A DNA stretch of 64,000 nt from Vitis vinifera (Eukaryota; Streptophyta; Magnoliopsida; Vitales; Vitaceae): contig NC_081818.1 in assembly GCF_030704535.1 (NCBI RefSeq), positions 29,592,001 to 29,656,000 on the forward strand. The letters run 5' to 3'. Under the pieces are notes generated by a model. The model was given only the letters and a program-made list of their open reading frames with translations. It was not told the DNA's origin and did no database searches. Positions 1 to 64,000 of this stretch are shown in pieces. The position numbers and the translations under genes are program-made. The stretch's first letter is position 1; every line of letters begins with the position of its first letter.

Positions 1-2857
1 GAGCAACTGGAGCAAACGTCTCTTCATAATCAATCCCATACTCTTGTGTAAAACCTTTGGCAACAAGACGAGCCTTATAGCGCTCAACGGATCCATCAGA
101 GCGAGTCTTGATCTTATAGATCCACTTACAACCAACCACAGACTGTCCAGGAGGGAGAGTAACCAGGTCCCAAGTATGGTTTTTGGTTAATGCATCAAGT
201 TCCTCTTTCATTGCAATCTGCCATAAAGGGTCAGTAGAGGCCTCACGATAGGTTTGAGGCTCGTGAAGTGTAGCAAGGGCAGTGTAACAATGATAGTCAA
301 GGAGGTGTGGAGGAATGGATCTTACCCGGGTTGAGTGGCGAGGTGGAATGTCTTGTGGAGGATCTTCAGGCAGAGCAGGAGCAGGGGACCCAGGCTCAAA
401 GTGGGGTAGCTCGTGAATAATCTGTTCATCTGCAACCTGTCTAGGAGAAGCATCAAAGATATCTGGAGAGAAGTCTAAATGAAGATCAAAAGTATTTGCA
501 GAAGGAACAAGAGACTCATCGGGAAAGATTTCTAAAACAGAGGAGTTAGTCAAGGAAGAACGAAAGTGAGAGAGTTCAACAAACAATCGATGTTCCCAAA
601 AGATAACATTACGAGAAACGCGAAGACGATGAGAAACAGGATCATAACACCTATACCCCTTTTGAGTTTCGCCATAACCAAGAAAACAACAGAGTCTAGA
701 TCGAGGCTCAAGTTTGTTGTGCTCATGAGGCTGAAGAAGAACAAAGCAAGCGGATCCAAAGGAGCGAAGGTGATGATAGTTAGGGGGTGACCCAAAGAGA
801 CGCTCATATGGAGTCTGATTATGGATGACAGTACTTGGAATGCGGTTAATTGCATGAACAGCATGAAGACTGGCTTCACCCCAAAATGGGGCAGGAATTT
901 TGGCAGAAAGAAGTAAAGCACGAACAGTGTCAAGAATATGACGAAGTTTTCTTTCGGCTCGACCATTTTGCTGAGAGGTACCTGGACAGGTTAGATGATG
1001 GATAGTGCCATAGGAATGTAACAGAGTTTGAAATGCATGTTGAGTATATTCAAGAGCATTATCAGATCGAAAGGTTTTGATACGTTTGGAGAATTGAGTT
1101 TCAACCATTTTTGCAAAGTTGCTATATATTAATAAAATTTCAGAACGAGATTTCATAGGAAAAATCCAACTATAACGAGAGTAATTATCAATAAAAACAA
1201 CAAAATATCGAGATCCACCAATACTAGCAACAGGAGAAGGTCCCCAAACATCAGAATGAATTAACTCAAAAATACTTTTAGAAATGGAGTCACTGTTATT
1301 GAAAGGCAAAGCTGGTTGTTTTCCTAACTGACATGAAGTGCAATCAAAATTGTCTTTAGACACAGAACCCAACAGACCTCTAGACACTAACTGTTGTACC
1401 CGAGAAGATGGTGCATGACCAAGACGAGAATGCCAAAGCGCAAGAGAAGGTAAGGAAGAAACTGCAGCTGTTGCAGCAGCAACAGAAACAGGAGCAACAG
1501 GTGGAAGATGAAGATTGTTCACGGGAAACATACGCCCAACTCTAGGACCGGTCCCAAGCTCCTGCCCCGTCCTCGGATCCTGTACAATACACCCAGAATA
1601 GTCAAAAATAAGGCGATAACCGAGTTCAGCTAATTGTCCCACAGAGCACAAATTATAGGATAGGTCAGGTACGTGAAAGACTCCAGGAACAGAAAGGGTA
1701 GAGGTTGAAACAAAACCTAGACTATTTCCATGCATGGTGGAACCATCGGCTATATGAATATTTAGAGGATGTGGTGCAGGGTCAAGGTTGGTGAACAGGG
1801 ATGAGTGAGGTGTCATGTGATTGCAGCAGGCAGAATCAAAGAGCCAAGTTTGAGACTTACCAGGTAGAACAGATAAGGCAGTGGAAAGAGATGCATTACC
1901 AACCATACGAACAGCCTGAGCTATGATCTCCTGTAGTTCAGTGGAAGAGAGGTTGATAGTAGATCCAGAAGACTGGGACGTGGAAACCGTTGGCGGAGTA
2001 GGTGCAGTATTAGCAACAGCAGCAGTAGATTTGTTACGACGGTAACAAGTCTCAATGGTGTGGCCAGGACGCTTGCAATAGTTGCAGAACTTCTTGTTGG
2101 TTTGCTTGCGACGATTGCTAGAGCCAGAAAAATCACCTAATTGCTGAGGTTGCTCTATGAGTGGAGTAGATGGAGTAATAGCCAAAATATTGAGCTTATT
2201 CTGGGCTTGAAGGGTTGCAAGACGAGCTTCTTCTCTAACCAACTCATTCACAGCAGTATCAAGAGAGGGAGCAGGACTGCGATTTAACAGCTGACCACGA
2301 ATGGGCTCAAAGTCCTTGTGAAGTGACATCAAGAATTCATAGAGGCGAAATTCATCTCTAATGGTAGCATATTGCTGAGCATCTGTGGAGCATCCCCAAG
2401 TTGGATCAGAAAGGTCAATTTGGTCCCAAATGAAGCGAAGCTGATCATAATAGTCATTGATGGATTGCCCCGGTTCTTGCCTGAGTTGATGCAATTCAAC
2501 CACTAACTGATATTTCATGGATCCATGAGTAGTGGAGTACCTTTTGGTCAACATATCCCATGCAGATTTTGCATCGTCAAAGCTACCCAATAGGTTGGAA
2601 ATAGAGGGAATGGAAGTGTTCCGGATCCATGTGAGGATCATGTGGTTATGACTATCCCATTCAATCATGCGACTAAGAAAGACAGCATCTTCTTCACTTG
2701 CTCCTTTGACAGGAATAGTCATTGCACCAGTACAATAATGCCAGAGCATGCGACTCTTAAGAAAACTGCGCGTAGCTTGAGACCAGGATAAGTAATTTTT
2801 AGTCCCCTCCAATACAGTATGGATGGGGCGAGGAAGAAAAACATCCTTCTTATCCAT
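1..2857 (-). CDS. copia gag-pol polyprotein, partial
   Basis: I translated one frame from ATG at 2857-2855 to the window edge, about 952 codons, and met no stop. In order it holds a copia-type gag domain beginning [11 protein letters not shown]; a CCHC zinc knuckle [14 protein letters not shown] near 2085; a protease motif DSACCNHMT near 1830, where family members more often have DSG; the H-H-C-C pre-integrase zinc motif near 1430-1330; and an integrase core with [15 protein letters not shown] and RAERKLRH supplying the D-D-E residues (about 1285, 1060 and 955). [12 protein letters not shown] block near 75 marks the start of reverse transcriptase. In this family the products package and copy the RNA and integrate the cDNA. 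The frame continues past base 1, so function of the whole element cannot be judged. Confidence 0.9.
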
Positions 2858-2937
2858 TTAGGGATGCAATATGCAAAACCGACTGCAGAAATGAAATCTA
2901 TACGAAAAACTAGGTAAGGAGAACCTGGCTGGGGAAA

Positions 2938-3016
2938 AAGTCAATTGGACGGTCAACGGTCAAAGTCAACGGTCAACGCTGGTCAACGGTCAACGGTCAA
3001 TGGTCAACGGTCAACG
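2938..3016 (-). promoter_or_regulatory. array of ten W-box cores in the copia leader
   Basis: Ten GTCAA cores (TTGAC on the element's sense strand) lie in 79 bp, mostly spaced 7 bp apart, at about 2940, 2952, 2959, 2965, 2972, 2982, 2989, 2996, 3003 and 3010. TTGAC with a following pyrimidine is the core bound by WRKY factors, which act in plant defence and wounding responses. The array sits in the transcribed leader between the primer site and gag. Regulatory use is inferred; it could also be a simple tandem repeat. Confidence 0.6.
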
Positions 3017-3110
3017 ACTGGAGATGACGTCAGCAGATCAGTGGATGCTGACGCAGCTAGGGCTGACGTGGCAGCGCGTGGAGGCCTGACGAGCTAGTGC
3101 TGATGTGGCA

Positions 3111-3165
3111 GCGCGTGGGGGCGCGTGGGGGCGCGTGAAGGCACGTGGAGGCGCGTGGAGGCGTT
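3111..3165. repeat. 10-bp GC-rich tandem repeat in the copia leader
   Basis: About five and a half units of the type gcgcgtgggg or gcgcgtggag follow one another with an exact 10-bp period. One unit contains a CACGTG G-box core near 3142. A looser duplication of about 35 bp precedes it at 3050-3120. The GC content contrasts sharply with the AT-rich surroundings. Confidence 0.8.
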
Positions 3166-3500
3166 GCAGAATCTTTGAGGGGCGCGTGCGGTCTCCGATG
3201 GCGGCGAGATATCCACGAATGTGTAGATCGGCGCTGGACGATCTCAGTGGTACCTTCAAAAGTGAAATCGGAGCAATATTCGCAGCGATGATGCAAAGGG
3301 GCAGTGGTCTGTGCAGTGTGAGACTTCTTAATGACTGCGGTTGCAGGTCCGGAACCCAGGGATGACGACTGGATGACGTCGGAGGTTCAACGGCAAGAGG
3401 CTACAGCGGCAGTTGTGATGGCGGAAGCGCTTAGTGAAAAAGGAAGTCACACTAATGAAGACAAGACTGCTAAGAAGAAAAAAAAAAGAGGTCAGAGCAG

Positions 3501-3514
3501 TGGCTCTGATACCA
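3501..3514 (-). other. primer binding site (initiator tRNA-Met)
   Basis: On the minus strand this reads TGGTATCAGAGCCA, directly after the LTR end. It is the standard match to the 3' end of plant initiator tRNA-Met, which primes minus-strand DNA synthesis. The same 14 bases occur in both viral leaders at 46917-46930 and 52505-52518. Confidence 0.95.
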
Positions 3515-3732
3515 TGTTAGAAATATAGAATAATTGTATTCTATTCTGTGAATAAAAGAGTATACATCAGTGCCTTTATATAGGAGGCATATATGTGTAG
3601 TACAAGGGTGCAGTACAAAGGTGTAGTACAAGTGTAGTACAAAGGTGTAGTACAAGTGTATAGTACAAGTACTATACAAGTAACCTAACTGGGCCCCTGG
3701 GCCTAGAGCCCACAATACAATATACTTTAACA
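3515..3732 (-). repeat. 5' long terminal repeat of the copia element
   Basis: This 218-bp LTR is bounded by TGTTAG and TTAACA and abuts the primer site. On the sense strand a TATATAAAG box (3574-3582) predicts transcription starting near 3545, giving a very short R-U5. Upstream, 3595-3680 holds imperfect tandem copies of a GTGTAGTACAAG-like unit, a likely enhancer-type repeat. The LTR promoter points the same way as the transporter gene it sits in. Confidence 0.88.
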
Positions 3733-3775
3733 CAGTTTATCATTTACAAAGTAGTTACAGAATCAGAAAAACAAC

Positions 3776-3938
3776 CTAATAAAGCATTGAGGCCATTAAA
3801 ACAGGTCTTGAAGAAAGAGGTAGAGCCCAAGTCTAGCTTGCAGCCAGTGGAGGAGTACTCCATGTCCTCCACGTTTTGACTCTCATCATGCAAAAGGGGG
3901 AAGGCGAGAGAAAACCCATCAAGCTGCTCCGGCGCCAT
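3776..3938 (-). CDS. AVT-type amino-acid transporter paralogue, exon 1 only
   Basis: ATG at 3938-3936 opens a 163-nt exon ending at a GT donor (3775) in phase 1. Its end, DLGSTSFFKTCFNGLNALLG, matches exon 1 of the intact gene at 8136-9965 (DVGSTSFFKTCFNGLNALSG), with the same splice phase at the same residue. The more divergent N-terminus is 11 codons longer. This is therefore the first exon of a tandem duplicate. The copia LTR begins 43 bp into its intron 1, so the remaining exons, if they exist, lie beyond the window. Whether the gene is still expressed cannot be told here. A TATATTAT box (minus strand) lies near 4030-4040. Confidence 0.8.
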
Positions 3939-6919
3939 GTCTCATAAACTAAGAAAGAAAGGAAGGGAAAGGATTATGAAGATTATGAAATTGATTAGGG
4001 TTACATAGTTTTGAGAAATGAAGCTTGGAAATAATATAGGCAACTGGGTGGGGACTGTGGAGCTTGAGGGGCGAAACTTTACAACTATTGCACACAAATC
4101 TCATGGTGTTTATGTATTCTCACCTCTCAACCAACTTGATTCACGAGAGCGAGGGTTTAAATCAAAGAGCTTAATGGTGTGTTAAACTTTTAAGTTAAAA
4201 TAAGTTTTCTAAAAATGCTTTGGAGAGAATCATTTATCAAATATTTTAAAAATATATATATTACATGTGATTTTTAAATTTTTAATTTTTTTTTAAATCT
4301 TGTTAAATATTTTATTTTACTTGAAAAGATTTTTTATGCTAAAAATATTTTTAAAATGATCATCAAATAGACTCTAAATATAGAATGACTAAATACATAA
4401 AAAGTGTTTTTAGTAACGATACTTTATAGCATTTTTATGATTTTATTGATACCATTTTTACAAGAAACCCTTTTAATACATTGACATTTGGATGCAAATA
4501 AAAAAAAGATATAGAATGCTTTTATAATGATTTTGCTAATATACATAATATAAAGTAAATAAAGTGATTTTTAAAGAAAATTAAACAATTACCTTTTAAG
4601 TGATTTTCTAGATTTTTAAAAATAATTTTAAAAACTTTATAAAGATAATTAATTTTTATAAGAAAAATGTCACAAATTAAGCTTTTAATTCTCTAAATGG
4701 ACTCCAAACATGCATTTCATATTGCTTTTAAAGTGGCATATGACAAGCCTAGCGTGACCGTCCAAAACTTGGAATTAATTTTTTTATAAATATTTTAAAT
4801 ATACATTATGCAATGAAATGCTAATTATGATGTATTCACATGACTCTCATCAATAGATAAGGTCCTTATTCTAACACACATTTTTTACCTAAATTCTAGA
4901 AATAAAATATTAAAGATAGTATAGCATCACTCATGAATTATGACTTAAGTTATAAAATGATAACATAAAATATCTTTGACATGATGGGGTATATCCCACG
5001 TGAATCATACCATTAATTATCTTAATTGATCACATCCATTTTGTGACCTTGTATATGTCTTTTTCTTACCTAGCTTGAGCACCCTGCACATTAAGTCATT
5101 GTCTTTATAAAAGAAAAAGTTTGTTGTTAAGTTTAAAGTAGTAATATCACATCTTTTCAAAATGTTGAGAAAACTATTAAAAAGTAAGGAGATGTTACTT
5201 CACGGGTGTGAAAATAGATATAGGCACCTATAAGTCTCAATAAATAATAACTACCAAGTAAATTTATATATCTATTTTTTCATAATTAATGAATTTTAAT
5301 TTTAGGATTTTTGACTTTATAGTTTTTACATAGATTTTTGGAATATTTTGTAGATAGTTTTCCATGTAAATCGCATTTCCCTTTGTACAATTAAATGTTT
5401 TTTATTTTTATTAATTAATTATATTCTAATAAAAAAACATATAAAAACTATAATTGATATATTTTTTAGGCTACACTTAAAAAAACTAATTATCATCCCC
5501 TCTAAATAGTTTCATCGTATAAGATTTGAAGCTCTAATTTCACTTTATGTCTCATTTCTTAATTCATTTTTACTATCATTTCTTTATGCTTTAATTTAAT
5601 TGTATTTTAAAAATTTTTATTTAGTGATTCATATTGGATCGTACAAATCAATAATTTAAGTTAAAAGTTACTACTTTTTTTGTCTTAACATTATTTTATT
5701 TTAATTGGTTACATGTGTAAGCCAAGAAGCAGAATATAATAATGAGGGAAACACACTACATATAAAGCTAAGTAACCAAAGATTATCTCAACTAATTTTA
5801 TCCTTTAGATAATCCATGAGGGGTTTATAATAATTTTTTCTAGAATATGAAACCATAAAAATTTGTGAGAGAGAAATTTGCAAAAAAATTATTAAACTTA
5901 ATTTTTTTTCTTTCATTTTTTATCTTTAATTTTTCTTTTTTTCCCTTGTTTATCATCAAATTTATTAAAATCATTTTATATAATAAAATTGGCGCATAAA
6001 CATATGGTAGAGGGTGGAGATGAGGTGACAACATTAGGAGCTTATAGTATATACTCAAAATAATTAATGGGCATTCCCACGAAGGCCATGAATTTTCATA
6101 TTTCAATAAAGGTTTGTTTAAGGTGATTCTTATAATGAAGTCCAATCTCAAGCTAACTCAACTTAAGAGTATACCTAAAAGAGAGTATTAACTAGTTTAG
6201 TCAATTTTTATTGATTATTATATTAATGAATTTTTAAAAAAAAAAATTAAGATGTGATAAGATAAATTTAGAACACATAATTATTAGAGAATAAGAAAAG
6301 AGAAAGTAAACAATAATTTAACATAGTAATTCAATGCAAACCCCTTGTTTCCGTGACTACAAGCTCCAATCAAATGCTTAAAGTGCTCCTCTATATACTC
6401 AATCGAGGATCCTTCAACCGGCGATGTATCCTTCAACTTTACATTTAGTTTGAGGAATCAATAGAGTTTTACAAAGCTCCACAAATAAAGTTCACTTACT
6501 TAAAAACTCTCTCACATAGAACGGTAGAATTAAATGACTATCAATATATCACATACATAAGTATAGGTAATGATAGTGTAAGTTTAAGGAAAAAAAACAA
6601 CTATTAAGAATAAATTATGTAACTATTTCTTCATATATATTAAGAAAAATTTAGTTCTACACATAAATCACTTGTATATTTATGTGATTAGTTATTGTGT
6701 GCATTTATTAATTGCTTACATCATATTAAAAAACTTGAAAAAAAAAAAATTTAAATCAATTTTTATGTATATATTTAAGAACTACCTATTCACTATTTCT
6801 TTGGATAGTCTCATTGTATAACATCTTAAACTCTTATAAGTAAATTAAGATAATAGGACAAGCACATATGCATTATTCAATAGGAAATTGTTTGACATTT
6901 TAGGTCAAACACAATTGCA
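3939..6919. other. intergenic, AT-rich; promoter-side DNA of the AVT paralogue
   Basis: Apart from the likely promoter region next to 3938, I see only AT-rich sequence with long A and T runs. The reading frames here, such as 5840-6151 (-), are low-complexity and show no recognisable domain. The stretch near 6290-6500 has moderate complexity and may belong to the decayed copia element that follows. Confidence 0.6.
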
Positions 6920-7640
6920 TCAAATCTAAGTTTTAATAAGATCTAATTCTCTTTTATTGGTGATAAAACTATCCTTATTAAGAGTTTTAATAAAAATGTC
7001 TACTAATTGATAATTTGTGCTAACAAATCCAAGTGTAATATCATGTTTTTGTGCATGGTCCCTAAGAAAGTAATGTTTAATTTCAATGAGTTTAGCCTTC
7101 ACATGTTGAACCAAAATTATAGAAACATTCATAGCACTAATGTTTTCACATTTAATAGGCACATAGTTATATAGGAAACTAAAGTCATGCAAGGTTTGTT
7201 TCATCTATTAAATGAAAGGACTAGTATACAACACGGACAAAAACGTAATATATTGTACTTCTATAGTAGATAATGTAATGAAATTTTGTTTTTGGCTACA
7301 CTAAGATGCTAGTGAGTACCTATAAAATGACAAGTATTACTTTTGTTTTTTCGATTAATTTTACAATTGGAAAAATCTACATCCAAATATGAATTAAATT
7401 AAAATTTGTGCACCTAGGATACCATAAGCCTAGATTAATTACTTTTTAAAATATCTAACTAAGTATTCTTGTAATAGCATTAAGAAGAGATTTCTTAGAA
7501 TATAATTGAAATCTAACATCCTAAGATGCCTACTTGTAGTAAGGTAACTAAAGTAATGTTCATATCATACTTGGATACAGTGTAGGGTAAATTCATTTTT
7601 GTAAAGCTTTATGGATGAATTTATTGGAGTAGTCATCACT
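6920..7640 (-). pseudogene. degenerate Ty1/copia pol fragment (RNase H end)
   Basis: The minus-strand frame at 6926-7204 reads like the C-terminal end of copia pol: KCENISAMNVSIILVQHVK, then IEIKHYFLRDHAQKHDI and QLVDIFIKTLNKDSF. These correspond to the family's conserved IKCDN, HIEIRHHFLRD and QLADIFTK blocks. Further upstream (7205-7640) RNase H-like words such as FIGTH and PKTKF appear in shifted frames with stops. No LTRs are evident. It is an old relic, unrelated in sequence state to the intact element at 1-3732. Confidence 0.75.
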
Positions 7641-8135
7641 TTTATATCTTCCAAATTGAATCATTGGAAACAAACATGGTGTAATGTTATATTGGGTTCT
7701 AAGGGAAGAAAAATGAGATGTTAAGAAATTTATTTTTTTCTTTTCTTTTTTATTTATTTTTTGGTTACCATGGAAAAAAAAGTAAAAAGATAAAGAAAAA
7801 AGCTTCTTAGATTTTCTTCCATTATTTTAAGAAAAGGTGGGGCAAGTGTATTCATCTGCAATTTAGTTTTATTTTTCTAAATTTTCTATAGATAACAAAA
7901 GAAGATAAGAGAAATTTTATAAATTTTTATCTTTTGTCTTTCCTTATCATTTTTCTTTCCCTTAAACATCCCGAGTTCGAAACATAAAAGAGTTTTTTTT
8001 TAACTCTACTGTATTGCATGTGATTATTAAAAGGCATATGATCAATATAGACCAATATAGGGAGGCAAACTATTTTTTGATTAATAAATCCATTGGATTA
8101 CAAAAATTTTATTGTCAATACAAACTAATATACAC
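7641..8135. other. 3' flank of the AVT gene
   Basis: AT-rich sequence downstream of the transporter stop codon. It probably includes the 3' UTR, but I could not fix a polyadenylation site. No other gene is visible. Confidence 0.5.
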
Positions 8136-9965
8136 TCATAACTGGCCTATTATTTCTACTATAGATGTGTAGGTACCCATGATGCCAGCTGAAATACCCA
8201 TTAACACAACCCCAATTATAATCACTAGTTCGACTCCAAATTTGTGGTAAATGCCTGAAATCTTCAAATAGCATAAGCATGGCAACAAGATTGAAGCTGG
8301 GACACTTAATAAAGCTCCCACCAGTGACATGAGAGACCCAAAAAATGGCACTGTCAGAGCTACAATGATGGTGCTGAATACCAAGGTGCTTCTTATTATA
8401 AGGCTAAATGGTCTTTTCTTGTAGTAGTATGGGAGCCAATTTTCAGTAGCATTCACAATTGGTGTAACCATCAATGCATATTTGGATATGGGATTGACCA
8501 GAGTAGTATATATGGCGATCCTTGAGCTAAGCTTCTCAATTGGAAGGTTCAAGGTTATTTGTGATTGAACATTTGAACCAAACATCAGGTACCCTAAAAT
8601 TGCCATTGCTGCATAAGTGATGGTGCAGAAGATGAAGCATACAAGGAGGACCTGCAATGAGAAATGTAGTATTCAAGGTTAGTAACCACAAACCAAACTC
8701 AGTTGAAGTTTATAAAATTCACCCTAATTAAGAGTGCCTTTGGCAGTATTTCTAAAAACATTTCATAAAAACACATTTTAAAATTATTTTCAAAGTTACT
8801 CTAAAAAAAAAAAAATGGATAAATAGATAAGATTTGATAGAATTCAAAATTTGTTTTTGAATTCAATGGATTAAAATAGAATCGAGATAATTCTCCATGG
8901 TTTGAAATCCTTATCTTTTTCCAACAATCAAGTTCCATCTACACATAGGATTCTAGTTTCTTTGAAAAAGGAAACTGCCAACACTTGCTACAGATGCTTT
9001 ATGTTCCACAGATATTTATCAGAATTATAATTTGATTTTTGTCCTATATATGTGTTCAAGCGAAAAGACCAGCGTCGCATCACTGAAAAATTGGACCTGT
9101 AAAAAATAATTGAAGATCTCAAACTTACATTAGAAAATTGATGCTTCTTCCTCATAGAAGTGTACAAGGTGGGGAAGACCGGATGGGCACAATAACAGAA
9201 GGCATATAAGCTAACAGCAGTGGGGATTCCTTGCCAATTTAGACTTGTTCCCTTCTCATCAAATCCAACTCCATCAAAGGCCCCGGTCCATAGAATTGAG
9301 CCAAGAATGATGATACAAGCTAAAACACCGCTGGCTGATATATAAGAAAGAATACTGAGGTTGTTCACCCAGACAGAAGGCAAAATAACAAGGCCCACAA
9401 TGATTATGAAGCTTTGTCTCCCATCAATCATTAATCCCCAAATCTCAAGCCCCATGTTGGGAAACAGATTATGTAGATTATCCCCTTCGAGGATTAGAAA
9501 GCCTGTTGCAACCAAGTAGAGCTCGGTATACATGAAAACAGATACCAGTAATCTTCCCTTCTTCCCAAATGCTCGCTCGCCAACATCAGGGTAAGTTCGG
9601 ATATTCGGATGGGCATCCATACATCTTCTGAGTAGCAAGCCTGTGTAGAAAGTTGCAGTGGCGATAACAAGTAGAAGAACCAAGCTCAACCACCCTCCCG
9701 ATGAAAGGGCATATGGGATGGAAAGGATCCCAACTCCTGATCATAAAGCATAGTCAAAGAATTTGGTGTTCAGTTCCTTAGTCACAAACAGATCATATTT
9801 CAGAGATAAGAGAGTGGCATCAGAAAAAGATAAACCTGATAAAGCATTGAGTCCATTGAAACAGGTCTTGAAGAAAGAGGTAGAGCCCACATCTTGCTTT
9901 CCACCGTTGGACTCAATGTCCTCCACTTTGGTGAGAGTGAACCCATCACGCTGTTCAGCCTCCAT
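8136..9965 (-). CDS. vacuolar amino-acid transporter, AVT1-like (Aa_trans family)
   Basis: Exons: 9836-9965, 9129-9736 and 8136-8651. Introns are 99 and 477 bp, both GT-AG, and the sum is 1254 nt or 417 residues. The exon 1/2 junction yields GLNALSGVGILSIPYALSSGGW, the conserved first transmembrane segment of the AAAP/AVT family. About eleven hydrophobic segments follow, including the conserved YCAHPVFPTLYTSM block before the exon 2/3 junction. AVT proteins move neutral amino acids across the tonoplast by proton exchange; substrate and location here are inferred from the family. The acidic N-terminal tail (EAEQRDGFTLTKVED) is typical. Length is normal and no frame damage is seen. It is a tandem paralogue of the copia-interrupted gene at 3776-3938. 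Confidence 0.9.
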
Positions 9966-10048
9966 GTCTCAAGAGAGAGAGAGAGAGGAAGAGACAGAGT
10001 CGGAAGAAGACTACTATGAAGCTTGAAGAGAGGTGAGAGGCTTACCCT

Positions 10049-10058
10049 ATATATATAG
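10049..10058 (-). promoter_or_regulatory. TATA box of the AVT gene
   Basis: On the minus strand TATATATATA lies within GCCTATATATATAGGG, about 85 bp upstream of the ATG at 9965. A transcription start near 10020 and a 5' UTR of about 55 nt are inferred. The UTR has a GA/CT-rich tract at 9966-9990. Confidence 0.6.
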
Positions 10059-10896
10059 GCAAAGATCAAGGAAAGTGGGTGGTGCAAGTGAGCAATGAGA
10101 AGTGGGAACTCGTCAATTAATAGGAAGGGAAGCTTAAAAGCTATGTTCCAAAGATACGAGACTTTTACTCCGCTTGCACGCCTATCACATGGTTTTATTT
10201 CTCAAATCACGTGACGCATGTGACTTTTTGTATTGTTGACTTGTAAGGCCTAGGAGGTCATCCTTCTAAATCCCCAAGAGTCCCGTCATCCAACCTTTCT
10301 AAATTTAAAAAAAAAAAAAGAGAGAAAACCCCTACTTTCCTTGAGGAATCTAAGTTTTATAAAACATTTTCACATAAAAGTTTGATAATTTGGTAATGGA
10401 AGCAATACTTTCTATTTATTCTTTCTAGAAATTTATATAAGAATATAGTGTTTATTATTTGTTTCTAGAAATTTATATAAGATTGTAGTGTGAGTCATGA
10501 ATATCCTAAAATTAAATAAAATAATATAATTTCCTAAATTAAGATAATCTCTCAAATATTATTAATATTTTATAATGAAAATATTGACTGGAATTCATTT
10601 TATGCGTCTTTCTTTTGTTCTCATTTATTCTTTCCCTTAATATCCACCACACATTTATTTTGACTTAGTTTAGATTAATTAGTTTAAATTGATTTTTAAA
10701 AATCAAAAACTTTTTTTAAGTTCAATTATACCTTCTATAATTTTCTTAAAAAAAATAATTTGATTTGAAAATGACTAAAATATTACTTTTCATAGAAACC
10801 TTATTATAGTCAAAATATAACGGAAATAAAACTATGAGAAAAAGTAAAATAAAATAAAAGTTAAGAAAAATAAAAAAGAAATATTTAAAATTAATA

Positions 10897-10995
10897 ATCT
10901 TTTTATGCTACTTCAAATTCATTTCACTTGTTTTACCTCTTCTATATAAAAATTAAATATTTTATATAATTTTTTTAGATACTTTCATATTTTTC

Positions 10996-11052
<57 letters not shown>

Positions 11053-11167
11053 TTCGACTTATCTTTTTATACTACTTCAAATTCATTTCACTTGTTTTAC
11101 CTCTTTTATATAAAAATTGAATATCTTTAAAGTATATAATTTTTTTTTAGATACTTTCATATTTTTC

Positions 11168-11206
<39 letters not shown>

Positions 11207-11216
11207 TCTTCGACTT
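10897..11216. repeat. tandem duplication of about 160 bp, each copy ending in an (AT)n tract
   Basis: Copies at 10897-11060 and 11061-11216 share the same order of words (actacttcaaattcatttca, then ttttacctctt, then agatactttcatatttttca). Each ends in a long AT microsatellite (about 10999-11050 and 11171-11203) followed by attcttcgactt. The copies differ by point changes and a small indel, so the duplication is not very recent. Confidence 0.85.
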
Positions 11217-11294
11217 TGGTTTCAATTTAAATTTTAAAACAAATATAAAGTCTTTTCAAACTAATCATTCTAAGCGAAGACACATTAGAATTAC

Positions 11295-11587
11295 GTCCTG
11301 TTTGAAAACAGTTTTTTAAAATTATCATTTGATTTAAAACTATTTTATAATGATTTATAAAATAAAAGTCTATTGATGACCTTAAATGTTTTTAATATAT
11401 TTTTATTATTTTTAAATTAATTTTGATGTCTTACTTTATTTTTAATAATTTTTTTAAAACAATTCTCAAAAAATAATTAAAAAATATTAAATTATTATTC
11501 AAATTTTTTATTATTAAATGTATTTTCTATTTTTTTGTTCTTAAAAAAGAAAAAAACATTGTTTTTAAAGCAATTATCAAACAGAGC
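11295..11587. mobile_element. MITE candidate with terminal inverted repeats
   Basis: The left end (gtcctgtttgaaaacagt) is an imperfect inverted match to the right end (aattatcaaacagagc), about 290 bp apart with no coding capacity. The ends resemble those of the candidate at 16768-17166. Family assignment, probably hAT-like, is a guess, and no clear target duplication was found. Confidence 0.45.
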
Positions 11588-12669
11588 TAGCTTCTATTTT
11601 TACTTAGTTTTCACTTCTCTAGTAAAATTTATTCCATCCTCAATATTCAGGCCAGTACAATTATTTTTCTTTTATATATAACCCTGCGAATTAAAAGGTT
11701 CTGCCCAGGTGTTTGACTTAAATAGGAAGGGGGGATAATAACGCTTTATTCAATACGTATTCATCATACGCAATATGGGACCATCATTATATGTCTGCAT
11801 AGAAGCAATCATTTAGGGTCAAATTTGAAAACCATCAACCATGATCATAACATGCAGTGCCCACAAGCCTGCCAATGACCCTCTAAAACTTACATATATG
11901 TAAAAGAAATAAAAATAAATCCTCTATCTAATTTACAAGTTCCAATAGATGTTTTGAATTCAACAAATACATAGGAGTTTATACATGACATGCCATTTGT
12001 GCCACATGTTATATGTCTTTGATGGGCATTGTAGACATTTGACTAGCTTGGTTTAGCCATGGCCAAGCTGAAGAATGTGAATAACGATGTTGGTTGTTAG
12101 AATGTGAATAACGATGTTTGTTATTCTTGGATCACATAGTACAACTCGCTTATTATGAATATAAAAAATTATCATTCAAGGTATTAAAATTTAGTTGACT
12201 TCTACCTCATTACCTTTTGTGCGTAACGCCTGTATGGGTCCTCCCATCATAAGTTATACCAACTCGAATGATAAAACCTTCAATTAGACATTTGATATAA
12301 AGCTGATTGATACCCACAAATCAAAAGGCATTTTAAATTTTTGTATAAAAACTTAAATCTATTGACAAGTCGACCATGTAGATAAATTAATAACATGTAT
12401 AAATAGTTAGTCATACAAATATCACAGACACGCTTAAATGAATCATCAACCCTCGAGGATGATATTTTTGTTGTTAATCATGTTGTCCAAACATAAATAG
12501 TAGGAATTGGTATATTTTTTTACTAGTGTAAAAAGCATCAATGAATTAAATGTCATTGTTTGTTATTTTTATAATAGTGTTAGCTATTCTCTCATCTTTT
12601 TTTAATAATTTTGCACCCATGAGTCTCTATTAATGCAAGTCATAGTCTTAATCTTAATTAAAGTCTCAC

Positions 12670-13800
12670 TCTTCTTTCCATTGGTGTGTGTAAGTGTTTA
12701 GGTAGGTTGGCAATTTCGGACAAAATTCCTAAGTGTCCCCTAACTCGGCTTTCCTATTCCTATTTGGACTACTTGACTTTGAAGACTAAGACTTTGCTAA
12801 GAGGCCGAGATATGTAGCCGATTGTGGAGTGATTGGATGTGAATCAACCCGGTTTTTAATCTTTAAATGTGTTAGAAAGTTGGGAAAAATGGTTTTTGGT
12901 GCAAGGCTTTCATTCTCTTGTTTCTGGATGGATCCAAGTGCAGGGGTGGATCGATCCAACTAATGTTTTTTTTATCAAATCTCAGCCATTAGATTAAGGG
13001 CTTCTTTTTACACTTTAAAAACCAATCTTCTTTCATTTTCTGGTGGAGTGACTGCAGAAAATGTGGGGAGAGCAGCCACACTCCTAGTGTTCTTCATTTT
13101 CTCATTTTTGTTTTCCTAATTCGGGGTTTTTGATTGCAAAGAAAATCCACTTCTCTTAATGTTTTCCAAACTAGTTTTTAATGGATTTTTTTAAGCAATA
13201 AATGGGTTGATTCATTCCTTCATTCACATCTAAATCTCTCATTCTATTTGGGTTTGGGTACATACCCATTTTCTTCTTGTGAGGATTCAAGAAGAGGTCG
13301 GGATTAAGCTTGGTGCGGACTCCAAGTGTGCTCCGAAAGAAGAAGGGATCGAGAAGCTGAAAATGAAAGCACTAGTCAAGTAGTCTGGGAATGATTGGTT
13401 GGCTTGAGTTAGGTAAAACCTTGTACTCAGTTTTTATTCTTTATAGTGGAGTTTTTCAATCGGTGATAGGCCTGTAGTTTTTTATCTCTTTAAAGGTTTT
13501 CCACGTTAAAATCCGGTGTTCATTGTCTCTTTCTCTCACTCTACATTTTGATTTATTTTTTAGGAGTGTTGAAGCATTTGCATGTGTTTTGCATTGATAA
13601 ATTATTGGGAGAGTGTTGATGCATATAGTCTTGCTTGTGGATGTTATGTTTTGTTGAAAAGTTGTTGGAAGAAAAGTTTCTTAACATTAAGATAGTCTAA
13701 GGTTAGGTAATATTTGTTGGGAGAATTTTTAAATTGTTATACAACACCTATTCACCCCCCTTTAAGTGTAATCCATTATTGAGATTCACATTTTCAACGT
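12670..13800 (+). mobile_element. probable solo or truncated copia-type LTR
   Basis: The segment is richer in GC than its surroundings and has motifs I associate with the ends of SIRE/Angela-type copia LTRs: accttgtactcag near 13420, a TTTTCCACGTTAAAATCCGG block near 13498, and caacacctattcacccccc near 13744. No gag-pol remnant adjoins it. I could not define exact TG...CA ends or a target duplication, so the boundaries are approximate. Confidence 0.4.
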
Positions 13801-16288
13801 GTCTAACATGCCCGTCATGAAAACATTTTTATGAGTTTTTAAACATAAACCAAAAGATATTTTGACAAAGTTTTAAAAATTAATTATTTAAAAAAGCATT
13901 TGGTAAATGTTGTTGTTAAAATTATTATTATTATTATTATTTAATGTATCACATTATAAACATCTCATTTTTATGAGAAAATATTTTAAGTGTTAAGAAG
14001 CACTTTAATTATTCAAAAATCAATTTTAGAGTCTGTGTGAAATAATTTTAAGGAGAGTTTTTAAATTAAAAAGTATTTAAAAAAAAAAGAGTTTAGCAAA
14101 GAAATATTTTTAAAAATATAAATAAAAATCATTTATAATATTAAAAAATTATTTATATAACTTTTTGAAAAAAATAATAATAAATGATTCTTAAAAAAAT
14201 ACTTTAAAAAAACATTTTTATTGAAAAGATTTTGAGTAAAGATACCTTTAAATGCATTCTTAAATAAATTAAAAATATGTTTAATAATATTTTTTATGAA
14301 AATGTTTTTAATAGAAGTGTTTTTTTATAAAAATATTTTTTTTAAATGACAAATTAAGTCTTTATAAGTAATTTTTTAATGTTTTAAAATGTTTTTAAAA
14401 TTTCGTAAAACATGAAATTTTATTTTAAAAATACTTTTTAAATTAGAAGTGTTTTTCAAAAACATCGTCATGATTGTCAATAGATTTATTAATTGGTTTT
14501 TATGAATCCGGAATACTATAAATATCTTTTAAAATTTTATAAAAAATTAGAATCCCTACGCAGTACTAAAGTCAATGAAAGTGTCTGGATAGGTAGAAAT
14601 TTCAATCATGTTAGTGCACTTTAATAACGAGCGACACGACAATTCATAAAGGAGTACCACCAGTTGAAAATTTCAAACCCTAACAACAAAGGACGAGTGA
14701 TAAAACCGTTTTATAAATAAAAGGGTTATATCAATTTATAAAAGGGTTATAAATAAAAAGATTTATTATAAACAAAAGGATTATATCAATTTATAACCGT
14801 TTTATAAATCTTTTATTTATAACTCGTTTTTTTATTAATAAAAGAATGGGTAATAATATGGAAAGAAAACGATGTGTCACAATAATTTTCTCATTTATCA
14901 CACTCCATAGCGTATGAATGTAAGTTGTTTTGAAAATTTAAACTCTAAGATTTTGGAACGTGACAACTACAACTTTTAGTGGTATTTGAATAGGGCACGA
15001 AATTAAATTTTTAGCATTTTGTTGTATTCAATCAAAAAACACAAGGATTGGACCTTGAGAATCCATGAAATTTGTACACTAATTATAGTGTGCTAGTTTT
15101 TGGATTGGAAAGGACATCTTCCTAGTTATCAGAGATTAGGGCTCTATTTCCTTTAGATTGGCTTATGACAAGTCCCAATTTTTATTTTTTTTAAGATTAA
15201 TATTATCTTTTGAAGATCATGTGCATGGCTTCACCTTCCTTCTTAATTGAAGTTAAAAACAAAGTGTTATTAAAAATAAGATTCAAGTCTTTATTAAGTA
15301 TTAGACTATCTGATTCTCAAAAATTTTAAAGAAATAATATAAAATAAATATAAAGAAAGAGTATAAGAGAGGAAATTAAAAGTAAAACAAAAAAAAGTTT
15401 AAATCAATAAATTATTTTTTATATACTGTTTTAAACTTATTTTATTTATTTTAATCATCTTATATAAAAATTAAATAATTTTAAAATATATAAAATTTTA
15501 AGTAATTTTAATTATATTTAATTTTTTTAATATTTTTCATAATAAAATCAAATATGAAAAAAAAATCCATTTTCCTTGACATCTTTTTCTTTTCTTAATA
15601 TTTTTTGGAAATTGAAAAAACATTAATGCAATATAATTCAAGACCAAAAAAAAAAAAACTCTTAGGAATTGGCACCAAATCTAGAAGGACAACAAACTTA
15701 AAATTTCAGGCATGCAAGACCTGTTATAATATCATTTCAATAACAAATTTCTATTTCTACTTTTTGCACCTAAAAGTAAAGTACTGTCCCAAATCAAACT
15801 TTAATGTGTGTGCCAACCAAATTAATGTCCCAACTCCAACTTTGCCTGCCTTGAAAAAAGTGGAGCAAAATGAAAATGTGGATGGAAAATCAAAGCCTCG
15901 TGGATTGCATTTTTTTTTGTTTTTGTTTTTTGGTGTGTGATCTTAACAACCCAACCTCATGCACAGTTTTATACATCAATGAATTATCGATAGTCAACAA
16001 TAATCAAAGTTGTGGCTTCAAAAAGCAAGTGGGGATATTAGGTACAAATAATCGTTAGTCATATGCCCTTTGATGGATTTCAATAACTAAGCCAACCAAC
16101 CAGGAGATGGAGCTTTTATATGGAATATATTTTCTAAGTTTACTCACAAATTTTGAAATAATACAACCGTTTTAATTACACTTCTATGGAAATACTTGGA
16201 CAAAGATTCAATTAGAGCATGTTTGAATATGTTGCCTTTTTTATACATGCAAAAATTCTTCTATAAACATATTAACGGAAGACACAAA
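13801..16288. other. intergenic, AT-rich
   Basis: No gene is supported. A short ATT microsatellite lies near 13920. At 14705-14820 near-copies of ttataaataaaagggttata and ggttatatcaatttataa alternate as direct and inverted repeats. The frame at 15605-15940 (+) has low complexity and no recognisable domain. Confidence 0.6.
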
Positions 16289-16614
16289 GGCTATGTTTAG
16301 TTCCGAGCAAATTTGAAGGAAAATACAAGAAAAAGAAAATATAAAGGAAAAATAAAAATAAAGAAAATACAAAGGAAAACGCAAAAACAGATTAAAAATT
16401 GAACAATTATTTTTTTGTTATTTTAAACTCATTTTATTTATTTTAACTCATCAATATAAAGATTAAATAATTTAAAAATATATAAATTTTTAATTAGTTT
16501 TAATTATATTTGATTTTCTTTGATATTTTTCATACGACAATTAAACATGAAAAAATCATTTTCCTTTATATTTTTTTTTCTTTCCTTAAAATTTTTTAGG
16601 AACCAAACATAACC
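16289..16614. mobile_element. MITE candidate, 326 bp, with 16-bp inverted ends
   Basis: The left end ggctatgtttagttcc is matched at 14 of 16 bases by the reverse complement of the right end (ggaaccaaacataacc). The interior is A-rich on the left and T-rich on the right, with no coding capacity. Ends of this type are common in non-autonomous hAT-like elements of dicots. A clear 8-bp target duplication was not found. Confidence 0.6.
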
Positions 16615-16767
16615 AAAATATGAAGCAATCGCACACAAATTATCATTAATTAGCAAGTGTCATGCTATTATATTCTATTTGTATGATATTATAAGGGTTT
16701 TTCTTCTCATATTCATTCTAAAATATGGTGGTTTATAAGCGCAAAAAAAAAAGTCATATATTTTTAG

Positions 16768-17166
16768 AGCCTATTTGGAAACTGTTTTTTAAGATAGATT
16801 TTTATTCTCTAGAACAAAGAATATAGGAAACACGTTTGATAATTAAAAACTATTTTTATTTTCTAATCTTAAGAATAGAAAATATGAATTTTTCATAGAA
16901 CATCTTTTAGTTATTTTCTATTATTTTCACTTGTTTTCTGATGATTGTTTTGAGAAATAATTATATAAACATGTAGAATGATTAAAAATGAAATACTACG
17001 TATAAAAATTATTTTAAAAACATATTTTAAAATATTAAAAATAGATTAAAAATATTTTAGGTTTTCAAACATACATTTGTTTTATAAAAATCAAATAACA
17101 ATTTTCAAAAACTATTCTCAAAAACAATTTTTTATAATAATTTTCGAAAACAATACCAAACAGACT
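16768..17166. mobile_element. MITE candidate of about 400 bp
   Basis: The left end agcctatttggaaactgttt is an imperfect inverted match to the right end (aaaacaataccaaacagact). There is no coding capacity. It lies 153 bp from the previous MITE and resembles the candidate at 11295-11587. Confidence 0.45.
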
Positions 17167-17199
17167 TTTTTTCATTGTGTTTGTTAGTAATTATAAGAA

Positions 17200-17735
17200 G
17201 TACTTCTAACCTTTTAGCACATAAAAAATTTATTTTCAAGTATTATTAGAAAAGTTTAAAAAAAATTGCATAAAACCACTATCAAACACATTTTTAAAGT
17301 TTATTTGATAATGACTCTAGAAAGCGTTTCTACCATTTTTAACACTTGAATGATAAAAATTTTTAAGTATTGAAAATATTAAAAGCATTTCCTAAAATCA
17401 CTATCAAACGGGCTTTTGATCTTTCTAACACTTGAAAATTTTTATCTTGTAAGTATTAAAAAAATTAAAAACACTTCTTAAAATCACCAAGTACATATTT
17501 TTAGAGTGCGTTTGACAGTAATTTTAAAAAGTGTTTTTTATCTTTCTAACACTTGAAAATTTTTCATTTTCCAAAGTATTAAAAATGTTATGAACACTTC
17601 TAAGAATCATTAATAAATACATTTTTAGAGTGCGTTTAAGAGTGATTATAGAAAGTATTTCTAGTATTTTTAATACTTAAATGATAAAAAATTTCAACTA
17701 TTAAAAATATTTGAAGCGCTTGTTATAATCAGCAT
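17200..17735. repeat. degenerate tandem repeat, about five units
   Basis: Units begin near 17203, 17340, 17424, 17549 and 17675. Each carries a version of tctaacacttgaaaattttt, then aagtattaaaaa, then aacacttctaaaatcac. Unit length varies from about 85 to 135 bp. There is no coding capacity. Confidence 0.65.
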
Positions 17736-20467
17736 CGAACTTCGTGTTAATATTGTATAAAGAAACAAGAATTCCGTGTTAGCGGCACCTCAAATTCATG
17801 GAAAACAAAATCGATGATAATGAAGTTGGCATGTGAACATGTGGAGAAATTGATGATAATGAAGATGGCATGTGAAATGTGGAAGTGGGCTGAGACTTAA
17901 GACTTGAGATGAGGAGACAACAACAATGGCTCTAGTACACCAACCCCACACCTCCTCTGTTTCGAAAATAAAAATAAATAAATAAATAAAAATAGGTTTT
18001 TGAAAAACATTTTTAAAAATTATTTTGTAATATAAAAGTTTGTTTACTTTTTAATTTCTTCATCCTATTTAATCATTCTTTATATCTATGTAATTATTTT
18101 TTGAAATAGTTTTAAAAAAAAACAAATAAAATATATTATTTAAAAATATTTTATTTTTTATTTTTAAGGACAAAAATCTATTTTTTTTATTTTTTTTTCT
18201 ATATTTTTATTTAAATAAAAAACTATTTTTTTAAATAACTCCAAAAAAACCATTTCTTGAGAAAAACTTGAAATACTCTTGACCTAAAAAATAACTTTTA
18301 TATCTAATACATCATTTTTAATAATTGTATTTGTACAATTATTTTTTAAAAAAATAACTAAAAAATATTTTTTTTAAACCCTTCATTTTATATTTTTCAA
18401 TTATTTATCGTGTTTTTTTTTTTTTTATTCTAAAGAATAGAAAGCTCATTTTAAAAATATTTTCCAAAAGATTGCCTTAGATTTTATGTCCAAATTCAAT
18501 CCATTCAACACTGAAAATAGTGTATAGTTTGGGTTGGAAAGTAAATCTGTTTTTGTGGCTATTGTTAAAGTGTCACCAATTCATTGTGCTTTGAATCAAA
18601 CACGATTCATTCAATTTAAACAAGCCCAAATTCTTCAACCTTTTCTACCATGACCACTTACAAGAGACTGAGAGGCTCTATCTGGCCTTTTTGAAAAGAT
18701 CAATTTTTTTAAAAGTTTTTGCATATATTTAAGTAATTTTGTTAAAAGGCCTTCCCATAAAAATAAGGAAAATGTTATTTTTGTCCGAAAATTTATAGGA
18801 TTTCTAATAGGAAAAGACCATCCTACCCTCTCTATTTATTTATTTATTTTCTAATTCAATTAAATCTTAATACATGAGCCTAATAGTCCAATTTGAATGC
18901 CTGACCTAACTTAATTGACCTATAAACAAGTTTGGATAACTTAAACCCAAACCAAAATTAAAACCATTCTATATTTAAATAACCCAATTATTTATTTCCT
19001 CAAATTAAATTATAAAATAACCTAAGTCCATGGTTGGGGTGTCACAAGAACGAAAATTTAAGAGTTATCAATACTTAATACAAGATCTACAATAAGTTTC
19101 CAATTTGATCTAAGCTCTTAGTCGATGGATCAACAATATACATCAAAATCACTTTCAATTAATAATACATCTTTTGAAATTATTAAGCAATATATATTAA
19201 ACTCACTCGAGGTTAAACTCTTACCACCTCACATCAAAGTAACCTCAAATTATCTACATTAGTCAAAGAGAAATTTAAGTGAAAAGTTACGTATCTCACG
19301 ATAGGGTAGATTCCAATTGAATTCATAGAGGTTTGATGTAAATATACTGAATCATGACTGATTTCAAATTTCATTTGTCGATATCCTTAGAAATTTATTT
19401 CATTTATAAAATTTAATTTTTACACACGTTTTAGGCAAAAAAAAATATTAGGTAAGTGTATTTAACAATTTTTTAAAAAATAAAAGTTTATTCACGAAAA
19501 GAATTATATATGAAAAATATTTACAAGGCGGTTACAAACTTGAAATTAATGATAACTTGGTGTATTTACCCGTAATTTAAAGATATGAATGAAATTAATC
19601 CCCTAACAACATAACACAATCTTATATGTGAGTTTTGCATATATCCATTGGCCTATGGCTAATAATGGAATAAGCATGAAAATAATGTAACAATTCATAG
19701 GAGAATCAAAATTTTAAGGATTAACATTCAAGTAAAATCATCTCATAGAGGGAATAGGGAAACACTTTTGAAATGTTGATAGGACAAAGCCCAATCAAAA
19801 TTGAGTCCGGTAGTGTCATAATAAGCTAGGGAGGAAAAGACTGTCATGACTAGTAGAACCAGCTAATTTGGTTTGGGCTAGGCCCAGCCCAAGAGAGCCC
19901 CAACATTGTGAGCCACACAAGTCCAAAGGGGTAGATCTAGGCCTAACCCCATTTGCACAAATCAAGTCTATAACTAAGAAGGATGATCATAATGGAAAAA
20001 AATATATATTATAATAATATTGCCACTTATAAGAAATATTTATACCAATATCACATATTGTTTAAATTTATAAATTTAAAAAAAAAAACAAAAAAACAAA
20101 ACATTTTAATGAAAATTGCCAATGATCACAAAGATTTTATTTGCTTGTGTGCAAATATAAGAAAATTATAGAGAAAAAAATAATAATAAGAGAGATCATA
20201 AATTATAAAGGGTAGGTGAGTAATGAAGAAAGTGGCATTTCATAGAGAGTTGGTGGCAATGAATGGATCCCAAGTTTCGATCTTTATTTATTTATTTATT
20301 GAATAAATTTTTTAATTTATAAAAAAATAAAATAAAATTGTGATGCACATTAAGATAATAAAATATTATATCTAAATTATATTTTTTTTAAATCTAATAT
20401 CAACTTAAAAAAAAAAAAAAAAAAAGGTCTTTCGCATTGTTTTAACTCCTCACACTAACAAAGGTTA

Positions 20468-20590
20468 AAATATTTGTGTGGACAAAAATTGGATGATTGT
20501 AGCACCACAACTGCCGGTGGTGCAAACTTTATATTCCATGAAAATATGTGTGGTGGGGGGTTCCAATAATTAAGATGACGCATCAATCGC
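20468..20590. repeat. dispersed repeat, copy 1
   Basis: It shares a run of similar sequence with 23012-23130: aatatttgtgtggacaa, then gattgta, accaccaca, tgcc, gtggtgca, and finally atgtgtggtgg followed by gggttccaa. Identity looks like 75-80% by eye. Confidence 0.6.
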
Positions 20591-23011
20591 ATAGCGACCC
20601 TACCTAAAGAATCCACGTGGAGATGGTCGTCCCAGTATAGATCCAAACCAACAATGAAATCATTGATTCACGTGATAGAACAAGAGTAAATTAATATAAA
20701 TACAACGAGAAATATACTTATTTAAAAGAAAGAAATATAAAAACATAGAAGGAGTAATGACAGTATACGCCTTGAGTCGAAGGGGTTATAAATATTGAGG
20801 GTCACTCTTGAGAACTAAATTGACCCTAATTCAACCTCAATTGTACCTATAAGCTTTTCATATTAAAATATATATATATATATATATATTATAAAACATA
20901 TTTATGATAAATTTAGTAAATAAAAACTAATATAGAATAATTATAATAGTATTTATAAGATATAAAACATGTAATCATAAGTTTAAACAAATATATTGTC
21001 AATTCATTGGTTATAGAAAAATCTGCTATTAATGAATCCCCACATTTATACAATTTTCAGGGTTTCACTATCCCATATCACAACACCAAAAAGTACATTC
21101 AAAATGTACTCTATTGCTTCGAGTTCTACCCCCGACGTTAACTTAGAACCCACAATCTCACTTTAAGGCATCACCCTTGCTACATAAGTAGTGTAAAGTC
21201 CCGGAACAAAACTGAACGAAACACCTCATGAGCTTACGTAGTATCACCCTCATCATATATCAATATCCAAAAAGTCCAATAATTCTTTATATCATAAATA
21301 AGGTATCATATGTCATTGGTAGTAAGCATATGCATGGTAATTAATAAAATCATGCATACTATAACTACTCATAAAAATTCTTATGATCAAAATTATAGTT
21401 GAACTTACAATACGATGGTTCCACAAATTCCAAATCATCCCCTAATAAAAGAAATTTAAGTGGACTTAAAGATTTGAATATTCTTTAAAAAGGGAACGGT
21501 AAATTTAGGGTTTTATTAGCTTTTTCTTTATCCAATAATATTCTAACATAAATATGTAAATTTTCTAAAAATAAAATAGTCAGGCAAATGAAGTTCAATT
21601 CAAATTGAATCAATGAGTTTTCTGATGAATTTAGAAATATTAGGAATTAATTACTACATCAAATGGTCATTAAAAGACCATCAATTTAAAAGAAAACTCT
21701 CCTTGATTGGCAACATTATAAGACATCACTTTCATACACTTTCTAATAATTTATATATAAACTAAACTTAAAATCCAATATTTATCGTCACTTTCTTGAC
21801 AACTCCAAAAAGTAAGGAAAAATTGTTTAAAATACTAAAAATTTTCAACATGTAAAAAATTAATTTCTAACAACATTTTTCTAAAGAAGTAAAGGAAAGG
21901 AGAATAGAAGAAGGAAAAATATAAAACAAAATTATTTACTTCTAATGTCTCGTGTAAGTAGGGATAGAAAATCTCTACTCCTTCGTGTTTGTATCCAATT
22001 TTTACATCATTTTCTCTCAATAAATTCTTAGAAAAGAAAAAGAGAAAAAGAAATTCCAGGAAATGAAGAGAAATGATATGTTTTCTTCTATTTAGCTTTA
22101 TATATTTTAAAAGATTTATGAATTTACACATATGCCCTCTTTATCTCCCTGGAGTAACAAAAGTGCCTCTAATCGATTCAAGAATAACAAGATTAACATT
22201 AAAATCACTACACCCTCTGGGTAAGCTTATTCATAAGTTAATTAACTATATGTTTTTATTTTCTAGTTAATTTTTATTACTTTAATTTAGGTTGAAATTA
22301 TAATGTTTTCAAGTTACAAAATTTATAATTTAAGGGGAATTAGATCAGATATAGGAATTAGGGAAATTTACCCAAATTATATCTAAAATATATATATATA
22401 TATTTAATCATTACAATTTATATAATACCTCAATCCTCTACATAAACCTTTTATAATAATAATAATAATAATAATTGTTGGATATCTTTGGATTACCTTT
22501 TTATAAAAAGTCCAAGATCCAATATAAAAAAGTTATTTCACCATTCAATTCTTCACCCTTGATCTTGAATGGAACCACAGGAAAATCGAGAACTACTTTA
22601 TTTTACAGCACAAAAACGTTTTACGTATCTTTAGAAAACTTTTTTCTAAAGTTCTCTTTTTATTTCTTTTCATAAAAAAAATGAGCAAGTAGAGTGTTAA
22701 AGATATTTTTTTATTATTATTTATTGAGTTGTTTATTTATTTATTTTTTTAGTGAGTTGTTTATGGGTAGTTTCTTGTAGTTTCAACTTCTAGAAATTGC
22801 TTTCCCAAATCTCTGATTTGATTGGATCGGGTTGGATCAACCTGAATTTGGCACTCACCCAACTCTAACAATAATAATAATAATAATAATATCTTTGTTA
22901 TAAAATCCTTGCTAATTTAATTAAACTTTTTCCTCTTTAACTGTTTTTAATTTATTGGAATTTTTTACTTATTTTATTTATAAATTTTTATTCATAAATT
23001 GAACAAATATG

Positions 23012-23130
23012 CTTAAATATTTGTGTGGACAACAATTCAAAGATTGTACCACCACAAGTGCCAGTGGTGCAGATCATGCAATCCTATGTTCCATGTAAAC
23101 ATGTGTGGTGGAGGGTTCCAACTAAAGATG
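23012..23130. repeat. dispersed repeat, copy 2
   Basis: This is the second copy of the segment at 20468-20590, in the same orientation, 1.45 kb upstream of the aquaporin start codon. It may be an old mobile-element fragment or a duplicated flank. Confidence 0.6.
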
Positions 23131-24577
23131 ACAGACATACCTCAAGATGTCCTTAAAAGTGCATCAAGGATTTTCTCCACAAAATATAATACCTTTTTAA
23201 AAATGAATTTAGAAAATGGTAATTTTAAAATCCATTTACAAATCTACGATGATAATCTACAAGGAGCCAAGTTGAAATGATCGAATAATTACAAATATGA
23301 GAATTGAAATTCAAAGTCATATCGAAATCATTTAAAAAAAAAAGTTCAATAATAATAAATTTATTATTGATATTCAATGTGGTATAAATGATCATCCATT
23401 TCAATTACTTTTACGAGAATCACTCTCCAAGAATATTTCATTCAAATTGGTATAAAATAATTAAAAAAGAAAAAGAAAAAAAAAAATCATTTCCATTGTG
23501 CCAAATTTAGAAGGAGAACGACTCAATTATGCCCCACCTTGAATTGTCCAAGGCAATGGTTTAGAGTTCAACATTGGGATACACGTTTAATGCTGATCCT
23601 TATGTATAAAATAATGCAACTCCAAGAACTTTTTCTCTATCTCACCGATTTGAATCTTCAAAAGCATAATCCTCCAATGTTCAACCAAAGTCTAGGCAAA
23701 AATGGTCTGATCATGATATGGGTAAAAAGCTGAATGGTAGGCAGTCAATGAGGGGAATCCAAAAAAAAAGCTCTAGAATCTTTTTGGCGTGATCTTGATA
23801 ATCCAACCTAGAACAGGCGTTAAATAATCGAGCATTGCCTTTTTCCTTTTTCCTTTTGTTTGGAGCTAAAAAAGCAACGAATTATTGGTACTCTACGAGA
23901 AGTTGTTGACTCTTGAAAAGCAAAGAAGTGGAGAAGGGCGTGCTTGATCAAACTTGGGCCGCCTAATTATTAGGCTTAATTATGTTATTATATGTCATAG
24001 GGAAAAACAAAAAGAATCTAAAATTTTGGTGGATTTGGACAAGCAATTGCAGACGATGAATGTGTCCAATTTGATTTGATCATCATCCCAATAGGAGATA
24101 ATGATCCAAACTATATTTTGTTTCCGACCATCCAATGCAAGAATGTTTAGTTAAGTCTTAATGTTAAAATTTTGCAAATTGAGTTAATTTGTGACAGTCA
24201 TCTGGCATGGAAATTTTATTTTAAAAAATAGAAAAAAAAAATTATCGGAACACTACCTTAATAATATTTTGATCAAAATGTTGGACAGATATTCTTTGTA
24301 TTAAAGTGAACTTATGATCCATGCCACCTGATTCTCATAGAATTATAATTACATGATATGAAAAGATAAATTAATAAGGTTCATCATTATGTTATTGTGG
24401 GAATAAGATTTTTAAATTCAGTTGATAAAGACTTTAATTTAAGAACGACCCACAAAACTAGTTGACCGAAGTTGTAATTTAAACTCGTGAATCTCTCATT
24501 ATTGCATATTCATAAACCCAGAGCATTCTTCCCTCCAGCTCCCAACCCTTTCTGCAGTCTGTTTGTTTACTCGGAAA

Positions 24578-26895
24578 ATGGCCACAACAGATCCAAATCT
24601 CAGCAACTCAACTTCCATAAACGAGTTGACCACAGCACTGCACCACCCAGATTCCCAAAACTCAAACCCATGTTTTCTCTGGAGGCTCTTTCTAGAACAC
24701 TACCCACCTGGTTTTCTCAGAAAGGTATATCACAAATCTCCATACATGCATACGGGTTTCTTATTCTTCTTCTCGAGGCTAGGCTTTTTAAAATCTCATG
24801 TATTAATCCATCATCTTTTCTGGAATTATACATGGTTAACGTGAAGCACATGCAGATGGGGGTGTTTTCTTCTTTTTTTTCTTTTCTTTTTCCTGAGAAA
24901 ATTGTTTTCTAGAGAAACAAACATAGTTTGGAAAATGGCGGGCATCTGATGTTGGAGATGGGTTTTGAGTAACAGGTGGTAGCAGAGGTAATAGCAACCT
25001 ATCTGTTGGTGTTTGTGACATGTGGGTCTGCAGCTCTGAGTGCGAGTGATGAACAGAGAGTCTCAAAGCTTGGAGCATCGGTTGCAGGTGGACTGATAGT
25101 CACAGCTATGATCTATGCAGTGGGTCACATCTCCGGTGCACACATGAACCCTGCTGTCACTCTAGCTTTTGCTGCTGTTAGGCATTTTCCATGGAAACAG
25201 GTAACAGTTTTTCTGCAACTCCCCCAACTGCCAATTTCTAACGTGCGCCTTGGTCGGCGGTTCATTCTAGATTTCATCATCTGCAAGTGTGTGATGACTA
25301 ATCATGCATTGGTTTCATGCATAGCTGGCCACACTAGCTGTGTGGGCTCAGTCCAGACAGACTTTGTTGGGCCCACCCATTAATCAGAACCCATAATCAT
25401 AAATATGGACCCATGGAATTCAATGCAACCAACAGTTGGATTCATTTGGGCCACGACCACGTGCAATGGACCAAGTTCCTTTCTTGTCAGCTCGCAACTG
25501 ACATGTCCACGTATGTCTAAACCTTGGGGTAAAACCGCTTAATTTTGTTCACTCTTTGGGCGGGTCACATTTATTTTCTTTACCACCAGATCTTTTATGA
25601 AAAACTTTATTATAAAAAATTAGTTAGTGAAGGACATAGCAGGATTGATACATTTATTTGTACTCTAACACAGTGTTTGTTTTTTTATTTAATTCTAAAT
25701 AGAATCTTAATGCTTAATAACGTTAAATATTAGGTTGTTTGTCTTTATAATATTTTATTTTTATTAAGTATTAAAAAATAAAAAAAAATCAATATATTAT
25801 TTTTTCTATTATTTTGACTTTTTCTATTTAATAAAAAATCTATAACAAGTCATAAAAAAATAGAAAAACAAACAACCTAATTTCTGAAAAGAAATTGTTT
25901 TCAGCAAAAAGCCAAAAAATAAACACCACCAATCTATGTGCTTATACCATTCATTCAACAGTTCAAATTTCACCATACCATAAAATTTTCCATTCAAGCG
26001 TTTATATCAAAAATAGCTCTTAGCGATTTCAAACATACTATGAAAGTTTATTTTTAATTAATTAAAAAACAAACTAGTCCTCCATAAAAACACTTATAGA
26101 AGTTTCATAGACAAATGAATCGGGCAATGAAATATGGAAAATGTAGGTATAGCAAAGGACAAATGCACCTCAAATACCATGACGAACCAAAAAACTTAAG
26201 CAGCAGTATTTTCATGTAGGTCCCACTATACGCAGCAGCCCAACTAACAGGAGCAATTGGAGCTGCATTTACGCTGCGTGAGCTGCTGTACCCGATCAAG
26301 CATTTAGGCACTACAACTCCTTCTGGAACCGAGATTCAAGCTTTGGTCATGGAGATAGTCGTAACCTTTTCAATGATGTTCATCACCTCTGCTGTTGCCA
26401 CTGACACTAAAGCTGTAAATACTCGGTTGTTCAAGATTTTCCCACCCTTTCCTTTTTCTTTAACCTATATCTGTTTTTCCATTTTGGCTTTCATAGATAG
26501 GAGAGCTAGCAGGCATAGCAGTTGGTTCAGCAGTATGCATAACTTCCATCTTGGCAGGGTAAGCACATGAGCCCATAGCAAGCATTTTGATTCCATACTC
26601 TGAAGCCATGGAACTAACTGATAGCATAGTCATTTGCAGACCAGTATCAGGTGGCTCTATGAACCCAGCAAGGACTCTAGGGCCAGCGATTGCCAGCGCT
26701 GACTACAAGGGGATTTGGGTGTATGCGGTTGGACCAGTATCAGGCACACTACTGGGGACATGGTCCTATAATTTCATTCGGGTCACAGAGAAGCCAGTGC
26801 AAGCAATATCTCCTCACTCATTTTCACTCAAACTATGCAGAATGAGGAGCAATGCCGGGGAGATTTCCAGCAAAGATCCTCTGAATCATGTGTAA
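24578..26895 (+). CDS. NIP2-1: NIP2-type aquaporin, predicted silicon (silicic acid) channel
   Basis: Exons: 24578-24724, 24976-25200, 26220-26414, 26497-26558 and 26640-26895; all introns are GT-AG, giving 294 residues. It has the major-intrinsic-protein fold: six membrane helices and two NPA half-helices, [13 protein letters not shown] (NPA 107-109) and SGGSMNPAR (NPA 218-220). By alignment to the family, the aromatic/arginine filter is G87 (VAGGL), S200 (AVGSAVC), G215 and R221. This GSGR set defines NIP2 proteins, the Lsi1 class. I count exactly 108 residues between the two NPA motifs, the spacing associated with silicon permeability. NIP2 channels sit in the plasma membrane, typically of roots, and also pass arsenite and boric acid. 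No damage is seen. The ATG chosen is the first in frame and gives a normal family N-terminus. Confidence 0.93.
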
Positions 26896-27366
26896 TAAGA
26901 CTCAATCTATAAATGATGATGAATACTATAAGCTAATAAGCCTATGGCATTTAGTTTGCCCTTGATGCCCATAAGAGCTTGTATCTGTTGTACGTTTTAT
27001 ATCAACATGCATATGATGTATTACAGTATTGATTGAAAGAATTTAGTCACTAAAAATTGAAAATGAAAAGGCAAAAAGACGAAAACTTTCTCTCAAAAGC
27101 ACTATTTGAGCGATCAATAAGTGGGCATCAGAACATATTAGTACATATAGTCAGACATTCCTGACCTAATAAAAAAACTGCAACTAAGAAACATGTCCCT
27201 ATATGTGTTTGTCCCGTAGACATTAATTACACAACTCAATCAATTGCAATACAATAGATATCAGAAGGCATTCTACAATAAATATGTGACCAACATTTGT
27301 GAGGTAATATGGCATCGATACAGGCAAAAAAGGTCTGACCTGGGACCGAATGATGCATACTGGGCC
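26896..27366. other. convergent 3' interval between the aquaporin and SMC4 genes
   Basis: The two genes meet tail to tail here. The segment should hold both 3' UTRs. I see no further gene. Confidence 0.6.
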
Positions 27367-30300
27367 CTAAGCAGCTTTTTCACAAACTACAAAAGACCCA
27401 GGGTTGATGGTAATGCTCTTAGTGCAGTTGTCAGTTTTATAAATCCCAACAAGTCGATCCGCCAGCTCAAACATGTTGTTTCTAAGGCTGCAATTTGTAA
27501 GACACCAAAAATAAGGAAAAGCTTGAAAAAAATAATATGTAGTAAGTTTAGTGATAATTCAACATCCCATCCAATCTACCTTATGATTATAAACTGTGCA
27601 TCCTTTGTTCGGTCTTTCACATAGTGTCCCACAATTGAAACATTCTTGAAATCTGCCACAGCATATGAACCAAATAAGGGAGAAACATAATATAAAATTT
27701 TAGAAAATAAATGGCATTCAAAAAAATAAAGCTCATCAATCCAATTTGAAGTACCCAGAGCAGCATCAATCTCATCCATAACATAAAGTGGGGTGGGTTT
27801 GTAGTGATGAAGAGCAAAAACAAGAGCCAACGAGCTGAGAGTCTGAATGCAACAAAATCAAACAACATTATAGGGCCTCAACATTAGAGGCCAAATAAAG
27901 CAGCACAATCAGTGATTCTAGATATTACCTTTTCACCACCTGATAAGTTTGCAATATTCTTCCAGCTCTTTTTTGGTGGTCTGACGCTGAAAACAACACC
28001 TTCAGAGAAAGGATCCAAAGAGTCAACAAGTTCAAGTTCCGCATCACCTCCTAGTGTGATCATCTGTAGCAAGTGCATTAAGGGACAAGCATTGAACAAC
28101 TATTGCATTAAAAAAAGGAAGGACAGAAAGAAAGAAAAGAAGAGAAAAGAAAGAAACAAAGAAAGAATAAAAAACACAGCACAAGTAAAAGCCAATTATG
28201 AAATCCCAACTGCCAGCAGTGTCATTGCTAAAGAAGGAATTAAAGTAGCATGACAAGTTAGGCTACTGAGTTTTGGAGGAAGATGAATCAGGAAAAGTAA
28301 ATGTTTGTGGCGGATGAAGCTGTGCACCATTGTCGTCTAAAATTTCCTATGACTATACCATTAAAAGTTCACATAAAACAAGCTAAAAGAAGAAAGAAAG
28401 CAATCCTGAAAAGTTAATGCCCAGGAAAGAAGATGCAATCTTCCATTGTTTCAAGATGCTCAGGATCCTAATCAAGCACCCCCACACAGTGCAGCAAGAC
28501 CAGGACCAAAAAAAAAACATTACAAAAACTAAATTAGATATTCAATAGGACCATTTATACAGAGCACTCTAGTGGAACCAGCCACAAAAGTGAATGAGGC
28601 TACACAACAGTTATAACCTAAACTTATTTGTCCAGAATGTCCGTGCACTATACGGTTGCATGTGCATCCTTGTGTAAGGAGAGGGTGTTTCAAACCACTC
28701 AGTTTACAAACCTGATACATTTCTTTCAACTTCAAAGATATTGTGTGGAATCCTGCCATGAACTCGTCCATCCTAAAAATATCCAATTGAGTAGCATAAA
28801 GAAGTTACATCAACAGGAACATGCAAGACAAGTAATAAAAAATATAAACAAGGTAAAATAGACAAGCCTTCTCTTTTTCCATTCATCATATTGCTTCTTG
28901 ACATCATCACGCTCTTGAGTGACCATGTTAAGATCTTGCACTCGTTCATTGTACACTGATACCTTTCTCCGGTATCTATAGTAATTAGAGAAGTTGTCAA
29001 ATAAAATATGCATAACCACACAAATTTCAGCTTACATCATACATGAAAAGCAGAGAAAATGCATACTCTGAAATGGAGTCAAGATTGGGATTCATCTCTT
29101 TCAATTGTGCTTCAATCAATGCTACCATTTCAAGGGCCCTCTTTAGGCCACAATCCTCAGTAAGAGTCTTGTCTGCCAGTGTCGCTTGAAGCTTTTCAGG
29201 GTCCACCAGATCTTTCTGAATTCTGTAACCAAAAAAAAAAATAAACTAGTTGACATTTTCAGTCATAAACATACCAGATTTCCAGAGGTCACATAGACCA
29301 AGGCATACTGTTCCATATGCTTCACAAGAGCAACTTGCAATTCTTCAAGCTTTCTCTTGTAACCCTTTCCCTTCATTTCCAACTCCTTGTAGAGTTTCTT
29401 CATGTCTTGTAATTTGTAGTCAACATCAACCTGGAATATCACCAAAGAATTGCTAAAAAGTTTTGAACAGTAGTTGACCAAAACCAAGTAAAGGAAAATA
29501 TAGAGATGCATTCATTGGCACCGGACCTCAGATGCCCTCAACTCATCCACGGTTTTCTTCAACTTTTCATAGTCAGATTTTGCTTTATCCAATACATCTT
29601 TATGCTGATCAATTAGCTATAGAAAAAAAGAAAGAAAAAAAAAATATTCACCAGTTATAAAGCAACTCACTCATGTAACTCATCATAAACGATGCCAAAC
29701 AAATAAAAACAAACCTCCTGTGTTTTGTTATAGTTGTCTTGAACACTAAACGCCTTCTGTTCTATATCTTTATGGGATAAATGCAACTTCTCCTTCTCGT
29801 CAACCACTCGGTCTTTCTCCTTCTTTGACTCTTCTATCCCCTTTTTCAACTTCTTCATCATTTTTTGACCTGTTTCTATTTGAACCTTGTGGCGATTGAT
29901 CTCTGTATTGCTTTTATCAATATCCTGACAAGAAGGAAGCACATATCAAAAGAAGTATCATTTACAGGATTTGGCAATTTCAGATTGATTGATATACTTA
30001 CAAATTGAATTTTGTTGACTTTTGACTTTTGCAATTTCAATCTTTCACCACCTGCATTTTCAATTTTACTCTGAAGCTCCAAAGCCTTGAAAACACAGAA
30101 TTAGAGAAAGGTCAAGCAAACACCATCAACAAATCAAATGCAAAATTCTGCACATTGTCGATGTATTCAGTTCTATGAAGAATGAACATCTACATAATGT
30201 CTTGGAGTGGATACCATAACATAAGAACAAGTCAGAAACACAGTTCAATTGTTTTTTTAGTGTTGTGTTCTGAACTGATTGTGTTACAAGAGCAATCAAA

Positions 30301-33300
30301 TGTAATCCTTTGACATTTAAACATTTCAACTTCACTCAATGTGCCCATGTCAAGATGACATGACAAGGTTATGAGTGTAGAATCATTTAGTCCTATTTTG
30401 CTTCAGACATTAACTATAGAAATTTTTTAAAAAAGAAAGGACGAAAGAAAGAAGAAAGAAATTTCTCTTAACACCTAGGATGCATTTTTTTTGCTTCTAA
30501 TTGACTTCTATCTTATTTTTTCCTTGCATCATGTTGTATCCAAATATCACTCAAGATCCCTTTTTAGCCAAACCTCTATATCCTAGGCACATCTAGACCC
30601 CACAAGTGTACCAATGTAACATAGATATATAATTCAGTTACCAGCTCACCTTATCCTTCAACTGCTTCGACCCTTCTATAAGTCTTTCGATCTCTTTTTT
30701 TTCTGCAGATATAGTTTTATTTAACACCTCCAGCCTATTTAGCTCATCTTTCCTTGGCTTTGATGCAGCTTTCAGGGAATCAAGCTGTTTTTCAAGATAA
30801 CTATGCTGTGACTTTAAACTGTCTATCTGTTTCAGAAGAAAATTTTTAGTTAATATTTAATAAAAATGCCCTCAAAATACAAATGAATGGACACAGAATC
30901 TATTCTCAAGTGTTACCTCTTTATGGATTTTGGTCAATTCCATTTCCAAACGAGCAACTGCTTTTTCCGAGGCCTGGTAAATCCTCACTGCATCAACAAC
31001 TTTTTGGCGCATAGAATTTAACTTGTCAACCATTGCTGAGAGCTCATTCTTAGCAGTTGCAACAGATTCTGCAGAAACACTGGCAGGTCGAATAGAAGTC
31101 CCCATCCTACCACCACGTGGTTTACCCCCTCCACCACTCATGGTACCAGATTTTTCAAAAAGGGCACCTTCAAGTGTTACCACACGCCGAAATTCTTTGT
31201 TTCCACCATATGCAATGCGGGTTGCCTATGGTAATGAAAAAGAAACCATAAGTAATACAATATGAACTGAAATGTGATAAGCTTGCATGAAAGATGAAAA
31301 TGAACAAATAAGTTCCTAAATTATAATTGTGTTTGAAGATGATTTTTTTTTTTTTTTTTGATAAGTAAAAAAGTAATGTATTAAAAAAGCATACATGATG
31401 TATACATATACAAAAAACCAATAGGGGTGAGAACGCACAAAAATGACCGCACCCTACGTAGAGCCTAACCAATCCACAAAATCTAACAAAGTGACACTAT
31501 CCCCCATATACACTTAACACAATCCCAAAAGATGTACAAAAAAGAACTTTTGATTGTTTGATCTAAACTTTCCCTATTGTCAATCATACCTGAGGAATTA
31601 ATTTAATCCTTCCATTAAGAAAGAACTGATCCTTGTTATTACCATACAAAGCTGCATAGTCCTAAGGCATTAAAAATCATTCCAAATATTTACAATTACA
31701 GTTGCCCCCTGGGGTATTGATATGTTTTACTCAGAAGTTTTTTAGCAGTAAAAAAAAGGGCAAAAAAATAAAATTAAAAAATGCACCTGTTTCTTCCTGG
31801 TTTATCTTGGGTTCTCAACAATAGACATATTGAACATAATGTATGAACCACAAACAACAAAACAATCAGGAATAAAGTCTGATTAATCTGTTTAGAGCTT
31901 TCTAATTGCGGAAACTAAAGCAACCAAAGATCATCCAACTTTTGGTTAGTCCACTAAATCAGCCACAATCAAAGCACTGAATAATATAAACATGCTTCCA
32001 GAGAAAAACTACTAACATATAATATGTTTGTTTTCTGTGTCTTTATGCTTCAAGAATGAACAAAGAACGCAGTATATATAATGACTGGAATATACCTGAT
32101 CAATATCTTTTGCTACGACTGTGTTTCCCAGTGCTGCAAAGAAAGCAAGCTTCATTCTTTCATCCTGAATCTTAATCAAATCAAAAAGCCGTGGAACACC
32201 CTCTGGAGTGCTTACTTTGTCTTTCATTCTATGTAGATGATCAACTTGTTTCTCCTAAAAACAAAATAGCACTAAAAAATAAATTTGATATGTAACTAAT
32301 GGTTCTATATGGCAGCCAATAGAATTTTACTAAGGAAAAACATGGGCCTCTCATTTCTATTTGATTGAACTCTTAAATGCTAAAAAGTTTCTCGGAGTGA
32401 TTTTAAAACCAATCTATGACTGCAGCAACATTTAGATATGCATTACTAATTTTAAGATCAAATTTTTGTAGCATCTAGGTTGCAATAACATGGCATGGGT
32501 GTGGAAGATGTGTGAGACAGACCATTGGGAATGTACTAGGTTGACATAGTCAACAAAGGAAGAGAGAGTTAACACTTCCTATTGTAATACATGTCCACTT
32601 AGATGTTTTTGTAGTGATAGCATTCATGTTGGACGTGCTATGATGCATCTACACTTCACTTTTCCAAGATACAGAAGAAAAAAATGGGCAATTCAATAAT
32701 TTAGCCAGGTTCCCACATTGCAAGATTAAGACGTCAGTTGATTTTGATTTTCAAGAGACACATAGACAACCAACATTAGTACCCCATTCCATGTATTGTA
32801 GCATGAACCTGAGATGTCATCATTAAATAGATTTTTGGTCGATTTGTTCACAAATGTTTATCCAACAACTTATCACAATTAAAGCCTGTTTGGAGACCAA
32901 ATCAGACAACAGAAAGGATTGACTCTCAAACAATTCAATTGCCAGGTCTGGAATAATTTTACTTGAATTTCATGGGATCCAAGTAAATTGGACTAACAAC
33001 CCCAATCTGAGTCACCAGAACCAAAACATTAATATACTGTTAGGCAGTACGTCAGCACCACATAGACAGGATAGATGTGATGAGTATCACTGTAGTACAT
33101 AGTCAATACCAGTATCATGAAAGTTGCAACACCAAGGTTCTTCCTTCGGAGTAGCTCAACACAGGCTTGTGCAGCACCAGTTGTTTCTACTACAATATAC
33201 TCAAGTCCAGGACATGCTGTTGATATGGCAACATCATATTTTGCTGCAGGAAGGAAATCCATCAAATAAAGGAGTGAATCCAAAAGAGTTATAAATAATT

Positions 33301-36300
33301 ACTATAAAAAGAAATGCAGACACAGACGAATTTACTCTAGCATGTCAATAAATTTTGGGGAAAAGAAGATAAGAAAGAGCATCCTTGCACCCTAACCAAC
33401 ACAAAAGTGTAAATAATTATTTTAGAACCTTCATCTCAGAAGTTATCTTGAAGAACATATGTAAGAATGACAAAAAAATAAACTATAAACATGGAAAAAA
33501 ATCAAAATCCTAATTAATCAACCTGGTGATAATTATGTGGGAAATTTGACAAGGTAGCAAGGTTTATTGAAGATGGATTACTATTCATAATAGAGAACAG
33601 TCTCACCATCAATAGCCCCCAGATCACCCATTCGGCCATAAATTCCCTCTATTTGGTTTGATTCTTTAGCTTGCAAAATTGCCTTTAGGACCGACCCCTG
33701 ACTCTTTTCAGATTCCATAAGAGACATAAGCTCTGTGACCTTTTGTCTCGCAGCTTGTTCAAGAAGAACTGTTGCTTCTTGTTCCTTGTTGCACTCCTGT
33801 CAAGACCAAAAGTGTTCTTACAATAGCCAAATATGATATCCAAAAAAATTAAGAATCAAATGAATATCATAGAAATAGTACTTGTTCCACTTTACGAGCT
33901 TCCAATGCTTCAAGCTTGTTCCTTGCTAAATCGCTTTCAATATTTGTGATGCTTGTGGACTTTGTTTCAATTCTTTGCAGCATGTCATCCATCTGCTTTT
34001 GAGCATCCTCAAAAGCTACACGACCAGCTTCATGCTGAGAAAATTAACAATCACATTCAATCACCTATTGACATCCTTCTTTAGTACAAAATCTGATAAT
34101 GACCTTCCACACATGTGCAAACAGTAAAACATGAATACAATTTACATTAGTTAACATGTTTATTGGCAATCAAAAGAGAACAATGAGCTTATGCTGGGGT
34201 GGACACAAAATTTAGTGGCCAGTTTAGTTTGTATATTGATGCTAATAATTCCAGGTATCAGCTTAAAAAAGGATGTAATTCCTTCTCACAGATAGAATTT
34301 CACAGGTTTACATTGCATATATGTGTTGATTTTGAGCCAGGTGCAATTGTAAGTTATGGAAATTTGTTGTAAGAGAAAAAAGAAAGGATAAATGAAACTT
34401 GCACCAGTGTACTATAAGAGTGCACGTTTGACCAGACAAGAGTGGCAAAAGCCTTCAAGAATAAGCCAGACTTCAAGAACCAAATTTGGTGGAAGACATG
34501 GAAACTATGATGATGGTGAATTAATTAGTATAAGACAAATATTAAAGATGCAACAGTGAACTTGAACTGATAAAGAAATAGAGAAGGCAACCATAAACAT
34601 CAGTAACCATTGCATCATGTGAAGAGAAGGACATAAGCAACGCAAGCTGTTCCATGTGTCCCACACTTGAACAAGTTTCTTAAATGTCAGTAAACTGGCT
34701 CTCATAAACAAGTGGAGCAATGGTGAGACTTGAAAATTGGTACAGATCAATATACTTTATACATCAGCTCACAATGAGTGCCATTTAAAAAGAAATAATG
34801 ATGAAACTCAAAAGCCTAAAGAAAAATAAATGGACTGAACTGATCTTACCCATGTTTTCTTCTGTTTTTTAGTCTAACATCCATTTGTTAAGAGCCATGA
34901 AATGTTGGTAAATCATGTGGAGAAAAAATACTAAAAAACAATTCAGTATGGAGTTTAGCTTCAGGAATAGCTCTGAAATGAGTATATGCTGAAAGAGTGA
35001 GGGTTCACAGTAGAGCAATACTGAGGCTGTAGCCAGAAGTTATTATGAGGTAGGCATATAGAAGGACATAATTGATGTCATTGAACATTTCAATAATGAC
35101 ATAATTGATGTCATTGAATATTTCAATAAAAATGTTTATATTACATTTGAAAAGGAAACAAGATGAGATTCTGGGTGCTTGGGGAAGCGTGAAATGGAAA
35201 TGATGCCTTTAGAGAGGACTATATAAGATAGTCATAACAATATTGTTGGGAAACAAACTCTCAGATAATGGAAATAATATTCCCAGGATTTATTTTTATT
35301 TTTTTTAAGTCAAGGAATCTACCTAAATAGCAAGGCATTTACCCAAGTGCCAACAAAAGAAACCCCAGGTAATATTGGTCAGCCCCTCAACCCTATACCA
35401 CTAATATACTAGTGAGTCTCAAATTGAAGACCTCCAGTCCATTGCCAGAAGGCATTACCATTGAGCTACACAGCAAGGGGCTTCATAAAGTCCCACTATT
35501 ACCAATTTGTTCTGATCAATAAAGTATCATATGCACAATTCCCTTTTTCCAAAGAAACCAAGATGACTAAATGAAACTTCTAGAGAGCTTTATGCTACCT
35601 AGGTTAAGATCAAAAATGGAATCGATTACTCAAATTGTTAAATTTCAAATAGCACAAGGAAGCTTGTCTATAAAATGTTTGAAGCACATATCATTACACT
35701 CAGGTTGCCTCAAATCATAGTGAATGACAACAAATCATGCTGAAAGTAAATTTTCTTATCTTGCAACTTCTAGCAGAAATAATATGGCAAATTCTCATCT
35801 GTTTTTAGATCATAGAAACAGGGTGGAAATAAAGGTGGTTAGTACTTAGTAGCAAGGAAAACAGAAGCCTTACAATGTTTTGGGCTTCAATCTGCAATCA
35901 AATTGAATGAATCACACTGTGCATCTGTTTTAGAATTTAAAACTTGATTTCACTTGCTTACCATTGTGATTTACTAGTGATGATTTACAACCCTTTTCCT
36001 ATACTTCACTCCAGTAGTAGGCAACTATTGATGAGTGCTATTTAAGCAAGTCCAACAAGGTTAACCAAACTATGATGGTCAATGTGCTTCTCAACATCCA
36101 AGGAAAAAGTTTGGAAACAACTTCCATCTTAACAAGAAAAGTTACCACCAAATCAAACCAAAACAGGAACGATGTAAAATCTTGCAATGAAACATTTTTG
36201 TGTTGTTGCTAGGCTAAGCACCTATGCTCATGAGCTACAAAAGGAAAAAAGAAAAAAGAAAAAAAAATAAAAATAAAACAAAACAAAAAGCAAAAGAAGT

Positions 36301-39300
36301 TGAAAGTCTAATAAGATGACACTAAAAACAGAAACAGTCACTGATCCTTCACTATTGACTGGAAATTTATAATTAACCAAAGTCACCTTTTCATTCAAAA
36401 GCTTCCTTTCAGTAGATGCAACTTCAAGTTTTCCTTTGTGTTCAATTAATTGCTTTTCCCATGGCTCTAATTCAACACGAACCCTTGCAAGTTCAGAGCG
36501 GTACACCTCCGTCTCAACTATTTATCAATTGGAAAAGGGTAGCAAAAAATTAGTTTCTTGCACACCCACACGCTCAAGATGGAATAACATCAAGGGCATA
36601 ATTCTTGAATAAAATAACAAAACAAATAAAATAAACAAAAAATACTTCAAATTATCAAGGCAAAGATATTGGCTATTGCAAATATAATCTATAAAGCTTG
36701 AGGAATATCATGTTCTTGAGATTTCAGTAGAAGACATGGGAAGGCCATATGCATGCCTACTAAGGTGCACCAAGCATAACAATAGTTTTGCACCAAGCAT
36801 AACAATAGTTTTGCACCAAGCATAACAATAGTTTTGCACCCAATAGGGCAGACAATACCTGGAAGGTTTAACATCTTACATGTTCTGCAATAAGAGATAC
36901 CAGCATTGTGTATTTTGCAAAGTTATAAAGAGGAAAATGGACAATGCATTCTAATAGGATGCTGAGGCACCTAAAAAGACCCCACCAATGGCATGCATTT
37001 CCAAAATCTAGTCTTGAGTTACATTCCTTTTTCCTCTACCACTGGGACATAGAACCCCTAAAACAAAAATTCCAAAAGAAGGTGAAAAAATAAATTTCAT
37101 GTTCCTAAAATTGTATTGATTGCCCAAAATACATGTAGCCTCAACCAACAGCAAGGGTTGACAGATTAGATTAACTAATACAACTTGGTACAGGTGCATG
37201 AAGCTATCAAGTTGAGTGATCAGTCATATCATAGATTAGAGATGAACCCTTGTACTAACAATGAAGTTTTGATGAGTACCAACTACCAAATAGCAACATG
37301 GTTGAACTCAGCATATGCCATACAGCAGATTCCTATCTATAATCATTCTGAGGAGATCAACAACCAATGACATTTTATATAAAATTTATCGATGCAGAAA
37401 CACCACATACAAGTTAAAAAAAAAACTCATAATCATCAATTTAAACTATTTCAAACCTCAGAGTTACTCCCATTCAAGCTCAAAAGCAATGAAAATCATC
37501 AGCAATGTTACCTGGGAACCTTTAAGAAAATCTCTCATTGACAAATCTTAAACACCTTAAAATGCAAAGCAAATTTATGAGAGCCCCAGTCCTTCAGGAG
37601 TGGAGCATTAGCTTAAAAACTGTACTTTAATGAAGGGGGAAAAATTGAAACTAGCATAAACTCAAAAAAGAAAAGGGAAAAAAAGGAAAGAATAATGCAA
37701 GAATGTGTCCAAACATTCATAGCTTATATAATATTTTACACTTTCAAACATTAAAATTGCATTCAGAAAATTAGCAGCAGAGCAACGAAAGAAGATACAA
37801 CAATACTTTCAAGTCTACATACAAATTTTTTTTCAAAAATAGGAAAAAGGAAAAAAGCACCTTTAGAATTCTCTTCAATTTCCTCCAAGACTTTCTCCTC
37901 GTCTACTAATTGTTTTTGCAGTTTAGGAATATTATCCTCCAGTTTTGGAATCAAATCTGCTGAGTCCTCAGACTCCTTCAAGATTTGATTGATCTTTGAA
38001 GAATCCTACAAGGGACAAAAATGTAAAATTGCTTGTGTTCAATGGAAGTGTAAACCATGAGTTTTCCCTTATACCTTTTCAATTTTATCCTCAAGTTTCT
38101 TGATTTTCCGTTCCATGTGCTTTACATCTTCCCGATATTTGAGATCCTGCCTTTCAAATTCCTTGAACTCATCCTTACAAGTTCTCAGTCCATCATCAAG
38201 TTCCTAAGTTTTTTTTCCAAAAAAAAATTGAAAAAGTTACAATTCCAAACTCAGTGTCCTGACAGTATAATCATGTCACTACAAGGAATGGGTATAACCA
38301 CTTCCTAAAAATCACAACTATTAGACAAAACATAATGCAAACCTCCTGTCTTTTCATATATTTGTTGTGCAAAGTCTCAAGCTCCTTCAATGTTTGATTG
38401 TTTTCTCGAATCTTCTCCCTGAAACAGTGGGAGAATTTCAGTTAGATTCTATGTTTCTCTACTAACACACGACATTAGGTTCAACCATGTTGTGATCAAA
38501 ATGACCTTTCATTTTTTAGATTTTCTTCCAAGTTGGACATGTTTGCTTGGAGTTCAACCATTTTAGCACTAGTATCACCAGATGCCAGTTTTGCAGCTTT
38601 CTCTTGCCACTTCAAAAGTGACAGCTCTTTCAGCATGTAGGCTTCTGCCTCATTCTTCACATCCTGTTAAATGCATGTGTATAAATAAATTTGACAAAAG
38701 GACGAACTTTTGGAAGATACGATAATGTGTAACAACTTAGCAAACCTCCAAGCCATTTCTCTCTTTCTCCGCTAACTTAACCATCTGCACCACCCCAGAT
38801 CTTCTCTCATTCAGGGTTTCTAGCCTGTGAAACCAAGAACAGCACATATATAAGAGCTAAAATTATAAAATGCATCCACGTGTCAAAGTAGGAAAATAAT
38901 GCTGTTAGCAAGTTAGCTGCAGCAGAAACAGTAGAGGCAATTCCAGTATTCAACAACTTAAGTTTGTGTCAGAAACAGCTAGAGTCGATGTCAAGAGACG
39001 AACTTAGGAAGAAAAATTGAACAAGATATTTAGCAGTTGCACAATCTGATAAGATACCTTTAAATACTTGATTAACAATGCTGCACTTCTCAGAATTTGC
39101 TTTTTCAATCAGTAATTCAAGTGATTGCTACTTGATATTTTCATCTCATAAGACCACCTAATATATTCTATTCTCTCAGTTACTAGCTTTTTAAAGTACT
39201 TATCTAGCTATCTAAACTAGAATTGTCAACAAAATGCTCCACACAATGCACAATCAGAAAAGACAATAACAAAAAGGAACCATTAACATGAGAATGCAAA

Positions 39301-40685
39301 TCTTCTCAGAAAACAAAATGCTGTATTTGTACTTACTGCTTATGTGATTCATCAATCTTTTCAACATATTTGTTGGTTCCAATAATGTCCTCAAGATATT
39401 CAAGAAAACCTTCATCATGTGGTCCTTGAGCCTTTGGCTTCATAAGTGAAATCTGTTCAACCTCACCCTAATAACAGCCAGCAACATGTTACAAGACATA
39501 GATCCACAATTTTTACTGAATTACAAACACTAATAACAAATATCAAACCTGAAGTATTAAAAAACGGTTATTGTCCAAGTCCACACCCTTCCCTTTCAAT
39601 TTCTTGGTGACCTCTGTAAAGTTACTAGGCCGGTCATTAATGTAATACTTAGATGAGTTATCTTGAAATGCAACCCGGGCAATTACAAAGTCGCTTCCAG
39701 GTACAGCTTCATAAGTCCCATCATCCTGAAACCGACAGAAAACTTTTGCTTCATTTTGTAGGCTGCATTTGCTCAAGCATAATCAGATTGGTCTGGAATT
39801 TCTCCTATGTGGATTTCAAAATCTCCATTTTTTCTTTGGAGTTCTTTTCGTCAATCTTAAGAAGTTCAATTCAGCTACAAATAATTGGCACATAAAGAAG
39901 CTAAATATAGAATGCATTCTGTGCAACCAAATGCATCCTTAAAGACAATTTTTCCAAACAACAAAATCCAAGTAAGAAAAACTCAAATACCAGATCAACG
40001 ATTTCTTGAAAATGGACGGAGACGCCTGCACTGTCTAAATTCTGGTGGTTAGTAGAATTGTGAATAAGTTCCGAAACTTTGTTCAGCCGCATCTGTGGAT
40101 CAACATCATGTTGTCCAGCACAAATGAGAAAAACCAACAGGTAACTGACAATGGTATCAGTATCAATTCTTCCCTCCAAACGTAAAAAGAAACTAAAAAA
40201 CCTTACCTGTTTGGCTCGCTTTCCAAAAACAAACAACATGGCGTCAATCACATTGCTCTTCCCACTCCCATTCGGACCAACCACTGCCGAAAAGCTCTGC
40301 CCATCCCAAAATCAAAACTAAAACAAAATGAATCTCTAAAGAAATGCGCATTCTCCCAAATTCAACAGAAAAAAAAAAATCAACAATCAAAAATTTAAAA
40401 GTTCGAATCTTGTATCTAAATATCTAATGCGACAACCCAAACTTCCGATTCCTTTTCTTCCAATTTCTTCCCTTTTTCCCATACTTTCTCAGCAACCAGA
40501 CAGAGAGATAATAGTGAAGAAACCCTAACCTTGTGAAAAGGACCAACACGTTGTTCTCCAGCGTAAGACTTGAAGTTCCTCATCACCATTTCCTTGATGA
40601 ACAGCCTCGGAGCTCTTGACCTTCCCGGACCCGAGTCAGAGCCGTTGCTCACCGACTCCTCCGGCGGTTTCGTCCGGCTCTCCAT
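27367..40685 (-). CDS. SMC4: condensin core ATPase SMC4 (CAP-C)
   Basis: Exons (minus strand): 40530-40685, 40207-40296, 39991-40092, 39549-39725, 39337-39467, 38746-38824, 38506-38663, 38343-38418, 38075-38203, 37861-38005, 36387-36517, 33882-34034, 33607-33796, 33110-33243, 32096-32254, 30917-31225, 30650-30826, 30002-30085, 29715-29924, 29527-29616, 29309-29430, 29067-29222, 28868-28975, 28712-28772, 27929-28063, 27755-27842, 27580-27652, 27367-27487. The sum is 3744 nt, 1247 residues, a normal SMC4 length. Walker A GPNGSGKS is at 59-66; coiled coils flank a hinge at about 560-715; the signature LSGGE is at 1149-1153 and Walker B PLYVMDE at 1172-1178. SMC4 pairs with SMC2 in condensin to compact mitotic chromosomes. 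The first ATG gives MESRTKPP; upstream codons are open but lack an ATG. Intron 23 appears to be GC-AG. Possible E2F control is noted separately. Confidence 0.95.
31590..31661 (-). other. candidate in-frame cassette exon in the SMC4 hinge
   Basis: Inside the intron between exons ending 32096 and starting 31225, 72 nt lie between a plausible acceptor (TTTTTAATGCCTTAG) and donor (CAG then GTATGATTG). They read 24 open codons in the same phase (DYAALYGNNKDQ and onward). Known SMC4 proteins, as I recall them, join the two flanking exons directly (KDIDQ to ATRIAYGG), so I left this out of the main model. It could be alternative, or a chance match. Confidence 0.3.
35065..35130. repeat. 33-bp tandem duplication in SMC4 intron 11
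   Basis: Two adjacent units beginning gacataattgatgtcattg differ by one or two bases. They lie within the longest SMC4 intron (34035-36386, 2352 bp). Confidence 0.85.
35291..35485 (-). mobile_element. tRNA-derived SINE candidate in SMC4 intron 11
   Basis: On the minus strand a pol III A box TAGCTCAATGG (35458-35468) is followed about 30 nt later by a degenerate B box around CTTCAATTTGAGAC (35415-35430). The sequence ends in an A-rich tail (35291-35307). The start GGGGCTTGCTGTGTAGCTCAATGG-like context resembles a tRNA 5' half. It is old, with no clear target duplication seen. Confidence 0.5.
36767..36838. repeat. 24-bp tandem repeat, three units, in SMC4 intron 10
   Basis: Three perfect copies of a 24-bp unit starting gcaccaagcataacaatag lie at 36767, 36791 and 36815, with the start of a fourth. 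A frame crossing it has no coding meaning. Confidence 0.95.
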
Positions 40686-41648
40686 TCCCGGGTCGACCCG
40701 AATTCCCGCTTCTATACCGATAAACTCTTCTTCAACCTGTCCGATTTTCGGGTCCAAACCAAGCAGTTGACGCTCTCGGATCTCCTCCAACTTCTTCACA
40801 CCCCCATTGAAATCAAGTTTTGAAGAATTAAAATATAAGAATTAAATATTGAAAATTTTGGAAAAGTTGAGATTTGAGGGATGTGGCGGGAAAATAAAAG
40901 TGACTTGAGGTTTGAAATACGGTCCCTTTGGCTACACGGAGTAGCGGGGCCGGCTCCCGACTAGGATTATCCTGCGCTCAATTATTTATCCGAGGTCAAT
41001 AAGCTCAATAACACCTGGGATTTGTTTGGGTGATTTTACTAAAAGAAGTAGATTGTCTTTGTTTGGAAAATTATTTTTTTTAATTATTATTTTCTTATCC
41101 GAATGTTAATAAGCACAATATGGTTTTTTTTTCCTTAAAAATGTGTTGGATCAAGAAGAATAAAAACTATTTTTCAAAAACAAAAACAATAAATCTCATG
41201 TGGCAATGAAATGTTTTTTACACATGAAAACAATCAAATTGCATTTATTAATTAATAGAATTATTTTAATATATGTCTAATTAATCAGGGAATTGACCAA
41301 TTAGGTAGCTTAGCATCAATTTTTAAATTAAAAATCTCGCTTTAAGGACTCAAAAAATCAAGCAAATGATGCCTTTGAACTCAGCATAGGACAAAAAATC
41401 TTAATACATAAGATATCCATAGTACACAAACTCTGATTGGTTAGGATTATTTGAAAGATAATCTCCTCCCATTACTTTCCATTTAAAAAAATAAAGATAT
41501 GATCCGTTTACCCTATTGTAGCATGATCTTTCTTAATTATATAAGGTTAAAAAGAAGTTTGTAAAAAATAAGTAAATATTTTAATAGATATACATAATTT
41601 ACTTTTTAAAAAATGATGTGAATATGTATTATAAAATATATACTAAAA
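40686..41648. other. SMC4 upstream region
   Basis: This is the 5' UTR and promoter side of SMC4, with the E2F-type site; it becomes AT-rich towards the viral locus. No other gene is visible. Confidence 0.6.
40885..40893 (-). promoter_or_regulatory. E2F-type site upstream of SMC4
   Basis: The minus strand reads TTTCCCGCC, an exact E2F/DP consensus, about 200 bp upstream of the SMC4 ATG. E2F sites are common in S- and M-phase genes, which suits a condensin subunit. Activity is inferred. Confidence 0.55.
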
Positions 41649-41905
41649 TATTATTTATCTTGAAGAGAAGATTTTAACAAAAAAAAAAAAAACTTCAAAA
41701 ATCCATTTTTTCAATCCCTACTATTCTTATATAATAATACAATTATTATAAATATATATTATAAAATTAATTAATATTATTTACTAAATTTAATATATAG
41801 AGAATATACTAGATTTAATATAAGATAAATAATATTTATTTGTTTTTTTTGAATTAAAAAAATATATTATCAATTTCATGTGAAAAATGAGTTTAAAAAA
41901 ATTAA
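41649..41905. repeat. host direct duplication flanking the viral insert, left copy
   Basis: It matches 52877-53132 almost perfectly: I see one base change (atatagagaat against atataaagaat) and a one-base difference in an A run. The sequence is AT-rich host DNA related to degenerate repeats at 53133-54060. The 10,971 bp between the copies is viral. Confidence 0.9.
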
Positions 41906-42124
41906 ATTTTTTTTTTTTAAATTTTTTTTTTTATTATTATTATTTTTTTTTTTTTTTTTTTTTACTTTGCACACCTTCAGATTTCACATACTTTTTACAC
42001 TTTCATACTTTTCTCTTTTTTTTTTTTTTTTTTCTTTTTTTTTTTTTTTTTACTGGATAAACACAAAGAGACAATTGTACAGATATACAGATGTACAAAA
42101 GATTTTTGAAATGTTTTATCTAGA
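41906..42124 (-). other. A-rich 3' end of component 2
   Basis: On the minus strand, after the last stop, short unique words are separated by A runs of up to about 24 bases, ending in further A runs at the host junction. The arrangement and words (TCTTTTGTACATCTGTA, then an A run, then a CTGAAG-type word) match the 3' region of component 1 at 47520-47660, so both components share a 3' sequence type. Confidence 0.7.
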
Positions 42125-43402
42125 TTAACCCATAGGTCCTCCGTAAAGGATAAACTCAGGGTCTACGTATGAATCATCTGATAAGACTGCATCTTCAGAT
42201 GTTTCTTCATTTTCTTGATCTCCAAACTTCTTGAGGGTTTGAATAAGTCCTTGACGATATTGCTCTAAATCAGTAGCGGCTGCTAATGAAGCTTGACATT
42301 TGCTTTTCAAAGTTAGGAATTCTTCTTGAGTCGGTCCTTGAGAAGAACTAGTTGAATCTTTTGAGTTTGATGAACCTGGCCTTGTTGCTATTAATTGCAA
42401 AACCTTCTGTTGACATACAAAATCATGATTGAATTTGTCCCACCATTTGATGCTGAATTCTCTAGAAAGAGATAATGGAAAAGGAAGAGGTTGCTCTTGC
42501 TTCTTGATGATGTTCCATGTGAGAATCCATGGAATTCTTAATCTCGAACAGAACGTCAGGAGTCTAGGCTGAAAGATATTCTGTGATGAAGTCTTGCTCT
42601 TGTAGAAGTTAAATTTCTCTTGAATATCAGGAGGAAATACCGAATCTAGTAGACCAAAGAAAGTCCACCATTTTTGAAACCAAGCAGGAAATTTGGTATT
42701 GCAGCTTCTTGAAAATTGGATGAACCAGGAATGCTGGTAGCTTTGCAAGTAAAACATATTGTACCAAGCATCCATGTAGTCTATGTAATTGTAGCTCATG
42801 GAATGGAAAGGTTGACTAAAAGCCTTGCAAGTGAAGGGTTTTTTATTCCAATCTGCAATGGTCATGACTCTGAGAATTTGACATTTGGAAAAAGTAATCC
42901 TCTGAGGATTGTTTTTGTCAGTGTTATGAGTAATTTCAACCGAATCAGTGTCCACTAAGATGAACTCATAGAATTGACGAGTTTTCAAAGGATCATTTGA
43001 ATTGAAGTTGACTCATTGAGGAAAGATGTAAGGAAGAATTTTAGGAATCTCTTCAAAATTGAACTCTGGCTCAATGAAAGCAATTTCTAGGGTTTTGGGT
43101 TTTTTGACATATTGACTATAAGAATATGAAGGAGAAGGAGACTGAGAAGGAGAAGGTAATGTCGAAATAGTGTTGGGACTGGATTGACTTTGAACAACAA
43201 TATTTTTAGGAGATGATTTAGAAGCTTGAATAAAACTTTTTGAAGGTTGAAGAGGAGGAAAATCTGGACTCAAAACTTGAAAGGAATTTGATGTTTGCAA
43301 AGGAAAAGTAGGACGAACATTTGAAAAGTTTGAAATCATAGCATATGAAGCTTTGGTTTTCTTTGATGAAGAAGGAAGTTGAGGCCTAACGGGAGTACCC
43401 AT
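42125..43402 (-). pseudogene. component 2 second ORF, unknown function, one internal stop
   Basis: The frame opens at 43402, where the ATG overlaps the TAA of the upstream pol frame (TAATG). It runs about 425 codons to 42125 with one in-frame TGA at 43013-43015, giving pieces of 129 and about 290 codons. The first part is Ser/Pro/Gln-rich and looks disordered; the second is rich in Trp, Phe and Tyr (for example FPAWFQKWWTFF) and ends in an acidic tail. I recognise no domain. Florendoviruses are reported to have a second ORF of unknown role, and this fits that position. The TAATG overlap suggests termination-reinitiation coupling. Confidence 0.7.
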
Positions 43403-44400
43403 TAGGATGGAGAAGGATCCTTACCCTGCAAAAACTCCCGAGTAAGGAAGTCAGGAAGGGAATTCAACTCTCCTTTTATAAATTCGATTTCAAAATCAAA
43501 ATTTGAAAGTAAAGCTTGCCATCTTGCAAAAATTTGTTTTGAAACCAAATTTTTAACATCTTTTTGTAAAATATCTTTTGCAGCTTTGCAATCAATTTTC
43601 AAAAGAAATTTCTTGTTTATCAAATCACTTTGAAATTTTGAAATACACAGAATTATTGATAAAACTTCTTTTTTGACAGTTGAATAATTTATTTGAGCGC
43701 CCAACCAGATGCCTGAATGATATCTAACTATATGCACTTGATTGTTATATTCTTGCTTTAATATGCCTCCATAACCTAAATTAGATGCATCTGATTCTAC
43801 AATGAGCAATGCATTTGGATGAGGGATGCTGATGCATGGTAAACGTTTGACTCTTTGTTTAATTTCTTGGACTAAATTAGTATGATGATCACTCCATGCA
43901 GGTGCATTTTTTCTTAGTCTTTTGTATAATGGTTCACAAATGATTCTCAAATCTTTGAAGTAATCAGAAACATAATTTAAACAACCTAAAAATCTTTGCA
44001 ATTGTTTTTTATCTTTTATTTCATCAGGAAATTTGTCAGCAAATTCTATTGACCTTTGAATTGGTTTTGTTTTTCCTTGAAAAATTTCATGACCTAAAAA
44101 TCTGATTTTTGTTTGAAACAATTTCATTTTTGGAGCAGAACAAGCCATTCCATTTGCTTTAATGACATTAAAAAACTTTTTCAAATGAATAAAATGTTTT
44201 TCTAATGAATCAGAAAATACTAAAACATCATCAATGTATACAATTATGAATTGAAAATGAGGATTAAAAATATCATTCATAATATTTTGAAATTCAGAAG
44301 GGGCATTTTTGAGACAAAAAGGCATGACATTCCATTCATAATGACCAAAAGGGACAGTAAAAGCAGTTTTGTATCTATCTTCTTCTCTAATTTGAACCTG
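43402..44400 (-). pseudogene. component 2 pol, distal part: reverse transcriptase and RNase H
   Basis: The same frame continues after the TAG at 44401-44403. It carries the reverse transcriptase catalytic motif YIDDVLVFS near 44240, the thumb/connection region, and RNase H motifs (ESDASNLGYGG near 43790, a KKEVL block and KIDCKAA). The enzyme would copy the pregenomic RNA into DNA and remove the RNA strand. It ends in a Pro/Ser tail at TAA 43402-43404. Because the stop separates this part from the N-terminal reverse transcriptase motifs, it is not expected to work as it stands. Confidence 0.85.
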
Positions 44401-46692
44401 CTAGAATCCTGATTTCATATCAAATTTTGAATAAATGACAGAACTATGAAGTCTTTTGAGTAAATCTTGCTTATTAGGAATAGGGTATCTTATCCATTGT
44501 AATACTTTATTTAAAGGTTTATAATTAATGACTAATCTAGGTGCTCCTCTTTCTATCTCAGCAGCATTTTGAACATAAAAGGCAGCACAACTCCAAGGAG
44601 ATTTTGAGGGTCTAATTAATTTCTTCTTTAATAATGAATCAATTTCTTGTTTGCAATATTCTAAAAGCTTTTCATTCATTTGAATCGGCCTAGCCTTAGT
44701 AGGAATTTTGGACTCATCAAAATTTTGAATGTAAGGCAAACTTATCTCATGTTTCTTTCTTGACCAAAAAGCATTAGGAAGATCAGAACAAATTTCATTT
44801 TGAAAAAGATCTTGAATCTCTTTTATTTTCTTTTTAACTTTATCTTCTAAAAGTTGTTCATCTACCTTTTTATATTGAATTTCTTTTGATAGATAATTTA
44901 TATGAGCTTTCTTTCTTTGAATTAAATTTATATTTTTATTTATTGAATCACTTTGAACTTGATGTATTTCTTTTTTAGTTAATGGATATATAAAGGGAAA
45001 AAATATGGTATTTCCTAATATTGTAGTTTTGACACCTTCATCATTTACTTGAAAAGGGTAAAGTAAGGTAATAAAAGGAGTTTCTAATATTAAAGGTTCA
45101 TTCATATTTTGTACTAATATAAATTGAGTTCTAAAACAATAATTATCTTGACATATATGAACATTTTGAAGTTTATATTCTATTTCTAATTTTCCTTTAT
45201 TTGCAGCAAAAAGTTCTTGTCCTGTTTTTTCATAATATTTAGTAGGAATTATTCCTTCTTGAATACAATTCATATCAGCTCCTGAGTCTATTAATGCTAC
45301 TATTTCTATTTCAAAATCTTCAACTATAATTTTTATATTTGTATACCATCTTTGAAAATCTATTTTTGATATTGTATTTATAAATGATTCTATAGGAGTT
45401 ATTTTATTGGGTATTATTATTCCTAGTTCTTGGTTTTCAGAAGTTTCAGCTAAATCTTGTTTATATTGTATTACGTTTCTAATTTGTTCATTCTCTTGTT
45501 TTATTTGATCATTTTCTTGTTTTATTATTTCATTTTCTAATCTTATTTGTTCATTATCTAATTTTAATTGATTTATTTGAATTTTTATTTCTTTTATTTC
45601 TTCTTCCAAGTCTTTAATGGTTATTGGCCTTTGAGTCTTTTTGAATCTATTATAAATTTCATCCATTGAGTATTGATTAGGTTTGATGTCTTGAGTTTTA
45701 TTTGGATTTTCAGTGAGAATTAAATTTTTTAAATTTTGTAAATAATTTCTTTGTATTTCTTTATCTTGAATTTTGTCTACAACATCAAAGAATATTTGCT
45801 TATCTACTTTTGAAGATATTACATTTATCTTTTTTATTTTATTTTCTAATTTTGATGTTTCATTAATTTCTCTTGGATTTTCTATTTTTGTTGTTATTGA
45901 TTTTTCTGTTGATGATTTTTCTGTTGAAGTTTTTATTTCTGTTGAAGTTTTTATTTCTGTTTCCTCCTCCTCTCCCGGGGCAGAAGAAAACAAAATTTTA
46001 TTAAATTTTGTTTCACTTGACTCTTCTAGATTTGTGTTTTGTTGTTCTAACAATTTTTTATTATGTGGAGAATTTTCTATTGCTTTTCTTGAAGTTAATG
46101 TTGCAATTCTTTTAAGGGGTTTCCTATATTTGAAAAACCAAAGGAAAAAAGGAATAGTCATCTTAACTTGTTGCATATATTTTTCATATTGTTTTCTTAA
46201 TGCATTTCTAACTTGAGGAGGAAGTTGTTGAAAATAATTTCTTTTTGCAGTATTTTCAGGAGAAAAATAATTTGCTTTAATTAATTCTACTTCAGGAACA
46301 AAAGGATTTCTTTTAATGTGTCTTTTCCTAATGATATTTATGTTTAAAGGAGGTTTATCATGAGATAAAATTTTTGACTCAGACTCTTCTTCAAAAAGAG
46401 AAATTTCAGGAACAAAGTTTGAACTATTTTTTAGTTGATTTTCTATTTGATTTAACTCTTCATTAAATTTTGAATTATTAAATTTTATGTGATGACACCA
46501 TGATGATGCAGCTAATGATGCAGCAGGTAATGATGCAGATGATGATGCATTTGAAAATCTCATTAACTTATATGAAGAACTTTCTAAATTATATGCAGAA
46601 CTATTTAATGCAGATGCCGAACTATCATGAGACCTAAGAGATCTGGAAGAACTATTTCTACTTAATTTCCTCATAATATTACTCATTGTCAC
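44401..46692 (-). pseudogene. component 2 polyprotein: leader region, coiled coil, protease, start of reverse transcriptase
   Basis: The 763-codon frame starts MTMSNIMRKLSR, nearly the same as component 1. It then has a Ser/Ala-rich stretch and, at about residues 125-195, a basic/aromatic block shared with component 1 (NALRKQYEKYMQQ, TIPFFLWFFK). A strong coiled coil of repeated EN-type heptads follows (about 370-410). A pepsin-like retroviral protease motif LIDSGAD lies near residue 467, and the N-terminal reverse transcriptase motifs (PRLVINYKPLN, YSKFDMKSGF) are at the end. No movement-protein core is visible. An in-frame TAG at 44401-44403 interrupts reverse transcriptase. Confidence 0.85.
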
Positions 46693-47283
46693 AGAAAATA
46701 ATCACAATTTTATCCTTAATCAATTCAGATAATTTCCTGAACAGGGACCACCACAAGCGGATCAACACGGGACTTACGCTCCTTCTGCTCTTAAACACCG
46801 CTTATCACAGGCTGACCAAACCGTTCACAGGAAATTCAATCCGAACTAAATTAGGACTAAATCTGCGATTAATCACTGTTCCAACTCGTAACACCACTCG
46901 GTTCTCAAGCAAAAAATGGCTCTGATACCATTTGCACCCAGGACGTACAACAGTTCGTGCACGCAATGATTAAGTAATAATTAAGCAATAATTAGCAATA
47001 ATTAAATCTGTCTAATTATCTCCAAGCATAAAAACTGAAATAATTAATGTCTAATGCTGTCTAATTTATTGCAGAAATTTAAGCATAATAACACAATTAT
47101 TTGAATCTGAAAATATTGTTTATTGAAAAATATACCTCGATTACAGAGAGTTGATGACTACAGGTTGTTGACAGCAGAGGAATGACTCTAACTCAAAGAA
47201 ATTTACAAAAGAAAATTTTTGAACTCTCAGAATTTTTTCACTAATTTTTTGAACTCTCAAAACTCTTGAAACCTTCCTAAGCT
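46693..47283 (-). repeat. viral leader copy 2 (component 2)
   Basis: About 590 bp, nearly identical to 52280-52871 at a constant offset of 5588; I noted about five differences. It contains the tRNA-Met primer site at 46917-46930 and several short out-of-frame ATGs, as in the long leaders of pararetroviral RNAs. Confidence 0.9.
46917..46930 (-). other. viral primer binding site, component 2
   Basis: TGGTATCAGAGCCA on the minus strand, complementary to initiator tRNA-Met, which primes minus-strand DNA in Caulimoviridae. It lies about 225 nt upstream of the ORF. Confidence 0.92.
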
Positions 47284-47349
47284 CTCTCTTGGCTGTAGGA
47301 ACTCTTGAACCCTTGCCGACCTCTGCCTTGGGAGGAAGCATTTGAGCCC

Positions 47350-47357
47350 TATTTATA
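47350..47357 (-). promoter_or_regulatory. viral TATA box for component 2
   Basis: TATAAATA on the minus strand in the context GCTATAAATAGGGCTC. A pregenomic RNA start near 47325 is inferred. This sequence is not present in the first leader copy, whose equivalent region is missing at the right edge of the insert. Confidence 0.7.
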
Positions 47358-47519
47358 GCAAAGGCTTTGGGCTATCAAGAAGGCTTTATGCCTTTGATGT
47401 CTTCCACATGTATGCAGGAGGTAAATTTGCTTTCTTCTTCTTCATTTGGTCACATGGGTAATGAGTCATCTTGCTTTTTACTTTAAAGGACGGATTTTAC
47501 TATTCACAAAACACTATTC

Positions 47520-47662
47520 ACTTTTTTTTTTTTTACAAACTGTGCACTGTGCACTTCTTCAGACTTCATATACTGTTCTTTTTTTTTTTTTTTTTTTTTA
47601 CTAGATAATCACAAGAGAGCTACTTTACAGATGTACAAAAGATTCTTGATTCTTGATATCTC
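47520..47662 (-). other. A-rich 3' region of component 1
   Basis: After the stop near 47663 the minus strand has TCTTTTGTACATCTGTA, then an A run of about 20 (plus-strand T run at 47579-47599), a short unique word with two GTGCACAG-type repeats, and a second A run near 47525. It corresponds to the 3' region of component 2. Confidence 0.65.
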
Positions 47663-50600
47663 TTAGCTGAGCATTTCTAAGAGATATTTCTCAAAAGTTT
47701 TTCTGGCTTCTTCTTCAAGGACATATTCTTTTTTATACTTATCAACAAGATAAGTAAATTGAGTTTGAAACAAAAGAGGGACTTCATGAAAGTTATTTGC
47801 AGAGATGATTTTTTGAATATTATCTTCAGTAATGAGATTATAGTTAGAAGAACTATAAATCTCAGAATCAAGGTCTCTTGCAATCATTCTTGATCTCCAA
47901 TGTCTGATTTGTTTTTTGAGGCTGGATTTAGTACAGGGCCAAGGGTCCTCTGTACCAAACAATTGATGTTTTCTCTGATTGGCTTTGAGTAAAATGAGAT
48001 GTTGAGCAGGGTAAACTCCTCCATCATTCGACCATTCAGGAGGTTTACTCTCTATGATGAGTTCAACAGATTTGAAATCATTGATGAAGGCATTTAAAAC
48101 ACAAATAGCTAATTTTCTTCCAAATTTATCAGTTTGATCAGGATGAGAGAAAATCAATTGATAAAGAACTCCATAGTCCATGAGGAGGGTTGGAGTTAGC
48201 TCTATTGACTCATTGTTGAATTTAATGACTATTGGTTTATAACTGTCTAGGTCAATGTTGGCTTTGCATATACTGTAAGTAAGAGCACACTTACAGTCAT
48301 GCCTTTCTAATGGAATTTCTCTACACAAGGGATCGGTCTTTGGACAATTATTATAAGTGTTGTCATAACAAGAAATCCAAGTGAAGCTCATCCCTTGAAT
48401 AGTTATTCCAAAAGTGCTACAGTCAGCAAGAAATTGCATGATATGCTCTTGCTTTGCTTCTCCTGTAGCTTTAGCCTTTTCACATATCATCTGTCTAATG
48501 CTTTCAATAAGGTCCAAATTTTTCAACTTGAAAAATGAAAATTTGGAAATTTGACATTCTTGGTCTTCCTGGGAAAGTTTTGAATCTTCATTTGGTTTTG
48601 AAAGTTCTTTTTGAAATTCATTTTGAAAATCTTTTGAAAATGCATCTTTGGATCCTTTTGCTTTTTTCCTGCAAATGAAATTTTCAAGATCTGTATCCAT
48701 TGGGGTGCAATGTATATCAGAACTTGAAGGGTTAGAAAAACTTTCTAATTTATCATTTAACTGTTTAAAATGGAAAGATAAGGCATTTAAAGCTTCCAAC
48801 TTTTGAATATCACTTTTTGCATTCCAGAGGTTGTCTAAAATGCATTTTTGTGATCTGTCTAAACCTTCAATATCTTTATGAATTCGAAATGACAAATTAC
48901 ATTTAGGAAATACTGGAAGAGTAAATTTCCTAAATGTAATTCTTTCTTGCTCCATCTGTAGACAAAATTTAAATGTTAGTATCTTTATTGAAGAATAAAA
49001 CAAATATCTAATGATTTTATCTTTATCATACCAAATTTGAAAATATATTGCGTTTATGAGAGGAACATAATTTCTAATAATGATGTTAAAATGAGTTTTT
49101 GAATATTTTGAAATCACATTTATTGACTTATATGAGCATGCACAAATACCATCACAATCTTTTTGATTATCTGATTCTTCTTCTAGACTTGACTCTTCAC
49201 TTGATATTTCTTGAGTTATGAGGATTTGATTATCTTCTTCTGATTCATAATTTTCATTTGATTCATCATTTTCTTTATCAATCATTAATCCTATCATTAA
49301 ATTTTTGAGTTTATCACTTATTTCTAATGAATTAATTTTATTTTCTAATTGACAATCTCTTGAATAATGACCTACTTTTCCACATTTATAACAAGTAGGT
49401 GTTTTCTTTTTTAAATTTGATTTATTTGGAGGTTTTGATTTATTAGGAGTAGATTTTACAAACTTCTTTTGAAATTTTGATTCTGTTGAAGGTTTTTTAT
49501 TTTTTATTTTATTTTGTTTATTTTTTCTTTTTGAAGGGGCAACTAATGTATCATAACCGTAATATGAACAAAATTTTCCTAATTCTTTTCTGTTATCTTG
49601 TTTCTCTTTTTTCATTTGACTCTTTAATTTAAGATCTGTACAAAGGGCTAAACCTTCATTATTAACAAAAGTAATTAATTCTCCATATGTTAATGACTCA
49701 TAAGGAATCCTACCATTATGAATATTTCTTATTCTTTGTCTAACCTTTTCTGCAAATAAGGTGGGTAATCCTGATATAAATTTTTCTTTCCAATAATGAT
49801 TTCCACAATCAAGTATTGACATAACTTTGACTAAAAACATATCTTTATACCACTTAAAATCTTGAAGTGTTGGACATCTAAGATTGTTAAGGATTTCAGA
49901 AGTTCTTTCTTGAAAATAGACTGGATCTCCTATAAAATGTTTTGTTATTGCAAATATTAGAGTATTGACAGCATCTTTTTCATATGTTTGGACTGATGTT
50001 CCTTCTTCTTTGATTATTGTCTTTTTTGCATTTAATATATATTCTCTATCATTTTGACTCAAATAATGATCCCACCATCCTTTAAGCAAACCAGTGAATC
50101 CTATGACCAAGGCACCGGCAGCATGAAAGTCAGAATTACTAGTCTTGATTCTATATGCATTAGCAGCCATCATCATTTCATGAAGCAGATTGATTATTTG
50201 ATGTTCACTCATTCCATCTATATTCCATTCATAAAAACTACTACCATCATAACTAGCAGCTAATTGATAATTTCTTTCTTCTAATTGGACATCAGGAAAA
50301 GAGGGTTTTGAATAATAATTTTTTCTACTTACAAAATTATTAGAAATTGCATTGACTGTTGCAGGAGGTTTTACTATTGAATCCGGAGACATTTTGAATT
50401 GTTCTTCTATTTTATTGATTTCTGATTTTCCTTTTGTTATGGTTTGAATTTGATTCTTAGTTTGATTGATACCATTAATATTGAGTTTATCTAATCTGTT
50501 TTGTATTTCTTTTAACATTATTTCTGTTGGTGTGGCTAGTTGAATATTTGATTTTGCAGCATTTATAGGAATAATAAAAGGTTGGTTTGAACACTTAGAA

Positions 50601-50701
50601 GATGATGATGATGATGATGATAAAGTTGAAGAAACTTTTGAAGAAAATTGCAATTTTGATGTTATTTCTCCTATCCTCTCTCCCGAGGCAGAAGAAAACA
50701 A
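47663..50701 (-). pseudogene. component 1 capsid-type polyprotein with zinc knuckle
   Basis: A long uninterrupted frame of 1012 codons. It has a Ser-rich start, a capsid-like region with GLLKGWWDHYLS and EKFISGLPTLFAEKVR (about residues 140-350), a Lys-rich stretch, and a CCHC zinc knuckle CYKCGKVGHYSRDC near residue 440, as in caulimovirid coat proteins. An acidic region follows. From about residue 585, starting MEQERITFRKF, the C-terminal 430 residues show Cys/Trp-containing blocks I do not recognise; this part may originally have been a separate second ORF. It overlaps the upstream frame by 31 nt in another phase, so it is probably not translated from its own ATG but belonged to a larger polyprotein. 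No internal stop is present. Confidence 0.75.
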
Positions 50702-51873
50702 AAATTGAGAAATTTTGTTGTCTGTTGATTCACATGTTGAAGAGAATGATTTGTATAATTTAATTGTTGTTGAATTTGTCTAATGTCTTTGTAAATTATG
50801 GGACTTTGTTCATCTTTAGTTCTTGGAATTTTAAAGGGTGATGCAGCAATTGAATTATTGTCAAAATTGAATTGATGATTATTTAAGGGTGGTTGTGAAC
50901 CTAATTCTGAGGTTATTGTTAAAATTCTTTTTTGAATATTTTCTGAGTGTTTTAAAGCTAATTGGTGTCCTTCTTTATCTCTTAAAGTTATAATTTGTTT
51001 TCTTTGTTTTTTAAGTTTGAAAAACCAATAGAAAAAAGGAATAGTAATTTTCTTTTGATTCATATATTTTTCATATTGTTTTCTTAATGCATTTCTAGTT
51101 TGAGGAGGAAATGTTTGAAAATAAGCTCTTTTTGAATCATTTTTAGGAGAAAAATAATCTGATTTTATCCATTCTACATTAGGAGTAAAAGGAGTCTTTT
51201 TGTAATTTTTCTTATGAATTATGTTGACTTGATTTGGAAACATATCCGAATGAGTAGGAGACACAGGAGGAGATTCATTTTGTTGATAAACAGGAATAGG
51301 AATTTTTGGAGCAAAATTGACACTATTTAAGCTGGCATTTGAAGTAGAAGGTCTTGAAGACACGAAATCTTGATTGAAAGAATATCTAGAGGCTGGAGAA
51401 AATTCTATTTGAATAGTACCATCAGTATATTGAATAATTTTTGAAGGAGTTGTTAAAGGTTTAATAGGTTTTGGATGAGTTAAATCTTTTAATTCCCATT
51501 GACTCCCTTGAGTAATTTCATTCCATTTTAATTTCTTAGGAACAAAAGCTTGAGTATTATTAGGATTATATTGTAATAATAATGTTTCATCTTTAACAGA
51601 TTGACATATAGCTCTAGGATTTAATTGAGTAATCATGACTTTATAATATATCCTATAAATTATTGCTATAGTTTGAGCTTCTTCTACAAAATTCATGTTT
51701 TTAGTTTTAATATTTAAAGTTAGACTAGAAAGTATACTAGGATCATTTATGTTCATAGAAAAGTTTGGAAAACAATTAAAATAAATAGGACCATTAGCAA
51801 GGTTTGAATCTATCATGCTAAGTATTGAATCAGTAAAATTTATAGATCTAGCATCTCTAAGACATGTAAACAT
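50671..51873 (-). pseudogene. component 1 movement protein core and linker block
   Basis: The frame starts within the 30K-superfamily movement-protein core (CLRDARSINFTDS, NGPIYFNCFPNFS, AIIYRIYYKV), the family that helps plant viruses pass plasmodesmata. It continues into a Pro/Ser-rich linker and then a block closely matching component 2 (NALRKQYEKYMNQ, TIPFFYWFFKLKK). It is one frame off from the preceding piece (52279-51893), and a further frame change occurs at 50671-50701 in a T-rich tract near the start of the capsid frame. The first break looks like a small deletion; the second could be decay or programmed. Confidence 0.8.
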
Positions 51874-51892
51874 AGGAATATCTAATCCTAGC

Positions 51893-52279
51893 CTAAGGTT
51901 TTATAGCAACTTGAACTAATCCTATATGAATATAATTAAATTTCTTCTTATGATGATTAATAGTATTTTGACTTAATAATTGAAGACTTTCTAAATTTTG
52001 ATTAAGAGATATAGTTTTTTCTTCAGTTTTTATTGAATAATTTTGATTAAATTCAAAATTTCTTTGTTGATATATTGTATTAATTTTCATGTGAGGAATT
52101 GACCAATTATGAAGTTGACTCTCTATTTGAGCAATATTTATTTCTTGACTATTAACTATATTTTGAGTAAGTGATGATGCAGTAAATGATGCAGATGATG
52201 ATGCAGAACTATCATGGGACCTAAGTGATTTGGAAGAACTACCTCTACTTAATCTCCTAATAATATTACTCATTGTCAC
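51893..52279 (-). pseudogene. component 1 N-terminal region and start of movement protein
   Basis: Starts MTMSNIIRRLSR with a Ser-rich leader segment shared with component 2, and ends in the first conserved words of the movement-protein core (YIHIGLVQV). A stop at 51893-51895 and a frame change separate it from the rest of the core, which resumes in a different phase at once, so the break is a short indel and not a true end. Confidence 0.8.
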
Positions 52280-52871
52280 AGAAAATAATCACAATTTTTA
52301 TCCTTAATCAATTCAGATAATTTCCTGAACAGGGACCACCACAAGCGGATCAACACGGGACTTACGCTCCTTCTGCCCTTAAACACCGCTTATCACAGGC
52401 TGACCAAACCGTTCACAGGAAATTCAATCCGAACTAAATCAGGACTAAATCTGCGATTAATCACTGTTCCAACTCGTAACACCACTCGGTTCTCAAGCAA
52501 AAAATGGCTCTGATACCATTTGCACCCAGGACGTACAACAGTTCGTGCACGCAATGATTAAGTAATAATTAAGCAATAATTAGCAATAATTAAATCTGTC
52601 TAATTATCTCCAAGCATAAAAACTGAAATAATTAATGTCTAATGCTGTCTAATTTATTGCAGAAAGTTAAGCATAATAACACAAATATTTGAATCTGAAA
52701 ATATTGTTTATTGAAAAATATACCTCGATTACAGAGAGTTGATGACTACAGGTTGTTGACAGCAGAGGAATGACTCTAACTCAAAGAAATTTACAAAAGA
52801 AAATTTTTGAACTCTCAGAATTTTTTCACTAATTTTTTGAACTCTCAAAACTCTTGAAACCTTCCTAAGCT
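52280..52871 (-). repeat. viral leader copy 1 (component 1)
   Basis: Nearly identical to 46693-47283. The viral sequence stops at 52871, equivalent to 47283, roughly 40 nt downstream of the predicted RNA start, so this copy lacks the TATA box. Five bases of unmatched sequence (52872-52876) separate it from the host duplication. Confidence 0.9.
52505..52518 (-). other. viral primer binding site, component 1
   Basis: TGGTATCAGAGCCA on the minus strand, the same tRNA-Met site as in the other leader copy, about 225 nt upstream of its ORF. Confidence 0.92.
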
Positions 52872-52876
52872 TTTAG

Positions 52877-53132
52877 TATTATTTATCTTGAAGAGAAGAT
52901 TTTAACAAAAAAAAAAAAACTTCAAAAATCCATTTTTTCAATCCCTACTATTCTTATATAATAATACAATTATTATAAATATATATTATAAAATTAATTA
53001 ATATTATTTACTAAATTTAATATATAAAGAATATACTAGATTTAATATAAGATAAATAATATTTATTTGTTTTTTTTGAATTAAAAAAATATATTATCAA
53101 TTTCATGTGAAAAATGAGTTTAAAAAAATTAA
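52877..53132. repeat. host direct duplication flanking the viral insert, right copy
   Basis: Near-identical partner of 41649-41905. The sequence beyond it differs from that beyond the left copy, so both duplication borders are sharp. Confidence 0.9.
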
Positions 53133-54060
53133 TTTGTTATTAATTTCTTAAAAAAAAGTGAGAAATATTATCTTCAATAGACAATTATATATATATATTA
53201 TAAAATTAAATAATCTTATTTACTAGATTTAATATATATAAATAATATGCTAATTTTAATATAAGATAAATAATATTTATCTATTATTAAAAAAAATTAT
53301 TATTAATTTATTTAAAGAAAACAACAAAATATGAGAAATACTTTATTTAAAAGACGATTTTCAAAAAAAAAAAAAAAATTTCCATTTCCTATTATACTTA
53401 TACAATTATTATAAATATATATTATAAAATTAATTAATTTTATTTACTAATTTCAATATAAAATAAATAATATTTATCTAGTATTTTTCTTTAATAAAAA
53501 AAATTATTATCAATTTATGTGAAAAAATTAAAAATGAGTTTAAAAGAAAAAAAACAAAATTTTTATTAATTTATTAAATAGTTATTTACAAAATAAATAA
53601 TTTTGATTTGTTTTAGTTTTTAAATTAATTTTATTATATAAATTTTAAAATTAAAAATATTAATTTTAAGTTAAAATTTCATTGTAAAATGAATAAAATG
53701 TAAAAAAAATAAATAATTTTAATTGTTCTTAATATTCAATTTTTTTATTTAAATTAATTCAATTAAGTATAACAAATAAAATTAATTTAGTTTCATATTT
53801 TTTTTATTTATAAGATAAATAATATTTATCTATTATTTTTTGTTTATGTGAAAAATGATTTTATAAAAACACAAATTTGTTATTAATTTATTAAATAATT
53901 ATTTTAAAAATAAATAATTTTATTTTGTTTTAATTTTAAAAATAATTTTATTATATAATTTTTAAAATTAAAAATATTAATATTTAATTTAAAATTTCAT
54001 TGTAAAATGAATAAAATATATAAAAAAAAAATTAAATTTCAGTAAAAAAATATCTAAAAG
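53133..54060. repeat. AT-rich degenerate host repeat array
   Basis: Words from the flanking duplication recur with changes, such as attataaaattaa, ttatttactaaattt, ataagataaataatatttatct and gtgaaaaatgagttta. Units are roughly 150-250 bp, beginning near 53150, 53330, 53560 and 53810. The virus therefore entered an existing AT-rich repeat tract. No gene. Confidence 0.6.
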
Positions 54061-56090
54061 TTTTTATGCCAATAATAAGACAAAAGTGGAAAATAGTATA
54101 TAGGAATGTTTTCTATTTTTTAAATTAAACAATAGTTATAATTTTTATATAAAATGCAATAATTTCTAGAGACTTGTCTAAAAAATGAAACAATTTTAAA
54201 AATTATTAAAATATGTTTTTTTGTAAAATGTTTTATTTTTATGAAAAAAAAATTTTAAAAATAAAGATGGGAATTATATTCAAATGGATATTATTTAAAT
54301 TATATTTATTCAAAAATAAATTTAAAATGAGTTAAATATGATTTAAATAATTTAAAAATCTAATTAGATTAATAAGGACACTATTAAATAGATTAATTAA
54401 TTAAATGAGTTATACCAGTAGACACAAAAATGGGCCAAAACCTAGCAACTAAAATTTATGAAAAACGTGTTAGGTTGGTGACGTGTATACGAATCTTATC
54501 AAACTTTGCCACTTGTAACAAAATCAACTCAAGTTTGCCACTTGTAAACATATCAACTCTACCATCGGCGTCGTAGAAGCTCGAAGAGGTTCGCGAGTCG
54601 TTCTCATCCTCCATGGCATAGCTGTGTAAATATTCATTCATGGTCGTCTAGGGTTGGCTTATTTAATCTTGGATCCGGGTTTTTACTGAACACTTTACCC
54701 GATGGTTTTCTTTTTTGCTTATTTATTTTTCTCTCTCTCACTCTCTTTTGAAATTAAGAATTCGAAGGATTAGGGTTTTTCTAGGGTTCGTGCAAAAGGA
54801 AAAACGCTTCATGTGCAATCAAGATGTTTCTTGAAATGATGGAAAATTATTGGATGGACATGTTTATAGTTCTGATCTGACACAAAATGTTTGAATTTAT
54901 AAATGTATCGCTTCTATTTGCACTTGTAAACATACTGCATACCTGAATGCGGTTCAGCCACTTCAGATCACAAATATTCCGATGTTTATATATATGTGAA
55001 AAATTTAGGTGACAAGGATATTGCATTTCCCAGGAATTTTTGGTATTTTTTCCATTCAATTGGGTCCCATGGAAAACAGAGAGTGAGAAATGCAAAGGCA
55101 ATTCTTAGGTGAAATGGAGAAAAGAGAAGACTCTCATTCTCTTAATTTGCCCTAACTATAATGTTTGTGGCTGGAAGATACGTATTTGTTACAAAGTTAT
55201 TTGAGTAGAATAGTTGTTACTTATACTGTAATGACATACACTATATGAAACTTTATTAATTGTGTGCAGACCTCAGTTCTAAACCCACCCTTTGGGTAGG
55301 TTAGTTATATATATATATTTCAATGCGTATAGCATCTCTCGATGTAATTCTGAATTGGTTGCCAAATGGTATTTTCTTGCTTCAAAAGGATTTATCATTT
55401 TCCCTCCATCTCTTTCTGTTCAATTCCATACAAGGTTCGTAGTTCTAACCATCTCACTTTCTCCTTGCTGTTTATGTTGTGTTTCAAGTTTGTCAGAGTG
55501 TACTAATTGTGAGGAAAATTAGAATGAAATCTAGTGTCACATTGTGTTAAGAGTAGGCAATCCAACTGCAGTGAGATTTCTCCTATGAATATGACTTGAT
55601 TGACAAGCGATGTGTGTTATTCTTCAACGGACCAAAATTTCAGGACAGTTCCTTTTTTTTGACTCACAGGCATTGGATAGTTCTGCTTGTTATCTGTTAT
55701 TCTCCACAATAAATGGGATAGTTTATAGATCCCGCTGTAGCCTCACATATTCTTTCTCTTATTGTTGTAATGGTCTTTATGGCATTTGAAGCCTATAAAA
55801 ATCCAAATTCCTTTTAGTAGGTACAAGCATATTGTTTCCATTCCAACTAGTTGGGGCTGAGAACATCAAGTTATTTCTGCATTCTGGTTTCTAGAGCTGG
55901 CTTTCATGATTCATGTTCATACCATAAGTTTTACATTCACCTTCTACTGGCCACGGTTTTTGTTCTTTGTTTGCTCTTGGGGTCTACTATGTAACAATAA
56001 GGCATTAGATGCGATATAAGACAAGTTACATTATACCATTGCTTATTAAAAAGTAAAACGAAAAAGGAAAAAAAAAAAAGAAAGATAGAG
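54061..56090. other. interval upstream of PUR5, with a short unrecognised frame
   Basis: AT-rich to about 54450, then more complex. A minus-strand frame at 54456-54641 begins MNEYLHSYAMEDENDSRTSS and looks protein-like for about 40 codons, then runs into a tandem repeat of about 28 bp (54504-54560). It may be a first exon or a relic; I cannot name it. The words gattagggttttt and ctagggttcgtg near 54770-54790 resemble plant 5' UTR sequence on the plus strand. Nothing else is supported. Confidence 0.4.
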
Positions 56091-57591
56091 GAAAAAGGGC
56101 CTCCTCACTCCTTCTTTCAACCCTCGTCTCCTCTTCTTCCCCACCTGACGCCCACTCCGTCCTTGTGGACTCCTAGCTCTGCAGACCCTGCACCTAAAGT
56201 GAGTTTCTCTTTCTTCTTGCATTTGGTTTTCATGAGAACTTGTGTTTTGTGTTTTTTAGGGTTTGGTGTCTGAGAGAGTGGATTCTAATATCTTAAAGAG
56301 GTACTGTGCTTCACAATATGATGGGATTCCCTGTTTAAGGCTTTAGACTTGGGTAGATTCTGGAAATTTTTGCTTATGTCTTTGAGGTTCACCTGGTGGT
56401 GGAATTTGATTGTGCATGCCTATAGGATGATGATTCTATTTTGATATTATATTACAGCACAAACTCCCTTTATCCACCATTTATTTGTCATGATCTTTTC
56501 CCTTTTCTTTGTGAAATTAATGTTTGATTATTTTCTGCTTGGCATCCGGTGAGGATTAGTGTCAGTCCACTCATGTTTGCAATTAAGAATTGAGGCTTAT
56601 GGTTTTAAGAGTCATTCCAAAAGCTTGAACACATTGCTTATCATCCCATGTCCTGGTATCACTCAAACTGGACTCTGCCAACCACAGCATTATTATAGCT
56701 GAATATAGAAATAATTATAGTTGATATTTTCACTGTGCTGCCATTTGATTTGAATGATAAAATTTGTAAGGTTTCATTTGATACTGCAAGCCTGACTGAA
56801 CTAGAATTCCAAACAAAGTGCAGTTCTTTAGTTCAACCCAATGCACCCTATTACACAATAGTTACCATGATGGGGCTTTGGTCCATCATGTTTGTCAAAA
56901 CCCAGAGTCTAGGTAGTCTGGTTGTTTTCCGAGTTGACTTTTTTCTTTGAAAGAGTTGTCCATCCATTCGGTTGCTGGATTTTATGTTTGTGAATCTGGT
57001 TCGGTTTGTATCTGGTACTCTCAAGAAAGTTCGAGTATATTTTTTTTTAGTTCACAAGTATTTTTCTAATGATATTTGTGCATGTTATGTGGATTGGATT
57101 ACTTAAATAACTGGTGTGAATGTTGGGCTAGTTTTATCAATTTAAGTCATGTTATTGTTTTTACTTTCAAGATTGATATTTCTAGATGATTAACATCTTA
57201 AATACCTATTTTGTTGTTTTCCTTGGGAATGTGGTCTACTTATACATTGCCTTGAATTTTAGATGCAAATTCACAAGTATGGTTAAATGCAAATTGAACA
57301 TATATCGTGAGAGATTGGGAGTTTGATCTCTTTGATGATATGTGTGTGTGCCAAATATGTAATTCCTTTTTCAAGATGTTTTTAGCAAATGTTTTTTTTG
57401 ACTGCATATTTATTAAGTCGAAGTATCATTCTGTATGATAGTTGTAGCATGCCTCATTCCATAAGATGCTGATATAGTGAAAACGTGGTCTCATAACTCA
57501 TCATCTGATTTCATGATATTTGCTAGCTGCATGCTTACTTCTCTTTCTATAATCTCTATGTCCTCCCAGCATTTCCTATTTCCTTGTCACC
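56091..57591 (+). other. probable PUR5 5' UTR exon and leader intron
   Basis: A CT-rich segment (56091-56198) ends in a good donor, CTAAA followed by GTGAGT (56199). A matching acceptor TCCTCCCAG ends at 57569, 22 bp before the ATG. A leader intron of about 1.37 kb is inferred; no transcript evidence is available. Confidence 0.45.
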
Positions 57592-60500
57592 ATGACCTTG
57601 AGCTTGAGAGCAAACATAGAGCTATACCGATGTTTTGCATCTTCTGGTAGACCCTGTGACCAGAAGGCCTATGTCACCCAACAGCATCCATGCAAAGGCA
57701 CAGAAAATTGCTTTTCTAAGAGGTTTTCGCTGCTAAGGATGGCTGCTGGAGAAGTGAGACCAAGAAGACCAAGGAACACTAGCCTTATATCCTCAATGTC
57801 AAAGAACAATTATGGGGAAAGTGCTGACATGGCTGATAGTCTTACATATAAGGATGCTGGTGTTGACATAGATGCTGGCTCAGAGCTAGTTAAAAGAATT
57901 GCAAAGATGGCTCCAGGGATTGGTGGCTTCGGAGGTCTTTTCCCTCTTGGTACGTTACTCTATGGTTTTCATTATCTTCTTCATTGGGGACTAAAATTCT
58001 TGAATATTGAAAGAATTGAATTTCAAACCCTATTCTAATACATTCTCTAATCATTATTGTTGAAAATAATAATTATAAATTTCTTGTCAGCAATGGCTTT
58101 CACCTTGAAATATATGGTGAAATACCTTTTATTTTCTGTCTCCTATGGATGCAGTACTTACCCCTACTATTAAATAAAAATACTTTGGATTTTTTACTTG
58201 ACATCACACTTATAGACTTTAAAAAGTAAGAGTTTGCAATAGAAATACCTTGAACCTAATATGACATTTCCCAATTAAATTTGACTTGCAGCTGCATGAA
58301 AACAACAGGCAGAAATGACTATTTTCTCATTGTGTTTTCTATGGTTAACTTGAATGGTGCTTCTTGAGACTGGCATGTAATTGTTGCAGTGGGATTGTGA
58401 GGGTGATAATCGAAGCAACTATGGTAGTTTTGATTGTTGAGCTATTAGGGGCCTAAAGACCTGGCTATGGTGCTAAGGGATTCAGGTGGGGATGTGAGAC
58501 GTTCTAAGCTCAATTCCCAATAAGGACTAAAAAAGAAAGAAAGAAAAAGAAAAAAAAAAGCCCTTAAGGCTCTTAAGTAGGTCATTTCCATGTACTTTCT
58601 TTACAAACTTAGTCATTGTTGTCTTAAACCATTTTAGCACAAATGTAGTCAGTATGACACAAGACAAGTTTTAGGCCGTATGGTATTAACTTTAGATGTC
58701 AAGAAATTTATTGTGTAGCTGTCTATGCATGTTAGGCCGGCTCATGTTCACCCTTATAACTTTCCTAATCTCAAGTAGCCTATTGAAGATTCTCTCATAT
58801 GGTACACAAACATCATTGAATTCAAAAGCTTCCATGTCTTTCTAGCTCTTTTATTTTGTTTTTCCTCAGAATTTAGAGTGTGCCATAGCAATTGTGTAAG
58901 TCATCCTGATTGATTTTGGCATAGGGGGTACCCCCTTTTTGCGCTAGGTCTATGTCATAGAACTATAATTAGTGGTGGACAATTGATGCTTATTATTGTC
59001 TTCATGAACTTTTCCCTTTTTTTGGGAAGAGAGATTTGTATGTTCTCTAGATCTGGTTGTCTGCAAGTTTTTTTATGTTGTTCACTATATCTTATGAACA
59101 GGTGACTCATACCTTGTTGCTGGTACTGATGGGGTGGGAACTAAACTGAAGCTTGCATTTGAAACTGGAATCCATGAAACTATTGGGATTGATCTGGTAA
59201 TTTTTTTTTCTATGTTCATATATTTATTGTTTTCAAGTAGATCTTTTTTTTTTTTTTTTTTTTTCCTATTAATAATTGGCTTTGGCTTCCTAATGCATTC
59301 CATTCCAGGTTGCGATGAGTGTAAATGACATAGTTACTTCTGGAGCTAAGCCATTATTTTTTCTTGATTACTTTGCCACAAGCCACCTTGATGTTGACCT
59401 TGCTGAGAAGGTAGCAGACAATTATGCATAAATTTAGCTTTTTTCTTGGATTCATCATATTACAACTAACCACATATGCTGAAGCATGGTTAATTTATTC
59501 TTTTTCTTTTTGTGCCTATTCAGGTTATAAAAGGAATCGTTGATGGTTGCCAACAATCTGACTGCGTTCTTCTTGGGGGAGAGGTATTCCAAACTTTGGC
59601 CCTTACTGCTTTTCTTTTATATTGTCTTGATTCTATCTATATTATACTGCATTACATATAAAGAGAAAGGGAAATACTGGGTTTAACTCTTTAACTGCTG
59701 TAATTCCTATGAGGTCAAATAGTTACAAAGCTCTGTGTGGTGCAATGCAATTGGAAGGTGATGCCTACCAACAAGCAAGGTGTTCATCATCGATGTTCTT
59801 TAAATGAATTAAACTTGATATACAAAATTCTGATCATCTAATGCATGCCATTCTTTTGGACAGTCAACTATAAGGGGTTGGATGTCTGTAGAGGTTTGGG
59901 ATTGTATTGTATTTTGCATCTAGGCTTCATGTTTTCTTTGTTATGGAAAAATTGGAAATATATCCATCAAATGAGTGATTTGTGGTTAGATTGTCAATAT
60001 TAGAGTCAATATAGCCTAATGGGCCTTTTTCTTTTCATTTTCATTTTGGTTTAAAATATGGTGACCTATTATGGAGGTTATAAACTTAGGTTGAGCTCAC
60101 TGGACTGCATTTTTCAGACAGCAGAGATGCCAGATTTCTATGCAGATGGTGAGTATGACCTCAGTGGTTTTGCAGTTGGTGTGGTAAAAAAGGATTCAGT
60201 TATTGATGGGAAAACTATTGTTCCTGGAGATGTCCTCATCGGTCTGCCATCTAGTGGAGTTCATTCCAATGGTTTCTCTCTTGTTAGAAGGTTGGTCATT
60301 GTAACCTTTATTTCATCAATATCAATGGTGAAGTCTGCAGTGGGTTCATTTCTAGCCTTTCTTACATGATGTATGTCAAGATCTCTGCTGACAGATACTG
60401 GCATGTCTTTACAGGGTTCTGTCCAAAAGTGGCCTTTCTCTGAAGGGCCAACTTCCTGGTGAAGCTATTACACTAGGTGAAGCTTTGATGGCCCCGACTA

Positions 60501-61253
60501 TTATTTATGTTAAGCAGGTCATTCATCACCCTGCCATGTTCACATTATCATGCTCTATGTTGTCTTGTTCATTGGATGAGTGATTGCAGAAGGTCTCTTT
60601 TATTTATTTTTTATTTTTTTTAATAATTTTTTTTTTTAATGTCCAAGCAGGTGCTTGACTTTATCAGCAAGGGAGGGAGGGGTGAAGGGGATAGCACACA
60701 TCACAGGTGGGGGTTTTACTGACAACATACCTCGAGTATTTCCCAAAGGCCTTGGGGCTGTGATCTATAAGGACTCCTGGGAAGTCCCATCCGTATTCAA
60801 ATGGATCCAAGAGGTAAGAATAGCCATCCTCAGTTGAACTTTGTGAATGCGATGAACCTTTTTCCATAAAACAGTACAGATTTTCTTCATTTTGGCAATT
60901 ATCGGTCTCAGCTTCAGAAACATAACGCCATATCATATCAGTGGCTAAATCAAGATGAATGAGTTATTTGCAATAGGATTATAGTTAATTTTTCTTGATC
61001 ACAGAGCTATTCTTTAATAATCATTATGTATCTTTTGAAAATACTTGGTAATTTAATCCTCCTATTTATTTGTGTTTCTTAGGCTGGCCGAATAGAGGAT
61101 GCTGAGATGAGGCGGACATTCAACATGGGTATCGGGATGGTTCTAGTTGTCAGTCCAGAGGCATCATCCAGAATACTTGGAGATGGAAATGGAGCTTATA
61201 CAGCATACAAAATTGGAGAGGTTGCGAGTGATGAAGGAGTAAGATATGGCTGA
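57592..61253 (+). CDS. PUR5: phosphoribosylformylglycinamidine cyclo-ligase (AIR synthase), frameshifted
   Basis: Exons: 57592-57949, 59102-59196, 59309-59410, 59524-59583, 60118-60290, 60415-60517, 60651-60813 and 61083-61253. The enzyme closes FGAM to aminoimidazole ribonucleotide with ATP, the fifth step of purine synthesis, in plastids and possibly mitochondria. Signatures seen are [26 protein letters not shown] across the exon 4/5 junction, [16 protein letters not shown] and [14 protein letters not shown]. The first 90 or so residues are Ser/Arg-rich and resemble a transit peptide. Exon 7 is 163 nt where the phases on either side need a multiple of three: a repeated ggga at 60671-60678 adds four bases, shifts the frame and gives TGA at 60720-60722. 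All other exons join in phase; without the extra four bases the length would be 406 residues, normal for plants. It is therefore a null allele, a decaying copy or a sequencing error. Confidence 0.88.
58430..58562 (+). mobile_element. possible SINE in PUR5 intron 1
   Basis: A segment with an A-box-like word (tggctatggtg), a B-box-like word (gttctaagctcaattccc, about 58490-58510) and an A/G-rich tail (58528-58560). The boxes are degenerate, so this is tentative. Confidence 0.3.
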
Positions 61254-61600
61254 AAAAAAAAAACTAAAAAGCATTATACCTTGAGATACTTGTTTTGCAT
61301 CTGTTCAATGAGATGAAATATGATTTGAGTTGTGGCTCATCTTTTTGTTCTTCCTCCTGTAACAATTTTGATATTTAAAGTTGTCAGATGCAATTGACTG
61401 GATTGATAAGGCACTGCGGATTTTGTTGTAATGTATATTGAGTTTGAGTTCCATGGAGAAGGAATCAATTTCATTGATGATTTACATTTCCATTCATCAT
61501 ATTCATTACCAGCAATGTAGGGCTCCAATTACTACTATCTTTGGTAAAAATGATTAGCAAAAATTAACATCAGTTTCCAGTTAGAAAACCCTAAGTCATT
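61254..61600. other. PUR5 3' flank
   Basis: AT-rich sequence following the PUR5 stop codon, expected to include its 3' UTR. No gene visible. Confidence 0.5.
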
Positions 61601-61609
61601 ACATATTGC

Positions 61610-62150
61610 ATTCAAGCAATCAGTTCATCTTCTCTTCCAATGCTGGTGATAGATTTCATCCTTCTCTTCTTGTGGGTCCCACCAGAATTTGCTCCCTTCC
61701 TGTTCATATTGCACTGGACTTCTGCTCTCTCACCACCACCAGCTTCTGCCATGGAGCCGCCCACTAATCGTCCAGTGGGGCTCTGCCATTCTGTCTCGTT
61801 TTCCTTCTTCTCCAGGCCCATCCCTCTTCTAGCTGAGTTTACCATTCTGCTGCCTGAATTGTTATGTTGCCCTTGCTGCTGCCGCTGTCACTGTCCCTGC
61901 TGTGTAGCTCCATTGGAAGGTCAGCCTCTTGCCAACTCTTACCATTTCTTGCATGATCATCAACAGATGGTAGCCTATTCTCATGAATGACAAGGGCCTC
62001 TCACGTTTCATTTACCAGTGGCCAACATCCTGAACTATGCTTCAAGAACTTCCTTCTGTTATAATCAGTGTCTGCATCTCGCCTTTCCTCACGGGCCACA
62101 GATTTTCCCAAGTTTCTCCCACCATGGAGGCCTCAACTCTTCCCCACGGT
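61610..62150 (-). pseudogene. coding-like island, unrecognised, interrupted
   Basis: The minus strand has protein-like sequence in two frames. From about 62128 it reads GGRNLGKSVAREERRDADTD and on to HSSGCWPLVNET, then a TGA. The same frame then continues EALVIHENRLPSVDDHARNG to a stop near 61830. A second frame, 61845-61612, reads MVNSARRGMGLEKKENETEW and ends IGREDELIA. The block is richer in GC than its flanks and in Lys, Arg, Glu and Ser. I recognise no family. A good donor word (AATG followed by GTAAGAG) lies in the middle, so an exon structure is possible instead of decay. Confidence 0.35.
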
Positions 62151-62159
62151 AACTTCTTT

Positions 62160-63763
62160 CCATCGATATAGAACTCTGTAATTTAATTAGTAGAAAATAT
62201 CAAGCAAAAATAATTTCTCATAATTGATTTACCATAAACAATATAAAAAATAAATATAATTAAAAATAGTTAAAATATCGACATATATTTAAATTATTTA
62301 TTCTTTATATTAAAAAAATAAAATAAAATAAATTTAAAAACATGTAAAATAATATATTAAATTATTTATTCTTTTATTTTCTTCCACGTTTTTTTTCCAT
62401 CACATTTTTTGCAAATTTTCAAAGTCAAATATAAGAAAAATGTCTAAATTTGAAAATAATTATTAAGAATGGCACAAAAAAGGTAAAAAATAAACATCAA
62501 CGACAACAACAACAAGACGGAATGAACGAGTTCGCATTTACGTATATTTACAAATTGCAAATTGAATTCAGCTTGCCAAACCTCTTTTGTTTTTTTTTTT
62601 TGCTCTTTCATTGTTGTGGTCCCATTTGGAGCAAGTGATAGCCCATATACCTAATTTACATCTATATGATTTGATTTGGTAAATATTGGAAAATTTGATC
62701 AATCATGTCTTGTCACATTATATCATACTATATATATTTTAGTTTTCATTACTTTTAAAAATATGACAATCATATAATGTCATGTCTCGCATTAGATTTG
62801 ATTGGTTCTTACTTCTTATCTATATATCATCTTATTATTTTATACTTTAATTAATTTATTTTTTTGTATTTTCTTCTTATTTGTTTGGTCACGATCTTAT
62901 TTACTTATACATTAGTTTTATATTATTTATATAATCATCTCTTAATTTAGATTGTCATACATTTTCAATCTTCCATAAGTGCCAACTCCAACTCGGTACA
63001 ACAGAATTTTTCTTTTTTAGCATATAGAAAGGTAAGTTACGATCTTTTAGAAAAAAGTCCTACTGCGTCTTCCCTGTTGGGAGACAGATACAACAATCAA
63101 TGCCCTACTGCTACTGGGTTTCAATCACTAAAAATCTCATTTAGGAAATTTGTTATTTTATTTTATTTTTTTGGATTTGGCTTTAGTTACAAATCAGCCA
63201 TAATTTGTTCAAAGCTGCTTCCACAAGAAGCAATTTTCTTTGCACTAGGAAGACGTGCTCACTCACACACATCAATGTGGCTAAATTTTCTCAAACAGGG
63301 GTCTATGATGTGCTTGAATTGAATCTTTGGGTCAATGTCATCATAATTAAAGCTGGCCCCCAATAAAAAGAGAAAAAAGGAAAAATCTTCATGGATAGAT
63401 CCATGTGCAACTCATGATGATGATGCTACTCTTTTTGTAAAGCTGGCCCCGTGGCAGGTGGAATTTAGGAAAAGCCACAAACATACTACATTTCATAAAT
63501 GGAAGACCCTAAACATATAAAATTCTCATACAAAATAACAAATCGATCAGCCACTCTCATCCAAGGGACAAACCCCAATGGAGTGACTCCATGGCATCAT
63601 GATCCATCACTTGAGTCATTCTCGATTTTCCAAAAACACCCAGGTACTGCAAAATCCAGCAGGACCATAAGAGGCCTACAACACTTAAACATACTCATAT
63701 ATTAGTTAGTACTTAGTACTACTACAACACTACATGATAAATATGGGTAAATAAGGGAACAGA
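62160..63763. other. intergenic and 3' side of the GASA gene
   Basis: AT-rich, with runs of A and T near 62270-62350. A direct repeat of aagctggcccc occurs near 63350 and 63439. The part next to 63764 should hold the GASA 3' UTR. Short frames here have no recognisable domain. Confidence 0.5.
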
Positions 63764-63945
63764 TCAGGGGCATTTTGGTCCTCCTTCCTTGGTCTTCCAG
63801 TTGTTGTAGCATGGGCAGACGGCTTTATTACCATAATACCCTGGGGGAACGCACAGGCACTTTTTGCAGCATTTCTGACAGAAGAACATGCAAGGTTTGT
63901 GGTACTGTGTCTTGCCGCACCTCCTCGAGCACTGTGACGGGCATT
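63764..63945 (-). CDS. GASA/snakin cysteine-rich peptide, last exon
   Basis: After an acceptor (GAAATGACCAG, exon from 63945) the minus strand encodes 59 residues and a TGA at 63764-63766. It is the complete GASA domain with twelve cysteines in the spacing CX3CX3CX8CX3CX2CCX2CXCX11CXCX12C, ending in the typical KEGGPKCP. The conserved words QYHKPCMFFCQKCC and CVPPGYYGNK are present. These small secreted peptides are gibberellin-responsive and affect growth or defence. The signal peptide and earlier exon or exons lie beyond the window or past the intron at 63946; a stop directly upstream in this frame supports the splice site. Which GASA member it is cannot be said. Confidence 0.92.
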
Positions 63946-64000
63946 CTGGTCATTTCGCACCACAACAATACAAAAGCTGCATCATTATCATTTGGCTTTT

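What the first reader, a model, noticed from the sequence alone, without database searches (positions are those of the whole stretch)
41906..52876. Two-component endogenous pararetrovirus in one locus
Seen: two gene sets in tandem on the minus strand, each with its own near-identical leader and tRNA-Met primer site. One has movement-protein and capsid regions; the other has protease, reverse transcriptase and RNase H. Unit lengths are about 5.6 kb (52871 to 47284) and 5.4 kb (47283 to 41906). Known: most Caulimoviridae keep all of these in one circular genome, and bipartite genomes have been proposed for some endogenous florendoviruses, including in grapevine. Inference: this is a cointegrated bipartite virus, both halves preserved side by side.
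Basis: partly seen in the sequence, partly recalled or inferred. Interest (0 to 1): 0.88.

Follow-up and report, generated by a model that had tools for sequence, protein, structure and literature searches.

The report
Both halves of a split grapevine virus
A grapevine chromosome carries, side by side, the two DNA circles of an old plant virus whose genes were split between them; such split viruses were already published from grapevine, but here the start of the two viral RNAs is shared so sharply that it suggests the halves copied from each other.

Summary
At 52871-41915 (minus strand) lie two head-to-tail caulimovirid units. Unit 1 (5,588 nt) has movement- and coat-protein domains and no detected polymerase. 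Unit 2 (about 5.4 kb) has protease, RT, RNase H and a second ORF. They share a 98% identical 672-nt leader with a tRNA-Met primer site. The bipartite reading is supported: elsewhere in this genome both units occur alone, as homotandems and in head-to-tail A/B pairs. In the sampled copies of this species none has coat protein just 5' of RT. Coat protein and RT both evolved under purifying selection. But it is not new: Geering et al. 2014 described bipartite florendoviruses and compound A+B insertions in Vitis vinifera, the host here. Frames of both halves are broken at this locus. Relatives with coat protein just 5' of RT exist in the genome only as distant species in my sample (59-64% RT identity). 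Not found in print: the promoters of the two components differ, and identity starts 30-31 nt after the TATA box, at the predicted RNA start; in five compound loci the leader 5' of the primer site matches by locus, not by component. That suggests leader exchange between components. A second, apparently bipartite species here lacks the sharp edge.

The parts
41650..41914 (.). host AT-rich sequence, left copy of a ~264-bp direct repeat that flanks the insert (target-site-duplication-like)
   Evidence: 98.1% to 52878-53141; apart from the last ~10 columns one substitution and one homopolymer length change
52878..53141 (.). right copy of the flanking direct repeat
47284..52871 (-). unit 1 (MP/CP component; 'component B' in Geering et al.), 5,588 nt, about one full circle length
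   Evidence: B-B spacing in the C5 array 5577
41915..47283 (-). unit 2 (polymerase component; 'component A'), about 5.4 kb; its 3' end seems to lack about 0.2 kb of intergenic region (inference)
52200..52871 (-). shared leader of unit 1 (starts just inside the predicted RNA start; no promoter upstream at this end)
   Evidence: 98.1% to 46613-47283
46613..47283 (-). shared leader of unit 2, up to codon ~24 of the ORF
   Evidence: component-specific from the ATG on
52507..52518 (-). tRNA-Met primer binding site, unit 1
   Evidence: exact 12-mer
46919..46930 (-). tRNA-Met primer binding site, unit 2
   Evidence: exact 12-mer
47350..47357 (-). TATA box of the unit-1-type promoter that precedes unit 2; predicted RNA start ~30 nt downstream
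51637..52051 (-). movement-protein domain of unit 1, split over two reading frames
   Evidence: PF01107 in 51893-52288 (weak) and 50671-51900
50992..51174 (-). DUF7588 region of unit 1
   Evidence: PF24496
50009..50251 (-). DUF7746 region of unit 1
   Evidence: PF24925, E 3.7e-30
49604..49912 (-). caulimovirus coat-protein domain
   Evidence: PF22909, E 5e-14
49349..49396 (-). CCHC zinc knuckle
   Evidence: PF00098
47663..48607 (-). C-terminal domain of unit 1 polyprotein; one relative found, in Vitis
   Evidence: P0121, V. vinifera, 98% over 59% of the 518-aa query; dN/dS median 0.19
46117..46287 (-). DUF7588 region of unit 2, 53% aa to that of unit 1
45109..45339 (-). aspartic protease
   Evidence: PF00077, E 5.5e-7
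44083..44400 (-). reverse transcriptase (C-terminal part); an in-frame stop lies just 5' at 44401-44403
   Evidence: PF00078, E 1.5e-22
43498..43896 (-). RNase H
   Evidence: PF17919, PF17917
42125..43420 (-). ORF2 of unit 2, other frame than ORF1, with one in-frame stop

Best explanation
This is a compound insertion of the two genome components of an endogenous florendovirus-type pararetrovirus of grapevine. Each component was its own circle of about 5.5-5.6 kb with its own promoter. The polymerase component makes protease, RT and RNase H; the other makes movement and coat protein. Both RNAs carry the same 5' leader with the tRNA-Met primer site, so one RT and one coat protein can serve both in trans. 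A crossover inside the shared leader joined one circle of each head to tail. The joined DNA was captured in an AT-rich break that left a 264-bp direct repeat. Shown: anatomy, homotandems, head-to-tail A/B pairs, purifying selection on both units, edge of identity at the predicted RNA start in two lineages, leader matching by locus in five loci. Inferred: trans-service, crossover, break repair, and exchange of the leader during replication.
For: Complementary domains. Shared leader and primer sites. Many clusters with one component only, and 7 of 71 with RT+CP+MP. Head-to-tail A/B pairs or arrays through the leader in nine of ten places. B-B spacing 5577 in the C5 array, A-A spacing 5476 between RT places. 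CP 0-4500 nt 5' of RT: 0 of 164 x 125 sampled places; 0 of 20 older RT copies have CP tiles, 8 of 20 show leader-then-polymerase ORF. dN/dS medians: CP 0.09, unit-1 C-terminus 0.19, RT-RNase H 0.10, protease region 0.26. Pure A vs pure B intergenic regions (C5): promoter bins 49-63% identical, then from 30-31 nt after TATA identical at aligned positions through the primer site, with one 8-nt length difference. Leader 250 nt 5' of the primer site: 4.2 differences between A and B of one locus vs 16.7 between the same component of different loci; matching rank 1 of 120.
Against: The census is sampled: only the best 40 of 338 (RT), 426 (CP) and 137 (MP) DNA candidates were scored. No particle, RNA or infection evidence. 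Frames broken at this locus. Unit 1 gave no protease hit and no match to ORF2, unlike the published Vitis component B. The polymerase-unit N-terminal region is only weakly constrained (dN/dS 0.67). Of 10 further leader regions fetched as single insertions, 3 showed their own type of promoter, one B unit (L028) the A type and 6 none; one of the three (L027) matched only the last 43 nt before the primer site in the stretch tested. In the second species identity runs through the promoter, so the edge at the RNA start is not general.
Confidence: 0.86

Rival explanations
1. The MP/CP unit was a satellite or defective DNA kept alive by a complete helper virus, not half of a genome.
For: Relatives with CP directly 5' of RT occur in the same genome (6 of 20 distant RT copies); the authors of PMC4241990 say a helper cannot be discounted.
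Against: In the sampled copies of this species CP and RT are each confined to one unit type, both are under purifying selection, each unit supplies what the other lacks, and their leaders match pairwise by locus in five loci.
Confidence: 0.08
2. A tandem copy of one monopartite virus that suffered complementary deletions after integration.
For: Both units keep similar first ~24 codons and a related DUF7588 region, so both descend from one ancestral layout.
Against: The same two layouts recur at many loci, and the window's flanks match none of the other fetched loci; shared coding regions are only 53% identical in protein while leaders are 98%.
Confidence: 0.02
3. The leader identity between components arose after integration, by gene conversion inside arrays, or at capture, and says nothing about viral replication.
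For: The locus-wise matching was measured only in compound loci; the effect goes beyond the primer site by up to ~120 nt (2 of 120 permutations), which simple first-strand transfer does not predict.
Against: Weak: the B leader at C8:23.60 Mb is closest to an A leader on C4 (4 differences), although B and A leaders of C5 follow at an equal 7. General A-B identity already begins at the predicted RNA start in the two lineages where both promoters were aligned, C5 and C15.
Confidence: 0.3
4. Assembly artefact joining separate insertions.
For: Repeats are hard to assemble.
Against: The same junction type recurs on C5, C13, C15 and C4 with different private changes; a flanking repeat brackets the whole insert.
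Confidence: 0.02

Closest known systems
Bipartite florendoviruses of Vitis vinifera (VvinBV, VvinDV; Geering et al. 2014, PMC4241990)
   Same: Host, component sizes (5.5-6.9 kb), complementary domains, near-identical intergenic region, compound A+B insertions, association with TA-rich sites (passages; sections 6, 7 and part 1 of 12).
   Different: I had no reference sequence to assign the species; by layout (polymerase unit without MP) VvinDV seems the more likely (inference). Published Vitis component B has a protease and an ORF2-like C-terminus; neither was detected in unit 1.
[quoted passage not shown]
   Same: Two complementary components and mixed loci (6 of 54 in their count, passages).
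   Different: Monocot host; sequences not compared here.
Monopartite florendoviruses
   Same: Domain set, tRNA-Met primer, second ORF in another frame in most.
   Different: All domains in one 7.2-8.5 kb circle.
Bipartite begomoviruses (common region)
   Same: Two circles sharing a non-coding region kept alike within a virus (recalled; only a paper listing seen).
   Different: Unrelated ssDNA viruses; the shared block there holds a replication origin (recalled), here a transcribed RNA leader.

Membership tests
Caulimoviridae | movement protein, caulimovirus coat domain, CCHC, aspartic protease, RT, RNase H; no integrase | tested here: met
   met by the two units together; no integrase family listed
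Caulimoviridae | tRNA-Met primer binding site in the leader | tested here: met
   exact 12-mers at 52507 and 46919
Florendovirus (proposed genus) | ORF2 after the polyprotein, other frame, no homologue in other caulimovirids | tested here: met
   42125-43420, 19-nt overlap with the RT frame; 35 relatives, those with a name from Vitis rotundifolia, Mucuna and Stylosanthes, the rest unnamed
Florendovirus (proposed genus) | RT falls in the florendovirus clade | not tested
   120 of 883 RT relatives listed, 57-96%, named ones from plants but for one archaeal MAG record; no named florendovirus or PVCV reference at hand, no tree built
Bipartite florendovirus components | 5.5-6.9 kb components, A lacks CP, B lacks RT | tested here: met
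Bipartite florendovirus components | intergenic region >90% identical between components | tested here: met
   met for the transcribed leader (98.1%), not for the promoter part
Bipartite florendovirus components | component B carries a protease | tested here: inconclusive
   no RVP hit in unit 1 at E<=1; only a 23-residue blastp match to the protease piece, E 0.066
Bipartite florendovirus components | component B C-terminus homologous to ORF2 of component A | tested here: inconclusive
   no significant match by blastp, phmmer or profile comparison; fold models too poor to compare (pLDDT 39 and 35)

The most novel reading that the evidence does not exclude
The two components exchanged their RNA leaders again and again: strong-stop DNA made on one component's RNA was transferred to the other's RNA. 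This would keep the stretch from the RNA start to the primer site identical while promoters and genes drifted apart. It would mean that both RNAs were reverse transcribed in the same particle, so this was a co-packaged segmented pararetrovirus rather than two separately packaged circles.
Probability: 0.3. Interest if true: 0.75.

Novelty: new member of a known kind. Interest (0 to 1): 0.5.

Why it matters
Geering et al. wrote in 2014 that no extant member of the Caulimoviridae has a divided genome and that this layout is unique among viral retroelements, so the case for one rests on fossils such as this. This genome lets the claim be tested by sequence alone: both components recur alone, as homotandems and paired, both are under selection, and their leaders carry a record of recent exchange. 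If singletons confirm the leader pattern, the question whether the two RNAs shared a particle becomes answerable from fossil DNA.

Tried and rejected
Fold comparison of ORF2 and the unit-1 C-terminus: models too poor, no fold search made. RT relatives in the viral collection: none. Idea that the edge at the RNA start is a general rule: rejected, since the second species shares promoter and MP region too. Idea that exchange stops exactly at the primer site: not supported, the effect persists over the next 122 nt (2 of 120) and is gone at 123-244 (48 of 120). Long target-site duplication as a general feature: weak or untestable at other loci because little flank was held. Genome-wide census of the unit-1 C-terminus and the leader, and a flank search in the whole genome, were asked for but not answered; the flanks were compared only with the 75 fetched loci. 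Dating by clock was not done; the flanking repeats differ by about one substitution and one run length in 264 nt.
Full report
Host. The window is contig 14, 29592001-29656000, of a 495.6-Mb genome in 21 contigs. Proteins of the insert find Vitis vinifera at 98% (P0121, over 59% of the query) and Vitis rotundifolia at 68-80%. I take the host as grapevine. That size and contig count fit a complete grapevine assembly is recalled, not a tool result.

Anatomy. Pfam on pieces of the open frames gives MP, DUF7588, DUF7746, caulimovirus coat domain and CCHC knuckle in unit 1, and DUF7588, retropepsin, RT and RNase H in unit 2. The leaders are 98.1% identical over 672 columns, each with an exact tRNA-Met 12-mer. 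Outside the leader the two units share little: 83% over 186 nt around DUF7588, short stretches near the ORF ends, and 53% identity over 120 aa. At this locus unit 1 changes frame twice, once inside MP, and unit 2 has in-frame stops in RT and in ORF2. The insert is bracketed by a 264-bp host direct repeat (88% AT; right flank 92%, left flank 76%). Related but weaker repeats lie next to it (82% and 69%), so a pre-existing tandem repeat is possible.

Census. DNA pieces of RT, CP and MP were searched in the whole genome; the best 40 of 338, 426 and 137 candidates were scored. Clustering within 15 kb gave 71 clusters: RT only 22, MP only 15, CP only 12, CP+MP 10, CP+MP+RT 7 (this locus included), CP+RT 3, MP+RT 2. 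I fetched 20 regions covering 12 places, chosen mainly because they were compound. In a tile map, head-to-tail A/B neighbours are linked through a leader on C1, C2, C4, C5, C6, C10, C13 and C15; on C11 the two units adjoin without one; the window's own junction makes nine of ten. C9 has B units and an A unit in opposite orientation, C17 belongs to another species, and C4:17.2 Mb holds A units only in the part fetched. The C5 array also has A-A and B-B neighbours and inverted junctions, one of which lies inside genes. ORF-start spacings are 5577 (B-B, C5), 5532 (B to a B fragment, C9), 5578-5596 (B to A) and 5535-5560 (A to B); in the C5 array 4970 and 4972 (A to B, A units shortened inside) and 5956 (B to A). 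RT-to-RT spacing for A-A is 5476.

Monopartite test. Against 164 CP places (150 of 542 candidates plus 14) and 125 RT places (one listed twice), no CP lies 0-4500 nt 5' of an RT on the same strand; the nearest is 4517. This test is limited by sampling. For 20 distant RT copies (59-66% identity) I fetched 1.7 kb 5' of RT: 6 of 20 do have DUF7746 and CP there, 9 have MP and DUF7588 without CP, one has MP, DUF7588 and a DUF7746 fragment, 4 nothing recognisable. Those 6 are at 59-64% and are other species; whether MP lies further 5' was not looked at. For 20 of about 45 unfetched copies closer to the window species (69-94%), 1.6 kb 5' of RT showed leader-then-polymerase ORF in 8 of 20; the rest are truncated, rearranged or without match, and none has a CP tile beyond T-rich matches of about 40 nt. 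So this species is consistently divided in the sample, and a monopartite ancestor is visible only as distant kin.

Selection. Nei-Gojobori dN/dS over pairs with at least 15 differences (pairs are not independent; pairs with fewer were dropped): CP median 0.09 (14 sequences, 55 pairs), unit-1 C-terminus 0.19, RT-RNase H 0.10, protease region 0.26, polymerase-unit N-terminal region 0.67. Most of both components therefore coded for useful proteins while the virus lived.

The shared leader. I compared the intergenic region between two A units with that between two B units in the C5 array. Identity is 49-63% in three promoter bins (85% in the bin next to the ORF end), 91% in the bin at the predicted RNA start, 100% of aligned positions from there past the primer site with one 8-nt length difference, 98-99% to the ATG, 89% over the first ~24 codons and 50-57% beyond. 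Unbroken identity starts 30-31 nt after the first T of each TATA box, and the two C15 junctions show the same edge. Poly(A) words lie 203-287 nt after the TATA. So the shared block is the 5' leader of the viral RNA, not the whole intergenic region. Of 10 further regions fetched as single insertions, L022 and L023 (A) and L027 (B) have their own promoter type, L028 (B) has the A type, and 6 have none; L027 matched only 43 nt of the 269 nt tested before the primer site. The published account says the intergenic region is nearly identical and its text has no hit for leader, transcription start or template switch; a search for caulimovirid, template switching, leader and bipartite gave no paper on this point among the ten listed of 42 (listing only).

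Matching by locus. In the five loci with usable A and B leaders (C5, C15, C4, C9, this one; one leader of each kind per locus), the 250 nt before the primer site differ by a mean of 4.2 between A and B of the same locus, and by 16.7 both between the same component at other loci (25 pairs) and between A and B of other loci (25 pairs); the true pairing ranks 1 of 120. The B leader of C13 was left out because its upstream part is not leader. The first 122 nt after the primer site give 2.2 vs 5.0 (2 of 120), the next 122 show no effect (48 of 120), and the first 74 nt of the ORF are component-specific, 8.8 vs 2.7. Three sub-windows of the 250 nt rank 1 or 2 of 120. Outside compound loci, the B leader at C8:23.60 Mb is closest to an A leader on C4 (4 differences), with A and B leaders of C5 next at 7. 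This fits repeated exchange of the leader between components in the virus; first-strand transfer explains the edge at the RNA start but not the effect beyond the primer site, so DNA recombination or conversion in arrays remains a rival.

A second species. An RT family at 68% identity forms a tandem array on C17 with period 6220 and a polymerase unit of MP+DUF7588+protease+RT+RNase H with no CP hit. MP/CP units with long open frames lie beside such RT units on C1 and C8, so it too looks bipartite. Its leader, the promoter from about 100 nt before the TATA, and the first part of the ORF are 91-100% alike between A-A and B-B regions, apart from length differences (one of 207 columns). It split more recently, or is kept alike over a longer tract; the sharp edge is so far a property of the window's species only.

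What is known. Geering et al. 2014 (PMC4241990; sections 6, 7 and part 1 of 12 read, other passages by search) described florendoviruses, bipartite VvinBV and VvinDV, and compound A+B insertions in V. vinifera. The 2023 review PMC10377300 and CAULIFINDER PMC9719215 (passages) repeat the bipartite claim. I could not open their supplement, so I cannot say whether this very locus is on their list. The finding is real and correctly read, but its headline is known; the leader result is the part worth following.

Noticed in passing
G000 C5:25056001-25106000 (L001-L005): Array of at least ten A and B units in both orientations, with A-A, B-B and A-B neighbours; two of the A copies share a ~0.6-kb internal shortening.
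   Followed up: partly
G000 C17:355001-375000 (L018, L019): Second, apparently bipartite species: polymerase unit of 6,220 bp in tandem, keeps MP, no CP found.
   Followed up: partly
G000 C12:12943461-13057506 and C4:16930208-16966178: A third coat-protein family with open frames up to about 1,488-1,492 aa in dense clusters; no RT of the sampled list lies close by.
   Followed up: no
window 47663-48607: Domain with one relative found (Vitis; the search looks only at proteins of similar length to the 518-aa query), yet under purifying selection (dN/dS 0.19).
   Followed up: partly
window 41650-41914 and 52878-53141: 264-bp direct repeat flanking the insert, long for a target-site duplication.
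   Followed up: partly
L058 (G000 C18:24449591-24451291): One distant polymerase unit keeps a DUF7746 fragment between DUF7588 and protease, like a half-finished loss of the coat region.
   Followed up: no
window 8136-9740 (-), 24973-25383 (+), 39901-40311 (-): Host gene pieces: amino-acid transporter, aquaporin (MIP), SMC N-terminus.
   Followed up: no
window 3503-3514 (-): Another exact tRNA-Met primer 12-mer, perhaps of an LTR retrotransposon.
   Followed up: no
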